Source: Aphrophora alni (Eukaryota > Arthropoda > Insecta > Hemiptera > Aphrophoridae). Taken from it: a DNA stretch of 64,000 bases. The translations under genes were made by a program, and so were the position numbers. The notes under the pieces are model-generated. The model ran no database searches and was not told the DNA's origin. It worked only from the letters and a program-made list of their open reading frames with translations. Shown here piece by piece: positions 1 through 64,000 of this stretch (the stretch's first letter is position 1; the number at the start of each line of letters is the position of its first letter). Location: assembly GCA_963513935.1 (NCBI GenBank), contig OY740769.1:33011120-33075119 (forward strand). The letters run 5' to 3'.

Positions 1-109
1 TTCCCAAAAAAAAAAAATTTATTAATAAAAAATAAATAAATAAAACCAAATATAACACAAAAAAAAAAAAAAAAAATCAATCAACAAAAATGTCAAATGT
101 ATGAGTGAG

Positions 110-112
<3 letters not shown>

Positions 113-171
<59 letters not shown>
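113..171. repeat. (AT)n microsatellite
   Basis: About 29 uninterrupted AT dinucleotides follow a poly-A rich stretch. Similar tracts occur near 31350, 32580, 51415 and 56662. Confidence 0.95.
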
Positions 172-174
<3 letters not shown>

Positions 175-908
175 ATTCCAAATTAATAATTCAAGTTTTT
201 TCCACCAATCACGATTAAATAAAAATATATTTTAATAATAATCAGTTCAATCTCACCACCATTTTCAATGTTCTCCTTCTTTAATACTTCTTCCTGGTAA
301 TTGTTCAGTTCAATACAATAATTAATCCCTTCTTCATGCTTTTCATAATTATTTCAATATTTCACTTTGATCAGACTGTTTTACTTTTTCAATCGCATCC
401 TACACACTACAATATGTCAACTGCACTTCAGATAATCTTACACAAGAATAATTTGAAAATTTCTTTTTTTTCAAACTGTTATTATTAATCATATGATTTA
501 CTGTTGTTTCACTCACATGGTCCCCCTGCACCTGCCTATTAAATTTTGTATTTTTGTATGTAATATTTGAATAATTTCCTATAACTTTATATCTATAATT
601 TTTTTTTTTTTTTTTAAACTTAAAGAAATTTAAAATATATATTTTGAATTGTTATAAGTGTTAAATATTTATTGAAGGTGTCAAGTGAGGATGTTATTGG
701 GTATAACAAGTTTGATCAATATAAGAATACATCTACTAAATTAATGAAAATTATTCCTTAGTTTTTACCCATTTAACTGCTAAGTAACCAAACTAATGTC
801 ACATATTATATGATTTTAATACCTACTCTATTCTTAGTCGGTGCCAAGATAACCAGGCTGTGTAAAGTGTGTTTTCATTACATGATGATCTCTGAAAATG
901 GATTTAAG

Positions 909-1400
909 GGTAATTGTTTACTTAAAAGGTTGCGTCTTATTTTCGGGATTTTTTTTTTTAGGCCTATCATCTACCGGTACTACATACTTTAGTTCTTAAG
1001 ATAAATAATGTTTTCCTTGTTCAGATCACTATTTTTCACTGAAAAATCACAGTCTAAAAACTATCAAATCCGACGTATTTATAGGTTAGACATAATAGCA
1101 AATGTTCACATTTACGTCTCACATGTTACTAAAGATATTTCAATCTATATATCTGTGATCACCAATAGATTATAATTTATTATATCGCAAAGTAAGCAAA
1201 CTATTAACATTCCCATTATGTTTTACTATGTCGGATTTGGTTGTTTTTAGATTGTGATTTTCCAGTGAATAATAGTGATCTGCGCAAGGAAAACATTATT
1301 TCTTCCTAAGAGTAATGGTAAGGTATGTAGTAGAAGATTTATATAGTAAGTAGTAAATAATCCAGGAAATAAGGCGCCACCTTTAAGTAAACAATTACCA
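909..1400. mobile_element. Palindromic MITE, copy 1
   Basis: The left arm (from GGTAATTGTTTACTT at 909) and the right arm (ending AAGTAAACAATTACC near 1399) are long imperfect inverted repeats. The arms continue inward through a shared AATAATGTTTTCC / GGAAAACATTATT segment and an inner ATCACTATTTTTCACTG / CAGTGAATAATAGTGAT segment. There is no coding capacity. A related copy lies at about 32290-32945. The superfamily is not recognised. Confidence 0.75.
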
Positions 1401-1414
1401 ATTTAAGTCCTGAT

Positions 1415-1456
1415 TTACCCTGTACTATTTTCACTCTGATACCAAAGTTTTTCATT
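1415..1456 (-). CDS. DPH3: Candidate last coding exon of DPH3
   Basis: After the exon 2 donor, the minus strand reads an AG at 1458-1457. A phase-0 frame of 13 codons (NEKLWYQSENSTG) and a TAA at 1417-1415 follow. Joined to the first two exons it would give a 74-aa protein, near the family length. The intron would be only about 85 bp. DPH3 tails are poorly conserved, so the sequence itself cannot confirm it. The exon abuts the palindromic MITE at 909-1400. Confidence 0.3.
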   Translation of the reverse strand, partial: NEKLWYQSENSTG

Positions 1457-1541
1457 CTAATTAATTATATGGGCATAAAGTAGCCTATAAACGTTAAGCA
1501 ACAACAATTTATTAGTATCACTGTTTTAAATCTAATCTTAC

Positions 1542-2718
1542 CTGGTCATAGATAACTTTTACAATTAAAGAGCAGCTCGGGCATGTTGCTATTTCTTCAC
1601 CGCTGCAAAGTTCTTCCTTAAATAAAAAAAGTACAATAAACCAATTGAAATAAACAAATCATTTTAAAAGAAAAACAGTATTTCCTACTAGTGCAAACAG
1701 CTCTTTCAAAAGTAAGTAAACATTTTAAATACTTGCAATTTGGTCGTATTTTATGAATTTTTGAAGGAAAAACAATATCACATGAAAAAATTATAGAGAT
1801 ATTTTAACAATAAACAAGCTGATGTAATTAATAAATTTATCCATTATAGAAATTTTAGATAAGCCATTTCCTTAGGGAGATGATGGCACCTGAGGAAGCT
1901 ATGAAATATTTAGGCCTACCAACCAGTATTTTTGAATCAATTTTGGTTCATTGTACATATATTTTAGTATATTTTAATGCAAGCTTCAATGCATAATTAC
2001 CATTTTAAAATCTATAAAATATCCATACAAATTTACTGGCTTAGTAATTAAATAAAAATAAACAGAACTTAATTTAATCAGCCCTATGTCAAATATTCTC
2101 TGTATAGGTAATAAACCTTGATTATTAATTATTTCCAAACTTATCTGAATTCAATAATAGAAAAGGAAACTAATGGGGAAATACTCCTCAGAGGCTCACT
2201 TATAGCGAGTATGGGTGTGAAAATTCCGAGATATTCAAGGGTTAAATCAGGGCCATTTATTGTGATAATAATAAACACACAATCACTGGAATGGAACAAC
2301 AAATTTTATTTGATCACAGGGTGACCAGAACTATAATAAATAATTAAAGCTTATAGCTCTTATATCTTATACTTTCCATTAGTTACTATACAATTACACA
2401 TTTGTTGTTTTTGTCTATGTTAAATAAATACACGCTATTTATCACACAAAATAAGAGTTCCAAAAACAAAAACATTCATATAACCTGAATTTATACATGC
2501 ATACACAGTGACTGAATAACAATTTACACAAATAATTATTTGAAACTAATACAGTACATCGGTAATATTTGTATATATAAATTGATTAGACTTTTAAAAT
2601 TGTTACTTACTTTCGTTATTTGAAACCTATCACCACAAGGACATGGATAATAATAAGTCTCCTCTTCTTCGTCGTATTCAAAATCTTCTATTTCTATTTC
2701 GTCGTGATACACGGACAT
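1542..2718 (-). CDS. DPH3: DPH3, diphthamide biosynthesis protein 3 (CSL zinc-finger)
   Basis: DPH3 is the small zinc/iron-binding electron donor for the first step of diphthamide synthesis on elongation factor 2, and in yeast it also supports Elongator (family knowledge). Exon 1 codes from 2718 to 2611, starting [20 protein letters not shown] and running through the metal motif CPCGDRF to ITK, then a GTAAGT donor. The Met upstream in the same frame (MYSMSVY) is less likely, because the family starts M-[SA]-V-[YF]-H-D-E. Exon 2 is 1616-1542, preceded by AG and followed by GTAAGA. It encodes the second zinc knuckle [16 protein letters not shown]. Both introns are phase 0. Together this gives 61 residues with all four cysteines (CxC...CxxC). 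The family is usually about 80 residues, so a short tail is missing. A candidate last exon at 1456-1415 is listed separately. The 994-bp intron holds nothing I recognise. Confidence 0.93.
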
Positions 2719-3216
2719 CGAATACAAAAATTATTAGAAATTAAAATAGATGGAATGATAAACAAAATCTATGTAACAAACTAAAATGATTTAAAGTCAA
2801 ACTAAAGTGAGGTTAAACTAACAGAGGTTATGTTTACCCACATCACTATAGGATAGGAATAACTGCTTCCGTCTAGCGAGCACAAATTGTTACGTTTTTC
2901 CTACCACATGGCATGCTAGTTTATTACTTGACCATAATAATTAAAATGTATAACTTATGATTCATATTTGCGTCTATGACAGGTTCTGATGGTTTTAAAT
3001 CAGTATTACAACTATTATCTTTATAGTTATATACCGTATTTCACTAAAAATTATTATTACATTAAATACAAAAATATAAATGTTACCGTCTCCGGTCTCG
3101 GGACGGTAGACAGAAGTGAATATTTAACTATAAATTTTAAATATTAATAATAGGCTAAAGCTAAAGCACGCTAATAGAAGTTTCATTTCAATTTTTAAAA
3201 TTAATAGTTTTTTATG

Positions 3217-3490
3217 CAAGAGAGTCTGAGAAAGTTGGTGCAATATTTTTCGTAGATTTTTAGTTTTATTACGTATGGGTATGTAAGAAAGTTAGTGCAA
3301 TATTTCTGCATTGATTATTAGTTCGACTATGTATGAAAGTCTGAGAAATTAGTGCAATATTTATCTTAGATTTTTATTTTTAATATATATGGTTATGTGA
3401 GAAAGCTTGTGCAATATGTTTGCACTGATTATTAATTTGACTATGTATGGGAGTATGAGAAAGTTAGTGCAATACTTTTCGTAGATTTAC
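3217..3490. repeat. Degenerate tandem repeat, period about 65/130 bp
   Basis: The phrase GAGAAAGTTRGTGCAATATTT recurs five times with alternating spacers (TTTTCGTAGATTTTTAGTTTTATTACGTATGG and CTGCATTGATTATTAGTTCGACTATG types). The higher-order unit is therefore about 130 bp, made of two diverged half-units. No coding frame spans it. Confidence 0.8.
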
Positions 3491-4022
3491 GTTAGTCTAA
3501 CGTCGTAAAACAAAAAAATAGTAGATTATTTAAATACGCAGCATAACCGTTGTTGTACGTATATTGTTATTATTATTTTCGTGACGATTTTTCCTTTCAC
3601 CACATCGAACAGGACCAAAAAAATTGCCTACCGGGCGTAATGAAGTATTAACTTCAAATAAACTGGTATGTGTAAGACCACAAGTTGGAAGTAATAACTT
3701 CTATGGTCGGTCAGTATTTCCAATATCTTTTGAACAACACAGAGGTGACATGGTCCAAGAAAATTTTGCAACGAGTATACCATAAAATTCAACAAGTTAA
3801 AAATTTTATTATTGTTATTGAATATTACAATAAAATTAAAAAATGTATTCAAAAATGTATATTGTAGGTACGTATATCTAGGTATTATCTATACATATAA
3901 AACCTAGATGTAGAAAAAGGCACAATCGACAATCTAGGGTTAAAATGATCACTTATCATAATCTATAATAATTATCTGATTATCTCTATAACATATATCT
4001 TAATGTTTTATATATTGAAAAA

Positions 4023-4123
4023 TTACAAATCATCATCATTATTGGTTTCATCATTAATTTGCATGTTATCTGTAGTAGTTTCAGATATATATTGAGTTCC
4101 ATCATTGATACTTTCAGTTAATT
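4023..4123 (-). CDS. Putative C-terminal exon, acidic tail, gene unknown
   Basis: On the minus strand an AT-free T-run and AG (ATTTTTTTTTTTTAG) form a strong-looking 3' splice site ending at 4124. A frame of 33 codons follows, giving LTESINDGTQYISETTTDNM and then an Asn/Asp-rich acidic end (QINDETNNDDDL) before TAA at 4025-4023. The length of 101 nt implies two leading bases that complete a split codon. Codon use and the polar, acidic composition fit the disordered tail of a nuclear protein. I could not find the preceding exon upstream, and chance is a real alternative. Confidence 0.35.
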
Positions 4124-4178
4124 CTAAAAAAAAAAATATTCTAAGTAAAGTAACTGACTAAAAATGTTGATTAAAAAA

Positions 4179-4720
4179 TTTTCCTACAGTTACCTAACAA
4201 TGTACATGTTCTCTCACTGATTTGAGAAAGCAAAATGGCCAATTCGCTCATCAGTGAGACAATGTTAACATTGTCTCACTCTAATTACTTTGTCTCACTC
4301 CAGATTTGCAACGTGAAGGCACGAAATAGTGAGCGCGTAACATGCAGACAAGGTCGTATGCGCGCGAAATACGTTGGCAGCACTGGCTGTAAATCAGCTG
4401 GTCAGCTGTTGTACTGTTGTATTTGTAACAACACTTCCGGTCACGGCAGAAGCCACCATTTCATTGATTTGCCATTTTTAAGGGACTTTTTTTTAACTGT
4501 TTGCTTGTGTTATTTGTCTTTCTATAAGTAATTCTTTGGTTAACAATTCTTTTAGGGTGTTTGTGTTCATTTTTAAGGAGATTATTTTTTGTTTTATAAT
4601 TTTGTTTCAGATTTATTAATGCTACTTTCACATTAAATGTCATATTAAAAGTTCACTTCTGTGTAAAAATATGTTACGTTTCTTTACCAATTTATTTGTT
4701 TTATGGTAACTGTAGGAAAA
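4179..4720. mobile_element. MITE with 16-bp TIRs
   Basis: TTTTCCTACAGTTACC at 4179-4194 is perfectly inverted at 4705-4720, enclosing 542 bp. Sub-terminal CACTGAT / TCTCACT motifs recur near the left end (4210-4300). The interior contains an open frame (4235-4531, plus strand) with no recognisable similarity, probably fortuitous. Confidence 0.75.
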
Positions 4721-4728
4721 ATATAATG

Positions 4729-4847
4729 TGCAACTCGAGTGCAAAGTGCAATCGCCTCACTCGAGAAACCATTCCTCACTCGCCTACGGCTCGTGAGTAA
4801 GGATTTCTCTCGAGTGAGGCAATTGCTCACTTTGCTCACTAGTTGCA
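4729..4847. mobile_element. Fold-back (hairpin) element with CACTCGAG arms
   Basis: TGCAACT...GAGTGCAAAGTGCAATCGCCTCACTCGAGAAA folds against TTTCTCTCGAGTGAGGCAATTGCTCACTTTGCTCACTAGTTGCA. The apex is near TCGCCTACGGCTCGTGAG. The two arms of about 55 bases are nearly complementary, so the single strand would form a long stem. It lies directly beside the 4179-4720 MITE and just ahead of the endonuclease relic. Confidence 0.75.
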
Positions 4848-5660
4848 CAAATAACTATTTTCCAATTTTTTTTTAAATACAGCGTCAATCGTTGTTCCGT
4901 ACCTCGTCGTGCTTTGATTTCTGGCATTCGAGATTTCCAAATATAGTTTTTCTCTCAGAAAGTGAATCAATGGTTGTGCATTTTCATCGGCAAAATTAAC
5001 AGTAAAATCTCCACTAATTACAATTGGAATTTCATGAAAGTTTTCTCCAAGCAACGCTGAACCATCTTTAGTATATATTAACAAATTTTGGCGCAAAAAT
5101 TTAATATATTTAATTTTTTTCCCAGGAGAAATATAAAGAATTATAACTATGAGCGACTTTCTATTTTCTGTGACGCATTGACTTAAACAAATTTCTCCGA
5201 TTTCTAACTGAACTATTCCAAGGCTAGCGGATTTAATTGAATGAATGTCCATATATAAGAAGTCCGATATTCGCGTTATCATCTGCTTCAATTAATTGCT
5301 ATCCACCTGCAGAAACCCCTGATCGTTTAAACTTACTAACACAATAGAAATTTGGAATATCAATGTTCTGCCAATCTTTCAAATGGGTCTCTGAAATGAT
5401 AATTATATTAGACTTTTTGAAAACACTGTCGTTGAGATCTAATGCGTGTGCAATGACACTGACAATTCACCGAGAAAAAAGCTATTCCTTTCCTATTGAT
5501 AAATTCAGACATCAATTCAGGAATTGTCGTAAGTCTGTTGAGCTAGATTCTATTGAATTGACGTTGGAGATCTATTACATATGAAGAATTTGTCCAGCCA
5601 CGGAAGAAAATTTGGCTATTGAATGATCTAAGTAAATCTATTGTCACCCATTGATGAGTC
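4839..5660 (-). pseudogene. Decayed endonuclease/exonuclease/phosphatase-fold gene (Helentron/PIF1-associated type)
   Basis: A 150-codon open frame (5291-4839) contains IVISGDFTVNFADENAQPLI, where SGDFNVNF is the usual catalytic Asp/Asn motif of the endonuclease-exonuclease-phosphatase (EEP) fold. TTRYGTTIDAVF follows, matching the S-T-R-x-x-T-x-I-D-x-V-F segment of the same fold. Further upstream on the same strand the frame is broken, but SETHLKDWQNIDIPNFYCVS and FKRSGVSAGG (about 5400-5310) still show the N-terminal E-T-x-L motif. Such EEP modules accompany PIF1/Helitron helicases in arthropod genomes, so I infer a Helentron-derived relic. The N-terminal stop codons and frame changes make it non-functional. 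Confidence 0.65.
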
Positions 5661-7955
5661 AGGAATTCTGCAATAATAAATTATTAATATGTTGCATAGT
5701 CGAATACTCACACACTAGCATTCAGAAAATGTCAAAATAAAAATAAAATATATTGATAATCGGTAATTTTTACTAATGAGACATATTTAAGATCAAGAAA
5801 TCTAAATGAAGTAATATTAATTTTATGTAGTATTTCCACGTACTGTATTATTCGTGTAACAAATTGACTGGAGCAATTTTTTACTACCATTCCTTATGAA
5901 ATGTACTATCTCAAAAAAATCTATTCTGCTAACAAAAAATCGATTATTTTATAGAAAATATTAGTTCTTGTTTTTTTTTCGATTTAAAGAACTGAGTTCT
6001 GATTTAAAAAACACAATAATTTTAACTTATCAAAACAGAAACGTTTGTAAACTTTTAGATTTTTTTAAGGTTATTAACACATAACTTTAAAAATAATAAT
6101 AATTTCAAATGTAAAAGGTGAACATTTATTAAAGTGACAAAATTAAAATATATTTAAAAACAATAAAATCAATCAAATTAGATTGTCTAAATAGACCTAA
6201 ACAAACTTTGATAAAAGATTGTCCAAAATAAAAGACCTACAAAACAATATTGATACTGAAATCTACACTATGATGGCTTATATATGTATTTGCTCACATA
6301 TTTCAATTGATGATGCAATTTAAAATCACAAAAATTCCACTGTAAACTGATTCACAAAGTTAAAATAACGTCCACCCAAAACGCAACCTGATACAGTACT
6401 GAATACTGTGAATAGGTTTCTAAATGACTAACTCATAGCATGTGGGCTTGGAGAGGATTCGTGTCTGATGCGAAGATTTTTGTCATCATTGCGCATCGTG
6501 GGCCGACCAACCAGCTGACCGAGGCGAAGCTTTGTTCCACAAATATAATGTTGACCAGCAGTGAAAAGATTTTACTGTGTTAAAAGTTAAAAAGTTTGGT
6601 TTATTTTTTACACAGAGAGAGGCTGTAATGATAATTTTGATGTTTCCAAATTGTTTTACAATCGTAATTAATATTTTACATACGTTTTTAACAAATAATT
6701 TTGGCCAGTTTAGGATAATTTAGGTCAGTTTTGAATTATTCAGTTTTATGGTTTATGTTTTACTCTTCAACAATGGGCCGATTTGATGTGATGAATTCTG
6801 TTTGTTTTGAGCTTGATTTTGAGTGGAACGAAAGTGTTATTGGGTTGTAGTTTATGGGTTATTGTGTAATTTAAGCCTAACAATTTATCTAGACCTAACA
6901 TTCATATTAGACTTAGACTATAAGAAAAACAACTAATTTTTAAATTAGCACACACAAGCACAGACAGTTTGAAATTATTACATAAAGTCAAAACATTCAA
7001 TAATAAATGAAAATAGCTAGATTTTTGATTAATGGCAAAGTTGTTTTTAAAAGAAACAATAATATGAACACATGTAACATTGAAATAATTATCTTTTCAT
7101 CTCACGACCACGAGGTGGAAGCAAGATAAGAAACAGGAGAGAAACTATACGGGGTGTGCGCGCATTTTCTTGAGCGTGTATGTGACACGTATCCAGGTGC
7201 CTCTTGACTAATCGGCCGTTCTCTCTACATTCGCTATCCTGCTAAAGCCCCCACCGGCCGCCGTCGCATATGAACATATATATATAGGTATACACTTATG
7301 ATTATGCCGCTCTTATGGTACGCAGTGACCGTGACGCGAGTTTGTCGTTTTACTCCCATCCCAGAAAGTGCTCAACGGGCCTATAGAAGTTATCAGTTTA
7401 AAAAAATTTTACCACCATATATAGTTTATTTTACGGGAAAACAGACATCTTTAGAGACAAAACAGTTTCTCAGTTCTGCACAATGAGGGAAATTTTTAAT
7501 TAGAACAAAGATTTTACCAATTAAAACTTTCTTTCTCTATAGCCTAGTATTTTAAAATTAGGCGATAATTTGTTAAGATATTCCATCATCTTTACTTAAT
7601 GTTCATTAAGACCAATGAAGCTGAGGAGAGTAGCAACATAAAAAAATCGGGTATCTTTGGGCCTCAGAAGGTGACTTTGTACCAATGACACCAATTGAAT
7701 ATTAAAGTAAAAAAAAAAACATTACAAAATAATTCAAAAATAGTAGTCCTACAAGTTTAATATTGTTGTAGTGATATGATTTAAACAATGAAATAAACAA
7801 ATTTTAAACAAAGTTAGATGACTGTTACTTTTTACTATTAAAACTTAAAAGTAATAACTCTAAAAAAAGAATAAGAAACCATGAATTATTTCAATAATAA
7901 ATAATCAGTAAAGTTGAACTGCTCACTACTTCTTTCACTTTAATGATCAAAATAG
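5661..7955. other. No gene recognised
   Basis: AT-rich sequence without a coding frame I can support. Two more GC-rich patches stand out, at about 6440-6545 and 7105-7275 (the latter rich in CpG). They could be old element ends or a promoter, and nothing downstream decides between these. Confidence 0.5.
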
Positions 7956-8600
7956 TTAGGAATCGAAATTTTCTTGAAATGTGCCATTTTCGTAGTTCAT
8001 TTGTAACAGTGTCACACGATTTGGGTCAGATGAGTTCCCTTCACATGATGAAAATATAGCTTCCGAAGTATACGTAGATACTTGTCCCTCTGGAGACGGA
8101 ACATAGAAATTTACAACAGCATTTCGGATGATTTCCATTCTTACATCAAACTCTTTATTTGGTGGTAAAGTATCTTCTTTGGAAGAAGAGAGCAAAAAAG
8201 TTTTGTTACCAAATTTATCAGACTGCATTACGCCTTTTTAAAGTTGCAGACTTTCCTGCATAATGTCTGTTATGGTTTTGGATGCTGATGCTAATGCTGC
8301 ATCTATGGTCAGTCTTTACCATGCATTATTGTATCGCTGGTTTTGCTCTAAGGAGGTAGTCGAAGCTGCGAGGTTTTACTGTTGCACATCAATCGACTCA
8401 TTAGTCACAGATTTATCTCAAGCGTTATCGTTATGATCATTTTGCTATTCTGATGAAGTTATATTTTCACATCCTTTCACGTGTGAAAGCAAGAAAGAAA
8501 GTTGTTCGAGGTACTTCTTCTTTTTGTTTGCAGGTATTCCTGTCGCCTTAAGCGTGCGTAAATCCTTGGCATCCTTCACTTCTTTGTAAGCTCTTTCCCT
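7956..8600 (-). pseudogene. Broken coding sequence, unidentified (element-associated)
   Basis: An open frame at 8228-7956 (90 codons, MQSDKFGNKTFLLSSSKEDT...) continues upstream on the same strand through several stops. Coding-like text persists there: DLRTLKATGIPANKKKKYLE, QLSFLLSHVKGCENITSSE (about 8570-8455) and SVTNESIDVQQ. The layout of a lysine-rich linker, then Ser/Glu-rich text, then a C-terminal block resembles MADF/BESS-type proteins that abound near insect transposons. I cannot establish the family. Premature stops at about 8454, 8430 and 8385 show decay. Confidence 0.4.
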
Positions 8601-8609
8601 AATGATTAA

Positions 8610-9093
8610 ACTTCAGAGGATATTGGTGCTCAAGTGTGTAAGTGCCTATAGGACTGTAGGTGTAAATGCGGCCATAGCCTTGGCGTGTGTTCCAGCAATC
8701 AACCTCCTGATCGAAAAAGAAGTAGGTAGTTCTGGTAAATTGATGCTTCTTCCTCTTTGACGTTCAAAAGGAGATACTAGAAAGTTGACAATGGAGATGG
8801 TCCATGGATGATGGGATTAAAAAACCTGAACTAAAAAACTTATACTCGATCCGAGGAAATGGGTTTCATTGTAACATCAGGAAGTGGACTACCACATCAC
8901 CCAAGCCCACACTGGCCATAAAACATTTGGTCAGTAACTGTATAAGAACAAAATCAGAGACAATCCCGCTTGTATATGCTGTGGAGAATTGGATTCAGCA
9001 GAGCACATGATCTTTTATTGTACAAGATGGCAATCTGATAAAGAGGAGGTAAGGAAAGTTCGAGTGGCCCAATTGACCCCTCCAGTTTGGTGA
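8610..9093 (+). pseudogene. Non-LTR retrotransposon (R1/I/Jockey-like) 3' coding fragment
   Basis: Two segments are diagnostic of the C-terminal part of a LINE ORF2. About 8620-8735 reads CVSAYRTVGVNAAIALACVP followed by AINLLIEKE, the conserved region after the RT. Then 8941-9090 reads ACICCGELDSAEHMIFYCTR followed by W, the CxxC...H...C knuckle, ending at TGA 9091-9093. The intervening frame is broken. It is a 5'-truncated, dead copy. Confidence 0.75.
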
Positions 9094-9171
9094 AATTCAT
9101 TGAAAGCAATGAATTCTGGTATACAAGGTCATAATGTAGTAAGTAATGACTCAGAAGGTTGAAGTGTGTAA

Positions 9172-11009
9172 GATTATACCTATAAACCAGATGGCAAGAG
9201 ATTAATAAATAATAACAAAATAAATAACATACAAAATGCAATAGTATAAAGATATGAGATCAGATTTGGAGTCTTGGTCAAGATCTGATGAGAAGTATTG
9301 AATATTTGCATCCTAATGTAATGTGTTTTTGTAAGCAGTCCTTGGGATATGTGAAGAGCAAACATGGGACCACCTGTTGAAATTGTTCTAGAGATATCAA
9401 CAATGAAGATAACTGGGATCAGCAGAGGAGCCAAGAGGGATCTGATCATGTGCTCGACTTAACTCCTCCCATATGACTTCAGAGAGACTAGAGTAATTAA
9501 AAACTTTGTTATTATATCTAAAGAATTGTTGTAATCAAATAATAAAATTGGTATTAAATACAACTGTAAACTGTGTCAAGAGGCTGATTTCTTTCAATTA
9601 TAACAATAATTTATTTCTTTTACGAACCCCCCTTTTATATTTCGAAATTAATACTACATTAAAATACAATTTAATATTACAATGCAATAGTCTTTGTTTT
9701 GGTACACTTGTAAAACATACCATAAAAAATGTGTATACCAAATCTTAACTCAATATCTTATCTATTTCCAAAGTTATAATTTTTAACAAAATGGCAATTA
9801 AACATTACAGGGTATCTGACATGTTTAAAGGACACTTTTTCTTTAATTTGACCCAAGAAATAACCCTTTTTTTCTGAAGTTTGGAAACATAATTAAGCAG
9901 AACCTTGTATATATTTTTTGCAGAAAAATATGTTCAGTGATCTCATGAGCAGAGTGGACAGTTTTTAATCATATTTTGTTTAATAGTCGACGTATAAACT
10001 TGAGAATGGTTGTTTAGTTGCATAGGACTAAACAAGATTTAAATTTCTTAAATAATCTCTAACGATTTCTTAACAAATATTACTCAAATATAGCCTTTAA
10101 GAACTTAATATAATGTTGGTTCCGGAATTATCTTAAAAGTTAAAACTGAACTCTGATGCTGTCTTAGAAAGACGAATATCTAAGCTCTTTCAATCAAATT
10201 TTGGTAAAAACAACAAGACACAAATAAAACAAAAAATTGGGAATCTCAATTTGTCTTTACATACAGCTCGACAAACAATATTGATCATTGTACATATTCT
10301 TTTTGTTATTGTCAATAATAACAACTATGCTTTTGTGACTGGATGAAAATGATGAAATATCAAGGACAACGTGGCAACTAATAAATAGAAAAAAGATGGA
10401 TGGATGTATACCATCAATTTTCTGTGAAATTCAGTGCTGATCTATAAAAATTTCAATCTAACTAAAGAATAAAGTCGAAATATGTTAATGTATTTATAAT
10501 AAAGTTGAACCAAAATTGGACAATTGGTCTACATACATAGATCTTGCAAAATGACTGGAATGGAGCATCACAGAGTAATGCAACCAAAAACGGCAATGTA
10601 AAAACAAAATATATTGATATTCTAAGCCTCCCTGTAAGCAGTGATTAGAAACCTACTTTGAAAATTTTGATACTAAATTATAATTATTTTGTTTTAAAAA
10701 GATGTATCACTGATCTAAACCATGAAATTTAATTCTGCTGTAAATGGCTGTCTTTACACTATGATGGCATCAATGATTTTTTTTGATTTTTTTTTATCAC
10801 TCATGAATTGAAATTTTTAGGGAGATGACATTTCCTTAGTCAAACTTTTAATTTCCTTAGTCTTTGAATAATATGGGTGTGTGTGTGTGTGTAAATGTTG
10901 ATGCAATATCTCTGAACTGTTTATTAATTCATTTGTTTTAAGAATATACATTTATATTCATGTTCATTAATTTTCTTAGTACTGTAACATGATTGTTTTG
11001 TAATATTCA
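9172..11009. other. No gene recognised
   Basis: About 9240-9480 may be the untranslated tail of the LINE fragment. The rest is AT-rich and has no supportable coding frame, RNA gene or repeat beyond a short (GT)n at about 10874-10892. Confidence 0.5.
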
Positions 11010-11700
11010 TACAACTGAGGCATGGCCAGAAAGTAAGTAGACTACAGTCTACGTAAAAACAACTAATTAAATACTATTAAATTTTTTTTTTTATTTTACA
11101 TGAAAAGGCATATCTTAAAATACTACATTATTTCCACAACTTGCCATATTAGGTGTTATAGCTTTTTCTATAATCTCTTCATAGAACAATGCTGCCTGTG
11201 ATGAGAACTACTATTGCTGAATATTTTTAACATCTATCAGCGCTGGCCAGCTAAGGATTGTGTCAGATGGAGAAACAAGTGGTAGCACACTTGGCATCAA
11301 GTCTGAGAGTTGGATATTTTTAGCAAAACTGCATGAGCAAAATATTGTCTTGTGTTGAACGAGCGACTTGTGGTTGAGCATTGTCATGAAGCAGACATTT
11401 AATTATGCCCTCAATGCATTCTGTTTTAAATTGTTTTAAAACAGTCATTTTTCTGAAAATCCCATAATATTTCAGCATTTACCGTTTCACTTCTTGGCAA
11501 ATATCAACTAATTTTCTATTCTAAAACTCGGTACACATGATTTTTCGTGTTGAAAGTATGATCTTGAACATGTGTTTCTTCTAGGGACTGTTGCTTTGAT
11601 TTCGGAGTAACACTAGACATCCAGGTCACATCATCAGTCATTATTTGGCTTAAGAAAGTATCACCTAATTATTGTATTATCGCGAGGCCAAAGAGGAAAA
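11010..11700 (-). pseudogene. mariner-type transposase relic
   Basis: Read on the minus strand from about 11640, the text gives DDVTWMSSVTPKSKQQS, the degraded form of the mariner D-E-T-W motif region. NHVYRVL and RSETVNAEI follow, then a damaged LHDNAQPQVARSTQD-like block (the second catalytic Asp of the LHDNAxPH motif). Later YEEIIEKAITPNMA keeps the C-terminal W/Y-E-x-x-I pattern. The sequence AGGCATGGCCAGAAAGTAAGT near 11020 resembles a mariner terminal repeat. Stops and frameshifts are frequent. Confidence 0.65.
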
Positions 11701-12599
11701 AATGCATTAGTAATACATTTATTTTCATTTTAAACCTATACACAAATAATGCCTTAAATCTAACATTAACTACTTAATAAGGGAGATGTCCTAGATTCAA
11801 GAAAATACATATTATTTATTACTTTTCCACCTTGTCGAACATAAACAACTTAAAAAAAAAATTAATGCGATTCATTTACAGTACTTGTTTTTTCAGAAAT
11901 AAGTTTCTCAAATCTGGACTCTACAGAGACAATGATATCGTTTTCAAGGCAATTTCTCACTTTTGTTTTGATGGTAGTGTTAGGAGTTAGGAATAGTCTA
12001 AGTTCTTTTTAAGAAGCCAGAATGAAACAGTGACAGACCTGGAAAATTGATTAAATTGCTCACCTTACAAGCAAAGCAGACATCTTTGATATTATAATGA
12101 TATATAAACTCTTGGGTGGGAGAAACCGTGGTCAAAGGCCAGGATTGATCAAGGGAAGGTGCTGCAAGAATTCTTGATAGTCAGACGGACATGGCGAGTA
12201 AGAGCTTCCTAGGAGAATTGAGACTTCAGACGAGCATCCACAAGAATTACAAAACAGGGTGAGCAAACTTCGTGTATTAAGAAACTTGTAAATATTTCAG
12301 AGTCAGATAATTAAACTATGACATAGAATCAGATCTGTCACAACAATTAGTCATTCTGGATTAATAGTAATAATAAGAATATTGCAATAATAGGAGATGG
12401 TTATTATTGTTAATAATAACTGTTAAATGAGTATTGAACCATTCAATTATATGGAAAATAAAGAACCCAATCCTAACAGCAATCATAGATGAACAACTTA
12501 ACTCGCATAAACACAACAATGTTGCTAATCTAACCAAACACTTGACAGCTTCGTTCGCCAGCTAGGGGTATTCTTGGTCAAAGCATAGGTGTTGTGTTC

Positions 12600-13460
12600 T
12601 TTTGATCCAAAACTAATCTGAGTTCTTAGAAGAAAAAACTAGTTTTCAACATTCCATCACTTGATATTTCAATAAGTTTTTCTTTGAAATGTTTGTTGCA
12701 TGTTGAGAGGAATTGTCTAAGAATGAATTCATTATCCATCTGTAATTTTCACAACTATTTTGAATGTTTGAGGAAATAGTCACAAGAGCTTTTGCTTTAA
12801 AATGTGCAAACTAGCTTGCATGTTTGCAAAACGTTCTCAGAATTTGTGATATTACATTTATTTATATCTTCTACTCTCTAATGCACTGGAATGAATCAAA
12901 CTTCTTTTTTTTCCAATTGAAGTCGATCATAATTTTTTTTTTTTTTTATAAATCTGTTAATTTTATCTGGGGCTGTTATTATATTAACATTGCGACATTA
13001 TTATGTCAAAATATTTAAGTGTTATTCTTTTCAAGACATTACCCCTTGAAACACATCTTACTTCAGTGTGATAAAGAAGATTTACATTTAAAGCACCTTG
13101 TCTTCTAAAAACTTGGGTCTGCAACACTCTTTGTTTAAAGAAATTTTACACTTTGATAGAATGATACTTTTCATAACACAATCCATTTCAGAAGGTAAAG
13201 ATTTTGAAGCAAGAGTTTCTCAGTGTAAAAAACAGTATAGCCATGCCATGCAATATTCGGTACTACTTGTCTTCTTGTAATTTGACAATAAGTCTTTCTT
13301 AATATTGTCAACAATTTGTATTCGAATATCTTCTGCTAGGTCACTTATTCTTCTGTGAATAATATTATTGGATAGTGGTATTGTTTTGAAGTAAGGAACC
13401 TCTTTTTCGCTACGGTATTCATTATTTACACCATTTCAAGAGCTGCTGGTAAAATCAGAT
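12600..13460 (-). pseudogene. hAT-like (ZBED5/FAM200-type) transposase relic
   Basis: Minus-strand text beginning near 13430 reads VPYFKTIPLSNNIIHRRISD followed by LAEDI, the conserved start of the hAT transposase catalytic region. HTEVRCVSRGNVLKRITLKY (about 13065-13005) corresponds to the H-T-E-x-R-W-L-S-x-G segment. Further on come ENYRWIMNSFL and FKEKLIEISSDGML (about 12750-12650). Many stops interrupt it. A downstream stretch (13690-13860) recurs in inverted orientation at 55205-55385, so this family has other copies in the window. Confidence 0.6.
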
Positions 13461-14099
13461 CTTCAGCAATGTTATGTAGCTTACTGGTTTTTACAATGTG
13501 AAATGCAAATCATTAACTTGTTCGTAATGCTTTTTTATTAGTAGTGGTTGCTGATATTAAAATGGCTTGTAACTTATGGAGGGAATTTAGCTTTCTTTCA
13601 GACTTTCACAGCTTGTCATTTTTATCTAAATGTTTTAGATTAGAGTTTAATAGGGCACATATTTTATTGTTTAGATTTTGTATGGATAGGAGAACCAGGC
13701 TTATCTTGGAAAGTGGTCCTTGGTATTACCTAATAGAGAACAAATAGAAAAACACCCAATAAAACAATAAAGTTCTGAAATATTTCACAAACACTGTTCA
13801 CTTTCTTAATCAGTAGAGAGTATAAAAAGAAGAAACATTTCAGAACTTTAGTGGTTTTCTATATCTGAATGTTTACTATTTATAAAGTCTAAGCAGTTTT
13901 AATGGCTTCATACTCTCTTTTGACAAGATTTCTTTCGACAAATCAACACAGGTTTATTAGAAATAACTATAAAATAAAACCATATTTAAGATATTCATTG
14001 CTGTACAGTCAATTTTTCCTTTTTTTCACTTCCAGATGTAGATGGTTCTAATGATTTTCTTAAAAATCTACCCATATTTAACAAAATAAAAATAATATT

Positions 14100-15041
14100 T
14101 TAATATATAAAAGTGTAAAATATATAAATACATAATTATAACTGATCATTTATTGTTAAATATTCTCTCAGTGGTTGGTAGTAGTAGTAGTCAACAGCTC
14201 AGCGCATAAGTTGAAAATAATATCTCATAACTCTTTGCTGCTTATTAAAATCCAAACCTAGAAGGCTCCAGTACTGGTCTAGAACTATCTCGAATATGAT
14301 AGAAAGTTCTGGAAGTAAGAAACAGTTTTCACTATGCTGTGATAGATAGTGCCAGTTAATTTGTAAAACTAACCACCTATACAAAATATTCTAGCAAAGA
14401 AAGTTTTTTATGAAATGTATACTTCTGATGACACTGTTAGGGATGATGAGGGGTCACCCATAAAGTTCTTGCCAAAGGGGGTCTGCTTTAGAAAAGTTTG
14501 AGTACTTATAAATTTGTCATGCACATTTAGTTTGTCCTTCATTGAAATATCTCACTCACTTTCTATTCTAAAACTATTTTCACTATTCTAAAACTTATTT
14601 TATTTTCAACATACTTTTCACAAATCTCCTAATGAATTTCCACGGGTCTGATATTACTGACATTTAAAAACTGATAACAGATCGTATTTCACAATCGGCT
14701 GGATCTTAAATAGAGTTAAACATTTTATATGATCAAAACATATAATATGAAAATAATAACATATGGGAGAATAGCAGCACATTGCGGCAGGCATTAGTGC
14801 AGTGAAATGGTACTTATTTTCCAGACACAGTTCATATTACATTATCCTTAGGACTAAAAAAACTGTTTAAATTAATAAATTTAAAGTAATATTTTTAATC
14901 CCATATAAAAATTAAAAAACTGCTATAAAAGTACATTTTGAAAATATTCCAAGTTTAAAATTATACCGACATTAAAAAACTATATAACAGTTATTATTTC
15001 ACGTATCCTTAACTATAAAAAAAAGTTTTTAATAATTAACT
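14100..15041. other. No gene recognised
   Basis: AT-rich intergenic sequence downstream of the secreted-protein gene. A minus-strand frame at 14384-14199 has no recognisable features. Confidence 0.45.
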
Positions 15042-15047
15042 TTATTA
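15042..15047 (-). terminator. Poly(A) signal AATAAA
   Basis: TTTATT on the plus strand reads AATAAA on the minus strand, 36-41 bases after the stop codon of the secreted-protein ORF. This supports 15508-15083 being a genuine terminal coding exon. Confidence 0.5.
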
Positions 15048-15082
15048 CAAAATTTGAGAACATTTGTATAGTTATTTATACT

Positions 15083-15508
15083 TTAGTTTTTGTTATATCG
15101 TCGAACACTACGCCCAGTTACTTCTAGTGACAACAGTGAACATCCAGGATCAGGAGGTGTACATAATTTTTGGCTTATAGGAACCCTGTAAGCGAATCGG
15201 TTGTTAGGCGTCAACAAATTTTGACTGGATTTTAAAGCTCTTTGTTTATTTCGCTCTGCATTCCAATTGTTATCAAAAATATCAGCAGTGATATTTCCAT
15301 TAACTGAAAACTCAGTTTTGATTAAAGTTGAATTCAAACTTGGATTAAATCGTCGTACCAAGTATGTTTCATCTGGTGTTATATCAACATTTAATACTGG
15401 TGATATATTTTCATTATGTCCAAGGGAATCATTAGATAACTCGTCACATCTAATAATAAATATTAAGGAAAAAACAAAAATATGATTTGTAACCTTACTT
15501 ACAAGCAT
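15083..15508 (-). CDS. Small secreted protein, 141 aa, function unknown
   Basis: The frame starts MLVSKVTNHIFVFSLIFIIR and then CDE. This is a short charged region, a hydrophobic core and a likely cleavage site around residues 20-24, so secretion is inferred. The mature part is hydrophilic with four N-glycosylation sequons (NDS, NIS, NST, NIT). It has dibasic pairs (RR near residue 53, RR near the end) and a small C-terminal loop KLCTPPDPGC with the only two downstream cysteines. It ends SVRRYNKN. No domain is recognised. A propeptide or a structural secreted protein are both possible. The Met, signal peptide, uninterrupted frame and nearby AATAAA support a real gene. Upstream non-coding exons cannot be seen. 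Confidence 0.6.
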   Translation of the reverse strand: MLVSKVTNHIFVFSLIFIIRCDELSNDSLGHNENISPVLNVDITPDETYLVRRFNPSLNSTLIKTEFSVNGNITADIFDNNWNAERNKQRALKSSQNLLTPNNRFAYRVPISQKLCTPPDPGCSLLSLEVTGRSVRRYNKN

Positions 15509-16189
15509 TTCTAAAATACAGGGAAAGTTGTGGAATAGTTGGTAGGATATAATATATTTAGATATACCTATTTTATTAGAATGTATTTATTCCTAATAAA
15601 GGTTCATTCAACAACAATATAGTATGCATAACTTTAAGTTACATTAAAAAATATTTTTTACCACTGTTAAGAGTGCTGATGGAGCACTCTACATATTTAC
15701 AGGTTGACTGCCATGCTGTTTAAGCATAACTTAACCCTGGGGTCACGATTTTTTAAAAATTATAATTTTGCATTTCTGGTGTAGTTTAGTAAAATAACGT
15801 AGCTAAATAATTTTTTAACTGATTTGTCTCAAAAATACATTTTGTTAAAGTAAGTACCAATTTGGTACTCATGGCCTGTGGCTGAAGCCTTAAAATCAAT
15901 CGTCAAGCTTACAAGGTAATTTCAAAGCAGTTTAATTATGCAGAAAATATTACCTGCCTTATAAGTTTGTTTTACTTTGATGTTTTGCCTTATTTAGACG
16001 TTAAGATAAGATGTACTAAAGTTGTAAATTACAAGTGAAATGGCAATTTATTCTAGTATAAAATAAAATAAGTAAACATACGCAAAATTACAAAGAATAC
16101 ATATTTGTTCAAAATCTTGTATGATTAATTAATTGTCAAAAGTTAAATCTCATGAAAATTTAAAAAAGTTATCTTCAAAATTGTTTATG

Positions 16190-17880
16190 GAAAATTGTCA
16201 AAAGTTCAACTCATAGTAGTTATTTAAGTGGATGTTGACTATAAAAGCACTCGGTATACAGATATATTTCACATTGCAAACATTTTCTATACACTTTATT
16301 GGTTTTTCTCTGAGCAAGGTTTCTTCCACCTTCTTTGTAGTAAATATATAACATCTGGTACATTTACTACGATTTTCATGTTTCACTAAGTTGTGTTGAC
16401 GTTATTGAGGTGGCATTGTGATACAGTTTTTTTCCTTAAGTTCTCTTATAAGGCTTTCTCTTAATTCAGTAATTCTTTGAATTTCCAGTCACACTTTTGT
16501 ATAAATATAGAGCGTTTATCACTGATGTAGTTAGTAGTAAATCTATCGCAATTTTCCTATAGCATTTTACAGTTCTTCAAAGAGGTGTCCCATAAGACCC
16601 CATTTGGTCAGTGTAATTTTCCAGTGTTATAGTCCATTATCGCCTCCGGTTTCAATTTCTTTTTCCCTCCTCTCACAACAATTTCCTGCATTTGATCACA
16701 ATGCTTTGTCGAAAGCATTAAACGTCCCTTTTATCTTTCCATTCTTTTCTGATTTTTTTTTCTTCTTTTTTTTTCTTCACTAAGTTTATTTGCTAGATCA
16801 ACATTAGTATACCAATTATCGGTATATACTTTGCGGCCAAAGTTGAAGTAAAGTTGCATTAGTTCCATTACTAACTTAGAGGAAACATATTTTGATGGTT
16901 CTTTTTCTTTTCCTGAATAGATTCTGTATGTGAGTGTGTAACCTCCTTCAACACATAGTTTAAAAATTTTTACTCCATATCTGTAACGTTTGTTTTTCAG
17001 ATATTGGCGAAATACCAACTGCCCTAAAAATGGAACCACCGATTCATCAATTTTCTTTAGGAACTATATACATTTTAAACTTTTCATTCATGATTGTTAC
17101 TAAATTGGATATCTTATGCAGCCTATCACCTGCTTGCATGATTTCATTGTTTACGCAATGGAACATCCTCAAAAGAAGCTCAAATCTGTTTCTTGACATG
17201 ATTTCAGGAACATGAGAGATATAAATGTCATCTTGTCGCCAATAATGAACTAGGCTTGGAAGCCCATTCACGCGCATCAACATTATTATGCCTAACAAGT
17301 TTTTTATTTCTTCTAGAGTGCAATCACTCCATTTAGTTAATCTGGAATGTGGACTAAAGGCTACTTGCAAACATTGATGCGTATATTTATTGTTTTCAGC
17401 AACTAGTAAGGATAAGACCTCGTCATCCAAAAACAAAAAATAAAAATCAATAGGGGACATGTTGTTCATCAACTCAATAATATCTAGATTAATCCCCACT
17501 ACTTCATTGTCTGGATTGAAAGGATAAACATTAAAATTTAAATCAACTGGCTTCCATTGGTCAGTTGTAACGGGCTGAGTTGAAGTAGGCTGAATAGGTT
17601 TTTCAACTAACCTAGGTCTTATACCTAAGACAGTTTTTTCGGTCTATTAGTTACTAAAAACTTAATGGCTTTTAGATGTACTTGGCCCATTTCTAAGCCC
17701 AGGATCATCGATGTCACTTTCAAATTCACTGAAAACAAAGTCCGGATCTGTACCACTAACATCATCTAAAAATTCAATTAAATTATCACTGTCATAACCG
17801 ATATTATCAATTTCTGAACTTCTCATACTTTCATCCAATATTTAAAAAATATATTCATCATTATCATTATCCATTTTGAC
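16190..17880 (-). pseudogene. piggyBac transposase, broken
   Basis: The N-terminal part opens with MDNDNDEYIF at about 17874. The acidic region (17840-17680) contains EFLDDVSGTDPDFVFSEFES. The DDE_Tnp_1_7 domain follows at 17499-17047, including FSPHSRLTKWSDCTLEEIKN, LLGIIMLM and NRFELLLRMFHCVN. The frame then shifts, and IDESVVPFLGQLVFRQYLKN (catalytic Asp, about 17050-16990), YGVKIFKLCVEGGYTLTYRI and YTDNWYTN (second catalytic Asp, about 16815) are read in another frame. Further decay follows. At 16386-16300 a cysteine-rich end (KHENRSKCTRCY) marks the C-terminal zinc-binding tail. Multiple stops and frameshifts make it inactive. Confidence 0.85.
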
Positions 17881-18053
17881 TGTAAAGAACACTCGTGATC
17901 TAACTTGCTTATCACCAACACTAAGACTGCTTGCTCAAATATAAATAAAAGGGCTGCCAACTTAAACATTTATAAATCCCAAAATTCCCATGCTACGGTA
18001 AAAAATAGTGAAACTATGTTTTTCTAGACATAAATGTAAGTTTTATTTGTTAA

Positions 18054-19776
18054 CCCTCGACCTGGCGAACCAGGTGACATATGTGACATATGGTTTTAGT
18101 TCACCGACTCTAAAACACGTTTTTTGCAATTCAACATTACGCCCACTTAGAATCGTCCTATCGCAATAAATAAAATACCGTTGGAAAGCTAATGTTCCGT
18201 AGATGCATAATCATGCAAAAAATACCACAAAACGTTATAAATAATATTCCAAAAATTGGTGAAGTTCGCATATTTTTGATGCGTAAAATCATAGATTTGA
18301 ACCGTGTGCCTTTTAGTAAAAGCGACGCCACTTTTTCCCCATATCATTACAAATCTATTTTTCTGTCAAATAAGTCGACCAAAACACTGTTCTATAGATC
18401 ACATGTTTCTCTTTCTAACCGTAGATTACAAATTTTTCTGCCTCTCACAGATCGAGAGATATTTCTACTTGGCGATAGTAGAAACCTGACGGGACGAAAT
18501 TCACTTGGCATTCGGTGCAGTTTACGAAATGACATAATCCATTTTTCTATCTATATTTTGTAATTGTTCTTTATAGTATGTTGTAGAGGAGATTTCATTC
18601 TACAAGTTGGTAGTACTTGATATAGGCAATAGATACTTAGAAGTTTTTGTTTTGATCTCGCAACATATGCAATTGTGTGACGTAAATTATAAAAGGTGTG
18701 GTGCATATTGTTTTGGGGTTAGATATTTGTTGTTTTGAAGGTTTGTGTATACAAATTGTATATAAAATGTGTATATAAGTTACAATATATGTGTTTTTAT
18801 TTCTAAAGTTCATGTTTTTGAGTGAATTTCTAGTTTGTGAACGGTTTATATTTGGGATAACCTAAGAGCTAAATTGTAAATCTAGGCTATAACCAAATTT
18901 TCTTATATTGAGTGTTTTACTTGATTATACAAGTGAATATGTGTGTTATTCTTTGTAAAGTATATTGTTTTAGTGAAATCTAATGATTTTGTCTTAGGCC
19001 TAGCTTTAGAAAGTTACTAATTACGCCTAAATTGTCGAGGTGTCCAACCTAACCTCAACCGTCAGAGTATCACTTTTTAGGGGAAATCGTTATTTTTATT
19101 TTGAAAATGTAACAATTTTTTTCCCCTAAATATATTCACAAATATAATACAAATCTCTAGTAATCGTTGAAAAAATTCAAAAAATCTATTTGTATGGTGT
19201 AAATTACCATTTCTGTGAAATTATTCTCTTCTTTACTCTCCGATTTTTTGGTATTTGACCAAAAAACTCCAAATGTTTTACATCTAACATTTTTTTTCAC
19301 TACACACCTAAATTCTATGCACCTTTCTGAATATAATGATTTATAAAAGTTGTGTATAAAATATGTTTTACTATTTTTTTGTGATTTTTTTTTGAAAATA
19401 AAATGATCATTTTACCTTTTTTCGTAAAATATTTTATAAATTTTGAAAATGTAACAAATTTATTTATTCTTTTTTCTAAATATATTCACAAATATTACAC
19501 AAAACTTTTGTTTATCTTAGAAAAAAGTAGTAAGCTATTGATTTTGGATGATACAGGTTTTTCTGAAAAATGATGACTTCATTTTTTGACATGTAACATA
19601 CTTACTCCAAAACCGTTTCAAAAAAGTTTTTTTTTTTATTACATAGATGAATTCTATGCATCTTTCTGAGAAAAATGATGTCTTATAAGTTAGGTTTTGT
19701 ATAAAAATAATATATTTTATTAATTTTTAAACAAATGAAGAGAATTAAATGAAATTAACCAATGTCGGTTCTAGGG
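18054..19776 (+). mobile_element. Non-autonomous TTAA element, family T1 copy A
   Basis: The element is bounded by TTAA (18050-18053 and 19777-19780), with ends CCCTCGACCTGGCG and inverted CCCTAGAACCGACATTGG. It has no transposase. It contains a conserved block (18118-18430, CACGTTTTTTGCAATTCAAC to GCCTCTCACAGATCG) and long AT-rich stretches with repeated ACAAATATATTCACAAAT motifs. Copy B is at 43574-45177. An inverted, truncated copy C is at 55386-57440. piggyBac-type mobilisation is inferred from the TTAA target and CCC termini. Confidence 0.75.
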
Positions 19777-19875
19777 TTAAATATAAAATGTAGCCTCAAA
19801 AATATATTTTGTATGAAACAACTTTTCTTGACAACCTGAGTACCAAATTGATACTCATGGCAGTCAACCTGTTAA

Positions 19876-20490
19876 GCATACTCAATGTTAAGCATTTGGT
19901 ATCAATGATATCTCTTGGTAATTTTTCCTAAAATATAACAAATGACAGCAATTCTGAAGGCTATCTTTTCTTATTTCTAGAATCTGTTGAGAACATTGTA
20001 TTTCTTTTTGGGGATAATCATATTTTTGAATCATTTATATATTTGTTTTATTTTTAAGTTTTGAATTTAAGTATAATAATAAAAATGGTATCTTCTATAA
20101 CTTAACATTTTTCATCAAAAATGACACTTCGTGCAACTATATGGGATTTAGTGATGGGAAAGAAAAAACAATATAACTTAATGACCAATTATAATGATTT
20201 ACCAACATAAATTGAACTATTGACTTAGTGAATCTTCTACTTAGTCATTGTAATCTCTTCCGTCTAGGCAACCAACTACATAGTTTGAGCCATGGTGATG
20301 ATGTATGGTTTTTCACTTTAAAACAAACACTAAAGGGAAAAAAGAGCCTAATAACCTAACTTGTGGTATGGGTTTCAGTGTTTTAAATAGATAGAATGAA
20401 ATTAACCCGTAATTAACTTAAAACATAAATTGATTTAAAAGTTCATAATTTCATTATCATCACAATTACAAGTCATGAGGCGAGTGATGA
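19876..20490. other. No gene recognised
   Basis: AT-rich spacer between the piggyBac element and the mariner-type relic. No coding frame or repeat can be supported. Confidence 0.5.
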
Positions 20491-20499
20491 AACTATCTT

Positions 20500-21976
20500 G
20501 GGGATGTGCAGTGGCAAAGAGAAAGTTTGTGCATACGCGAGACAGCTGCTAGGGGCAACCCTCTCAGTTGGCTTTGGTCTCCGTGAGTTATGTTTGTGTT
20601 GCGGCCTTTCTAAAAACATTGATTTGTACTTTGTGTTGTGTAGATATTGCCTCCAGGAAAGTCTGGGCCGTCATCGTCATATAAAACGCCTGCAAATAAG
20701 TCTGTTGAGAGGAAAGTGATCCACAGCCAGAGCAGGAAGATTATTTATAACGTTTATATTTTCAAGAAGAAAGAAAATAAGAGCTTAAGCAAAAAATCTT
20801 GACAGAAGAGTGGCTGCTCCTTGCGGTGTATCTTTTAGCAGTGTTCATAGAATTATCAATGAGTGTAATAGAACATCTGCTATGTCATTGCCTAAGATTA
20901 CAACCCCAAGAAAAAAGAAGCCAAGAACAAATGTGAAAACTACGTTCGATGATTTCGCCTGTAATCAGCAAGACTGTTCATGACATTAATTTAAGTGAGG
21001 GAGAAAGACCTACTCTCAAAGGAATACTGCGTGAATTAAAGGGAAAAATTGATTTCAAAGGAAGTGTATGGTGTGTCCGTAATGTTATTAAAAGTTGGTT
21101 TCCGTTGGAAGAAAACCGAATCAAATAGAAAATTGCTTATTGAAAAGACCGATATCCGAAATTTAAGGTTAAATTACTTAGTGGCAGTGGACAGATATAG
21201 GGGAAAAAAGAGGCAGATTGTATACATGGATGAAACGTATTTCCACAGTACAACAACCACTGAGAAAACCTGAACAGACAGTACAGTTGGCGGGCTGAAG
21301 AAATCTGTCAGCAAAGGTGCAAGAATAATAATTTTACACGCAGGAGGAGAGGAAGGCTTTGTGGCCAACAGTTTATTAATGTTCAAATCTGGATTAAAAA
21401 AGGAAGACTATGTCGGGGACATGAATTTCGATAACTACGAAAAGTGGATCAAAGAACAACTAATCCCTAATCTGAAAAAGTGTGTTAGTTATCGATAATG
21501 CTCCGTACCACAACAAACAGGTCGACCCGGCGCCAACCTTGTCGTGGTAAAAACAAGATATGCAGAATTGGCTGACTGATAATGGAATCCCCTTATTGTG
21601 AAAGTATGCTGAAGCCTCAGTTAAAAATGTACAGGATTGATGCAGTCTTAGCTCAGCACGGTCACTCTGTTCTCAGACTGCCCCCTTACCACCCGGACCT
21701 CAATCCAATCAAGTTGATATGGGCTACAATTTACAAAACCTCCTTCAGCTTGCAGCCGAGAAGTTCGCCGAAATCACCACACAAGACTGGAAGAAGCTAT
21801 GCGAACATGTGAAGAGAATAGAAGATGACTATTTAACCCGTGAACACGTTATCGACCAAGAGACTGAACATTTCGTGATACATGTGGATGATAGTAGTGA
21901 TAGTGAAAGTGACAACAGTGACAATGGTGCAGTATTCAGTGAAGACAATACGAGTGGCATTGAAGAACTAGACTAA
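20500..21976 (+). pseudogene. IS630-Tc1-mariner transposase, broken
   Basis: The N-terminal helix-turn-helix text HSQSRKIIYNVYIFKKK begins near 20720. VAAPCGVSFSSVHRIINECN follows at about 20810-20870. The catalytic region reads IVYMDETYFHS (first Asp, about 21215-21250), then CVLVIDNAPYHNKQV after a frame change (second Asp, about 21485-21525). The third motif is LRLPPYHPDLNPIKLIW (21670-21725), where the expected Glu of NPIELIW is Lys. The C-terminal tail from 21719 to 21976 is a different open frame: AEKFAEITTQDWKKLCEHVK and an Asp/Ser-rich end. At least three frame changes, a TGA in the first motif block and the Glu-to-Lys change mean it is dead. A Penelope-like element lies 130 bp downstream. 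Confidence 0.8.
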
Positions 21977-22109
21977 GGCCTAATAGACTCGACTCGTGTA
22001 AGTACAGAATATGCCATTAACAACCTGTTTTTGTCTTTTACGTATCGCAATGCTAGTAAATTTTATTGTGTAAATATTCCTAGATATATTTGTGTAAATA
22101 ATTCATAGA

Positions 22110-22299
22110 TTTAAAGATAATAAAACACAATTATTTATTTTGTATATCCACTTATAATTAGTCTAGCCGACCAATGGTTTCGCCTGTTAAGGCATTGACG
22201 AGGCTGTATTACAGACTGAAGAAAAAAGACAAAAACAGAAAACCTTAAAACTAGAGGGTGGGAGTTAGGATACAATGAATGGAAGGTTGGGGAAATACC
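22110..22299 (+). repeat. Left inverted terminal repeat of the Penelope-like element
   Basis: It starts TTTAAAGATAATAAAACAC, ends GGAAGGTTGGGGAAATACC, and is the reverse complement of 23564-23753. A 22-base direct duplication (GTAGAATCTCTTATGGATAGAA) immediately follows it at 22300-22345. Confidence 0.9.
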
Positions 22300-23508
22300 G
22301 TAGAATCTCTTATGGATAGAAGCGTAGAATCTCTTATGGATAGAACCAAAGTAGCTCCCATAATGGCTAGAGAACTTTTGGATGTAATTGAGGTATGCTT
22401 AGATCAAAATTATTTTCAATTTAAAGATAAATTTTATGTTCAATGTGATGGTTTGGCTATGGGGTCCCCATTGTCACCACTGTTGGCAGAAATTTTTATG
22501 GATAATTTTGAAAACAAAATAATTAACAATAACCCATTTAAATCAGTTATTATTTATTGGTATCGTTATGTTGATGATGTAATTTGTCTCTTTGATGGCT
22601 CTAACCGCCAACTTCAATTATTTTATAAGTACCTGAACTCAATTGACGATGCGATACAATTTACCATGGAAGTTGGAGAACAAGATCAAATTAATTTCTT
22701 AGACTTCAATATAAAAATTGAAAATGGTAAACACAACTTTAGTGTTTTTAGAAAACAAACTTTCACAGATAACATTATTCATGCTTCATCTCGGCACCCT
22801 TTAAATCATAAATTGGCAGCTTTCCATTGTATGTTGTATCGCCTCATCAAAGTTCCAATGTCTGACTCTGATTTCAATAAAGAACTAAGTTGCATTAAAC
22901 AAATAGCTGTTAATAACGAATATGATGTAAATATTATTAATAAAATGCTAAAGAAAAAACTTAAGATGAATGCAAGGCAACTTATTTTTCCAACTTCAGT
23001 TAAAAATAGCGCTAAATGGCGGAAAGTTAACTATCTAGGAAATGTTAGCCAAAAAGTTGGAAATATTTTAAATAGGGAAACAGAGTGTAGGCCGGCATTT
23101 TATTGTAGTAATAGTTTAGGTAAGATTTTAAATAATTCTAAAGATAAAATTAACAAAATGTTGAGAAGTGGTGTATATAAGATAACTTGCAAAATATGTA
23201 ATTCATGTTATGTAGGTCAAACAGGACGCAATTTTAAATCTAGATTAAGTGAACATGAAAGAAGTTGGCGGTTAGGATATGAAGATTCCAGTTTTTCAAA
23301 TCATTTAAGAATACATCAAGTGTCTGATTTTAATTCGAGTGTAGATTTTAAAATATTACATTTGGATAATAAAGGTAGGAAATTTAATGCTTTGGAGAGC
23401 TTAGAAATTAAAAGAATAAGATACTGTAACCCTAATTTAGTTTTAAATGACCAGTTAGATTTGTATAACTCTCCATTAGTAAAACCTTTAAAAGTTATTT
23501 GTACTTAG
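22279..23508 (+). CDS. Penelope-like reverse transcriptase + GIY-YIG endonuclease, N-terminally truncated
   Basis: The 409-codon frame encodes the C-terminal half of a Penelope polyprotein. RT motif CDGLAMGSPLSPLLAEIFMD lies at residues 55-75, the catalytic box YRYVDDVICLF at 95-105 (YVDD at 97-100), and the FLDFNI motif near 150. From about residue 298 comes the GIY-YIG endonuclease: GVYKITCKICNSCYVGQTGR with a following R...E-H-E and the CxxC insertion typical of Penelope. The RT fingers and early palm motifs are absent. The first 7 codons lie inside the left inverted repeat, and codons 8-22 read through a repeated VESLMDR segment made by the 22-base duplication. The native start is therefore lost and the ATG at 22279 is fortuitous. 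The frame is otherwise uninterrupted, so decay is recent. Confidence 0.85.
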   Translation: MEGWGNTVESLMDRSVESLMDRTKVAPIMARELLDVIEVCLDQNYFQFKDKFYVQCDGLAMGSPLSPLLAEIFMDNFENKIINNNPFKSVIIYWYRYVDDVICLFDGSNRQLQLFYKYLNSIDDAIQFTMEVGEQDQINFLDFNIKIENGKHNFSVFRKQTFTDNIIHASSRHPLNHKLAAFHCMLYRLIKVPMSDSDFNKELSCIKQIAVNNEYDVNIINKMLKKKLKMNARQLIFPTSVKNSAKWRKVNYLGNVSQKVGNILNRETECRPAFYCSNSLGKILNNSKDKINKMLRSGVYKITCKICNSCYVGQTGRNFKSRLSEHERSWRLGYEDSSFSNHLRIHQVSDFNSSVDFKILHLDNKGRKFNALESLEIKRIRYCNPNLVLNDQLDLYNSPLVKPLKVICT

Positions 23509-23563
23509 AACAATCAACTGGTTTTCCCAATATGTATTGTTCCTATGGTCATTGCCCAGGCCG

Positions 23564-23753
23564 GGTATTTCCCCAACCTTCCATTCATTGTATCCTAACT
23601 CCCACCCTCTAGTTTTAAGGTTTTCTGTTTTTGTCTTTTTTCTTCAGTCTGTAATACAGCCTCGTCAATGCCTTAACAGGCGAAACCATTGGTCGGCTAG
23701 ACTAATTATAAGTGGATATACAAAATAAATAATTGTGTTTTATTATCTTTAAA
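23564..23753 (-). repeat. Right inverted terminal repeat of the Penelope-like element
   Basis: Reverse complement of 22110-22299. It starts GGTATTTCCCCAACCTTCC and ends GTTTTATTATCTTTAAA. An open frame on the plus strand here is a by-product of the repeat. Confidence 0.9.
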
Positions 23754-23759
23754 CATAGA

Positions 23760-24541
23760 ATTCCACCAAGAACCATCGGTCTCAACAGTAATGAAAATTC
23801 ATAGATTATAAAATGAATTAAGTTTTATCAAAATCTCTTAACAGTCTTTGAGATGTACCATTTCAATTAGTTCATTTGAATGCCTCACTGATATTTACAA
23901 ACATGAATAATAAATATAGAAAAACACAAGTCTTATCTCAGGTTGGGGTTGGTGGTGGCTTTTCCCAAGGGAATAATGGGAAACAAGAAACAAAGAATTG
24001 AAATAATTAAAATGTCTGGAGTAAGTCCCAAATAATCAATACAAGAAATGAAAAACAAAGTTATAGTTCAAAGGTGGAATGAATTGAAGTATGTAATTGG
24101 ATGTGTATGTTATTCAAGATTCAAATTAATTATTTAACTGTCTTTAAAGTCACTTTAATAATCCTAATAGTTCAATTGTAGCCTCTCAGGGTGAAAGTTT
24201 ATGCAACAAAATAATTTATGACTCAAGTAATGAATGTAAGAGTAATCTAGAATTAGTTGGATCACACCACATCTGTTGAAATTTGCTTTCTATTTTCTTT
24301 ACAATTCTGAAGAGATTGGCTATAAATTGTAACACAAAATTATACCACATTATGTTTAAAGTCTTGAGGTATATTTTTTTATACTTGATGGTTGGATTTG
24401 ACGGCTTTATTCGGATTCAAATCTCCAATCTTCAAAACCATTCTATTCCTTCTCGTCAGTGCAAACAATCACTTTCTTCTTGTACAAAACTGACACCACG
24501 GAAGCTTAGAATCTCCCGCCTCCTGTATGACATTATGTTTG

Positions 24542-24576
<35 letters not shown>

Positions 24577-24950
24577 TAAGTTGATGATAAATGAAATGAT
24601 TTTAAATAAGAAGATTTTATGAGAACAAATACACTAAATTAAACAATAAATGATCAAATAACTTCTCGGGCAAATTAAAATATTATCAACTAATTTACAC
24701 ATTCAAAATAATATAAGATGCAATTACAGGGAAGTAAAAGAGCCCTACAACAAGATAACAAAGATAAAATTTAAAGAAAAAAATAATTTAAATAAACAAC
24801 TACACATAATATTACGCAGCTGTAATACAGTATTTTGGGGCTCTGGAATAATCGAATCAAAAAATTGTTTTATTCTTAATTTTATTGAAACTTTTCGACA
24901 TAAAAAGGATAATACCTGAGCAAGGATCTTTTATCCCCCCCCCCCAACAT
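23760..24950. other. No gene recognised; (GT)n at 24547-24574
   Basis: AT-rich spacer holding a (GT)14 microsatellite and, at 24936-24945, a C-run. No coding frame can be supported. Confidence 0.5.
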
Positions 24951-24959
24951 CACCTGAAT

Positions 24960-27130
24960 GGAATTGAGTAGGGGAAATGTCCTACGCACACCTCTTAGAA
25001 AAAATACAATCGATGAGGATGTGCTTTATTGACAACACAACTTGTTAAATGCGCATTGTGGCGAATTCCTCTGTTCCATCAAAAAACCATGAGTAATCAT
25101 GGGAATGACTGACAAGAAACATGGGTAATCAACACTTACTCTCGACGACTACCATCCTACCACGTACGGATGTATTCCACGGACGGACGTTATCTTTTAT
25201 TTCCCTTAGCTTATTGGACTCCATAATTGTCCATTCTTCTTCCCATTGCCTATCCAAATTTAACAGTTGATACAAGGTCAGATTCCATAACTGCCGTGTA
25301 ACTGGCAACTGACATGTAGCTTCCCTTACCGTTTCTTCAGCTTTTGTGTTTCTTTAAATTCGGCAAAGCCATGTACCCAGCAAAATGATGCTCCGAATTC
25401 CATAATTGAAGTCTGTGTATGGAACACAGAATATCTTCAACCAAGGGATTCTTAGAATACATATCCTGGATAGCCTGTAAAGAACTTTTGAAACTGGTAC
25501 ACAAAAGATTGTGACGGAAACCAGAAGGAATGGTAATAGACCTTTCAAAATAGCAGAGTTCAGCAGAAAATACACTATAAGCTGAGGGTAATCAATACAT
25601 ATACCTACGGCCAAATAAGTAATATGTACAACTAACTTTATTACCAGTTTAGAACCTTCTATGAAAATAATTTCACAAGACGGGTATTCGTCAAGTATAT
25701 AATGAAACTTCTGACAATTTCATATTCTTTTTAGTCAAATGATTATTAAAAACAATGTAGTAAGCGGGATGATAGGGTTTGTAATTACTGTCTTCATCGA
25801 GAAAGAGGTGGCTCACCAGTCTCAGCAAGTAAGCTAGAAACAGAAACAATATGCAGTCCAGAATTATTTATCAAATCAAGCTTCTTAATGGGTAATGAGT
25901 AGACTATGGAGCCATAATCAATCCGCGATGGAAAAAGAGCATGGTAGAATCGGAACATACAAGTCCTATAGACTCCCCACCGAGAACAGCTGAGAACACA
26001 TGTCAAATGTTTTATTACACTATATTTTCAGATCAGATAAATGTTGGATCCAAGAAAGTCTATGATCAAATAATAGGCCTAAAAATTTAGCAGTCACACT
26101 AGTTTGAAGTTTTGTTTCATTGAAATATAATATAGGTTCAGCCTACGGCAACTAAAAACAATGAATTGCGTTTTCGTAGCAGAGAACTTAAATCCTCTCA
26201 ATCTTGACTAAGATTGCAGTCTATTTATAACAAGTTGAAGTGCTCTTTTGATGAATAGCCACATATAATCCAAATTTGTCAACAAATAGAGAAAAGCAGA
26301 CAAGGCACTGCACATTAGCGATAATGGTGTTAATTGCTACAACAAACAGAATCACGTTTAGCACACTACCCTGAGGACACCATTCTATAAATGATAACGA
26401 TCTGACAACATAGTTTCAACACACACTCTGAAATACCTGTTAAGAAAATTGTTTATATTGCCATTTATACTCCATGATTTTAAACCATTCAGAATTCTTC
26501 TTCGCTAAGCCATATCATGGGCCTTTTCCAGGTCAAAAAAACACTGCAAACAGTGTCTAATGCAAGAAAAATCATTTTGTATGGCAGACTCTAATGAAAC
26601 TAGGTGATCGGTAGATGATCGACCCTGTTTGTCATATTGTTTATTAAAAACCAGTTGGTTATTTTCGAGGTACCAAACAAGGCACCGATTAACCATTCTC
26701 TCTACTAACTTCCAGAGTACACTAGTGAGAGAAATGGGACAGTAACATCCTGGTTCAATTTTCTCTTTACCTGATTTTAGAAGAGGTATTGCTGTAGCCT
26801 CCAACCAAGCATCGGGAAAACATTGCACCTCGAATATACGATTGTATATTTTAGGGAGTCAGCTTCCTTGAACTTGGGAAGTGTTTAATCATAAACTATG
26901 TCGTCAGGACCTGGATCAGAATCCCATCACAAGAACATAGCAGATACCAATTCCTGTATAAAAATGGGAGTATTTAATAGTGATTCTTTTTACAATGCAA
27001 TACAAAATACAATACTTTTACTTTTCACAACAGTGATCTTTTATACAAAATGCTTCGCTGTAAGCAGCAGTTGAAAAAAAGTTTGCAAATGATGAGGCCA
27101 AAACATTAGCAATGTCATAGTTATCTGTAG
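24960..27130 (-). pseudogene. Jockey-like LINE ORF2, broken
   Basis: Read on the minus strand, the RT domain begins near 26830: CFPDAWLEATAIPLLKSGKE, then a CPISLTSVLWKLVERMVNRC block (the Y-R-P-I-S-L-T-S motif with C for Y-R) and FFDLEKAHDMA (the F-D-x-x-K-A-Y-D catalytic motif, Tyr changed to His). About 25950-25800 gives FRFYHALFPSRIDYGSIVYS and ETGEPPLS, the post-RT region. The RNase H region follows out of frame at about 25520-25360. Near 25270-25160, QWEEEWTIMESNKLREIKDN continues the C-terminal part. At 25080-25010, FDGTEEFATMRI and VVLSIKHILIDC remain. Many stops and frameshifts are present. Confidence 0.75.
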
Positions 27131-28259
27131 TCAAAACTACATCCTGCTTTTTAAATTCCAATAAGGTAGCAGATTAATAAGCAATAAGGAGGAGGACTAC
27201 AAAAAGAAAATGTTACTTTTTCCACGCAGTTGATGTGGATGTGTTTCTCAATATTGTTCCAATGTTCTGAGTCTATGAGTCCTTCCTACTCTGCCTAAAC
27301 ACTCATCGTGCTTTGGCTCATAGAATTATATACTTTTCAAGTCTCTCGCTAGTAAGTTTTATGTGGGATTTATGGCAATCTTAATAAATAAATAATTTTT
27401 GTGAAGGAAGAACATGACTCAGAAGTGGCAGGGATGTGTATGCTTATCTCACCATAATTCAGATCATTGAACTGTCAAAGGTTATGTAGGTTTGAGTCCG
27501 GCTGATGGTGTTGCTTTTCTGTATTTTACTTAATCCCACATATTCATTACTTAATAGGTATAAAGTAGACATTAAGAAAAATATTTTTTAAATAAGAAAA
27601 TAAAAAAAGATCTACTTTTAATATCGAAAATTTGATTGTATTTATGTAACTCATAAAAGAGTTACATTAATAACTACATTAAATTTAATTTATGTATAAT
27701 TTTTGAAAAATTGTACCTCTATCTACGGGCTGTAAAAAAAATTAAGAGATCAAATTAATTTGATTATATTTTAGTGTAAAGGTGGTGAAAAACCTCTTGG
27801 TCATTGCCACCTTATAAAAAAAAGGTTAGACATAGGGGGCCTACATATTTCTTTTATTTCTTATGGCTTTTTTAACATTCATACATTATAGTCATAAGAT
27901 TAATGAAGATAAAGTAATATCGTGTGATAAAACAACACCAGCAAATGGGCTCAAACTTTAGTTGTCTCAAGTCCAAAATGCAGTGAGCTAAATATGCCTT
28001 AGCCAAATGTGACATGCCCACTCCCCCATTTCTTTTCCAACTATTCAAAGCAATCACTTTACTAAAAAAACTTTTCATAACACAAAATTGGCCCTTAAAT
28101 GCCTACAATTGATGGGTTTACATAATGTTAAGTCTTATAAATTATAGTCTAAAAATAAATGTTTTTTATATCAAAATATACCCTAAACCGTTTCACTAGC
28201 CTATATGTTATTTCCTACAGCAGACAAGAACATAAAAAGAACTATTGTTAGGGGGCCTA

Positions 28260-31200
28260 CTAATAACTAAAAATAATTGTAAAGTTACACATATAATAAT
28301 AATAATAAGGATACAAATTACTCATATCATTCTCATCCTCGTTTCCAGGAAACTTATAAGGAATATAGCCGCATTCTTTAAATTTAGTCTCTAAACTTTG
28401 TAGATCACAATGGATATCATCGAGACATAACTCAGTTGTACGACTGTGTTCTTCAAACTCTTTTAAACGTGACTCAAAATTTTTAACCTCTGATTTTATT
28501 TCATTCTGAAAAAAAGAAAAAAGGAAATTATTATTACAACATAATCAATTTTCCCAACAAAGTTGTTTCAGAATGGTTATATATAACTGTGGAAATAAAA
28601 TTATCTTTTCAGTAATTATCAATGCAGTTGTGTACATATCTCTTTATAAAGTTACTATACCTGTGACAAATCAACTAGCTACAGGATATTGCATTTCCAA
28701 TTTTTAAGTGACTATTTTTAAATTAATACTCAAAATGGTTGTTCACATATAGGCCCCAACTATTAATATTTTTTATACTGATGACCAACAGTACTGATAG
28801 AATTATAGGTGTACAAATCTAAGATCCTGCGCAGAACCAATTCTCAGGAGTTGCCTCGCGCACACAGAGAGGAGGTGGTGGGGATTAGTCACTGTATGAC
28901 TTTCGTGATTTTCAGTGCCACTGTCCTTGTCTGTGCTCCTGCGTCGCGGTTACAAATGATGGTTTCAACGACAAAGTCTTCGTGTTCCTCAGGTAGACCT
29001 TTACGTGGTCAAGCTCGTGAAGTTGTGTACAACGTGTACAAACATTTAAAAGAACAAAAAGAGCTGCATAAATTAAAATATAACGTTGCTGAAGCAGCTA
29101 GTAGTGCTACAGGAGTGTCTGTTGCCTTAGTAAAGCGCATTGCACTTTAGTAAAAATTTTAATTATATGTAGCTAAAATGAACAATAAAACACAAGTAAT
29201 CACAATTATTTATTTGTATATACGAATATTGAACACATATTCTGTTCATATGTTATTCATGAGTAAAATTTTAAATTATATGTAGCTAAAATGAACAATA
29301 AAACGCAAGTAATCACAATTATTTATTTGTATATACGAATATTGAACACATATTATGTTCATATGTTTTTGATGAGTAAAATTTTTAATTATGTGTAGCT
29401 AAAATGAACAATAAAACACAAGTAATCACAATAGTAATAACAATTGTGTATTTGTATATACGAATATTGAACACATATTATGTTCATGTTTTTCATGAGT
29501 ATAATTTTAAATTATATGTAGCTAAAATGAACAATAAAACACAAGTAATCACAATAACAATAAATAATAAAGTCTAAATGGAATAAAACCCCCAAAGCAT
29601 ACATAAAAAATCTAAATCAACAGGATAGTTTTCTAATTGAATCCAGGGAGTGACAGCTCAACATACGTAGGCAAGATGTCCCCCTCCACCGACACATCTC
29701 TCAGCCAGTCCCTCCCTGCGCGGACCAAGCAGGCAAGTGGCTCTTTTCTAATTTGTACACCTATACATGATATTTAAAAAAAACACAAAAATTCTTCTGT
29801 AATTTTTACATTTATTAGAACTCCAACTATTTCTAAAAAGAAGCCATCGAATTGTCTATTACACAAAGATATGTGGCTAACATTTTATATAACAATCATA
29901 CTAAAAATTTACGAAGGTTTATGTATGCACAATAAATACTCATACATTTCGTATGAGATTTATAATAGGTTGGGTTAGCTTAATTTTATTTAAATAATTA
30001 TTTTAAACATATATAAAAAAAAGTTGTAATATAGCCTGTATTATTTATATAGCCTAAATATTTTTTCTAACTTGAGGAAAGGTTTTCAATTTCTACGATG
30101 ATGCCAAATGGTGGTAGATAAAATTTATATTAAATTAGAGATTTGATTAATTATTTGTATGGTTATCAAAAAAAAAGTTGTGCAGAAGTTATCAATAATG
30201 TCTAAATATATTTATACCTCCAATTATCATAGCCATACCCATTGCTTAATTTTTGGGCTATTATCTAACAGGAATTAATTTGAAACAATGGCTTGGTTTG
30301 TCCACCATTCATTTAGCATTTAACAATCTGTTAAAATATGTAATGACTTGTTCAATATATTTTTTTCTCTATCAGACCTCCCTTTAGTATAGGTTTAGTA
30401 TTTGACTTTTAACGAACAAAAAGTTTCAATCCTTTAACATTTAAAGATTTATTTTTTGTCCTTAACTTCAAAAAATCAACTATTTATATGTATGTATTTA
30501 AACTATGTAAGGAAGAGGGAATGAGTTTAGTAATCACTATTTTAAACACTTCTACTAATTTAAAAATTAACTTGACTCTACTGTCCAATTATCTATTTGC
30601 AGTTGTAAATAACATGTTCGAGTAGGCCTAGTTTTGTTTATCATTATGTACCAGTATTAATTTTTAATATATTAAACTATTTTACCAGCAGAAATGATTT
30701 TTTGTATAACAAATTAAACATAATTCTTTCTTTGTTTACTATGTACACAAAGGAATATATTTAAGCTATGTGGAGGGAACTCCTGAATGTGAGTGTTAAA
30801 AAATCCTGAGTTAAATATAGGCCTACCTTTTTTCTCTTATGATATTAACTATAATTTTTTAGAAAGCCCTACTTATGGTTCATCAACAAACATTATTTAT
30901 TCCTCACATATTAATAATTTAACTAGTCTTCCAAAAATTCATTGAAAATAATTAAGTTTCTTTATATATTATCATTTACTAAGAAATTTCCTCTTTCATT
31001 TCATTAGGCCTATAAGTACAGACTAGATAAATTTTTAATAGAATTACGAATTGTTCCTATTTAAAATTAAGTATTGGTAAATCTCGGTTGTACCTTGCCC
31101 TTGGATTATTCTATAAAAAAATGATGAAAACAAAGTATTTATCTTCTAATCAAAGGATCAGATCATATTATTTGTCGGAAGAAATGTTTCAAGTCCCAAA

Positions 31201-31348
31201 ATGCATTAGTTTAGTAGAAAATGAGATTTATAAAAGTATGAAATCCAGCTACGTAGGTTATGAATGCCAACGTTAATAGGCTACTAATGACTACATTCAT
31301 GTCCCTGAATGTATGACTGCATGTTTTATTAAATCAGACTAGATGACT

Positions 31349-31399
<51 letters not shown>

Positions 31400-33382
31400 G
31401 ATTATCACAATGGCGTATGGAAATTGCTACGGTATTTCATTGCTGTTTGTAACATAAGAATATATTTTCAATGTTAAATACTAATTACGTTATTAGCTCT
31501 GGTCAGGTCCTGACCAGAACCTCACCTATGTCAATTATGTCCCGTTACATAACTATCGCAACTTAGATGCTACTAAATGCGAAGTCAATTTCATACTTTA
31601 ATATAGGCTAGCCTATTTACTAATAAATAAATGCATTTTGATTGAAAGTGTCTTACAACATTAAAATTGATCTACATAATTGTTTGAAAATAAGGTAGCA
31701 TAACAGATAAACTAACTTAAAAAACGTAGTCATACATATTAACGTAGGCTTTCGTTACTAGACCTTAACCTAACAACAGTTGTATTCCCTTGTTTTCTAT
31801 GTGTTATTTAACAATGAAGAAACAATGTGCATTTTGGAATTGAAACATTTTGTCCGACAAATAATACGATCTGATCCTTTGATTACGTTTTCATAGAAAA
31901 ATCTGAGAACAAGTACAACCGATAATTACCTTTCTAATAAACAAATACATTTTGTGACTTTAAAAGTACGTCTGACCAGAGCTCGCCTATGTCATTTACA
32001 TACACTAACTTGACTAACATAGTCATACATATTAAAGTAAGCTTAGTTATTAGACCTTAACCTAACAACTGTTTCCCCATATTTTCTATGTATTATTTAA
32101 CAGTGTAGAAATGCATATGGGACTTGTACTATTTCTTCCAACAAATAATATGATCTGATCCTTTGATTACAAGCTAAATACTTTACATTTTCACAATTTT
32201 TTTAAAGAAATATCTAAGGACAAGGTACAACCAATAATTACCTTAGTTTTTAAACTATATAATCCGTGGATTTATATTTTTCATTGTTACTACATAACTT
32301 ACTTTTTAAGAATAAATAATGTTTATCTTGCACAGATCACTATTTTTCACTGAAAAATCACAATCTAAAAACTACCAAATCCGACGTATTTATAGGTTAA
32401 AACATAATGGCAATGTTAATAGAGTATGGTTTGACACAGAGCATTACACAATGAGACAACGCTAGACCGCTATTTCATATCACAACAGGTTTGTCCAGGT
32501 TGCCTTTCTTATTTTTATTGAAGTTAATAATTTGCTTACTTTGCGATATAATTATATATCACAAGTTTGGCCAAGAAGCTATATATATATATATATATAT
32601 ATATAAACACCTGGCCAAACCTTTCGTAAGTTTATTTAAGCTAATAATCTTAAATTAGATTATTAATATGAAGGATTCACAGCATATCACATGATCTGTG
32701 ATCACGGATATTATAGATTGAAATATCTATAGTAACAATGAGACATGAATGTGAACATCTGCCATTATATCTAACCTATAAATAAGTCGAATTTGAGTTT
32801 TTAGATTGTGATTTTTCAGTGAAAAATAGTGATCTGCACAAGGAAAACATTATTTATTCTTTAAGAAGTAAGGTATATAGTAGAAGATAAAAAAATAAAA
32901 TCCGGAAAATAAGGCGCCACCTTAAAGTAAACATTTACCAACAGTTCAACCTATGATTAAACAAGAACAATTAAAATACAAAGGGATTATTTGTTGTCAC
33001 CATTAGACATAGGTATTAACAGATATTGGACAAACTAGCTCTTTATACAACTACAAGAAATTTAAATAATTTATGCTCAATGCAAAGTAACTATGTGTAA
33101 TCTGGCCTACACAATCTAAGATAACCTAACCATACTGGAAACCCAACATTTAGTTTCTACTAAACTACAATACTACTGATATTACTGATAAGTTAGTCTT
33201 GCCTTAGAATCATCAACTTCCTTAACAAATGATTGCAATAACATTTCTGCTTCATCTATTTTATCCTGCGTTTTCGAATAAATTAATTTTTCTGGATATT
33301 TTAGTTCTTTTTCCAAATATTTAATTCCTTGTTCAACATGTCGCGTGATTTTTAACAAATCATGCATTGAAGGTATGCTCAT
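28260..33382 (-). CDS. Two-exon coiled-coil protein, 141 aa, unidentified
   Basis: Exon 1 (33382-33203) encodes 60 residues beginning MSIPSMHDLLKITRHVEQGI and ending SFVKEVDDSK. Exon 2 (28505-28260) encodes 81 residues beginning NEIKSEVKNFESRLKEFEEH and continuing through LDDIHCDLQSLETKF to KECGYIPYKFPGNEDEND, then a tyrosine-rich end and TAG. The acceptor is TTTCTTTTTTTCAG. The only donor that joins the frames in phase is AAG|GCAAGA, which would make this a GC-AG intron of 4.7 kb. The phase-0 join continues a helical heptad pattern (VKEV-DDSK-NEIK-SEVK), which supports it. The pattern suits a small subunit of a coiled-coil complex, but I cannot name it. Everything after DEND may instead be intronic. 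Confidence 0.6.
28804..29765 (+). mobile_element. Internally deleted Tc1/mariner-type element
   Basis: TATAGGTGTACAAAT at 28804-28818 is inverted at 29751-29765 (ATTTGTACACCTATA), with TA at both ends as expected for the superfamily. Inside, plus-strand text at 28990-29150 reads RPLRGQAREVVYNVYKHLKE and then AASSATGVSVALVKRIAL. This is the helix-turn-helix N-terminus of the same transposase type as the relic at 20500-21976. The catalytic part is replaced by a tandem repeat (29150-29560). It lies in the intron of the coiled-coil gene, opposite strand. Confidence 0.8.
29150..29560 (+). repeat. Tandem repeat, unit about 115 bp, 3.5 copies
   Basis: The unit starts TAAAATTTTAATTATATGTA, contains AATGAACAATAAAACACAAG and ATACGAATATTGAACACATA, and recurs from about 29150, 29265, 29380 and 29500. 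Copies differ by a few bases and by a short insertion in the third. Each unit carries a sense AATAAA. Confidence 0.85.
29766..31074. other. Intron sequence, nothing recognised
   Basis: AT-rich intron of the coiled-coil gene with no coding frame, RNA gene or clear repeat that I can support. Confidence 0.5.
31075..32245. mobile_element. Inverted-repeat element with duplicated right arm
   Basis: The left arm, 31075-31300, contains CTCGGTTGTACCTTG, TCTAATCAAAGGATCAGATC and ATTATTTGTCGGAAGAAATG. It recurs inverted at about 31840-31935 (CCGACAAATAATACGATCTG, GATCCTTTGATTACG, AAGTACAACCGATAATTACC). It recurs again at about 32125-32245 (CCAACAAATAATATGATCTG, GATCCTTTGATTAC, GGTACAACCAATAATTACC). The segments before each right arm (31740-31800 and 32010-32095) also match each other. 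A (TA)n tract sits at 31349-31396. No transposase frame. Confidence 0.65.
32290..32945. mobile_element. Palindromic MITE, copy 2
   Basis: It shares with 909-1400 the blocks CAGATCACTATTTTTCACTG, CAAATCCGACGTATTTATAG and, on the right, ATAAGGCGCCACCTTAAAGT. Its centre has a longer insert including a (TA)n run (32579-32605) inside the inverted pair AGTTTGGCCAAGAAG... / ...CACCTGGCCAAACC. Confidence 0.7.
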
Positions 33383-34266
33383 AGTTAAGAAAATGTAATT
33401 TAAAAAACAAGAAAACTTATTACTTATTATAAACAAGAGGAAAAAAATCACATTTTCCACTTTCCAATCTGAAGTCTGAAAGTCTGAAACTGAAACTGAA
33501 CTAAAATCAGTTGAAGTGAAAAGAAGACGCACAAAAATACTTTGTGTTGTGAGTTTAGATTCTAGATTCTAGAAGTTCATGATTTCCCCCCTTTTTTATA
33601 GTTCCAACGTTAAAACCAAACACATGACCTGTGTCTTAGACAAATAATATTAGAGACAATTTATCTGTGTTAGAATGTAAAAAAAAAAACAAGATTGAGA
33701 TTTCGGTTGCAACATGGCTTGCTAAGAAAGTGATAGATTTTGGATTCAATCTCCGTGGAGGATACAAAATGAGTGGAATAAAAATTATTAATATTGCACA
33801 AATGAAATAAAGCTACATAGTTAATTTCTGTACCTGCCAAATAGGCAAACTTGATAAAACTATTACATTAATTACATAAACAAATACTCAGGAACTCTAT
33901 AATAATTATGGCTCAGAGTATATATTATTCAAGAAAATTAATCGTTTTATCTATATTATAATTACAGAGTTGAGACGTTCATTTCAGAAAGAAAAAAAAA
34001 AGGATAATTGGATCTTTTATAATGCAACCTTTTTTATACCAAGTTGTGCACAACTTTGATAAATATATTGTAATATAATTAAATACGATAATATTATCGA
34101 AAAAGCTAAATAATTAATTCAGTAAATTTCTGCACCAGATACGTAATCCTTCACCATAGGGCTGATTTTAATAATATAGGTGTCAATTTAAACACTGTTA
34201 TTTGCAGTTTTGTCAAAGATTATTCATTTTCCTTAGAAAAATATTATTTCATAATGTATTTAGCAT

Positions 34267-34285
34267 TTAACAGGTTGACTGCCAG
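34267..34285 (+). mobile_element. Solo piggyBac-type end (TTAA + CAGGTTGACTGCCA)
   Basis: TTAA at 34267-34270 is followed by CAGGTTGACTGCCA, matching 14 bases of the termini of the 15700-19871 element. I did not find a partner end nearby, so this is a truncated copy or one whose other end has decayed. Confidence 0.6.
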
Positions 34286-34699
34286 ACCATAATGTTATTT
34301 ATGGGGCTAGGTTAGTTAGTAATCTCTAACACAAATGTTCCTGTGTTTTAATAAAGTGACCTCAATGTAAGTGAGTGTTCTGTTAGTCAAGAAAGTGTGT
34401 TAAACTGTTGGCTAATAATTAAAAAAAACAATATCAGGAATGAAAGGATAACAAGGATGGTCTGATGGGGCACATCTTCTCACCTGAAGCCCATCAGGCT
34501 TTATACCTAAACCTAAAAGGGTGGGCCATGGATTGAGATACCCAGATTTTAAGAACAAATATGTACTTAAAATTCAATAACTTACACATATTATGTATTT
34601 TACACATGTAGCAGTTATTGAAAGTTAATGAGATGTGTTTATTGGTTTAAATTTGAGTTTACATTATTCTCTTTATATTTGCGAGGAATTTATTAATTT

Positions 34700-35600
34700 C
34701 TCGTAGGATAAACTCATTAACTTTTAAGACGTCAACAAGTTTAAAGGGGAGTGCAAAAATATCTGCTCTAAATTTGTTGTATAAAACATTTCTGAAAAGC
34801 CAATACTGTATAGTGGACAAAACAGGATGAGATGATCAAGTATCTCAACAAACTGACCCATTGTACACTGCAAACATATGGGGGAAAATATGCATTGATC
34901 TTGTGTAGAGTGGTATTAACGATGGTATGCCCAAAACGGAATGTAATTATGTTTATTAAGTCCTACCTACTGAAAGTGGATTTCCAAAACCAGCATTTGT
35001 TGATAATAACATGTTCAATTGATTGGCACTATTTTACTTTAGGGGAAACCTGAGATTTGCGTTCAAAATCTTCGTTACATTTAAGTTTTATGACAGATAT
35101 GAAGTCACTGGTGGGCAGTATTAGATCAAGCTTATGTTTCCGTCACCAGCAGCTTCGTATGCCAGGATGACTACTTTTTCGTTATTTGTTATCCCTAGAT
35201 GGTTTGGAACCCATTGTTAGCACAATTTCTTTACCTAGTTTAGAAAATTCTTTGAATATTATAATTATAATTCCTTATTCCCAGAAAGTATACCTAGTAT
35301 TTTCAATTGATTGTTTAGAAAATTTTGAGTCACCACATATTAGAAATTGTTGATGATGATCTTCATTTATGAATTCAATGACTTTATGAATTACATAGCT
35401 GAAATGTATAACTCTGCGGTATAGCTGGTCATTTGGGATCCCAGATCCCAGACAATACTTTCCACATTTATTTTGAGACATACAGAAAATGGCTGCCCCA
35501 GTGCCATTTTTATTTCTTGAACCATCTGTAAAGATTTTTTGGTAATTTTTATATTTATTAATAATGTATAAGGATTCTTGCTGATTAAAATGGTTTTGGA
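34700..35600 (-). pseudogene. LINE RNase H-domain relic
   Basis: A minus-strand frame at 35481-35275 reads KCGKYCLGSGIPNDQ, then VIEFINEDHHQQFLICGDSK and FSKQSIENTRY. This is the central RNase H pattern (E-x-x-A-I...H-Q-x-F-L-I-x-x-D-S-x-S-x-x-x-A-I) with the D-S-K motif kept. The upstream segment at 35520-35480 (GSRNKNGTGAAIFC) corresponds to the start of the RNase H fold. It is broken on both sides. Confidence 0.55.
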
Positions 35601-35779
35601 GGATTTATTTGTGGTAATGTAGGGAAGGTTGGTCCCTACATTTGAAATTTAAGTTGGTCATCAACTATGGGTCTATAGATTTGTCATATGTCACTGGAGA
35701 GTGGGGATTAATCAAGCCATGTTGTAGATGATGGTTTTTAGGCAGACAAGTTTCAAAGGACACGCAGAAGGCAGCTAGC

Positions 35780-36400
35780 TTAGTCCTCTTTTATTTAAAA
35801 TCTATCACTGACTTTCACAGTAAAATGCCTAGTCTTATTAACTGCCAACAATATGCAGATGATATTCTACCTTACAACTCTCATAATGTTGCAAAAATAA
35901 AAATTCAACAAGCTTTAATCAAATCTATAGGGTTAGAACTCAATTATACCAAAAGTAACAGTCAATTTTTACCAAGAAAAAAATAAATTCCAACTTAATA
36001 TCAATAAATATTTGTGAGGTAGAAATCCCCCTATATGGATTCCCACGAATGAATGAATGGCATTACTTTTGAGAAAAAAAAACTTTAACAATCAAATAAA
36101 CCTGTTGATAACCAGATGTCAAAAAACATAGATATCATTAAAGCCCAACCATATTTTTAAATACAAATTTAAAATGTATTATTGTAGTTTTTTATTTGGA
36201 GACTCTTCCAAAACCAGATTAAGAAGCCAAGATTATGTTCAAAATTAAGCCCTCAGAATATCAATGGGTGCTTTTAAGACAACACCTATCATAGCTTTGA
36301 GGCAAAGGTTGCAGTGTTATAGACCCAGTAGTCTAAAATATTGTTCTATATTGGTTTAATTTAGTTATCATAATATGTAATATTGTTAACAAGATTTATT
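35780..36400 (+). pseudogene. LINE reverse-transcriptase relic
   Basis: Plus-strand text near 35840-35880 reads INCQQYADDILPYN, the catalytic Y-A-D-D box with neighbours. LNYTKSNSQFL (35940-35975) follows. Near 36240-36300, ALRISMGAFKTTPIIALRQR has the A-L-R-x-x-x-G-A-x-x-T-T-P pattern that lies after the RT in Jockey-like LINEs. It is opposite in orientation to the RNase H relic next door, so two insertions or a rearrangement are implied. Confidence 0.6.
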
Positions 36401-36739
36401 TTTTTTAAATACATTGTTTAAGCAATGTTTTAATCTGAACTCTTCAAGTTGTTTGAAATATAAAAGACTTGGAAGTCTTGTAATTAAAGTTTAGGTATAT
36501 TTATTACAAAAAATCGGTTTTCCTTTTTTACTTATGTGTTCCCTTAGCAGCAGGCACTTTCTTTAAACAAGTAAACTCATTCACAAAGTTATGACTGATG
36601 CTACACACCCAGTCTACCTCATAATTATAGGAATAAACAAAAAGTGAATACATCCAACTGTGGTCATTTGTTTACAATTGTTATCAGATAACATAATACA
36701 GTTATTATGTTGTTTAAGTGGAAGAGGTTCTTGACTCAC

Positions 36740-37345
36740 TTGTGATATTTACCCACCAAAAAAATTTATCAACTTTCAATGGGAAATTGGATTAATCAAT
36801 CTTATGACATATATAAATACAATACCTAATTTTGAAACTGGTTTAAATGATAATATTTATTATGGTGTAGAAGACAACAAATTTCATATACAACTACCTG
36901 AAGAATCCTATGAAATAGATAACATTCTTCATATTTAAAGGACACTATTCATGAAAAACACAAAACAAGCGTTATATTGGATTTAAAAGGAAATACTACT
37001 ACATTAATAACAAAAATCCAATTGTTTTGAGAAACTGAACAGCATAGGCTCACTGAAGGGATGTAACACTAAGATATTGGAACAGAATGTCTGGCATACA
37101 CCGGAAAATACTGTAAATATACGAAGTTGATACTATATGCCTTACGTGGCTCATATAAGAACGGAGTTGAAAATCATATTCTGCATGATTTTTATCCAGC
37201 AGTTGAACCAGGTTATAAAATTATAGAAAAACCATCTATTGTAACATGCTTGTCTTTAAACATAACTGACCTGCTTCATAATATTTCAGTACAACTTGAA
37301 GATCAGAAGGGACAACTGATAAACTTTAGACAATAATTTATTTTG
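36740..37345 (+). pseudogene. Capsid-like relic, Polinton/Maverick-related (first block)
   Basis: Several broken frames keep recognisable text. WEIGLINLMTYINTIPNFET and YEIDNILHI lie at about 36785-36940. SYKNGVENHILHDFYPAVEP followed by GYKIIEKPSIV then lies in one open frame (37127-37336), which ends SVQLEDQKGQLINFRQ. The layout resembles capsid-type proteins of Polinton-like elements that occur widely as uncharacterised proteins in insect and cnidarian genomes. That assignment is from memory of the family and needs a profile search. Stops and frameshifts lie between the blocks, and it is dead. Confidence 0.4.
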
Positions 37346-37879
37346 CTCAGGCTACACCTATTTCTAGTTAAATTAAGGTTTTAGTTTTCAATGAAAAAGT
37401 AAAATCTAGTTTACCAACAATCAGTTCTAATCAGACATTTGATAAGTTAGCAAGGAATCTTTAGGTTATATTGTAAATAAGAAATATGTTACAAAAATTC
37501 AGTTTGATGAAACAAATGTTGATTTAGAATAACATACACATCATCCATATAATAAGCACAAACAATATACAGAGAAAATGATGAAATATGTATACCTGTT
37601 CATCAAATATATAAATATGTATACTCTACCTAGTAAGTATTGCTTTAGAGGGAAAATTTAAAGCAATAAAAATGGATGGTACTGACAGCACTAACAACTT
37701 TAAACTTATTAGCAATGCAATACATGTTAGGAAATTTTCGTTATAAAATACATGTTTACATTTATTTTTAAATATGTTTATAGGCCTAATGTTACTCATT
37801 TAACCTTTGAAATTGTATAAAAAAAATCTCTTGTATGTATTTAACTGTATAATATTTAGAGAAAAATTTATGGTACTGA

Positions 37880-38600
37880 AGTAGATGTATTAACAATGTT
37901 GGCATAACAACTACAATGAAAAATTTACTAACAAATCGCTACGAGGAAAGAAATATATTATTAAATGCAGGATGGAATTTGGATAAAACACCTTTGGATG
38001 CAAAGGCTTCGGACTTTTCATTTTGTATTCCTTTAAAAATGTTACTTGTATTTGCAAAAGATTATAAACATATAATTTTGAATGTGAAACAAGATCTAAT
38101 ACTGTTTATCTAATTTAAATGCAATTGTAATGGTAAATAAAGTTGATAAAATCAGTTCACAAATAAATAAAATTTATTGGAAAATTCCTTGTTTGAGGTA
38201 GCACTATTATAATTTCCAGCACCTTTAAGATTAACAGATAAAGATCAACTTATTTTAATGGGATTTAGATCAAAGATGGCAGTTAGAAGAATATCCTGCA
38301 TTACCTTTAACTAAAAATTTAACTTGGACAGTGAAAACAGCTACAAATACTGAAAAACCAAGATTTGTAATTGTCGGCTTTCAAACAGATAGGGAAAAAA
38401 TGTAAATCATAAAAATATAGGACATTTTGATTTTTGCAAAATACCAAACATTAAACTGTATCTTAATTTACAATATTATCCATAAGATAATTTAAATGGA
38501 AACAGAACGATTATATACGATATGTTATACAAAATTTCAAACATCTTACTGTTATGATGGAGAAGATAAATTATTAATTAATACAGTAGAACATGAATAA
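37880..38600 (+). pseudogene. Capsid-like relic, Polinton/Maverick-related (second block)
   Basis: An open frame at 37916-38113 (ERNILLNAGWNLDKTPLDAK) is followed, after stops, by LEEYPALPLTKNLTWTVKTA and KPRFVIVGFQTDREK at about 38280-38400. GHFDFCKIPNIKLYLNLQYY comes next, with residual text to about 38560. The pattern of short beta-strand-like blocks and the K-P-R-F-V-I-x-G-F-Q-T motif resembles double-jelly-roll-type capsid proteins of Polinton-like elements. It follows the first block in the same orientation, so both probably come from one integrated element. There are several stops, and neighbouring Polinton genes (polymerase B, integrase) are not seen. Confidence 0.4.
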
Positions 38601-39243
38601 TTTGAACAAATTTAATTCGAAGTTCTGGATCGATTTCCTTGGACTTAATGATATTAATTTAAAAAAATATATAAACAATTCGAAGTTCTTGTATTGTAAA
38701 AGGGATTGCACTATCGCCTTCCTAGAATTCTCTAGGTAGTCTGGTTGATCAATAGTCTGCTCAGTCTCTGTGTGTTACAGTATTGTATCTCTGCTTGTCA
38801 CATTTTTTGTGTTTTGATAGTGATTGTGCGAGTGATCACAATGTCTTTGAGTAAACTACGAGTTCAGTCAAGACAAACATTTTGTGTAAGTTAAGGCAAT
38901 TGCATGAGTTTTGACAAACCAATGTATGTAAGTGAAGATGTTTTCCATTCTCTAAACATACTTGAGGAATTTGCAAACCTTAAAAGGGTTAATTATGGAA
39001 GTTAATCGGACACAATACTTTGTCAAAACTTTAATTTAGTGTATACATAATGTGTATAAACTTACTGCATACTAGTACTGTTTAATAAATTAACTTCATT
39101 AACTTTTAATTTGTGAAAATAAAGCTCATATAATAAACATATACATTTTAATTATTATTTCAAGCCTTTCGAGAACATAAAACTTTTATAATTCAAAATT
39201 TTCCATTGGTACCTTCAGCTTCGAATTAATTCAAGTTCTACTG
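38584..39243. mobile_element. pogo/Tigger-type MITE
   Basis: The ends are CAGTAGAACATGAATAATTTG at 38584 and inverted CAGTAGAACTTGAATTAATTCG at 39243, with TA on both sides. The 660-bp interior has no transposase. A related terminus (CAGTAGAACCTC) bounds the element at 49180-49832. Confidence 0.75.
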
Positions 39244-40141
39244 TAGTTGTAAATACTTATAAATAATAATGACTAATGGGTTAAAATAAACAACAAGTAT
39301 GTATTTTTAAAACTAGTTGAAATCATATATTACAAGATTGAATTAATTACATTACACAGTTTTAGATCCAAAGTACACAGATATTTCTAATTTCAGTTTT
39401 TTATTCACAAATGGAGTGAGTGCATTAAAAAATTGCACAATCTAAAAAAAAAAAAAATTCTATCTGAATGCATAAAACCTAATAACATAAAAAAGAAATA
39501 AAAATTGTATTGTGCTACCATATGCTATGAAATGGAACGAAATTTAACAAAAGGCAAGAAAGGAACTGAATGTAGCCAAAATAATAATTGTATATGATAA
39601 AATGATTACTAAAAATAGGGGAAAAGGGCGTTAGAAAAATAATGTTCAGAATAATGGTACTTTTTAACACAAATATACATAAATTATAGTTAAAACAAAT
39701 AGTTCTGTCCTTGTGAAAGAAAACAAAGGAACGTTCTATGTATGCAAATTAAACATAATTGTGATCATTTGAAAGTCATAAAAATAAATCAGACTGATTA
39801 TCAGAGGATATGTTCAAATAAATTGTATTAATAACAGCGGAGTATAAAACTCTATCAAATAGAAAGGAGATGGGATAATAACACAAAATTTTTATAGATT
39901 GTTGTTTCTTTTAATTTAAAAACATAAAAGGAGAAAATAATGTAACATTTGAGTAAAAATGCATAAAAGGAGTCAGGGCTTGAACAAAACATCATTCACA
40001 AAATGGACCCAATCAACCAGCCTGATCTCAACCAACCAAACACTATTATTGGCAAAACAAAGCAATGATTTTATTATCAGACTATGCTAATAAATTTATC
40101 AAGGAAAAATAAAAAAGGAAGATGATTTATACAATTAACAC
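39244..40141 (-). other. Region downstream of the SR gene stop codon
   Basis: This probably holds the 3' untranslated region of the SR gene. Several candidate AATAAA/ATTAAA signals are present in the AT-rich sequence (for example TTTATT at about 40073-40078) and none is clearly preferred. Confidence 0.4.
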
Positions 40142-40247
40142 TTAATCGTCTTTATTATTTTCAGGTGATTGATCATCTCCATTCTTCTCGATTGAACGAC
40201 TCCGTGATTTAGATTTAGGTTCTTTACTTGGTGATCGAGACATTTCC
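40142..40247 (-). CDS. SR gene last coding exon
   Basis: 106 nt, acceptor TTGTTTCAG. It encodes [20 protein letters not shown] and then an acidic tail ([14 protein letters not shown]) with TAA at 40144-40142. Confidence 0.9.
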
Positions 40248-43200
40248 CTGAAACAAAGACAATTACATTTTTTTTTTTTTAAACTTTATATAAATATACC
40301 AACAGAGCACAGTAGAATGGATATTTTACTAAATCCATACTTTTTTATTACTTCACATTTTTTTTTTTTACTACAAATTCATAATATTTATCTGTAGAAA
40401 ATTATGTGAATGATAAGGGTTTGTAATCTAATTTTATCCCAAGGGAAGTTTGTATTTCTTTTGTTGGAACAAGAGTGTCCAATTCCCATCCTTAGTATTG
40501 CCCATTTCAAAACAAAAGATTTAGTTTAAACTCGAAGGAAAAAAAACTTGTGCTCGACAACAGGCATGTTAAAAAGTTTGATAAAAAGTCTGAGCTCAGT
40601 TTTAATTAAACAATTGTAACAACTCGAAAAAGATGTTGTCAATAAATAATTTATCATGCAAATTTATATTAATTCCATTCATTTCAAACGACGACATACA
40701 CGCGCCTAGCGGCAAGAATGCGAAACGCCAATCCAAAACAATGTCAAATTTCAAGATTTTCGACCGGACAATAATTAATTAACGTAACTTACCAAATTTT
40801 AAACCTAGGAAGACCTATATAAAAATTAAGGCTAAATATTCGATCTGCCCGTAAAAATTAACAACTCAAAGGCAGAGATAAGGAAATAAAAATAATCTGC
40901 TTTTATCAAGACGAAAAAGTCAACCAAATAAATTACCAGTTTGAAATACAGTGTCAGTATTTCGCCGATTGTAGAAATACAGAAAGCCTAGAGACCAAAC
41001 AAACCAGGCCTATATATAAACCATATATCCCTGAACATAAAACGTCACCTGAGTTCTTATTTAGAATCAAAAAAAAAAGGTAAAATCTTTCAAATTACGG
41101 CCGAAAGTCATTGTCAAGATGGCGGACGAAAGAAATCAATTAAACTATAGCCTAATTAATTGTGTTTCCATTGATATTGGTGTTGCAATAATACCCTACG
41201 ATATGTATATGAACTATTGTGTTGACAAAATAATTCCCAGAGATATGGACTCTAATAATTGCTCGTGTTTTCCATTTATATGTGTGTTATAACAATTACT
41301 CGAGATATATATATATATCTAAAAACTCTTACACCATTTAACTTTTTTTTTTATAATATAAAATTTATAATTTCAATTGAAGTAATTTAAGACAAAGCTT
41401 TTTATGATAACTAACTAAAAGACTGTAATCATCTTTAATGACAATAAAATAATTTATATCGAAATAGAATCTATATTAATATTTATTAATAGAGAAAATT
41501 TGTAACAATAAACATTACATTGTAATAACTAAAAAAAAAAAAAACAATTATTATACAATTCAGGCTGACACACCCCTATATAACTTTTAACCTAACCCAA
41601 CTAGATTTACGGAGAAACTCTAGATGGTATAAAATAATTAATTATGTATACAGCTATATTTTATTATGTTACAACACTATACATTTGTATTGTTGTTTTC
41701 TATGTTTTTAGATAGAATATGATAGCTTTTAGTCAAAAAGTATATTCATTAATTAAAAATAGACTTAAACATGATGCAAAGACTGCCACAATTCTCTGTT
41801 TCAAACAGACACAAAAACAAACACAGGAGAGTGCCAATCGGTGTTATAACACTGGACAACCTTATCGCTAATTCTCTGTACTTATGAATATTAACATTGA
41901 CATGATCAGAACCACTAGAACTATTTAAATACAGGTATTCAATGGGGGTGATTAACACCCTCTCCTGTTGTTGATATCTGTAGACTAAGACAAAACTGAC
42001 AATTCACAATTGCAAAATTGTCGTCCTTCCATCATTCAATAAGACAAAAAAAGAACATGTTCTTACAGACATAGAAGGAAGTCAGATCTCTAGTCGAGGA
42101 ACAAAACACATAGGAAGTTATTGGCGCATGCCTGCAAATATTTCTGCTGAGACAGCTTTATTTCCACTGATGTATTCGCCCACTCCTAATATTTAGTGAG
42201 GAGGAAGACACATATTTTCATCTTCAAGTGTTATCAGTTTTTAGATTCGATGTGACACTAATAAATTAAAAATTTAAAATCATAATATTGGAGAAAAGTT
42301 AAAGTAATACTTACTTTAGAGCTTGAATAATATGCAAATGAATTGTATTTTGTTTTACAGAGAACATTTCGTAATATTGAGGAAGAAAGCAGTGTTATGT
42401 TGACTGTGATCAAGTAGAATCTCTATTGTAATTCTTGTTTGAATAAATCAGAGAACAACTAATAGTTAATGAGCTGTTAGGCTCAAATAATTTTATATTA
42501 AATTTAATAATTTAAGGTGAAATGGTTTTTATATATCACAATATATTACAGTAGGCAGTTAACACAAATAAATATTATGTGAAAAGCTTTATAAAATAGT
42601 AGAACGTAGTAGAATAGCATTTTTACTGCCCAACATATTTTTGGAAGATGCAAAATCAACCATTTTAATTATATCATATAGAAGTGAAACATAGACAATG
42701 AACAAATTACAAGGCAGCATTTATTACTTCTAATCAACATACACTATTTCTTTATAAAACTCAAAATTGTTTAACATTTCCCAAGGTTTTACAAACGCTC
42801 AACCTCAAAATCCTCTTTAGAATAATACAATTAGTGTAGTAAAATAATAAGACAATTTTGACACTCATGAATCAAAAAATCTTTAGTATAATATAATATT
42901 ACAAAATTTGTACCTAACCATGTTTAAAAAACAAACAACTTACTTCGGTTTCTTTGAAATAGATTGAGACCTGGATTTGGATCTGGACTTCTTAGGTTCA
43001 GACCTGGATCGAGATCGGGACTTTGATCGTTCATGAGACCTAAATCAATAAATTAGATACATTAATCATAATTAATATCATTAGAATAAGAGACCAAATT
43101 GTATTACTAATTTTAAAGAGAATTATTTTCTCTTTAACCTTTAGCTCATTTTGTAAATTTCTTCTCGTTTATATGAAAAATTTATAATTTTTTTTTTTTT

Positions 43201-46200
43201 ATATCAACATTTATATAGGCTTTTCTGTAAAACGTTTACTTCATTTTTTGATTCCTAACATACTTACGCCAAAACCATAACATAATAATATACAATTTTT
43301 TTTCATTACACAAATAAATTCTAAGCACCTTTCTGAGAAAGATGATGTGTTATAAGTTGGGTTTTGCATAATATTACTATTTTTTTATGAATTAAAAAAA
43401 AAAAGGAAAAGAAGATAAAAAGAAACCGTTAATATATACCAATTTTAGGATTAAACCAAGTGTGTTGTCTTAGACTATCCAGGACCTGAAAACGACTAAG
43501 TGTTAATTTTAAAATGCAAATTTTATTCTGTATAAGGTTCGAGTTTAATCAATATTAAATTAGTGCTCTTTAACCCTCCATCTGGCATACATACGTGGTC
43601 GATGAATGACGGATAGTTCAATTAAAACACGTATTTTGCAATTCAACATTTCGCCAACTTACAATCGCCCTATCGCAATAAATAAAATACCGTTGGAAAG
43701 CTAATGTTCCGTAGATGCATAATCATGCAAAAATACCACAAAACGTTATAAATAATATTCCAAAAAATTGCTAAAGTTTCATATTTCTGATACTTAACCT
43801 CAAAGATTTCCGCTGACAAGTTGTAAACAAAACTAATGTCATTTTTCTCTAATATTCCCAATTCGATATTTCTGTCAAACAGATCGACCATAACACTGTT
43901 AGATAGATCACATCTTTCTCTTTCAATCCGTGCTTTCCAAATATTTATATCTGTTATAGTTTTTATTATATAAAAATTACATTTTTTTCACTTCAACTTT
44001 AATCATAGTAGATATTATTTTATCAAAATATATAATATATCATTGTAAAGGTTGTTTCAATCTTTCATAATCAAGTTTAGCAAAATCAATCACATGAAAA
44101 CTATATTTTCTAGAACTCGATAAAGTTGCTGACTTTTCGGCTAGTCGCCTCACTTGCCGTGACCGGGTTTAAATAGGAAATTCTGTACTCTGTGTTCATA
44201 TAATTTTACGAAATGGTAATACTTGTCCAAATGCCACAAGTTGACAATATTATATAGTATTTTTCTTTCTCTTTCGAACTATGAAGTCGAAATTATCCTA
44301 ATTCATTCTACACACTACTCCTCGGATTTTACTCACCGGTTTGTTTAGACACTTTTGAAGATTTCGATCTTAACTTTTATATAATATTTCCGTTTTTGGT
44401 ACTACTATGAAGAGGAATATTGGATTAACAATTTGGTATATGAATCTAATGTAGAGTCACAAAATAACATAGGCAGTGGATAACCTAAAACCGGGTGAAA
44501 ACTAAGGATTATTCTCCATTTTGTGTTGTGTCGTTTGGTGAATAAAAAGTGAGTTGCTTTTATTCAAGTGTGTTTTTATTGAATATTGTGAAGTTATACT
44601 TTTATGAGTGATATACTTATTATATCTGTATTATTGTTTGTAGAATTTATTGTTTTGAGTGAGTGAATGTTATTGTCAGAAATCTAATACTTAGACTGTC
44701 TAGAGATATGTTATATCTCGTCTAACCTTTTTAGCAAATTTCCATTTGTTTACATATAAAAATAATTTTGTCAAAATGAAAATTTTATAAATGGATTTAT
44801 TTTACCAAAATGTATATAAATTTATATAGGCCTATCTATATTTATGTAAATATACCATTTGGCATTTTGCCTTTGGTTTTTGTAAGAATTTTTGATTTCC
44901 GAGATACTAATGAAAATTTTATAAATTAATTTTTCTTTTTAGCAACTTTTATCCACAAATATATTACATGCACCTTTCTGAAGGAAATGATAATTTGTAG
45001 TTGTGTTTTGCATAATATTACTATATTTGGTGATTTTTTTCAAATTAGGCAAAACATTTTCCCTTTTTTCATAAAACATTTTTTGTTTTGTTTTGAAAAT
45101 GTAACAAATTATTATTTTTATTAATATTTTATTAATTTTGAAACAAATGAAGAAACTTTACATTGCCAGTTCTAGGGTTAAGTATCAAACAAGCATTTAT
45201 AAGGGAAATTGGGATCTTTATGGCAAATCCTTTTACAAAATTATACACAAACAAAAATGTAGTATGAAAATATTGATAAAGCCAATTTTTCAAAAATCTT
45301 TATTTTATCTTCTTAGGCTCGCTACTGCAATTTAAATTATTATAATCTTTTTCACATATCAAATTAATTACAAATCATATCATTTATACAAATCTAGCCC
45401 CTACTTTTATTATTTTCCCTTCTCTTTTGTAAAATAGGTCAAATAAAAAAATATATCAGAAAGGAATAATAATTTTCCTTCGGAGATATGGCTTAAAGAA
45501 AATATGTCCAGCCTATTGGGTCTTACTGCTCGAACTACAGATAAATATCATTTCCAAAATAAATTTTGTATACTCATGCGAATTCAAGAAAGATCCTTCT
45601 ATGAATTATAAATATTTAAAAAAATGTTTAAATAGTTGTTTCATTGAGGTTTCAATATCAATGCAATGTAAAAACCAAAATGCCTTTTAGTAGTATAATC
45701 AAATTCCCTTCCTAACCAAGTTACTAACCTTTTCAGGTTTACTCAGACTAATTTTCTTATGCCAGATATTCCTTTTTATTTATTTTAAATTAAACTAATC
45801 AACTTAAACATTCATTGCATAGATTAAAATAAAATAGATGAATTTCTATAACAACTATTTAGGCTCCCAAATATATAATTTAGTTAAAATAATATTAAAA
45901 TTTTAAAAGTTGCTCAGTTAAAGTTAAACATCAATAAGACTCAGCCGAAAGATGGAAAAAGTATCATTGCAACTTTATTAAAATGTCCTTTAATAGTATA
46001 ATCAAATTTCCTGACCAACCATATTCCTTAACTATTCCAGGTTTTCTCCAAGTGTCTCTGTTGAGGTATCAATATCAGTTATTGTAAAAACCGTAACTGT
46101 AACTTTAATAAAATGCCTTTTATAATAGTATAATCAAATTCCCTGTCCAACCAAATTCCTAACCTTTTCAGGTTTTCTCCGACTGTAATTTTCTAATGCC

Positions 46201-49200
46201 AGGTATTCCTTTTTATTTTTGAGTTTTCAAAAATATAAAGGGAAATTAGAATACATGCATTTATTTTAAACTACACCTAATAAACTTAAACCTTCATTAC
46301 ATAGATGAATTTCATTTAACAACTATTTGGATTCAAGGCTACCAAATATATAATTTAGTTAAAAAATTCAAGCAGACTTTTCTTCCACAAAAAATAAGAC
46401 TCCAAGTTCATGCAAGAAAGTAAAATAATATTAAAATTTTAAAAGTTGCTCAGTTAAAGTTAAACATCAACAAGACTCAGCCGAAAGATGGTAAAAGCAT
46501 CATTGCAACTTTATTAAAATGTTGTTTAATAGTAAAACCAAATTCCCCAATTTTTTCAGGTTTTCTCAGACTGTACAACTCTGCAGGTTTTTTATGCCAG
46601 GTATTTGGAGTTAGGAAAAAATGTGAAGTTTTAGAAGATTCTCAGTTTAAGTTAAACATCAATAAGACTCAGCCGAAAGATGGTAAAATCATCACTGCAA
46701 CTATATTAAAATGTCCTTTAATAGTATAATCAAATTTCCTGACTAAAACCATATTCCTTAACTATTCCAAGTTTACTCCAAATGTCTCCGTTGAGGTATC
46801 AATATCAGTTATTGTAAAAACCGTAACTGTAACTTTAATAAAATGCCTTTTAATAGTATAATCAAATTCCCTGTCCAACCAAATTCCTAACCTTTTCAGG
46901 TTTTCTCCGACTGTAATTTTCTAATGCCAGGTATTACTTTTTATTTTTGAGTTTTCAAAAATATAAAGGAAAAGTATAATACATGCATTTATTTTAAACT
47001 ACAGCTAATGAACTTAAACCTTCATTACATAGATTTCAATAAAATAGATGAATTTCATTTAACAACTATTTGGATTCAAGGCTACTAAATATATAATTGA
47101 GTTAAAATTTCAAGTAGATTTTTCTTCCACAAAAAATAAGACTCCAAGTTCATGCGTGAAAGTAAAATAATATTAAAATTTTAAAAGTTGCTCAGTTAAA
47201 GTTAAACATCAATAAGACTCAGCCGAAAGATGGTAAAAGCATCATTGCAACTTTATTAAAATGTCGTTTAATAGTAAAACCAAATTTCCTAACTTTTTCA
47301 GGTTTTCTCAGACTTGTACAACTCTGCAGGTTTTTTATGCCAGGTATTTGGAGTTAGGAAAAAAATGTGAAGTTTTACAAGATTCTCAGTTTAAGTTAAA
47401 CATCAATAAGACTCAGCCGAAAGATGGTAAAATCATCACTGCAACTATATTAAAATGTCCTTTAATAGTATAATCAAATTTCCTGACTAAAACCATATTC
47501 CTTAACTATTCCAAGTTTACTCCAAGTGTCTCCGTTGAGGTATCAATATCAGTTATTGTAAAAACCGTAACTGTAACTTTAATAAAATGCCTTTTAATAG
47601 TATAATCAAATTCCCTGTCCAACCAAATTCCTAACCTTTTCAGGTTTTCTCCGACTGCAATTTTCTAATGCCAGGTATTACTTTTTATTTTTGAGTTTTC
47701 AAAAATATAAAGGGAAATTAGAATACATGCATTTATTTTAAACTACAGCTAATAAACTTAACCCTTTGCGCTCGAATAGGGTCTTTAAAAAAGTTCCTCT
47801 GGAGTCGTATGGCCACTGGGAGTGGCCACGCCATTTTCTATATCAGCTTGGAATTGTTTTCGCAGTCTTGGTCCGCCCAGCTCGTATGGCCAACACAAAA
47901 TCTTGCGAACACTCGCATGGCCACCGTGAGTGGACATAGCATTACGTATCTATGAATAGCTTTTTTGTATTCTCAAAATTATATTATTTTCTGTGGAAAG
48001 TGCTGGAATCTGTAGGGAAACTCTTGAACTATATGAACAATGCATGATTTCTTTCCCTCCTTTTATAACGACTGTGTTGAATTCCATAATATAACCTCTA
48101 TATTTTCTCTCAGTGCTGTGCTAGTCGTTGTTATTGGCGTGATAAATTGTTGATAATTTTAATATTATAAAGTTACGAAAATGGATAATTTAAATTCAGA
48201 TGAAATTAGAAATGAGTTCGAAAGAGATGTTGAGTTAGATTGTGATCTGTTATTTATATAATAAATATAAAAATATAACGTCTTTATGAGGTTGAAATAC
48301 TATGTAATACCATGTTTTCTATTTCAAATAAGTTGTATTTGTCAATAAACAGAGCTTATTTATAAAATATTCATGTTTGCTCTTTTAAATAGTTACCTAG
48401 ATGTCAAGTGAATTCAACAAAACAATTCCGAGCTGGTGATGCCGTCCGGTCAAAATGGCAGACGAGTAACAGCCGACGAACGAGTGGCCACTCACGGTGG
48501 CCATGCGACCTGAGAGGACTAAGCTCACGGGAAATAATACAAGGTGTCTACGAGTCGGGTGTGGCCACTGGTAATGGCCTTTCGAGCGCAAAGGGTTAAA
48601 CCTTCATTACATAGATTACAATAAAATAGATGAATTTCATTTAACAACTATTTGGATTCAAGGCTACTAAATATATAATTGAGTTAAAATTTCAAGTAGA
48701 TTTTTTTCCCACAAAAAATAAGACTCCAAGTTCATGCGAGAAAGTAAAATAATATTAAAATTTTAAAAGTTGCTCAGTTAAAGTTAAACATCAATAAGAC
48801 TCAGCCGAAAGATGGTAAAAGCATCATTGCAACTTTATTAAAATGTCGTTTAATAGTCAAACCAAATTCCCTAACTTTTTCAGGTTTTCTTAGACTGTAC
48901 AACTCGGTTTTTATATGCCAGGTATTTGGAGTTAGGAAAATGTGTCGTTTTAGAAGGTGCTCAGTTTAAGATAAACATCAATAAGACTCAGCCGAAAGAT
49001 GGTAAAATCATCACTGCAACTATATTAAAATGTCCTTTAATAGTATAATCAAATTTCCTGACTAAAACCATATTCCTTAACTATTCCAGGTTTACTCTCT
49101 AAGTGTCTCCGTTGAGGTATCAATATCAGTCACAGTAAAAACCATAACTGTAACTTTAATAAATAGCCATTTAATAGTACAGTAGAACCTCTGTTAACCG

Positions 49201-51412
49201 GCCTATTTCGTAGTGTATTGGTTCAATGAGAGTTTCCGAAAATAAATTGTAATTGAAACACTAAAGCGGCGGCGAGTCAAAAAACTTTGTCGATAACGGT
49301 ATTACATTGTCGGCGGCGTAAAATAACCGCGGCATTGGCACCCGTCGTTATAGCAGACACACACAGACAAAAATGTTTGATGGGCCGCTTTTTTTCCACA
49401 AATCAATTTAGTATACATTATGGAAAATATAACATTTCTTTTCAGTTTCTCCTTGTCTTTGACTGGTTATGATCTACGTACAGTATATACAGTAAATATA
49501 AATGAGCGAGTTATGAAAACGGAAGCGTGTGTTGGTTTCATTTGAGACACGGTTAAATGTGTTAAAAAAGACTTGACAGATGGGAATCTGTAAAAAAAGC
49601 TTTGTAGTGTTTAATTTTTTCATGTTTGATGTTTGATGTATAATATACATAACATAATGTATACGATAAATTTATGTACAATAAAATGAGTTGCAATAAC
49701 ATCTTAATTGCATAATTCTTAGCGATACCTGATTAAATAAGCTTTCTTTGAACTAAAACCGATTTTTCACGGGAACCTCGAATTAACCGGCCCGGGTGTC
49801 AGTCCCGACTAGACCGGTGAGAGGTTCTACTGTATAATCAAATTCCCTGCCCAACAAAATTCCTAACCTTTTCAGGTTTTCTCTGACTGTAATTTTTTCT
49901 TATGCCAGGTATTCCTTTTTATTTTTGAGCTTACAAAAATATAAAGGGAAATTAGAAAACATGCATTTATTTTAAATTACAGCTAATAAACTTAAACCTT
50001 CATTACAATAAAATAGATGAATTTTATTTACCAACTATTTGGATTCAAGGCTACTAAATATATAATTGAGTTAAAATTTCAAGTAGATTTTTCTTCCACA
50101 AAAAATAAGACTCCAAGTTCATGCGAGAAAGTAAAATAATATTAAAATTTTAAAAGTTGCTCAGTTAAAGTTAAACATCAATAAGACTCAGCCGAAAGAT
50201 GGTAAAAGCATCATTGCAACTTTATTAAAATGTCGTTTAATAGTAAAACCAAATTCCCTAACTTTTTCAGGTTTTCTCAGACTGTACAACTCTGCAGGTT
50301 TTTTATGCCAGGTATTTGGAGTTAGGAAAAATGAAGTTTTAGAAGATTCTCAGTTTAAGTTAAACATCAATAAGACTCAGCCGAAAGATGGTAAAATCAT
50401 CACTGCAACTATATTAAAATGTCCTTTAATAGTATAATCAAATTTCCTGATCAACCATATTCCTCAACTATTCCAAGTTTTCTCTAAATGTATACATCAA
50501 AGTTTTCTTATGACTAATCAAGTTAAACTTTTAAGGCACAAATGACATAACAAAACAGATGAATATCATAAAAAAGTTTTGTATTCAGAGACTCTCAAAT
50601 GTACATTTTAGAGAGTTAAAATTCTTCAGGAGATTTTTCTTTCACAACTCTATAGTTTATACGAAAAAGTAAAAGAAGATTTTTAAAAGGATTAGGAAAA
50701 TATTGACATTTTCGAAGTTGCTCAGTTGAAGTATAGCATCAATAAGACTCAGCCGAAAGATGGTAAAAACATCATGGCAACTTAGTTAAAAGTTAGAGTT
50801 AACTCCTTACTTTCTGAAAGTCATGCTTTTTAAATGGATAGTACAATATAAATTTCATTTATACATAAAATGAAAATAATACTTGGGATCTCTGAAAAAT
50901 ACGTCTCCCAGATATATAAAAAAAATATGATCCCTGTCGAACGTTGATATTGTAAAAACTGATATTATCAATACACATTTTTTGACATTGACCTCCTAAA
51001 CTATCTCTTTACTTTGTTCATATACATAAGAAAAAGGATTAAGACTTTTTTAGGATAATCAAATTGCTCAGTTTAAGTCAAGCATCTCATATGACTCAGC
51101 CGAAAGATGGCAAAAGCATCATTGTAATTTTATTAAATATTATTTAAAAAACCAGCAAAAATAAAACTGTCGACTAAGTAGAAAAATAGTGTTTTACGCA
51201 TGTATGACTAATATCTTCACACCCTCAGTTAGTATCCAATTTGATTAAAAAATAACCAATTAACACTTCATAATAAGAAACCACGACCTTATGTATCAGT
51301 TATTTCACCCCACTCCAAGTTTTCTTTTAGTTATTATATTTAAAAATAATCTCAACTAATTTCATTTGTGCTGCAAACTCTTCTGCCCTGACAACTCTTA
51401 GTTGAACATATG

Positions 51413-51465
<53 letters not shown>

Positions 51466-54400
51466 TGTAATTATAACGAAATTTTTCTTACAAATAAAAT
51501 TTTTATTGATAAATATATATATTTATTAGGGATAAGACGATTAGCTTACAGATTAATTGTTACAGCGATTATTACAGTAATCTATGAATACGATTAATTG
51601 CAGATTCATACTTCTTTAACAGATTCAGGCTTAACGATTAGAGCTCAACACAAAAAAAAACTTCTTCCTTTAAAGCAAAAAATTCCTTTTGATCATAGCC
51701 TTATAAAAAAATGAATATAAAAGAGACACATTTCCCTTTTGATACTCCTCATTAAACAGGAAAAAAAAAGGTTATGAAGCAATTGGAAGACGTATTTTAA
51801 TTGAAAACAAAAATAGCAGATCAGCATCATAATTCACATTTATAATTTTAGCTATAAAACAAAGGCGAGCAATTAAAAAAAATGTAATTTACTACTTCTT
51901 AAACAAAAATAAGGGTGGACAACAGTCCTAAAATTATTCAACTCTTGATTTTTTGAGCTTGGCTCAATTTTTCGAGCTCAACTCGATTTTCCAAGCTTTT
52001 ACAAGCCTGGCTCTATATTAAAACAAATCCTAAACTGATAGAATAATATTGTAATGAAAGCTAACTATAACATGAACTGTAGAAATGAGAAAAAACAATC
52101 ATAATTGATATTAGATCCTAAACTGATAGAATAATACTGTAATGAAAGCTGGCTATATCATGAACCGTTGAAATGAGAAAAACAATCATAATTGATATTG
52201 GATCCTAAACTGATAGAATAATACTGTAATGAAAGCTGACTATATCATGAACCGTTGAAATGAGAAAAACATTCATAATTGATATTGGATATGAAACATA
52301 CAGATATGATGATTATCTTTAGTCACCTTCTCAAGAGATAAAAACAAGTATTTATTATTAACTTGTGTAGATCAGAGGAAATTACCAGAAAAAAGGTGTC
52401 CTCACTTGACCGCTCAAATCTGATCACTTGATGTCAACACGCATCACTGAAGACGTACGGAAGCGGAAACCAAAATGTACTAGTTTTATTTAAAAAGACA
52501 AATAAAGAAAATCCAATTTCAAAATTATAAGTGAAAAGAAAAAATTAATTTAATTCCATTGTGTTAAAAAGAAAATTAACATTATATAAATATATCTCAG
52601 AATTGAAGAATATTGTCGAAGTGGAACATTACAGATTGAGAATGACAAAATTTTAACAAACAAATAGCCCACTGCATGTTTTTTAACCCTTTCAGTACCA
52701 TGCATTTTTACTCATACTTTTAATATCAAAAGTAAAGACAAGTTTTTAACCTCTTGATGCCCACGCCCGCATATATGCGAGCAGACGACTGCCCTGCCTC
52801 TCCCAATAATCTTTTCCCGGATGTTTATCTTTTCGCCGGCCGGCGCCGGTGAGTCACCGCGATGCTCGACGTAGCGATAGCTGCATTACTTATCGGCCAA
52901 CGGTACACAATACACATACTTCGTATCATGACATTAAATAATAAATACTGCTCTCTTAAAAAAGAATGGTTATTGCCGTTTTGGATGCACGATGCACAAT
53001 CTTGTCTGAAGACATTTTACCTTATTTTAGTAATTTCTTGACAATACTCACAAAAATATTGTTATGATAGGGGGGGGGGGGTGTGCAGGGTCCGTCGCAG
53101 GTCCGGGTCCCGGTAAAATTTCCCGAAAAATCCTGGTGTAGGCTCGCGGGCCCGTTATCGCCGCCACTGAGTGAAAGAAATATGATATACAAAGATTTCA
53201 ATAATAAAAGCTAACCGAGGCAAAACTAACTAAAATATATCAAAAGACAATTTAATCATTTGTATATATTTTGTAGTCAGAATAATAGAAAGTTCCTTTA
53301 TTAATCTTGTATTTTCTGTACAAGGGAAACTATGTAACAACTCACCAACTTCTTAGAATTAAGTAAAACAAAATCTGTTTACACATATCCACAGACTTTT
53401 ATTTCATTAATTTAATTATACTACAACATATGAAACGAAACGAACTATTCATTCTTAGCTGATTCTGATACTATGCAGTACAAGTACTCCTGTCCCTCGA
53501 TCTCTTATTTTGTACTGGTCTCCTCTTAGTCAACAGGCTAAAGGGATGTGAGCCCCCTCCCGAGGGGGAGAATTGGTGATATCAATGAACTTGATATTCA
53601 TTGGTGCAGACACTAAAACACAGACCTAGAGAAGAAAGATCTAGCAGTTTTAGGGTCTGACTTGTGTATTGTGTCTAGGAATGAGGCAACAAAGTCAATT
53701 TGTTAGCTTCACAGAATTGAAATAAAACTTCTATTAAAAAACAAATGTTTTGAGAATGAACTCTTGTTATGTTTCTTCAAAAAATAGTTTAAAATGCGAG
53801 TTCCCTCCCACTCTTTAATTTTTTTTTTTTGTTATACGATTTTCAACTAACACAATTTATTTATTAGGTTGTTTTATTTACATAATTACATAAATTACCT
53901 TACAAAATTTAATTAATTGAAATAAATTTAAAGAATATTACGCAGATTATGAAATTTAAAAAAAATCCGTTCTCTTCTATCAATCAAAGCCATAAACTAC
54001 ACATTTTTTAATTCACTATTTTTTTAAACGGAAGAATACGAATAAAATATGGCAAAAAAAACCTGTAACAAAATATTAAAAAACAATGGTCTAGTCAATA
54101 AGTTTCTAGATTAATAATACAATATATAATACAATAATACAAATAATTAATTATTTCTGATTGTAAAATAAATTAAAACAATACTACGCAATTATGAAAG
54201 CAATTCAGTTTATTTTAGTCAAGGAGTTTTATCAAATAAAGGCTTATTTAACTCATTACCTATAAAATATAAATACATTACTTTTACTATGCATACGCGA
54301 GAAAAGTAACAGGTTTAAATTAAAGTTTGTTGAAGTGAGATGTACAGGTCGGAGTCTAACTAAAAGAAAATACTTAAGTGTTGGGATACACACATGCATG

Positions 54401-56659
54401 GGAGGGGGGCACAGTTGAGTCAATTTGATACTTTATAATAAACTATTACTTTTATTATCCTTACTCTACAAAATAAAAGATTATTCCTTATGAGCACTAG
54501 CCCCGAATTGTCTCATCCCTAATATATATAAAGATTACAATTACTCCCAATTATCCGCGAGCGGTTTTCCACGAGTCTTGCGGAACCAATAAGTAAAAAA
54601 AAAAAAAAAACCATGTGGTAATTAAAATTGCAATACTGTACTAGTGTAGCGTAATGTGTTTCCTGTATTGTTCTTTTGTTTTACTACAAGAACTTTCGTT
54701 TATTACACTTTTTTATTTCATGTAAAATGTAGTTTATGAACAGTATATAAGTGTTTTTACCTCAAAACTTTTATTACAGTATTTTCCCCTCTATTTTTAG
54801 CATTCTTGCAGATTATCTACGATGTCTGTGGCACCCAATCTCGCAGAAAATCGAGAGTTACACTGTATAAAGGTTTAATATATATTGAATAAGAAATTGA
54901 TACATGACTGAACTTGTTAAAAATATACCAGAAAATCAAGTCAAAAAATATGTAATGTTGCTCAGTTAAGAATTGACATCAGTACAACTCAGTCCCGAAA
55001 GATGATACAGCATCATCGCAACTTACTGTGAAGATAGAAACTGTCTCCTCAATGGGCCACAAAATCTAGAGTTTTCCCACTCCAAACAGGTTTAATTAAA
55101 ATTAACATAATGAATTAAAATATGGAATAAAAATTAAATAATAATAATAAAACAGTTGTCTGTGGTTTAATAATCCCTCTGCTGCTAAATTACAACAATT
55201 TAGTCTTATTTTTTTATACTCTTTACTGATTGAGAAAGTGAACAGTGTTTATGAAACATTTCAGAACTCTAAATGTTTCATTGTGTTTTACTATTTGTGT
55301 ACTACTAAGTAATACCAAGGACCACTTTCCAAGGTAAGCCTGAGTCTTCTATCCATACATAATCAAAACATAATAGACTATTATTAAAACCCTAGAACTG
55401 GCAATGCAAACTTTCTTCGTTTTTTTATAAAAATAGTATTTTTATGAAAAACTATAAAAATGGTAATTCTATAATTTCAAAGATGCATAGAATTTATCTA
55501 TGTAATGAAAAACAATGAGATGTAAAGGTTTTGGAGTAAGTATGTTAGGAATCAAAAAATAAAGTGAACATTTTACAGACAAGACTAAATAAATTAAAAA
55601 TAATTTATTTTTACAAGATATACAAAAGTTTTGAAATGTAATTGTGAATAAATGTTGATAAAAAAAAACATTTTGTAAAATTTTCATATGAACAAATTTA
55701 AAAAAAAAAATTAGCTAAAAATGTTAAGCCCAATTTGAAAAAAAATCAATAAAAATAGTAATATTATAGAAAACACATTTTCTTCTTATCACTTTTCTAT
55801 CGAGCTGTGTAATGAAAAAACTTTTTAATGTAAAATATTTGGAGTTCGTATGTCAGGAATAAAAATTTCTTACAAAAACCCATGTCAAAATTCCACATGA
55901 AAGCCTATATTACAATACAAACAACATTTTTCAAAAATATAGAAAAGTATTTGTACTATATTTGTGCATAAATGTTAGTAAAAACAAAAATCAATTTATA
56001 AAATTTTCATTAGACAAAATTAATTTTTACATAAAAAGTGGAATTTGCTAAATGGCTAATTTGAAAAATCATCAAACAGTAATATTATGCATAACACAAC
56101 TTGTAAAATATCATTTTTAAGGTGCATAGAATTTATCTGTGCAAAAAAAAATATATGTAAAAAATTTGGAGTTAAGTATGTCAGAAATCAAAAATTCTTA
56201 CAAAATCCGCAGCCAAAATTTCACTTCAAAGGGTTTATTTACTATACTAAATAAAGAACAAAATTTTTCAATTAATACAAGATATTTGTAAAATATTGTT
56301 TTGGAAAAAAGTTGGTAAAAACAAAAATAAATATCTAAAATTTTTATTAGACAACGGAAATTTGCTAAAAGGTCTAATTTGACATAAAACCTAGACCTTT
56401 GTACTAAGTAAGTAGGCCTGAAAAAAATCACTGAAAAACATAAAATTCACTCAAAAAATAAAACTTTAAGAAACAATAACACACATATTATAACTTGTAT
56501 AAACAAATTATAACTAAAATCACTCTACATAATGAAATAAGTTTACAATAACAGAAATAAATCGAGCCTAGCACGGAAGACTATTTACTATGCACAAAAT
56601 CATGGGCGAGATGAGGGAAATATAGAATTTCCAGTTCAGAATGTATATATAAAATTAGG

Positions 56660-56723
<64 letters not shown>

Positions 56724-59700
56724 GATGTAATGGGTTGTAAAAACTAAAAGTTCTAAATTTTATGTTTATAATGATGTTCAGAACGGTTACAAAACATCAA
56801 TATAAGTTATCGATATTTCACATTTCGTGACCACTAAAAAAAAAAAATTAGTCTAGTTCGGTTGGGTTATTACGTCTAGAATGTAATATACCTAAAAAAA
56901 CTATTATAGTTATGATAATATTTGGAATATACATTTCTAAATAGAAAGAAAAATATTGTCAATTTCTAGTGTTTGGACAAGTATTACCATTTATTTTACA
57001 AAAATTATACGATGAATCAGTTTACATTTTCTTATATTGCGAAGAACCGTTGTAGTGCTGTTCTCTCGTAGCAAAACACTCCAACTTGATCAAATTCTAT
57101 ATTTTTACCTTTTGCTGTATATAATTTCGCTTACATGATTATGAAGATTGAAACATTACCTTCACAGTATATTACAGATTTCGATAAAATAATATTTACT
57201 AGGATCATAGTTGAATTGAGAAAAATGTGATGTATTTTTTGATATTTTGTTAAAATTCTTGATTAATTGTTTAATTTTTATAGATTAAAAACTATAACAG
57301 ATATAAAGATTTGGAAAGCACAGATCGAAACAGGAAGATTTGATCTATAGAACAGCGTTATGGTAGATTGTTAGACAGAAATATGGATTTGTGAAAATTA
57401 GAGAAAGAATGATGTAAATTTGTTTCACAACTGCATAGTTTTTGTGTTTTCATTGCCGTTAAACATTATAAAGATATTCCAATTATTAAAAATTTTATCT
57501 ATGGAATTCTTCTAAATGTTAACATTAAATCTACTATTTTTGACAAACATAGATCGATAAACAATGTTTTATAAGAACTGTTGAATTTTAGAAAAGTTAT
57601 TTCCTAATACCAATAATTTACCTTAAAAAACAACAAATTATTACCAAATTATAGGAGAGGGGATCAAGACAAATTTTGAATTTATTTCGGTTCAAGATGA
57701 TAATATTGCACATGACTCAATGGAAATTTGACATCATAATAACCACTAAAAATAGTGTAAAACAAATGTGTGAAGTTGCTCAGTTGAGATATGGCATCAA
57801 AATAGCTCAGCCCCGAAAGATGGTAAAGCATCATTGCAACTTATTTAAAATTTACAAATACTATTAACATAATATCATGAATAATTCTCATCCTTTGACA
57901 TTTAAGATCAAAAAGGACCCAGCAAAAGATTGTAAAAAGGAGTAATAATCAAGAAAAATATTTAATGTTGTTAAAGTTGAAACAGCATCAGCATAACTTA
58001 GCCCTGAAAGATGGTAAACAACATTGCAACATTTTAAAATTATAAATACTATTAGCAAAATAATTATCATACCTCAATTGAAACAGGGTATTAAAATAAC
58101 CCAGTTGAAGATTGTAAATGGATCATTACAACTTTATTGATATTAAAACAAAACGGATCAAGTCAAAATCTTAAAAAATGTATTATTAAGAAAAAATATC
58201 CAATGTTGCTCAGTTGAGATTTGGCATCAATAACACTCAGCCCCGAAAGATGGTAAAGCATCATAGCAACTTAGATATTAAAAAATCAGAATATTCTTTA
58301 AATATATTAATCAATTGTAAATTTGATAAAAAACTGTTTGAATATGGCTCTGTTCAACCAACTATAAATTAATATGATAAAGTCTAAAGTGATAAAAATT
58401 CACAATGTCTTTTCAATTAAGGGAAAGCTTGTAATGCTATTTATAACAAAAATACACAATGCAAAATTTGAAGTATAAAGTATATATTCAGGTAATAATT
58501 TTGAAGTAGGTTGCCCTGATATATTAAGAACAGAATTAAATATGTTTCTTTTGACGAGAGTGGGACTAATTTCTAGTTGTCATCTACAAGTTATACATAA
58601 CATTTTGAAATTGTGTACTGTATTGTATCATAGAAACATACTTAACCCTTTGAAGAGTACAGGGAAATACCGATTAACGAGTACGGCCGTTCTTGAACGT
58701 TCTCTGTGCTGTTTGCGTAAATGAGTATGGACGTTCCGGAACATTTTAGGTTACGTCTGAGCAATAAAAGTATTTATCATAAAACAAATTAGTCATGGCT
58801 TATTGTGTTGTCACAATTCAACAAGAAATAGTACTAAGAACACATGAAATCGGGTTTTTCACAATTGTAAGGCAGGACAACTCCAGGGGGCGTGGTTTCA
58901 GGAGAATTCACCATGCGTATTGATTGACGCGTAAATGTAGGCGATGGCATCGTCTTCTCCGCGGTTGTTTCCCCCCTACACACACACACCTGTGCCTATG
59001 TTCCTTGTCTAGTATAAGTGATTTGTATCATTATATTATGTTACGTATATTATACATCAAACATGAAAAATTAAACACTACAAAGCTTTTTTACAGATTC
59101 CCCTCTGTCTAGTCTTTTGACACATTTAGCCGCGTCTCAAACGAAACCAACACACGCTTCCAAGAAAATTGAAAAGAAATGTTATATTTTCCATAATGTA
59201 GGCTATACTAAATTGATTCCTGGAAAAAAAGCGGCCCATCAAACGTTTTTGTCTGTGTATGTCTGCTATACCGACGGGTGACAATGCCACGGTGTTTTTA
59301 TGCCGCCGACAATGGGATACCGCTATCAGCAAACGAAACCAACACACGCTTCCAAGAAAACTGAAAAGAAATGTTATATTTTCCATTATGTAGGCTATAC
59401 TAAATTGATTCGTAGAAAAAAAGCGGCCCAGCAAACGTTTTTGTCTGTGTATGTCTGCTATAGGCCTACCGACGGGTGACAATGATTTTTCAGTGCAAAT
59501 TTTTTTTAAAGTACATTTATCAGTGTAAATTTTTATTCTTACAAGTTTTTAACACAATATTATTATATTATTATACATTTGTAACCAATAAAACAACTAT
59601 TTAAAATTTTTTTTTTCTTACTCCTTGACAACAATTTTCTTTGTAAATACTTACTAACCAGCTGTTGGCTATTTGGGACGTTCAGGAACGGCCGCACTCG

Positions 59701-60696
59701 TCAAAGGGTTAATTAATTATAATGTAATAATGTAACAACTCTAATAATATTTTTAAAACCAATTTAGTTAAATACAATTACAATGTTATTTCAAACAAAA
59801 GAAAAACTTGCTTACTTTGATCGAGACTTTGACCTTGAAGCAGATTTTGAATGACCCCTTGATCGACTACTACGTCGGCTGTGACTTCGAGAACTACGTC
59901 TGGACCTACGGTAAAATAACAACAATGTATCATATTTAAACAGTGATTAATTGAATAGCTTTTTATAATACTATTTAGAAGCCACCATAAAAATTAATTG
60001 ATAAAATGATTTAATTCTCTCTGTTAATCACAGAACTCACATTATTACTTATATACTTATTTTAACAATATTGCTCAGTTAAAATTATTCATCAAATTTA
60101 TTCAGTCGAAGGATGGTAAAATATCATGCAACATTATTAACCTAATACCATATTAATTTTACCAAAGCTGTGGGGGGGGGGGGAAGGAGAATGAACCAAA
60201 CAGATAACCGAAGTTCCAAGTTAGCTGTATTATTATTTAGGTAAAGATTTGGCCAAGTCTTTTATTATAATACTGTGTGTCATACATTTCCAGTTTATAT
60301 TGAGTTACAATATTAAGAAAAATTGCTTAAACAAATTGTAATGAAAAATTACCTAGAACGTGAGTGAGAACGACGCCTTGAACGTGATCTAGATCGGGAT
60401 CGAGAACTTGAAGAACGCGATCTACGAGAATGGCGTCTATCTTCCACTAAACGAACCCTACGGCCGTTAAGTTCCGTGTCATCAAGCTTATCCAAAGCAT
60501 TTTTCATATCAGAAAGTGTTGCAAATTCAACCACTCTATAAAATAAAAGAAACATTTCATTAAAATTTGTCTTGGTTTAAATATTTTTTTTTATTGTTTT
60601 CAAAGATATAGAATTCACTTACCCTTCATTCCTTCGATCTTTGTGTGCATCAGCGTATGTAACTTCACCAGCTTGCCGCATGTAATCTTTCAAATC
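40142..60696 (-). CDS. SR splicing factor (SRSF4/5/6, B52/SRp55 type), 3' five coding exons
   Basis: SR proteins bind exonic enhancers through RNA-recognition motifs and recruit the spliceosome through phosphorylated Arg/Ser repeats (family knowledge). Coding exons seen: 60696-60623, 60535-60353, 59905-59816, 43039-42944 and 40247-40142, all with AG acceptors and GT donors and with matching phases. The first two carry the pseudo-RRM (RRM2): [20 protein letters not shown] and then [20 protein letters not shown]...[12 protein letters not shown]. The upstream exon ending in the S-W-Q-D motif and RRM1 are beyond the window. The rest is the RS domain ([20 protein letters not shown]...), ending in an acidic tail [13 protein letters not shown]. 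The visible part is about 182 residues. The 16.8-kb intron 59815-43040 and the 447-bp intron 60352-59906 contain a same-sense box C/D snoRNA array, so the gene is also a snoRNA host. Paralogue-level naming is uncertain. Confidence 0.92.
42944..43039 (-). CDS. SR gene exon: RS domain
   Basis: 96 nt, acceptor GATTTAG, donor GTAAGT. It encodes [20 protein letters not shown] and [11 protein letters not shown], phase-compatible with both neighbours (1-nt completion at start, 2 nt left at end). Confidence 0.9.
43574..45177 (+). mobile_element. Non-autonomous TTAA element, family T1 copy B
   Basis: The element is flanked by TTAA (43570-43573 and 45178-45181), with ends CCCTCCATCTGGC and inverted CCCTAGAACTGGCAATG. 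It shares the block from CACGTATTTTGCAATTCAAC through AATACCGTTGGAAAGCTAAT with copy A (18054-19776). It is inserted in the long intron of the SR gene. Confidence 0.75.
45906..45976 (-). ncRNA. Box C/D snoRNA copy 1 (type A, degenerate box C)
   Basis: Minus strand: 8-bp closing stem AAAGTTGC/GCAACTTT, box C changed to ATGATAC, box D' CTGA, C' TGATGT, D CTGA. The guide TTTTTCCATCTTTCGG has lost one base match (A to T) relative to its sisters. It is probably impaired. It ends the array on the 3' side of the host intron. Confidence 0.65.
46442..46512 (-). ncRNA. Box C/D snoRNA copy 2 (type A)
   Basis: Read on the minus strand: closing stem AAAGTTGC/GCAACTTT, box C ATGATGC, guide TTTTACCATCTTTCGG directly before box D' CTGA, box C' TGATGT, box D CTGA. 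The guide pairs with the 28S rRNA motif CCGAAAGATGGTGAA (one G-U). The fifth base from D' faces the second A of the GAAAG run. It is in the sense of its host intron, as intron-processed snoRNAs are. Confidence 0.85.
46637..46702 (-). ncRNA. Box C/D snoRNA copy 3 (type B)
   Basis: Minus strand: canonical box C GTGATGA, guide TTTTACCATCTTTCGG, D' CTGA, C' TGATGT, D CTGA. The closing stem is weak (AGTTGC against GAATCT), with two mismatches, which may affect stability. Confidence 0.75.
47184..47254 (-). ncRNA. Box C/D snoRNA copy 4 (type A)
   Basis: The same structure as the copy at 46442-46512 with an intact 8-bp stem, C, D', C' and D boxes and identical guide. Confidence 0.85.
47381..47446 (-). 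ncRNA. Box C/D snoRNA copy 5 (type B)
   Basis: Canonical box C GTGATGA, guide TTTTACCATCTTTCGG, D' CTGA, C' TGATGT, D CTGA. It has the weak closing stem typical of type B. Confidence 0.75.
47762..48595. mobile_element. piggyBac-type MITE with TTAA duplication
   Basis: CCCTTTGCGCTCGAA at 47762 is inverted at 48581-48595, with TTAA on both sides (47758-47761, 48596-48599). Sister repeat units show the empty site AATAAACTTAAACCTTCATT, which proves insertion into TTAA. GC-rich subterminal motifs (TGGCCACTGGGAGTGGCCAC, ATGGCCACCGTGAGTGG) occur near both ends and may be transposase sites. A short frame [20 protein letters not shown] at 48181 may be the relic of a transposase N-terminus. Confidence 0.9.
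48766..48836 (-). ncRNA. Box C/D snoRNA copy 6 (type A)
   Basis: 8-bp stem AAAGTTGC/GCAACTTT, box C ATGATGC, guide TTTTACCATCTTTCGG, D' CTGA, C' TGATGT, D CTGA. Its unit carries the 834-bp TTAA MITE in the spacer on its left. Confidence 0.85.
48956..49020 (-). ncRNA. Box C/D snoRNA copy 7 (type B)
   Basis: Box C GTGATGA, guide TTTTACCATCTTTCGG, D' CTGA, C' TGATGT, D CTGA. The closing stem GTTGC/GCACC has only one mismatch, so this is the best-closed type B copy. Confidence 0.8.
49180..49832. mobile_element. pogo/Tigger-type MITE with TA duplication
   Basis: CAGTAGAACCTCTGTTAACCGG at 49180 is matched by inverted CAGTAGAACCTCTCACCGGTC at 49832, with TA on each side. Sister units read AATAGTATAATCAAATTCCC without it, which gives the empty site. 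Interior text (GGCGGCGTAAAATAACCGCG to TGTTGGTTTCATTTGAGAC) recurs inverted in the element at 58646-59708. Confidence 0.9.
50153..50223 (-). ncRNA. Box C/D snoRNA copy 8 (type A)
   Basis: Intact type A: 8-bp stem, box C ATGATGC, guide TTTTACCATCTTTCGG, D' CTGA, C' TGATGT, D CTGA. Confidence 0.85.
50345..50410 (-). ncRNA. Box C/D snoRNA copy 9 (type B)
   Basis: Box C GTGATGA, guide TTTTACCATCTTTCGG, D' CTGA, C' TGATGT, D CTGA, weak closing stem. Confidence 0.75.
50715..50783 (-). ncRNA. Box C/D snoRNA copy 10
   Basis: Outside the tandem unit, with diverged flanks. Stem AAGTTGC/GCAACTT (7 bp), box C ATGATGT, guide TTTTTACCATCTTTCGG, D' CTGA, C' TGATGC, D CTGA. The guide is unchanged although the rest has drifted, which suggests selection. 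Confidence 0.85.
51061..51130 (-). ncRNA. Box C/D snoRNA copy 11 (diverged)
   Basis: Stem AAATTAC/GCAATTT with one mismatch; base changes on both arms keep most pairing. Box C ATGATGC, guide CTTTTGCCATCTTTCGG (A to G, giving a G-U pair with 28S), D' CTGA, a weakened C' (GAGATGC), D CTGA. Confidence 0.7.
51415..51463. repeat. (TA)n microsatellite
   Basis: About 24 TA units in the SR-gene intron. Confidence 0.95.
51525..54522. mobile_element. Possible hAT-type element
   Basis: TATTTATTAGGGATAAGACGATTAG near 51520 is mirrored by ATTGTCTCATCCCTAATATATA near 54512-54530, consistent with hAT-like TAGGGATRAGACRATT termini. I saw no transposase. The interior contains the 52028-52291 tandem repeat, a GC-rich patch (52745-52880) that starts with TTAACCTCTTGATGCCC, and another patch with a G-run at 53070-53165. 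This may be a composite. Confidence 0.45.
52028..52291. repeat. Tandem repeat, unit 87-89 bp, three copies
   Basis: CCTAAACTGATAGAATAATA, TGTAATGAAAGCTRRCTATA and AATCATAATTGATATTRGAT recur three times in direct orientation from 52028, 52117 and 52204. Confidence 0.9.
54533..54865. mobile_element. Tigger-like MITE, degenerate
   Basis: The right end read inward is CAGTGTAACTCTCGATTTTC followed by TGCGAGATTGGG, a typical Tigger/pogo terminus, next to TA. The left end ATTACAATTACTCCCAATTA followed by TCCGCGAG is a decayed version. No coding capacity in 333 bp. Confidence 0.6.
54957..55022 (-). ncRNA. Box C/D snoRNA copy 12 (shifted register)
   Basis: Stem GTTGC/GCAAC, box C GATGATGC, guide GTATCATCTTTCGGGA before D' CTGA (one G-U with 28S), C' TGATGT, D CTGA. 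Two additional bases lie between TTTCGG and D', so the fifth base from D' faces the G of CCCGAAAG rather than the second A. Confidence 0.8.
55205..55385 (-). repeat. Inverted copy of a segment at 13690-13860
   Basis: GAGAAAGTGAACAGTGTTTATGAAA, CTAAGTAATACCAAGGACCA and CTTTCCAAGGTAAGCCTGAG match the reverse complement of text at 13690-13860 next to the hAT-like relic. The repeat stops where the T1 copy C begins. Confidence 0.65.
55386..57440 (-). mobile_element. Non-autonomous TTAA element, family T1 copy C (inverted, truncated)
   Basis: It starts with CCCTAGAACTGGCAATGCAA (the right terminus of copies A and B, inverted). It runs through repeated TTTGCATAGAATTTATCTGTG-like blocks to GATCTATAGAACAGCGTTATG and TTAGACAGAAATATGG (57345-57390), the reverse of the left part of copy A. 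The far terminus with CCCTCNACCTGGC is missing. It contains (TA)n at 56662-56719. Confidence 0.65.
56662..56719. repeat. (TA)n microsatellite
   Basis: About 29 TA units inside the T1 copy C. Confidence 0.95.
57773..57842 (-). ncRNA. Box C/D snoRNA copy 13 (shifted register)
   Basis: 7-bp stem AAGTTGC/GCAACTT, box C ATGATGC, guide TTTACCATCTTTCGGGG before D' CTGA, C' TGATGC, D CTGA. It has the longer GGGG spacer, hence the same shifted register as the copies at 54957 and 58205. Confidence 0.85.
57967..58030 (-). pseudogene. Box C/D snoRNA fossil
   Basis: The stem GTTGC/CAAC and a guide-like TTTACCATCTTTCAGGG remain, but D and D' read CTAA, and box C is reduced to AATGTT. This copy should not form the C/D protein-binding motif. 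Confidence 0.7.
58085..58137 (-). pseudogene. Box C/D snoRNA fossil, older
   Basis: Plus-strand ACCCAGTTGAAGATTGTAAA and GGATCATTACAACTTTATTG align with the D'-guide-C part of the intact copies. Another trace lies at about 57900-57945 (GACCCAGCAAAAGATTGTAA). The boxes are partly lost. Confidence 0.5.
58205..58270 (-). ncRNA. Box C/D snoRNA copy 14 (shifted register)
   Basis: Stem GTTGC/GCAAC, box C ATGATGC, guide TTTACCATCTTTCGGGG before D' CTGA, C' TGATGC, D CTGA. Very similar to the copy at 57773. Confidence 0.85.
58646..59708. mobile_element. TTAA-flanked MITE containing a nested, duplicated segment
   Basis: TTAA at 58642-58645 and 59709-59712 flank CCCTTTGAAGAGTACAGGG and inverted CCCTTTGACGAGTGCGGCCG. 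Near the ends, motifs such as ACGGCCGTTCTTGAACGTT, ATGGACGTTCCGGAACATT and GGACGTTCAGGAACGGCCG repeat. The interior 59040-59480 resembles the 49180-49832 pogo MITE in reverse. It includes a direct duplication of about 150 bp (59139-59290 and 59331-59480). Confidence 0.8.
59816..59905 (-). CDS. SR gene exon: RS domain
   Basis: 90 nt, acceptor ACCGTAG, donor GTAAGC. It encodes [20 protein letters not shown] and then [10 protein letters not shown] plus two bases. Confidence 0.9.
60067..60135 (-). ncRNA. Box C/D snoRNA copy 15 (separate intron)
   Basis: It lies in the 447-bp intron 60352-59906. 8-bp stem AATGTTGC/GCAATATT with one G-U, box C ATGATAT, guide ATTTTACCATCCTTCGA with one internal mismatch to 28S, D' CTGA, C' TGATGA, D CTGA. 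It lies 162 bp upstream of the next exon. It may be the oldest member or the source of the array. Confidence 0.75.
60353..60535 (-). CDS. SR gene exon: RRM2 end and start of RS domain
   Basis: 183 nt, acceptor TTTTATAG, donor GTAATT. It completes the split Gly and reads [32 protein letters not shown] and then Ser/Arg repeats. Confidence 0.92.
60623..60696 (-). CDS. SR gene exon: RRM2 first half
   Basis: 74 nt encoding [20 protein letters not shown] and RRNE plus two bases. It is preceded by AAAG and followed by [19 protein letters not shown] is the invariant pseudo-RRM signature. Confidence 0.92.
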
Positions 60697-63600
60697 CTTT
60701 ACAACATATCAAAGCTATTAGAGTCTATTTAACTCTTAAGACACATAATACTACTATATTCATTATGAGAAAATAAACAAATAATATAACACAGTACAAG
60801 AGTTCTATAACAAATATAATACACAGGGTTCTAACTATAAGCACCCCATACTTGAAGACAAAACAACACAAAAAAATAGTGGAAACGAAATTGTATTCCA
60901 AATGAACCAACATACTGTTTAAAAAAATAACAGTAATTGATTTACAACGAGTAAATAAAAAGAGAGGATCCTGTGATGCCATAGACAAATTCTTTTTAGA
61001 TTAAGACTTTGGTTAAATCGTCATATCCTTTGGTTAAAGCTATATTTTTCCAATTGACCTTAATATTTCTTCATTTTTGTGATAGACTTGGTTTTGTGTA
61101 GATTTCTCAAAACTATCCTTCCAAAAGAGTTGTTTTACAATAACTTCAACTAATGTTAGACCCAGTTAGGAGAGACATGTCTTCAACATCCATTAGACAG
61201 CCTTCAATATAGTCAAATCCAGTCGTCATCATCAATTTTTCCAGAGATGTCAAATTTCTCTAAAAGCTCTTAGATTTTGTATAATAAACACAAACTAACA
61301 ATTGTTCCAGACATCGATCCACGGACGTGTCCTATCCCCTTATTTGTTAGCATGAAATTGAAACATGATGGATCCTGTGCTCTCATTCGTCAGCATGGTA
61401 AAAAGATAAATTTCATAAAGTTCACACATTTGTATATATTACATATCAGTATAACAAAGGTTTTTAATCCATGTTTATAAAATATTACGTTTAGCTTTTA
61501 GAGTAATTTATAGATTTATAAATGACCATTAACTTATGTGTAAAGAGAATGTAAACTTTCTTATTTTTTAAAAACTAAATTTTAAACCTTTGTTACAATG
61601 ATAAATCGAACTGTCATACAATTTCAATTCCAATATTTCTAACTGTTCAGTCAACAAATGTACAGGTTGGTTGTATAATTGAGTTTAAGTCTAAACATTG
61701 CTTTAAACATTAACTAAATTGTGCACCTTGACTTGTAAATCTGTCAAATATTGAAGAGTTCTTCTTCTAAGTTACTTTTTTCTAATTTAGTACTTTTTCT
61801 GGCACAGAACAAATTCACATGGGTTTGTTTTTAAAAATAATGTCATCATTAAAAATTGAAATAATAAAAATAAAAAATAAAAAAAAAAACTAAGGAGGGA
61901 ATAACACTAAAAAAAAGAATAAAACGTAGCTATTAATTGTTATTACAGACAGGTTTAATAAGTTTGTATTCTTTGAATTGATTTTACAATCTAAAATGAA
62001 TAATAATGATTACATATAATAAATTGTGCTTACTTCTCAATCCAGCCAAGCGACACCAATTAAGGACCGCGTATATCTTATCATATCTCCCTTTCCAATG
62101 TCATGCTACAAATAATGAGTGTGAACGAGGGAGCGGGCGTATTTACCTTTGGCCTCAGATAATGCTATTGACCAACTGCAACAAGACAATGGGGGAGCGA
62201 GGGGGTGTCCGGTGGAACGACTTCAATTGGTTTGTCCATTGTTGGGGTCCCTAGAATCGAGGGCGAGGCCCACCTCAACCACTTCTAATATGCCTGACAT
62301 CAGAGAGTTATAGCCCTTTGGTACCATCACACAGGACACCAACCCAAGGCGAAGAGGACTACGCTCTTCCGGAAAAAAACAGTAGCATCTTTATTCAAGC
62401 AAATTATTAGCAATAATAACAATTTCAAAAAGTAGTAGCACTATTAAAATGCTATTTTACTTATAATCAATGTTATATGAATTTAATCTGTGCTTGAATG
62501 TTCCACAGTGGAGGCCATCAACATCATTTAACACAATGTTCTAAAATTAGGGAACAATTTTCCACTTCTAGTAACAAATCTATTTTTGTATATGATAAAT
62601 GATATATTATTGTAAATATTAATTGATAGATTTAAATGTTGGTCATAGTGATAAACATGCACATTTGCACACACACACACATACATACACCTCCTTGATG
62701 TTACAATTATTTAACCATTTTTTTACGACAGAAAATCAAAATTTTCAATAATTTTTTGTAAAATATATGTGATCCGAAATAATTTTCATTAAAAAATCAA
62801 TCTAAATAAGTTTATTTGAAATAAGATAAAGAGTGTATTTCAAGAAATATTTCCTGATAGAAAAGGGGGAAAAACCATTACAAATAAACAGTGTTAGTGC
62901 CATATTTTTGTTAAGTGTGTTAATAGTCATTATAATAACAAATATCAAAATATTTACATACAAAAAGTATTTTTTATTACATTGCAGTTTCCCCTATTTT
63001 TCCAGGCTTAAAAAACAAAACAAAATCAATAAACTTTGGGGCATCAATAATTTTATAAAATTTTCTTGGTCTTCAGAAAATTTATGTTTAAAATATTTAA
63101 AACTGGGGGGGGGGGGAAGGCGGACCATAAAGATATAAGCATTTTGCTATGCAAAATGCCGGGTCTAAAAACAAAAACCAGAACAAGTTTTTTTAAAAGT
63201 GATAGCAGGTGAATTGTCTTGCTTATAAAATATGGATAAAGACAAAAATATTGAGCCTCCTTAATTGTTCATGATGAATAATGAATTTTCTGCGGTAACA
63301 ACCAAATTAGTTTTATCAGGGACCAATGTTTAATTTTGGCTTAGGAACCATATAAATCAAATTAATAATACAATAATCTGAAGATATAACAAACAAAATG
63401 AGGCAAAATGTGTTAAACTTAAATTCAGCACTCAAACAGTTCTCATTGTAAAACCAACTAGACTAAAAAAAAGAAGAAGAAGAATTTAGACAAACCAGTT
63501 TTCCTGACATATATAATATAATGTTTTATTACATTTAAAGCCACAATAATAATATTTTAAAAACTCAAAAGATGTTATTTGTCTATAATAAATTAAAGTA

Positions 63601-64000
63601 ACGAAATATTGATCTGAAATGATGCAGAAAACACATTATGCATCATCCTATAATAAAAAATATAAAAAAATCAACATATTTATAACAATTCTCGAAAATA
63701 TTACAAATTTTATTTCATCTAGTATTCCAAAATGCTTACAGTAGTTTCAGCTACTTGATTTAATTTCTTCATTTATTCTTGTGGTTTTCCATAAACGGGA
63801 ACCACCAAACTGCATTGCTAATATTCTCAGCAGAGTTTAAAATAATTAAAACTCTGGAAGTTTTGATTTTTTTTCATGCCAACTAATATAATTTAAAACA
63901 ATTATGAAATAATGCAGAAGCCTTATTAAAACAAACAGCAATTTTTACAATTCTGTGCTGAAGAGAACTACAAATGAGCAAAAAACATTTTGACATCACA
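60697..64000 (-). other. SR-gene intron, no exon found
   Basis: I searched the minus strand for the RRM1 and S-W-Q-D exons without success, so this is intron. It holds a GC-rich patch at about 62030-62375 with no recognisable gene, a G-run at 63103-63114 and damaged coding-like text at about 61270-61140 (minus; EKFDISGKIDDDDW, TTGFDYIEGCLMDVEDMSLL in shifted frames) that may be an old element. Confidence 0.55.

Follow-up and report, generated by a model that had tools for sequence, protein, structure and literature searches.

We identified 15 box C/D snoRNA copies on the minus strand of a 64,000-nucleotide stretch of the Aphrophora alni genome (hereafter the window; C4:33011120-33075119, in an assembly of 1.70 Gb and 388 contigs). 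They extend over approximately 45906-60135, in the sense orientation within two introns of a gene that, judged by its predicted product, is an SR gene of the B52/SRSF4-6 type; one copy is located in intron A and 14 in intron B. Counting four more in a third intron beyond the window, the introns of this host contain at least 19 locally duplicated C/D snoRNA copies. These very probably represent canonical intron-encoded C/D guides, of the snR39b/SNORD2 and snR39/SNORD51/Me28S-Am982 kind, which have multiplied by local tandem duplication within a single SR gene. The first-pass annotation of this DNA had already described at least 15 sense copies in two SR-gene introns, and this is borne out by 15 copies scoring 71-100 bits, by GT-AG introns and by an open reading frame. 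It had also described one snoRNA in these two introns, which has to be revised, as there are two guide classes within the window (12 A-type and 3 G-type copies) and a dual-guide type in the third intron, into which the array continues.

Host gene and snoRNA inventory

The four host exons within the window form a single open frame interrupted by GT..AG introns, and their product comprises most of RRM2 and an RS domain.

60623..60696, minus strand: host exon, part of RRM2 (in-frame joining)
60353..60535, minus strand: host exon, remainder of RRM2 and start of the RS domain (in-frame joining, domain match)
59906..60352, minus strand: intron A, 447 nt, contains c1 (GT..AG ends)
59816..59905, minus strand: host exon, RS domain (in-frame joining)
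43040..59815, minus strand: intron B, 16.8 kb, contains 14 of the 15 copies (GT..AG ends, frame kept across)
42944..43039, minus strand: host exon, RS domain, at the 3' end of intron B (in-frame joining)

The preceding RRM2-side exon lies just outside the window, at positions 1149-1081 of the adjoining upstream stretch (L009, C4:33075120-33085000). An RRM_1 match of 51 bits is found in the host product, and among solved structures SRSF6 is its closest relative (E 4.5e-40; the match spans residues 1-83 of a 170-residue query that includes the preceding exon). The two RRMs and the RS domain that characterise B52/SRSF4-6 proteins are represented, RRM1 only as weak upstream pieces: the exons encoding its end are approximately 23 kb farther upstream and have weak blast support (E 0.004-0.007). 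Also beyond the window, at approximately 33099.5-33099.7 kb of C4, there is a pair of neighbouring exons that each encode an RRM1 end (RVIVEHARGTARRGDR... and RVSVEKARGTPRGSDV...) and that both possess splice-like ends, an arrangement that suggests mutually exclusive exons of the SR gene.

A covariance model (R1) built from the 15 copies scored all of them at 71.4-100.5 bits on the minus strand, values that are descriptive and not independent proof, since the model was made from the copies themselves. The copies and the two relics that follow them in score are listed below, each located with this model.

60067..60133, minus strand: c1, A-type, in intron A; guide mismatches at -1 and -6; best Rfam match fly snoMe28S-Am982, 38.9 bits
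58202..58271, minus strand: c2, G-type; Rfam SNORD2 34.6 bits against a cut-off of 37
58060..58133, minus strand: unnamed relic, model 24.6 bits
57964..58031, minus strand: c3, decayed G-type; D' CTAA, D lost; model 42.2 bits
57772..57841, minus strand: c4, G-type; Rfam SNORD2 42.4 bits, above cut-off
54954..55023, minus strand: c5, G-type; Rfam SNORD2 49 bits, above cut-off
51060..51129, minus strand: c6, A-type; one break in the stem, C' AGATG
50714..50782, minus strand: c7, A-type
50342..50410, minus strand: c8, A-type beta, terminal stem weakened
50153..50221, minus strand: c9, A-type alpha, stem intact
48953..49021, minus strand: c10, A-type beta, stem weakened
48766..48834, minus strand: c11, A-type alpha
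47378..47446, minus strand: c12, A-type beta, stem weakened
47184..47252, minus strand: c13, A-type alpha
46634..46702, minus strand: c14, A-type beta, stem weakened
46442..46510, minus strand: c15, A-type alpha
45906..45974, minus strand: c16, A-type alpha-like; one guide mismatch (11-bp duplex), C box UGAUA

After the 15 copies, the best model matches were the relics at 42.2 and 24.6 bits; weaker matches were individually non-significant, and the best score in positions 1-41000 was 16.5 bits. Evidence independent of the model comes from the Rfam matches described below and from a search expression covering C, guide, D', C' and D. Composed after inspection of the copies, this expression matched 14 of the 15 on the minus strand (c6 was missed), and nothing on the plus strand or in any of 100 dinucleotide shuffles of the window. 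The search of the region with C/D models that the first-pass annotation had proposed, carried out with the covariance model and with Rfam, yielded 15 copies, two of which pass the SNORD2 cut-off.

The array displays the sequence features by which box C/D snoRNAs are recognised, namely terminal C and D boxes with a stem, internal D' and C' boxes, and rRNA complementarity of at least approximately 10 nt. Both D and D' read CUGA in every copy. The C box is RUGAUG in 13 copies and AUGAUA in c1 and c16, and the C' box is UGAUG in all copies except c6, where it is AGAUG. The earlier statement that every copy has a stem together with C, D', C' and D boxes is accurate for D and D', but four of the 15 copies (c8, c10, c12 and c14) have a weak stem, with a run of only 3 bp, and c6 has a broken one. 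Terminal stem runs of 4-7 bp are present in 10 of the 14 copies read by script, c6 being included with a run of 4 and a break, and the stem of c1, read by eye, is UUGC/GCAA. Despite their weak stems, the beta copies c8, c10, c12 and c14 have intact boxes and guide.

Splicing-coupled assembly of C/D snoRNAs is favoured at a particular place in the intron, far from the positions of the intron-B copies. As these copies sit 2.9-15.2 kb from the 3' splice site, the output of each may be low. The arrangement of 14 copies in intron B may point to stem-dependent processing that is independent of position, or to hidden exons. It is quite unlikely that the array acts in cis, with the snoRNAs or their snoRNPs affecting splicing of the host SR transcript. 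A precedent is provided by human SNORD2, described as masking the branch point of EIF4A2 intron 3 (PMC10324135); the present host is itself a splicing regulator, and c1 is located in a short intron between RS exons. Yet the distance of the intron-B copies from both splice sites, at least 1.5 kb, argues against such a role, and exact complementarity to the A-type guide along the transcript strand of the window (guide only, no wobble) extends to at most 9 nt, at 5069, a position 38 kb past the last host exon seen.

Guide types and predicted 28S rRNA sites

In box C/D snoRNAs the fifth base of the duplex upstream of D or D' specifies the methylation site. The window array contains two SPECIFICITIES, told apart in alignments by a two-base difference between guide and D'. 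The D' guide itself is common to both types and is directed to 28S CCGAAAGAUGG. In the 12 A-type copies (c1 and c6-c16) D' follows directly after the guide, which places A1057 opposite the fifth base before D'; in the three of G type (c2, c4 and c5) two extra bases precede D', such that the fifth base pairs with G1055. In this numbering, position 1 is where the Rfam LSU rRNA match begins in one rDNA locus (L014; 1317.9 bits). When the fifth-base register was compared with a 27-base 28S target, it fell on A in 12 of 12 A-type copies, and on G in 3 of 3 G-type copies and in the dead copy c3. Copy c1 reaches the A with two mismatches, and its register is assigned from this 27-base comparison only.

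The 28S target string occurs five times in the assembly, and LSU rRNA was recognised by Rfam at three of the four loci checked. The string is also present in a sequence from IMG/VR (L011), the scanned part of which has no Rfam match above cut-off and which was left aside. A bacterial match (L039) was rejected as a chance match within what looks like a histidine-kinase frame.

Duplexes of 14-15 bp with the genome's own 28S, wobbles included, are formed by 8 of 10 tested copies, with scores reached by 0-1 of 200 shuffled guides. The duplex of c16 is 11 bp (score reached by 21 of 200 shuffled guides), and the guide of c1 is interrupted by mismatches (137 of 200), its best 28S match being elsewhere. 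The conservation of the rRNA guide noted earlier is supported, with mismatches in c1 and c16. Comparison with a 17-kb rDNA stretch gave the G or the A as top target for 13 of the 15 copies, c11-c15 all finding the same A; the exceptions were again c1 and c16. No consistent 28S target was found for the D guide of the window copies; that of c2 alone scores 11 at 28S 120 (0 of 200 shuffles), and its sister c4 is without it.

In chicken, 28S-G-1457 (assigned to snR39b) and 28S-A-1459 (snR39/snR59, U32 and U51) are tabulated two nucleotides apart (PMC2653536). We predict that G1055 corresponds to the SNORD2/snR39b site and A1057 to the snR39/SNORD51 site, and that both are 2'-O-methylated.

Four further copies, scoring 25.1-26 bits with the covariance model, were encountered on the same strand in the next 10 kb upstream. 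They occupy a third host intron of 23 kb, between the RRM1-end and RRM2 exons.

L009 1430-1507, same strand as the window array: dual-guide copy (model)
L009 6653-6730, same strand as the window array: dual-guide copy (model)
L009 7050-7127, same strand as the window array: dual-guide copy (model)
L009 9723-9800, same strand as the window array: dual-guide copy (model)

These copies combine a G-type D' guide, pairing over 10-11 bp to G1055, with a D guide of 12 bp, and the two duplexes are adjacent on 28S (D at 1040-1051, D' at 1052-1061 or 1062). The D guide predicts 2'-O-methylation of C1044. For this D guide, 0-1 of 200 shuffles score as high in all four copies; for the D' guide the counts are 14, 7, 9 and 2 of 200. 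The D' guide is short (10 bp) in three of the four, those reached by 7-14 of 200 shuffles. Agreement among these copies is not independent, since three of the four cores are identical and the 12-nt D guide is the same in all four. One of them (d3) aligns with Rfam SNORD2 at 28.1 bits, below the cut-off. The chicken table of PMC2653536 has no entry for 28S-C-1446, which we count as the equivalent of C1044, and the text of a fly preprint, its site tables lying outside the comparison, contains none of Am982, Gm980 and Cm969.

Genomic location and growth of the array

A blast search of the genome with c15 gave 14 places, all in the host gene, c5 being missed. A pattern comprising guide, D' and C' likewise found 14 of 14 matches there, and 17 of 17 when its leading C was omitted (14 in the window array and 3 upstream); a reversed-pattern control gave one match. 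All seven places found by blast with an upstream dual-guide copy were also within this gene. No dispersed copies outside the host gene emerged from these blast and pattern searches of the 1.70-Gb genome. The exact pattern recovers 14 of the 15 window copies (not c1) and three of the four upstream, so that approximately one in ten such variants could hide elsewhere; the form typified by c1, CATCNTTCGN{0,3}CTGAN{4,14}TGATG, is distinct from the standard-guide pattern searched. Exclusive location of the standard guide in the host gene is well supported, although not proven.

The first-pass annotation had named a transposon with copies elsewhere as one finding that would overturn its reading, and none came to light in these searches. 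It is extremely unlikely that the array arose from a mobile element, either a snoRNA-derived retroposon or a transposon, that carried the snoRNA and accumulated at this locus. Two transposon-like elements are indeed present in intron B (47758-48599 and 49180-49832), but they interrupt the young snoRNA units and do not carry them, and the repeat itself is a tandem one with long flanks. The genome places (14 of 14, 17 of 17 and 7 of 7) are all in one gene and on a single strand; the 17 pattern matches within the host gene argue against a dispersed transposon. The element at 47758-48599, between snoRNA units, is TTAA-ended with inverted ends CCCTTTGCGCTCGAA and is presumably piggyBac-like. The element at 49180-49832, beside c10, has inverted ends CAGTAGAACCTCT, and we take it to be Tigger/pogo-like. 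A further TTAA-ended element, with a AAAGGGTTAA end, spans 58642-59712 and includes an internal repeat at 59138-59462 that is in part a reverse match to 49286-49415. Elsewhere in the window we noted pieces of a DDE_Tnp_1_7 transposase, which we assume to be of piggyBac origin, in two frames on the minus strand (16734-17643), and an open frame (22279-23505) encoding reverse transcriptase and GIY-YIG domains, presumably Penelope-like. Three 87-bp tandem repeats in intron B (52027-52290) appear by eye to be unrelated to the snoRNA.

The young copies are arranged in tandem units of approximately 745 bp, each with one alpha and one beta snoRNA, and long matches between units are 93-95% identical. 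Among four young units, 1 of 69 columns varies in the alpha core and 4 of 69 in the beta core; in the spacer, 31 of 351 columns vary by substitution and 45 of 351 when gaps are included. With gaps counted, the alpha and beta cores together (5/138) differ from the spacer (45/351) at a Fisher p of 0.0015. Substitutions only give p 0.05 for the cores together and 0.04 for alpha (0.08 and 0.04 before end-column trimming).

The older copies are more divergent. Core identity among c1-c7 and c9, with the dead c3 included, is 67-90% against a shuffle level of about 50%. Over the 100 bases on either side of the same copies, identity mostly resembles that of shuffled sequence (43-66% against 48-56%); the clearest exceptions lie downstream of c2 and c3 (66 against 54), upstream of c3 and c4 (62 against 53) and downstream of c2 and c7 (61 against 53). 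Gapped blastn aligns c7 and its downstream 200 bases with the alpha units at 70.7% over 280 nt, and c2 with c3 at 72% over 125 nt, which indicates that the older flanks are not all unrelated. The earlier description of flanks that vary accordingly holds for most of the older copies, and fails for the recent units and for the flanks joined by these links. In seven older copies identity is 100% in D' and D, 95% in C, 94% in C', 91% in the guide and 89-90% in the stems, compared with 53-68% for the loops and for the spacer that separates the C box from the guide. Stem, boxes and guide of the older copies look as though they have been kept by purifying selection.

Decay is also apparent. Beside the beta copies there are gamma elements, judged to be relics by eye only; their flanks are homologous, and the tested core is at shuffle level (49-53%). 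In the third intron, decayed copies alternate with the dual-guide copies in 397-bp tandem units. A tree of the cores, each of approximately 70 bases, built to see if A-type copies arose here from G-type ones, had no starred branch. In this tree c1 groups with fly Am982 at 89/89, and topology tests rejected neither an array without c1 on one side (p 0.225) nor the A-type with c1 on one side (p 0.106).

A reading with a substantial chance, although one somewhat below even, is that most of the array is pseudogene debris: one or a few copies would supply the snoRNA and the rest would be neutral by-products of tandem duplication without a dose effect. The weak or broken stems of c8, c10, c12, c14 and c6 are in keeping with this, as are the relics at 57964-58133 and in the upstream array, and the 93-95% identity over whole young units means that youth alone accounts for much of their likeness. 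On the other hand, the four beta copies all have undamaged boxes and guide, and c2, c4, c5, c6 and c7 retain both while their loops and most of their flanks differ, which suggests that several separate copies have been retained. Debris of this kind can be accommodated within the multiplication of canonical guides by local duplication; the two differ on the number of copies that matter.

Relation to known snoRNAs and implications

The gathering score of Rfam SNORD2 (RF01299), which is 37, is exceeded by c5 and c4, with c2 falling below it. At a lowered threshold SNORD2 matches extend down to E 1.7e-7 and ceN109 matches to 3.4e-8, the latter under the curated ceN109 score. Matches of A-type copies to snoMe28S-Am982 (38.9 in c1, cut-off 49) and to ceN109 (45.6 in c7, cut-off 52) stay under the gathering scores. 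We have filed the A-type copies as snoRNAs that probably work like snR39, snoMe28S-Am982 and ceN109, and not as members of an Rfam family. Four copies score marginally above the SNORD36 cut-off (30.4-31.2 of 30) with weak E values (0.54-0.82). In the SNORD36 alignment of c1, which is not among these four (28.5 bits), agreement in the guide is small, and the likeness is treated as confined to the boxes.

SNORD2/snR39b, and plant snoR39BY as well, share with the G-type copies the D' guide, its spacing to D' and the predicted G. SNORD2 is also intron-hosted, but in EIF4A2 and not in an SR gene, and in contrast to it there are here three G-type copies and relics in the window, and four dual-guide copies upstream. 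The A-type copies correspond to snR39/snR59/SNORD51/SNORD32, snoMe28S-Am982 and ceN109, which have the same guide, placed two bases closer to D', and an A target. Copy c1 and the fly snoMe28S-Am982 family have CGACUGAA in common, and ceN109, judging from its guide, would direct a site of the chicken A1459 type. Unlike these snR39-type families, the A-type is represented by twelve copies in one gene.

The first-pass annotation considered the expansion undescribed, which is too strong. C/D families are reported to gain copies mostly via recombination inside one host gene and to be mostly small (PMC8178906), and the present array resembles such ordinary animal families duplicated in cis in that one family is spread across the introns of a single host. 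Large tandem C/D arrays with subfamilies are known as SNORD115/116, SNORD113/114 and rat Bsr; these are orphan snoRNAs in repeated lncRNA introns, the first four being imprinted (PMC11028025). In contrast, the present array carries rRNA guides and has 14 copies within one intron of a protein-coding gene. Animals mostly have one snoRNA per intron, several in one being termed an intronic cluster (PMC11028025), and intron B is far outside this habit. A search by title of the open-licence PMC literature found no C/D array in an SR gene. Arrays of this kind are known, and what sets the present one apart is the combination of canonical 28S guides, three apparent specificities on one 22-nt stretch, many copies per intron, a protein-coding SR host and no further genomic source found.

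C/D snoRNAs encoded in introns are liberated through splicing, debranching and trimming, and they serve as guides for fibrillarin (PMC11028025). In the present case, transcription and splicing of the SR gene would release the introns, from which the snoRNAs would be trimmed before or while joining the core C/D proteins. A-type guides would methylate A1057 and G-type guides G1055, and the dual-guide copies would add a D guide to 28S 1040-1051 with methylation of C1044, such that the guide types would compete for one 28S stretch. Recent copies would have come from the tandem units of approximately 745 bp and 397 bp, part of them decaying, in a process of birth and death by unequal exchange.

We suggest tentatively, and consider it rather unlikely, that the SR gene is the only genomic source of guides for the 22-nt 28S stretch 1040-1061, where guides for C1044, G1055 and A1057 would compete in doses set by copy number, and methylation would follow SR output. 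If this were true, C1044 would be a site beyond those of the chicken table (PMC2653536), and 14 snoRNAs would be freed from one animal intron, against the habit of one per intron. The copies illustrate how a two-base change beside D' can separate two methylation sites, and the array could show how many snoRNAs one animal intron yields. Since its location is apparently exclusive, this single locus could reveal if the supply of guides is limiting for rRNA methylation. As an array of canonical rRNA guides hosted by a protein-coding gene, it would mean that large C/D arrays can grow without orphan snoRNAs in a lncRNA and without imprinting.
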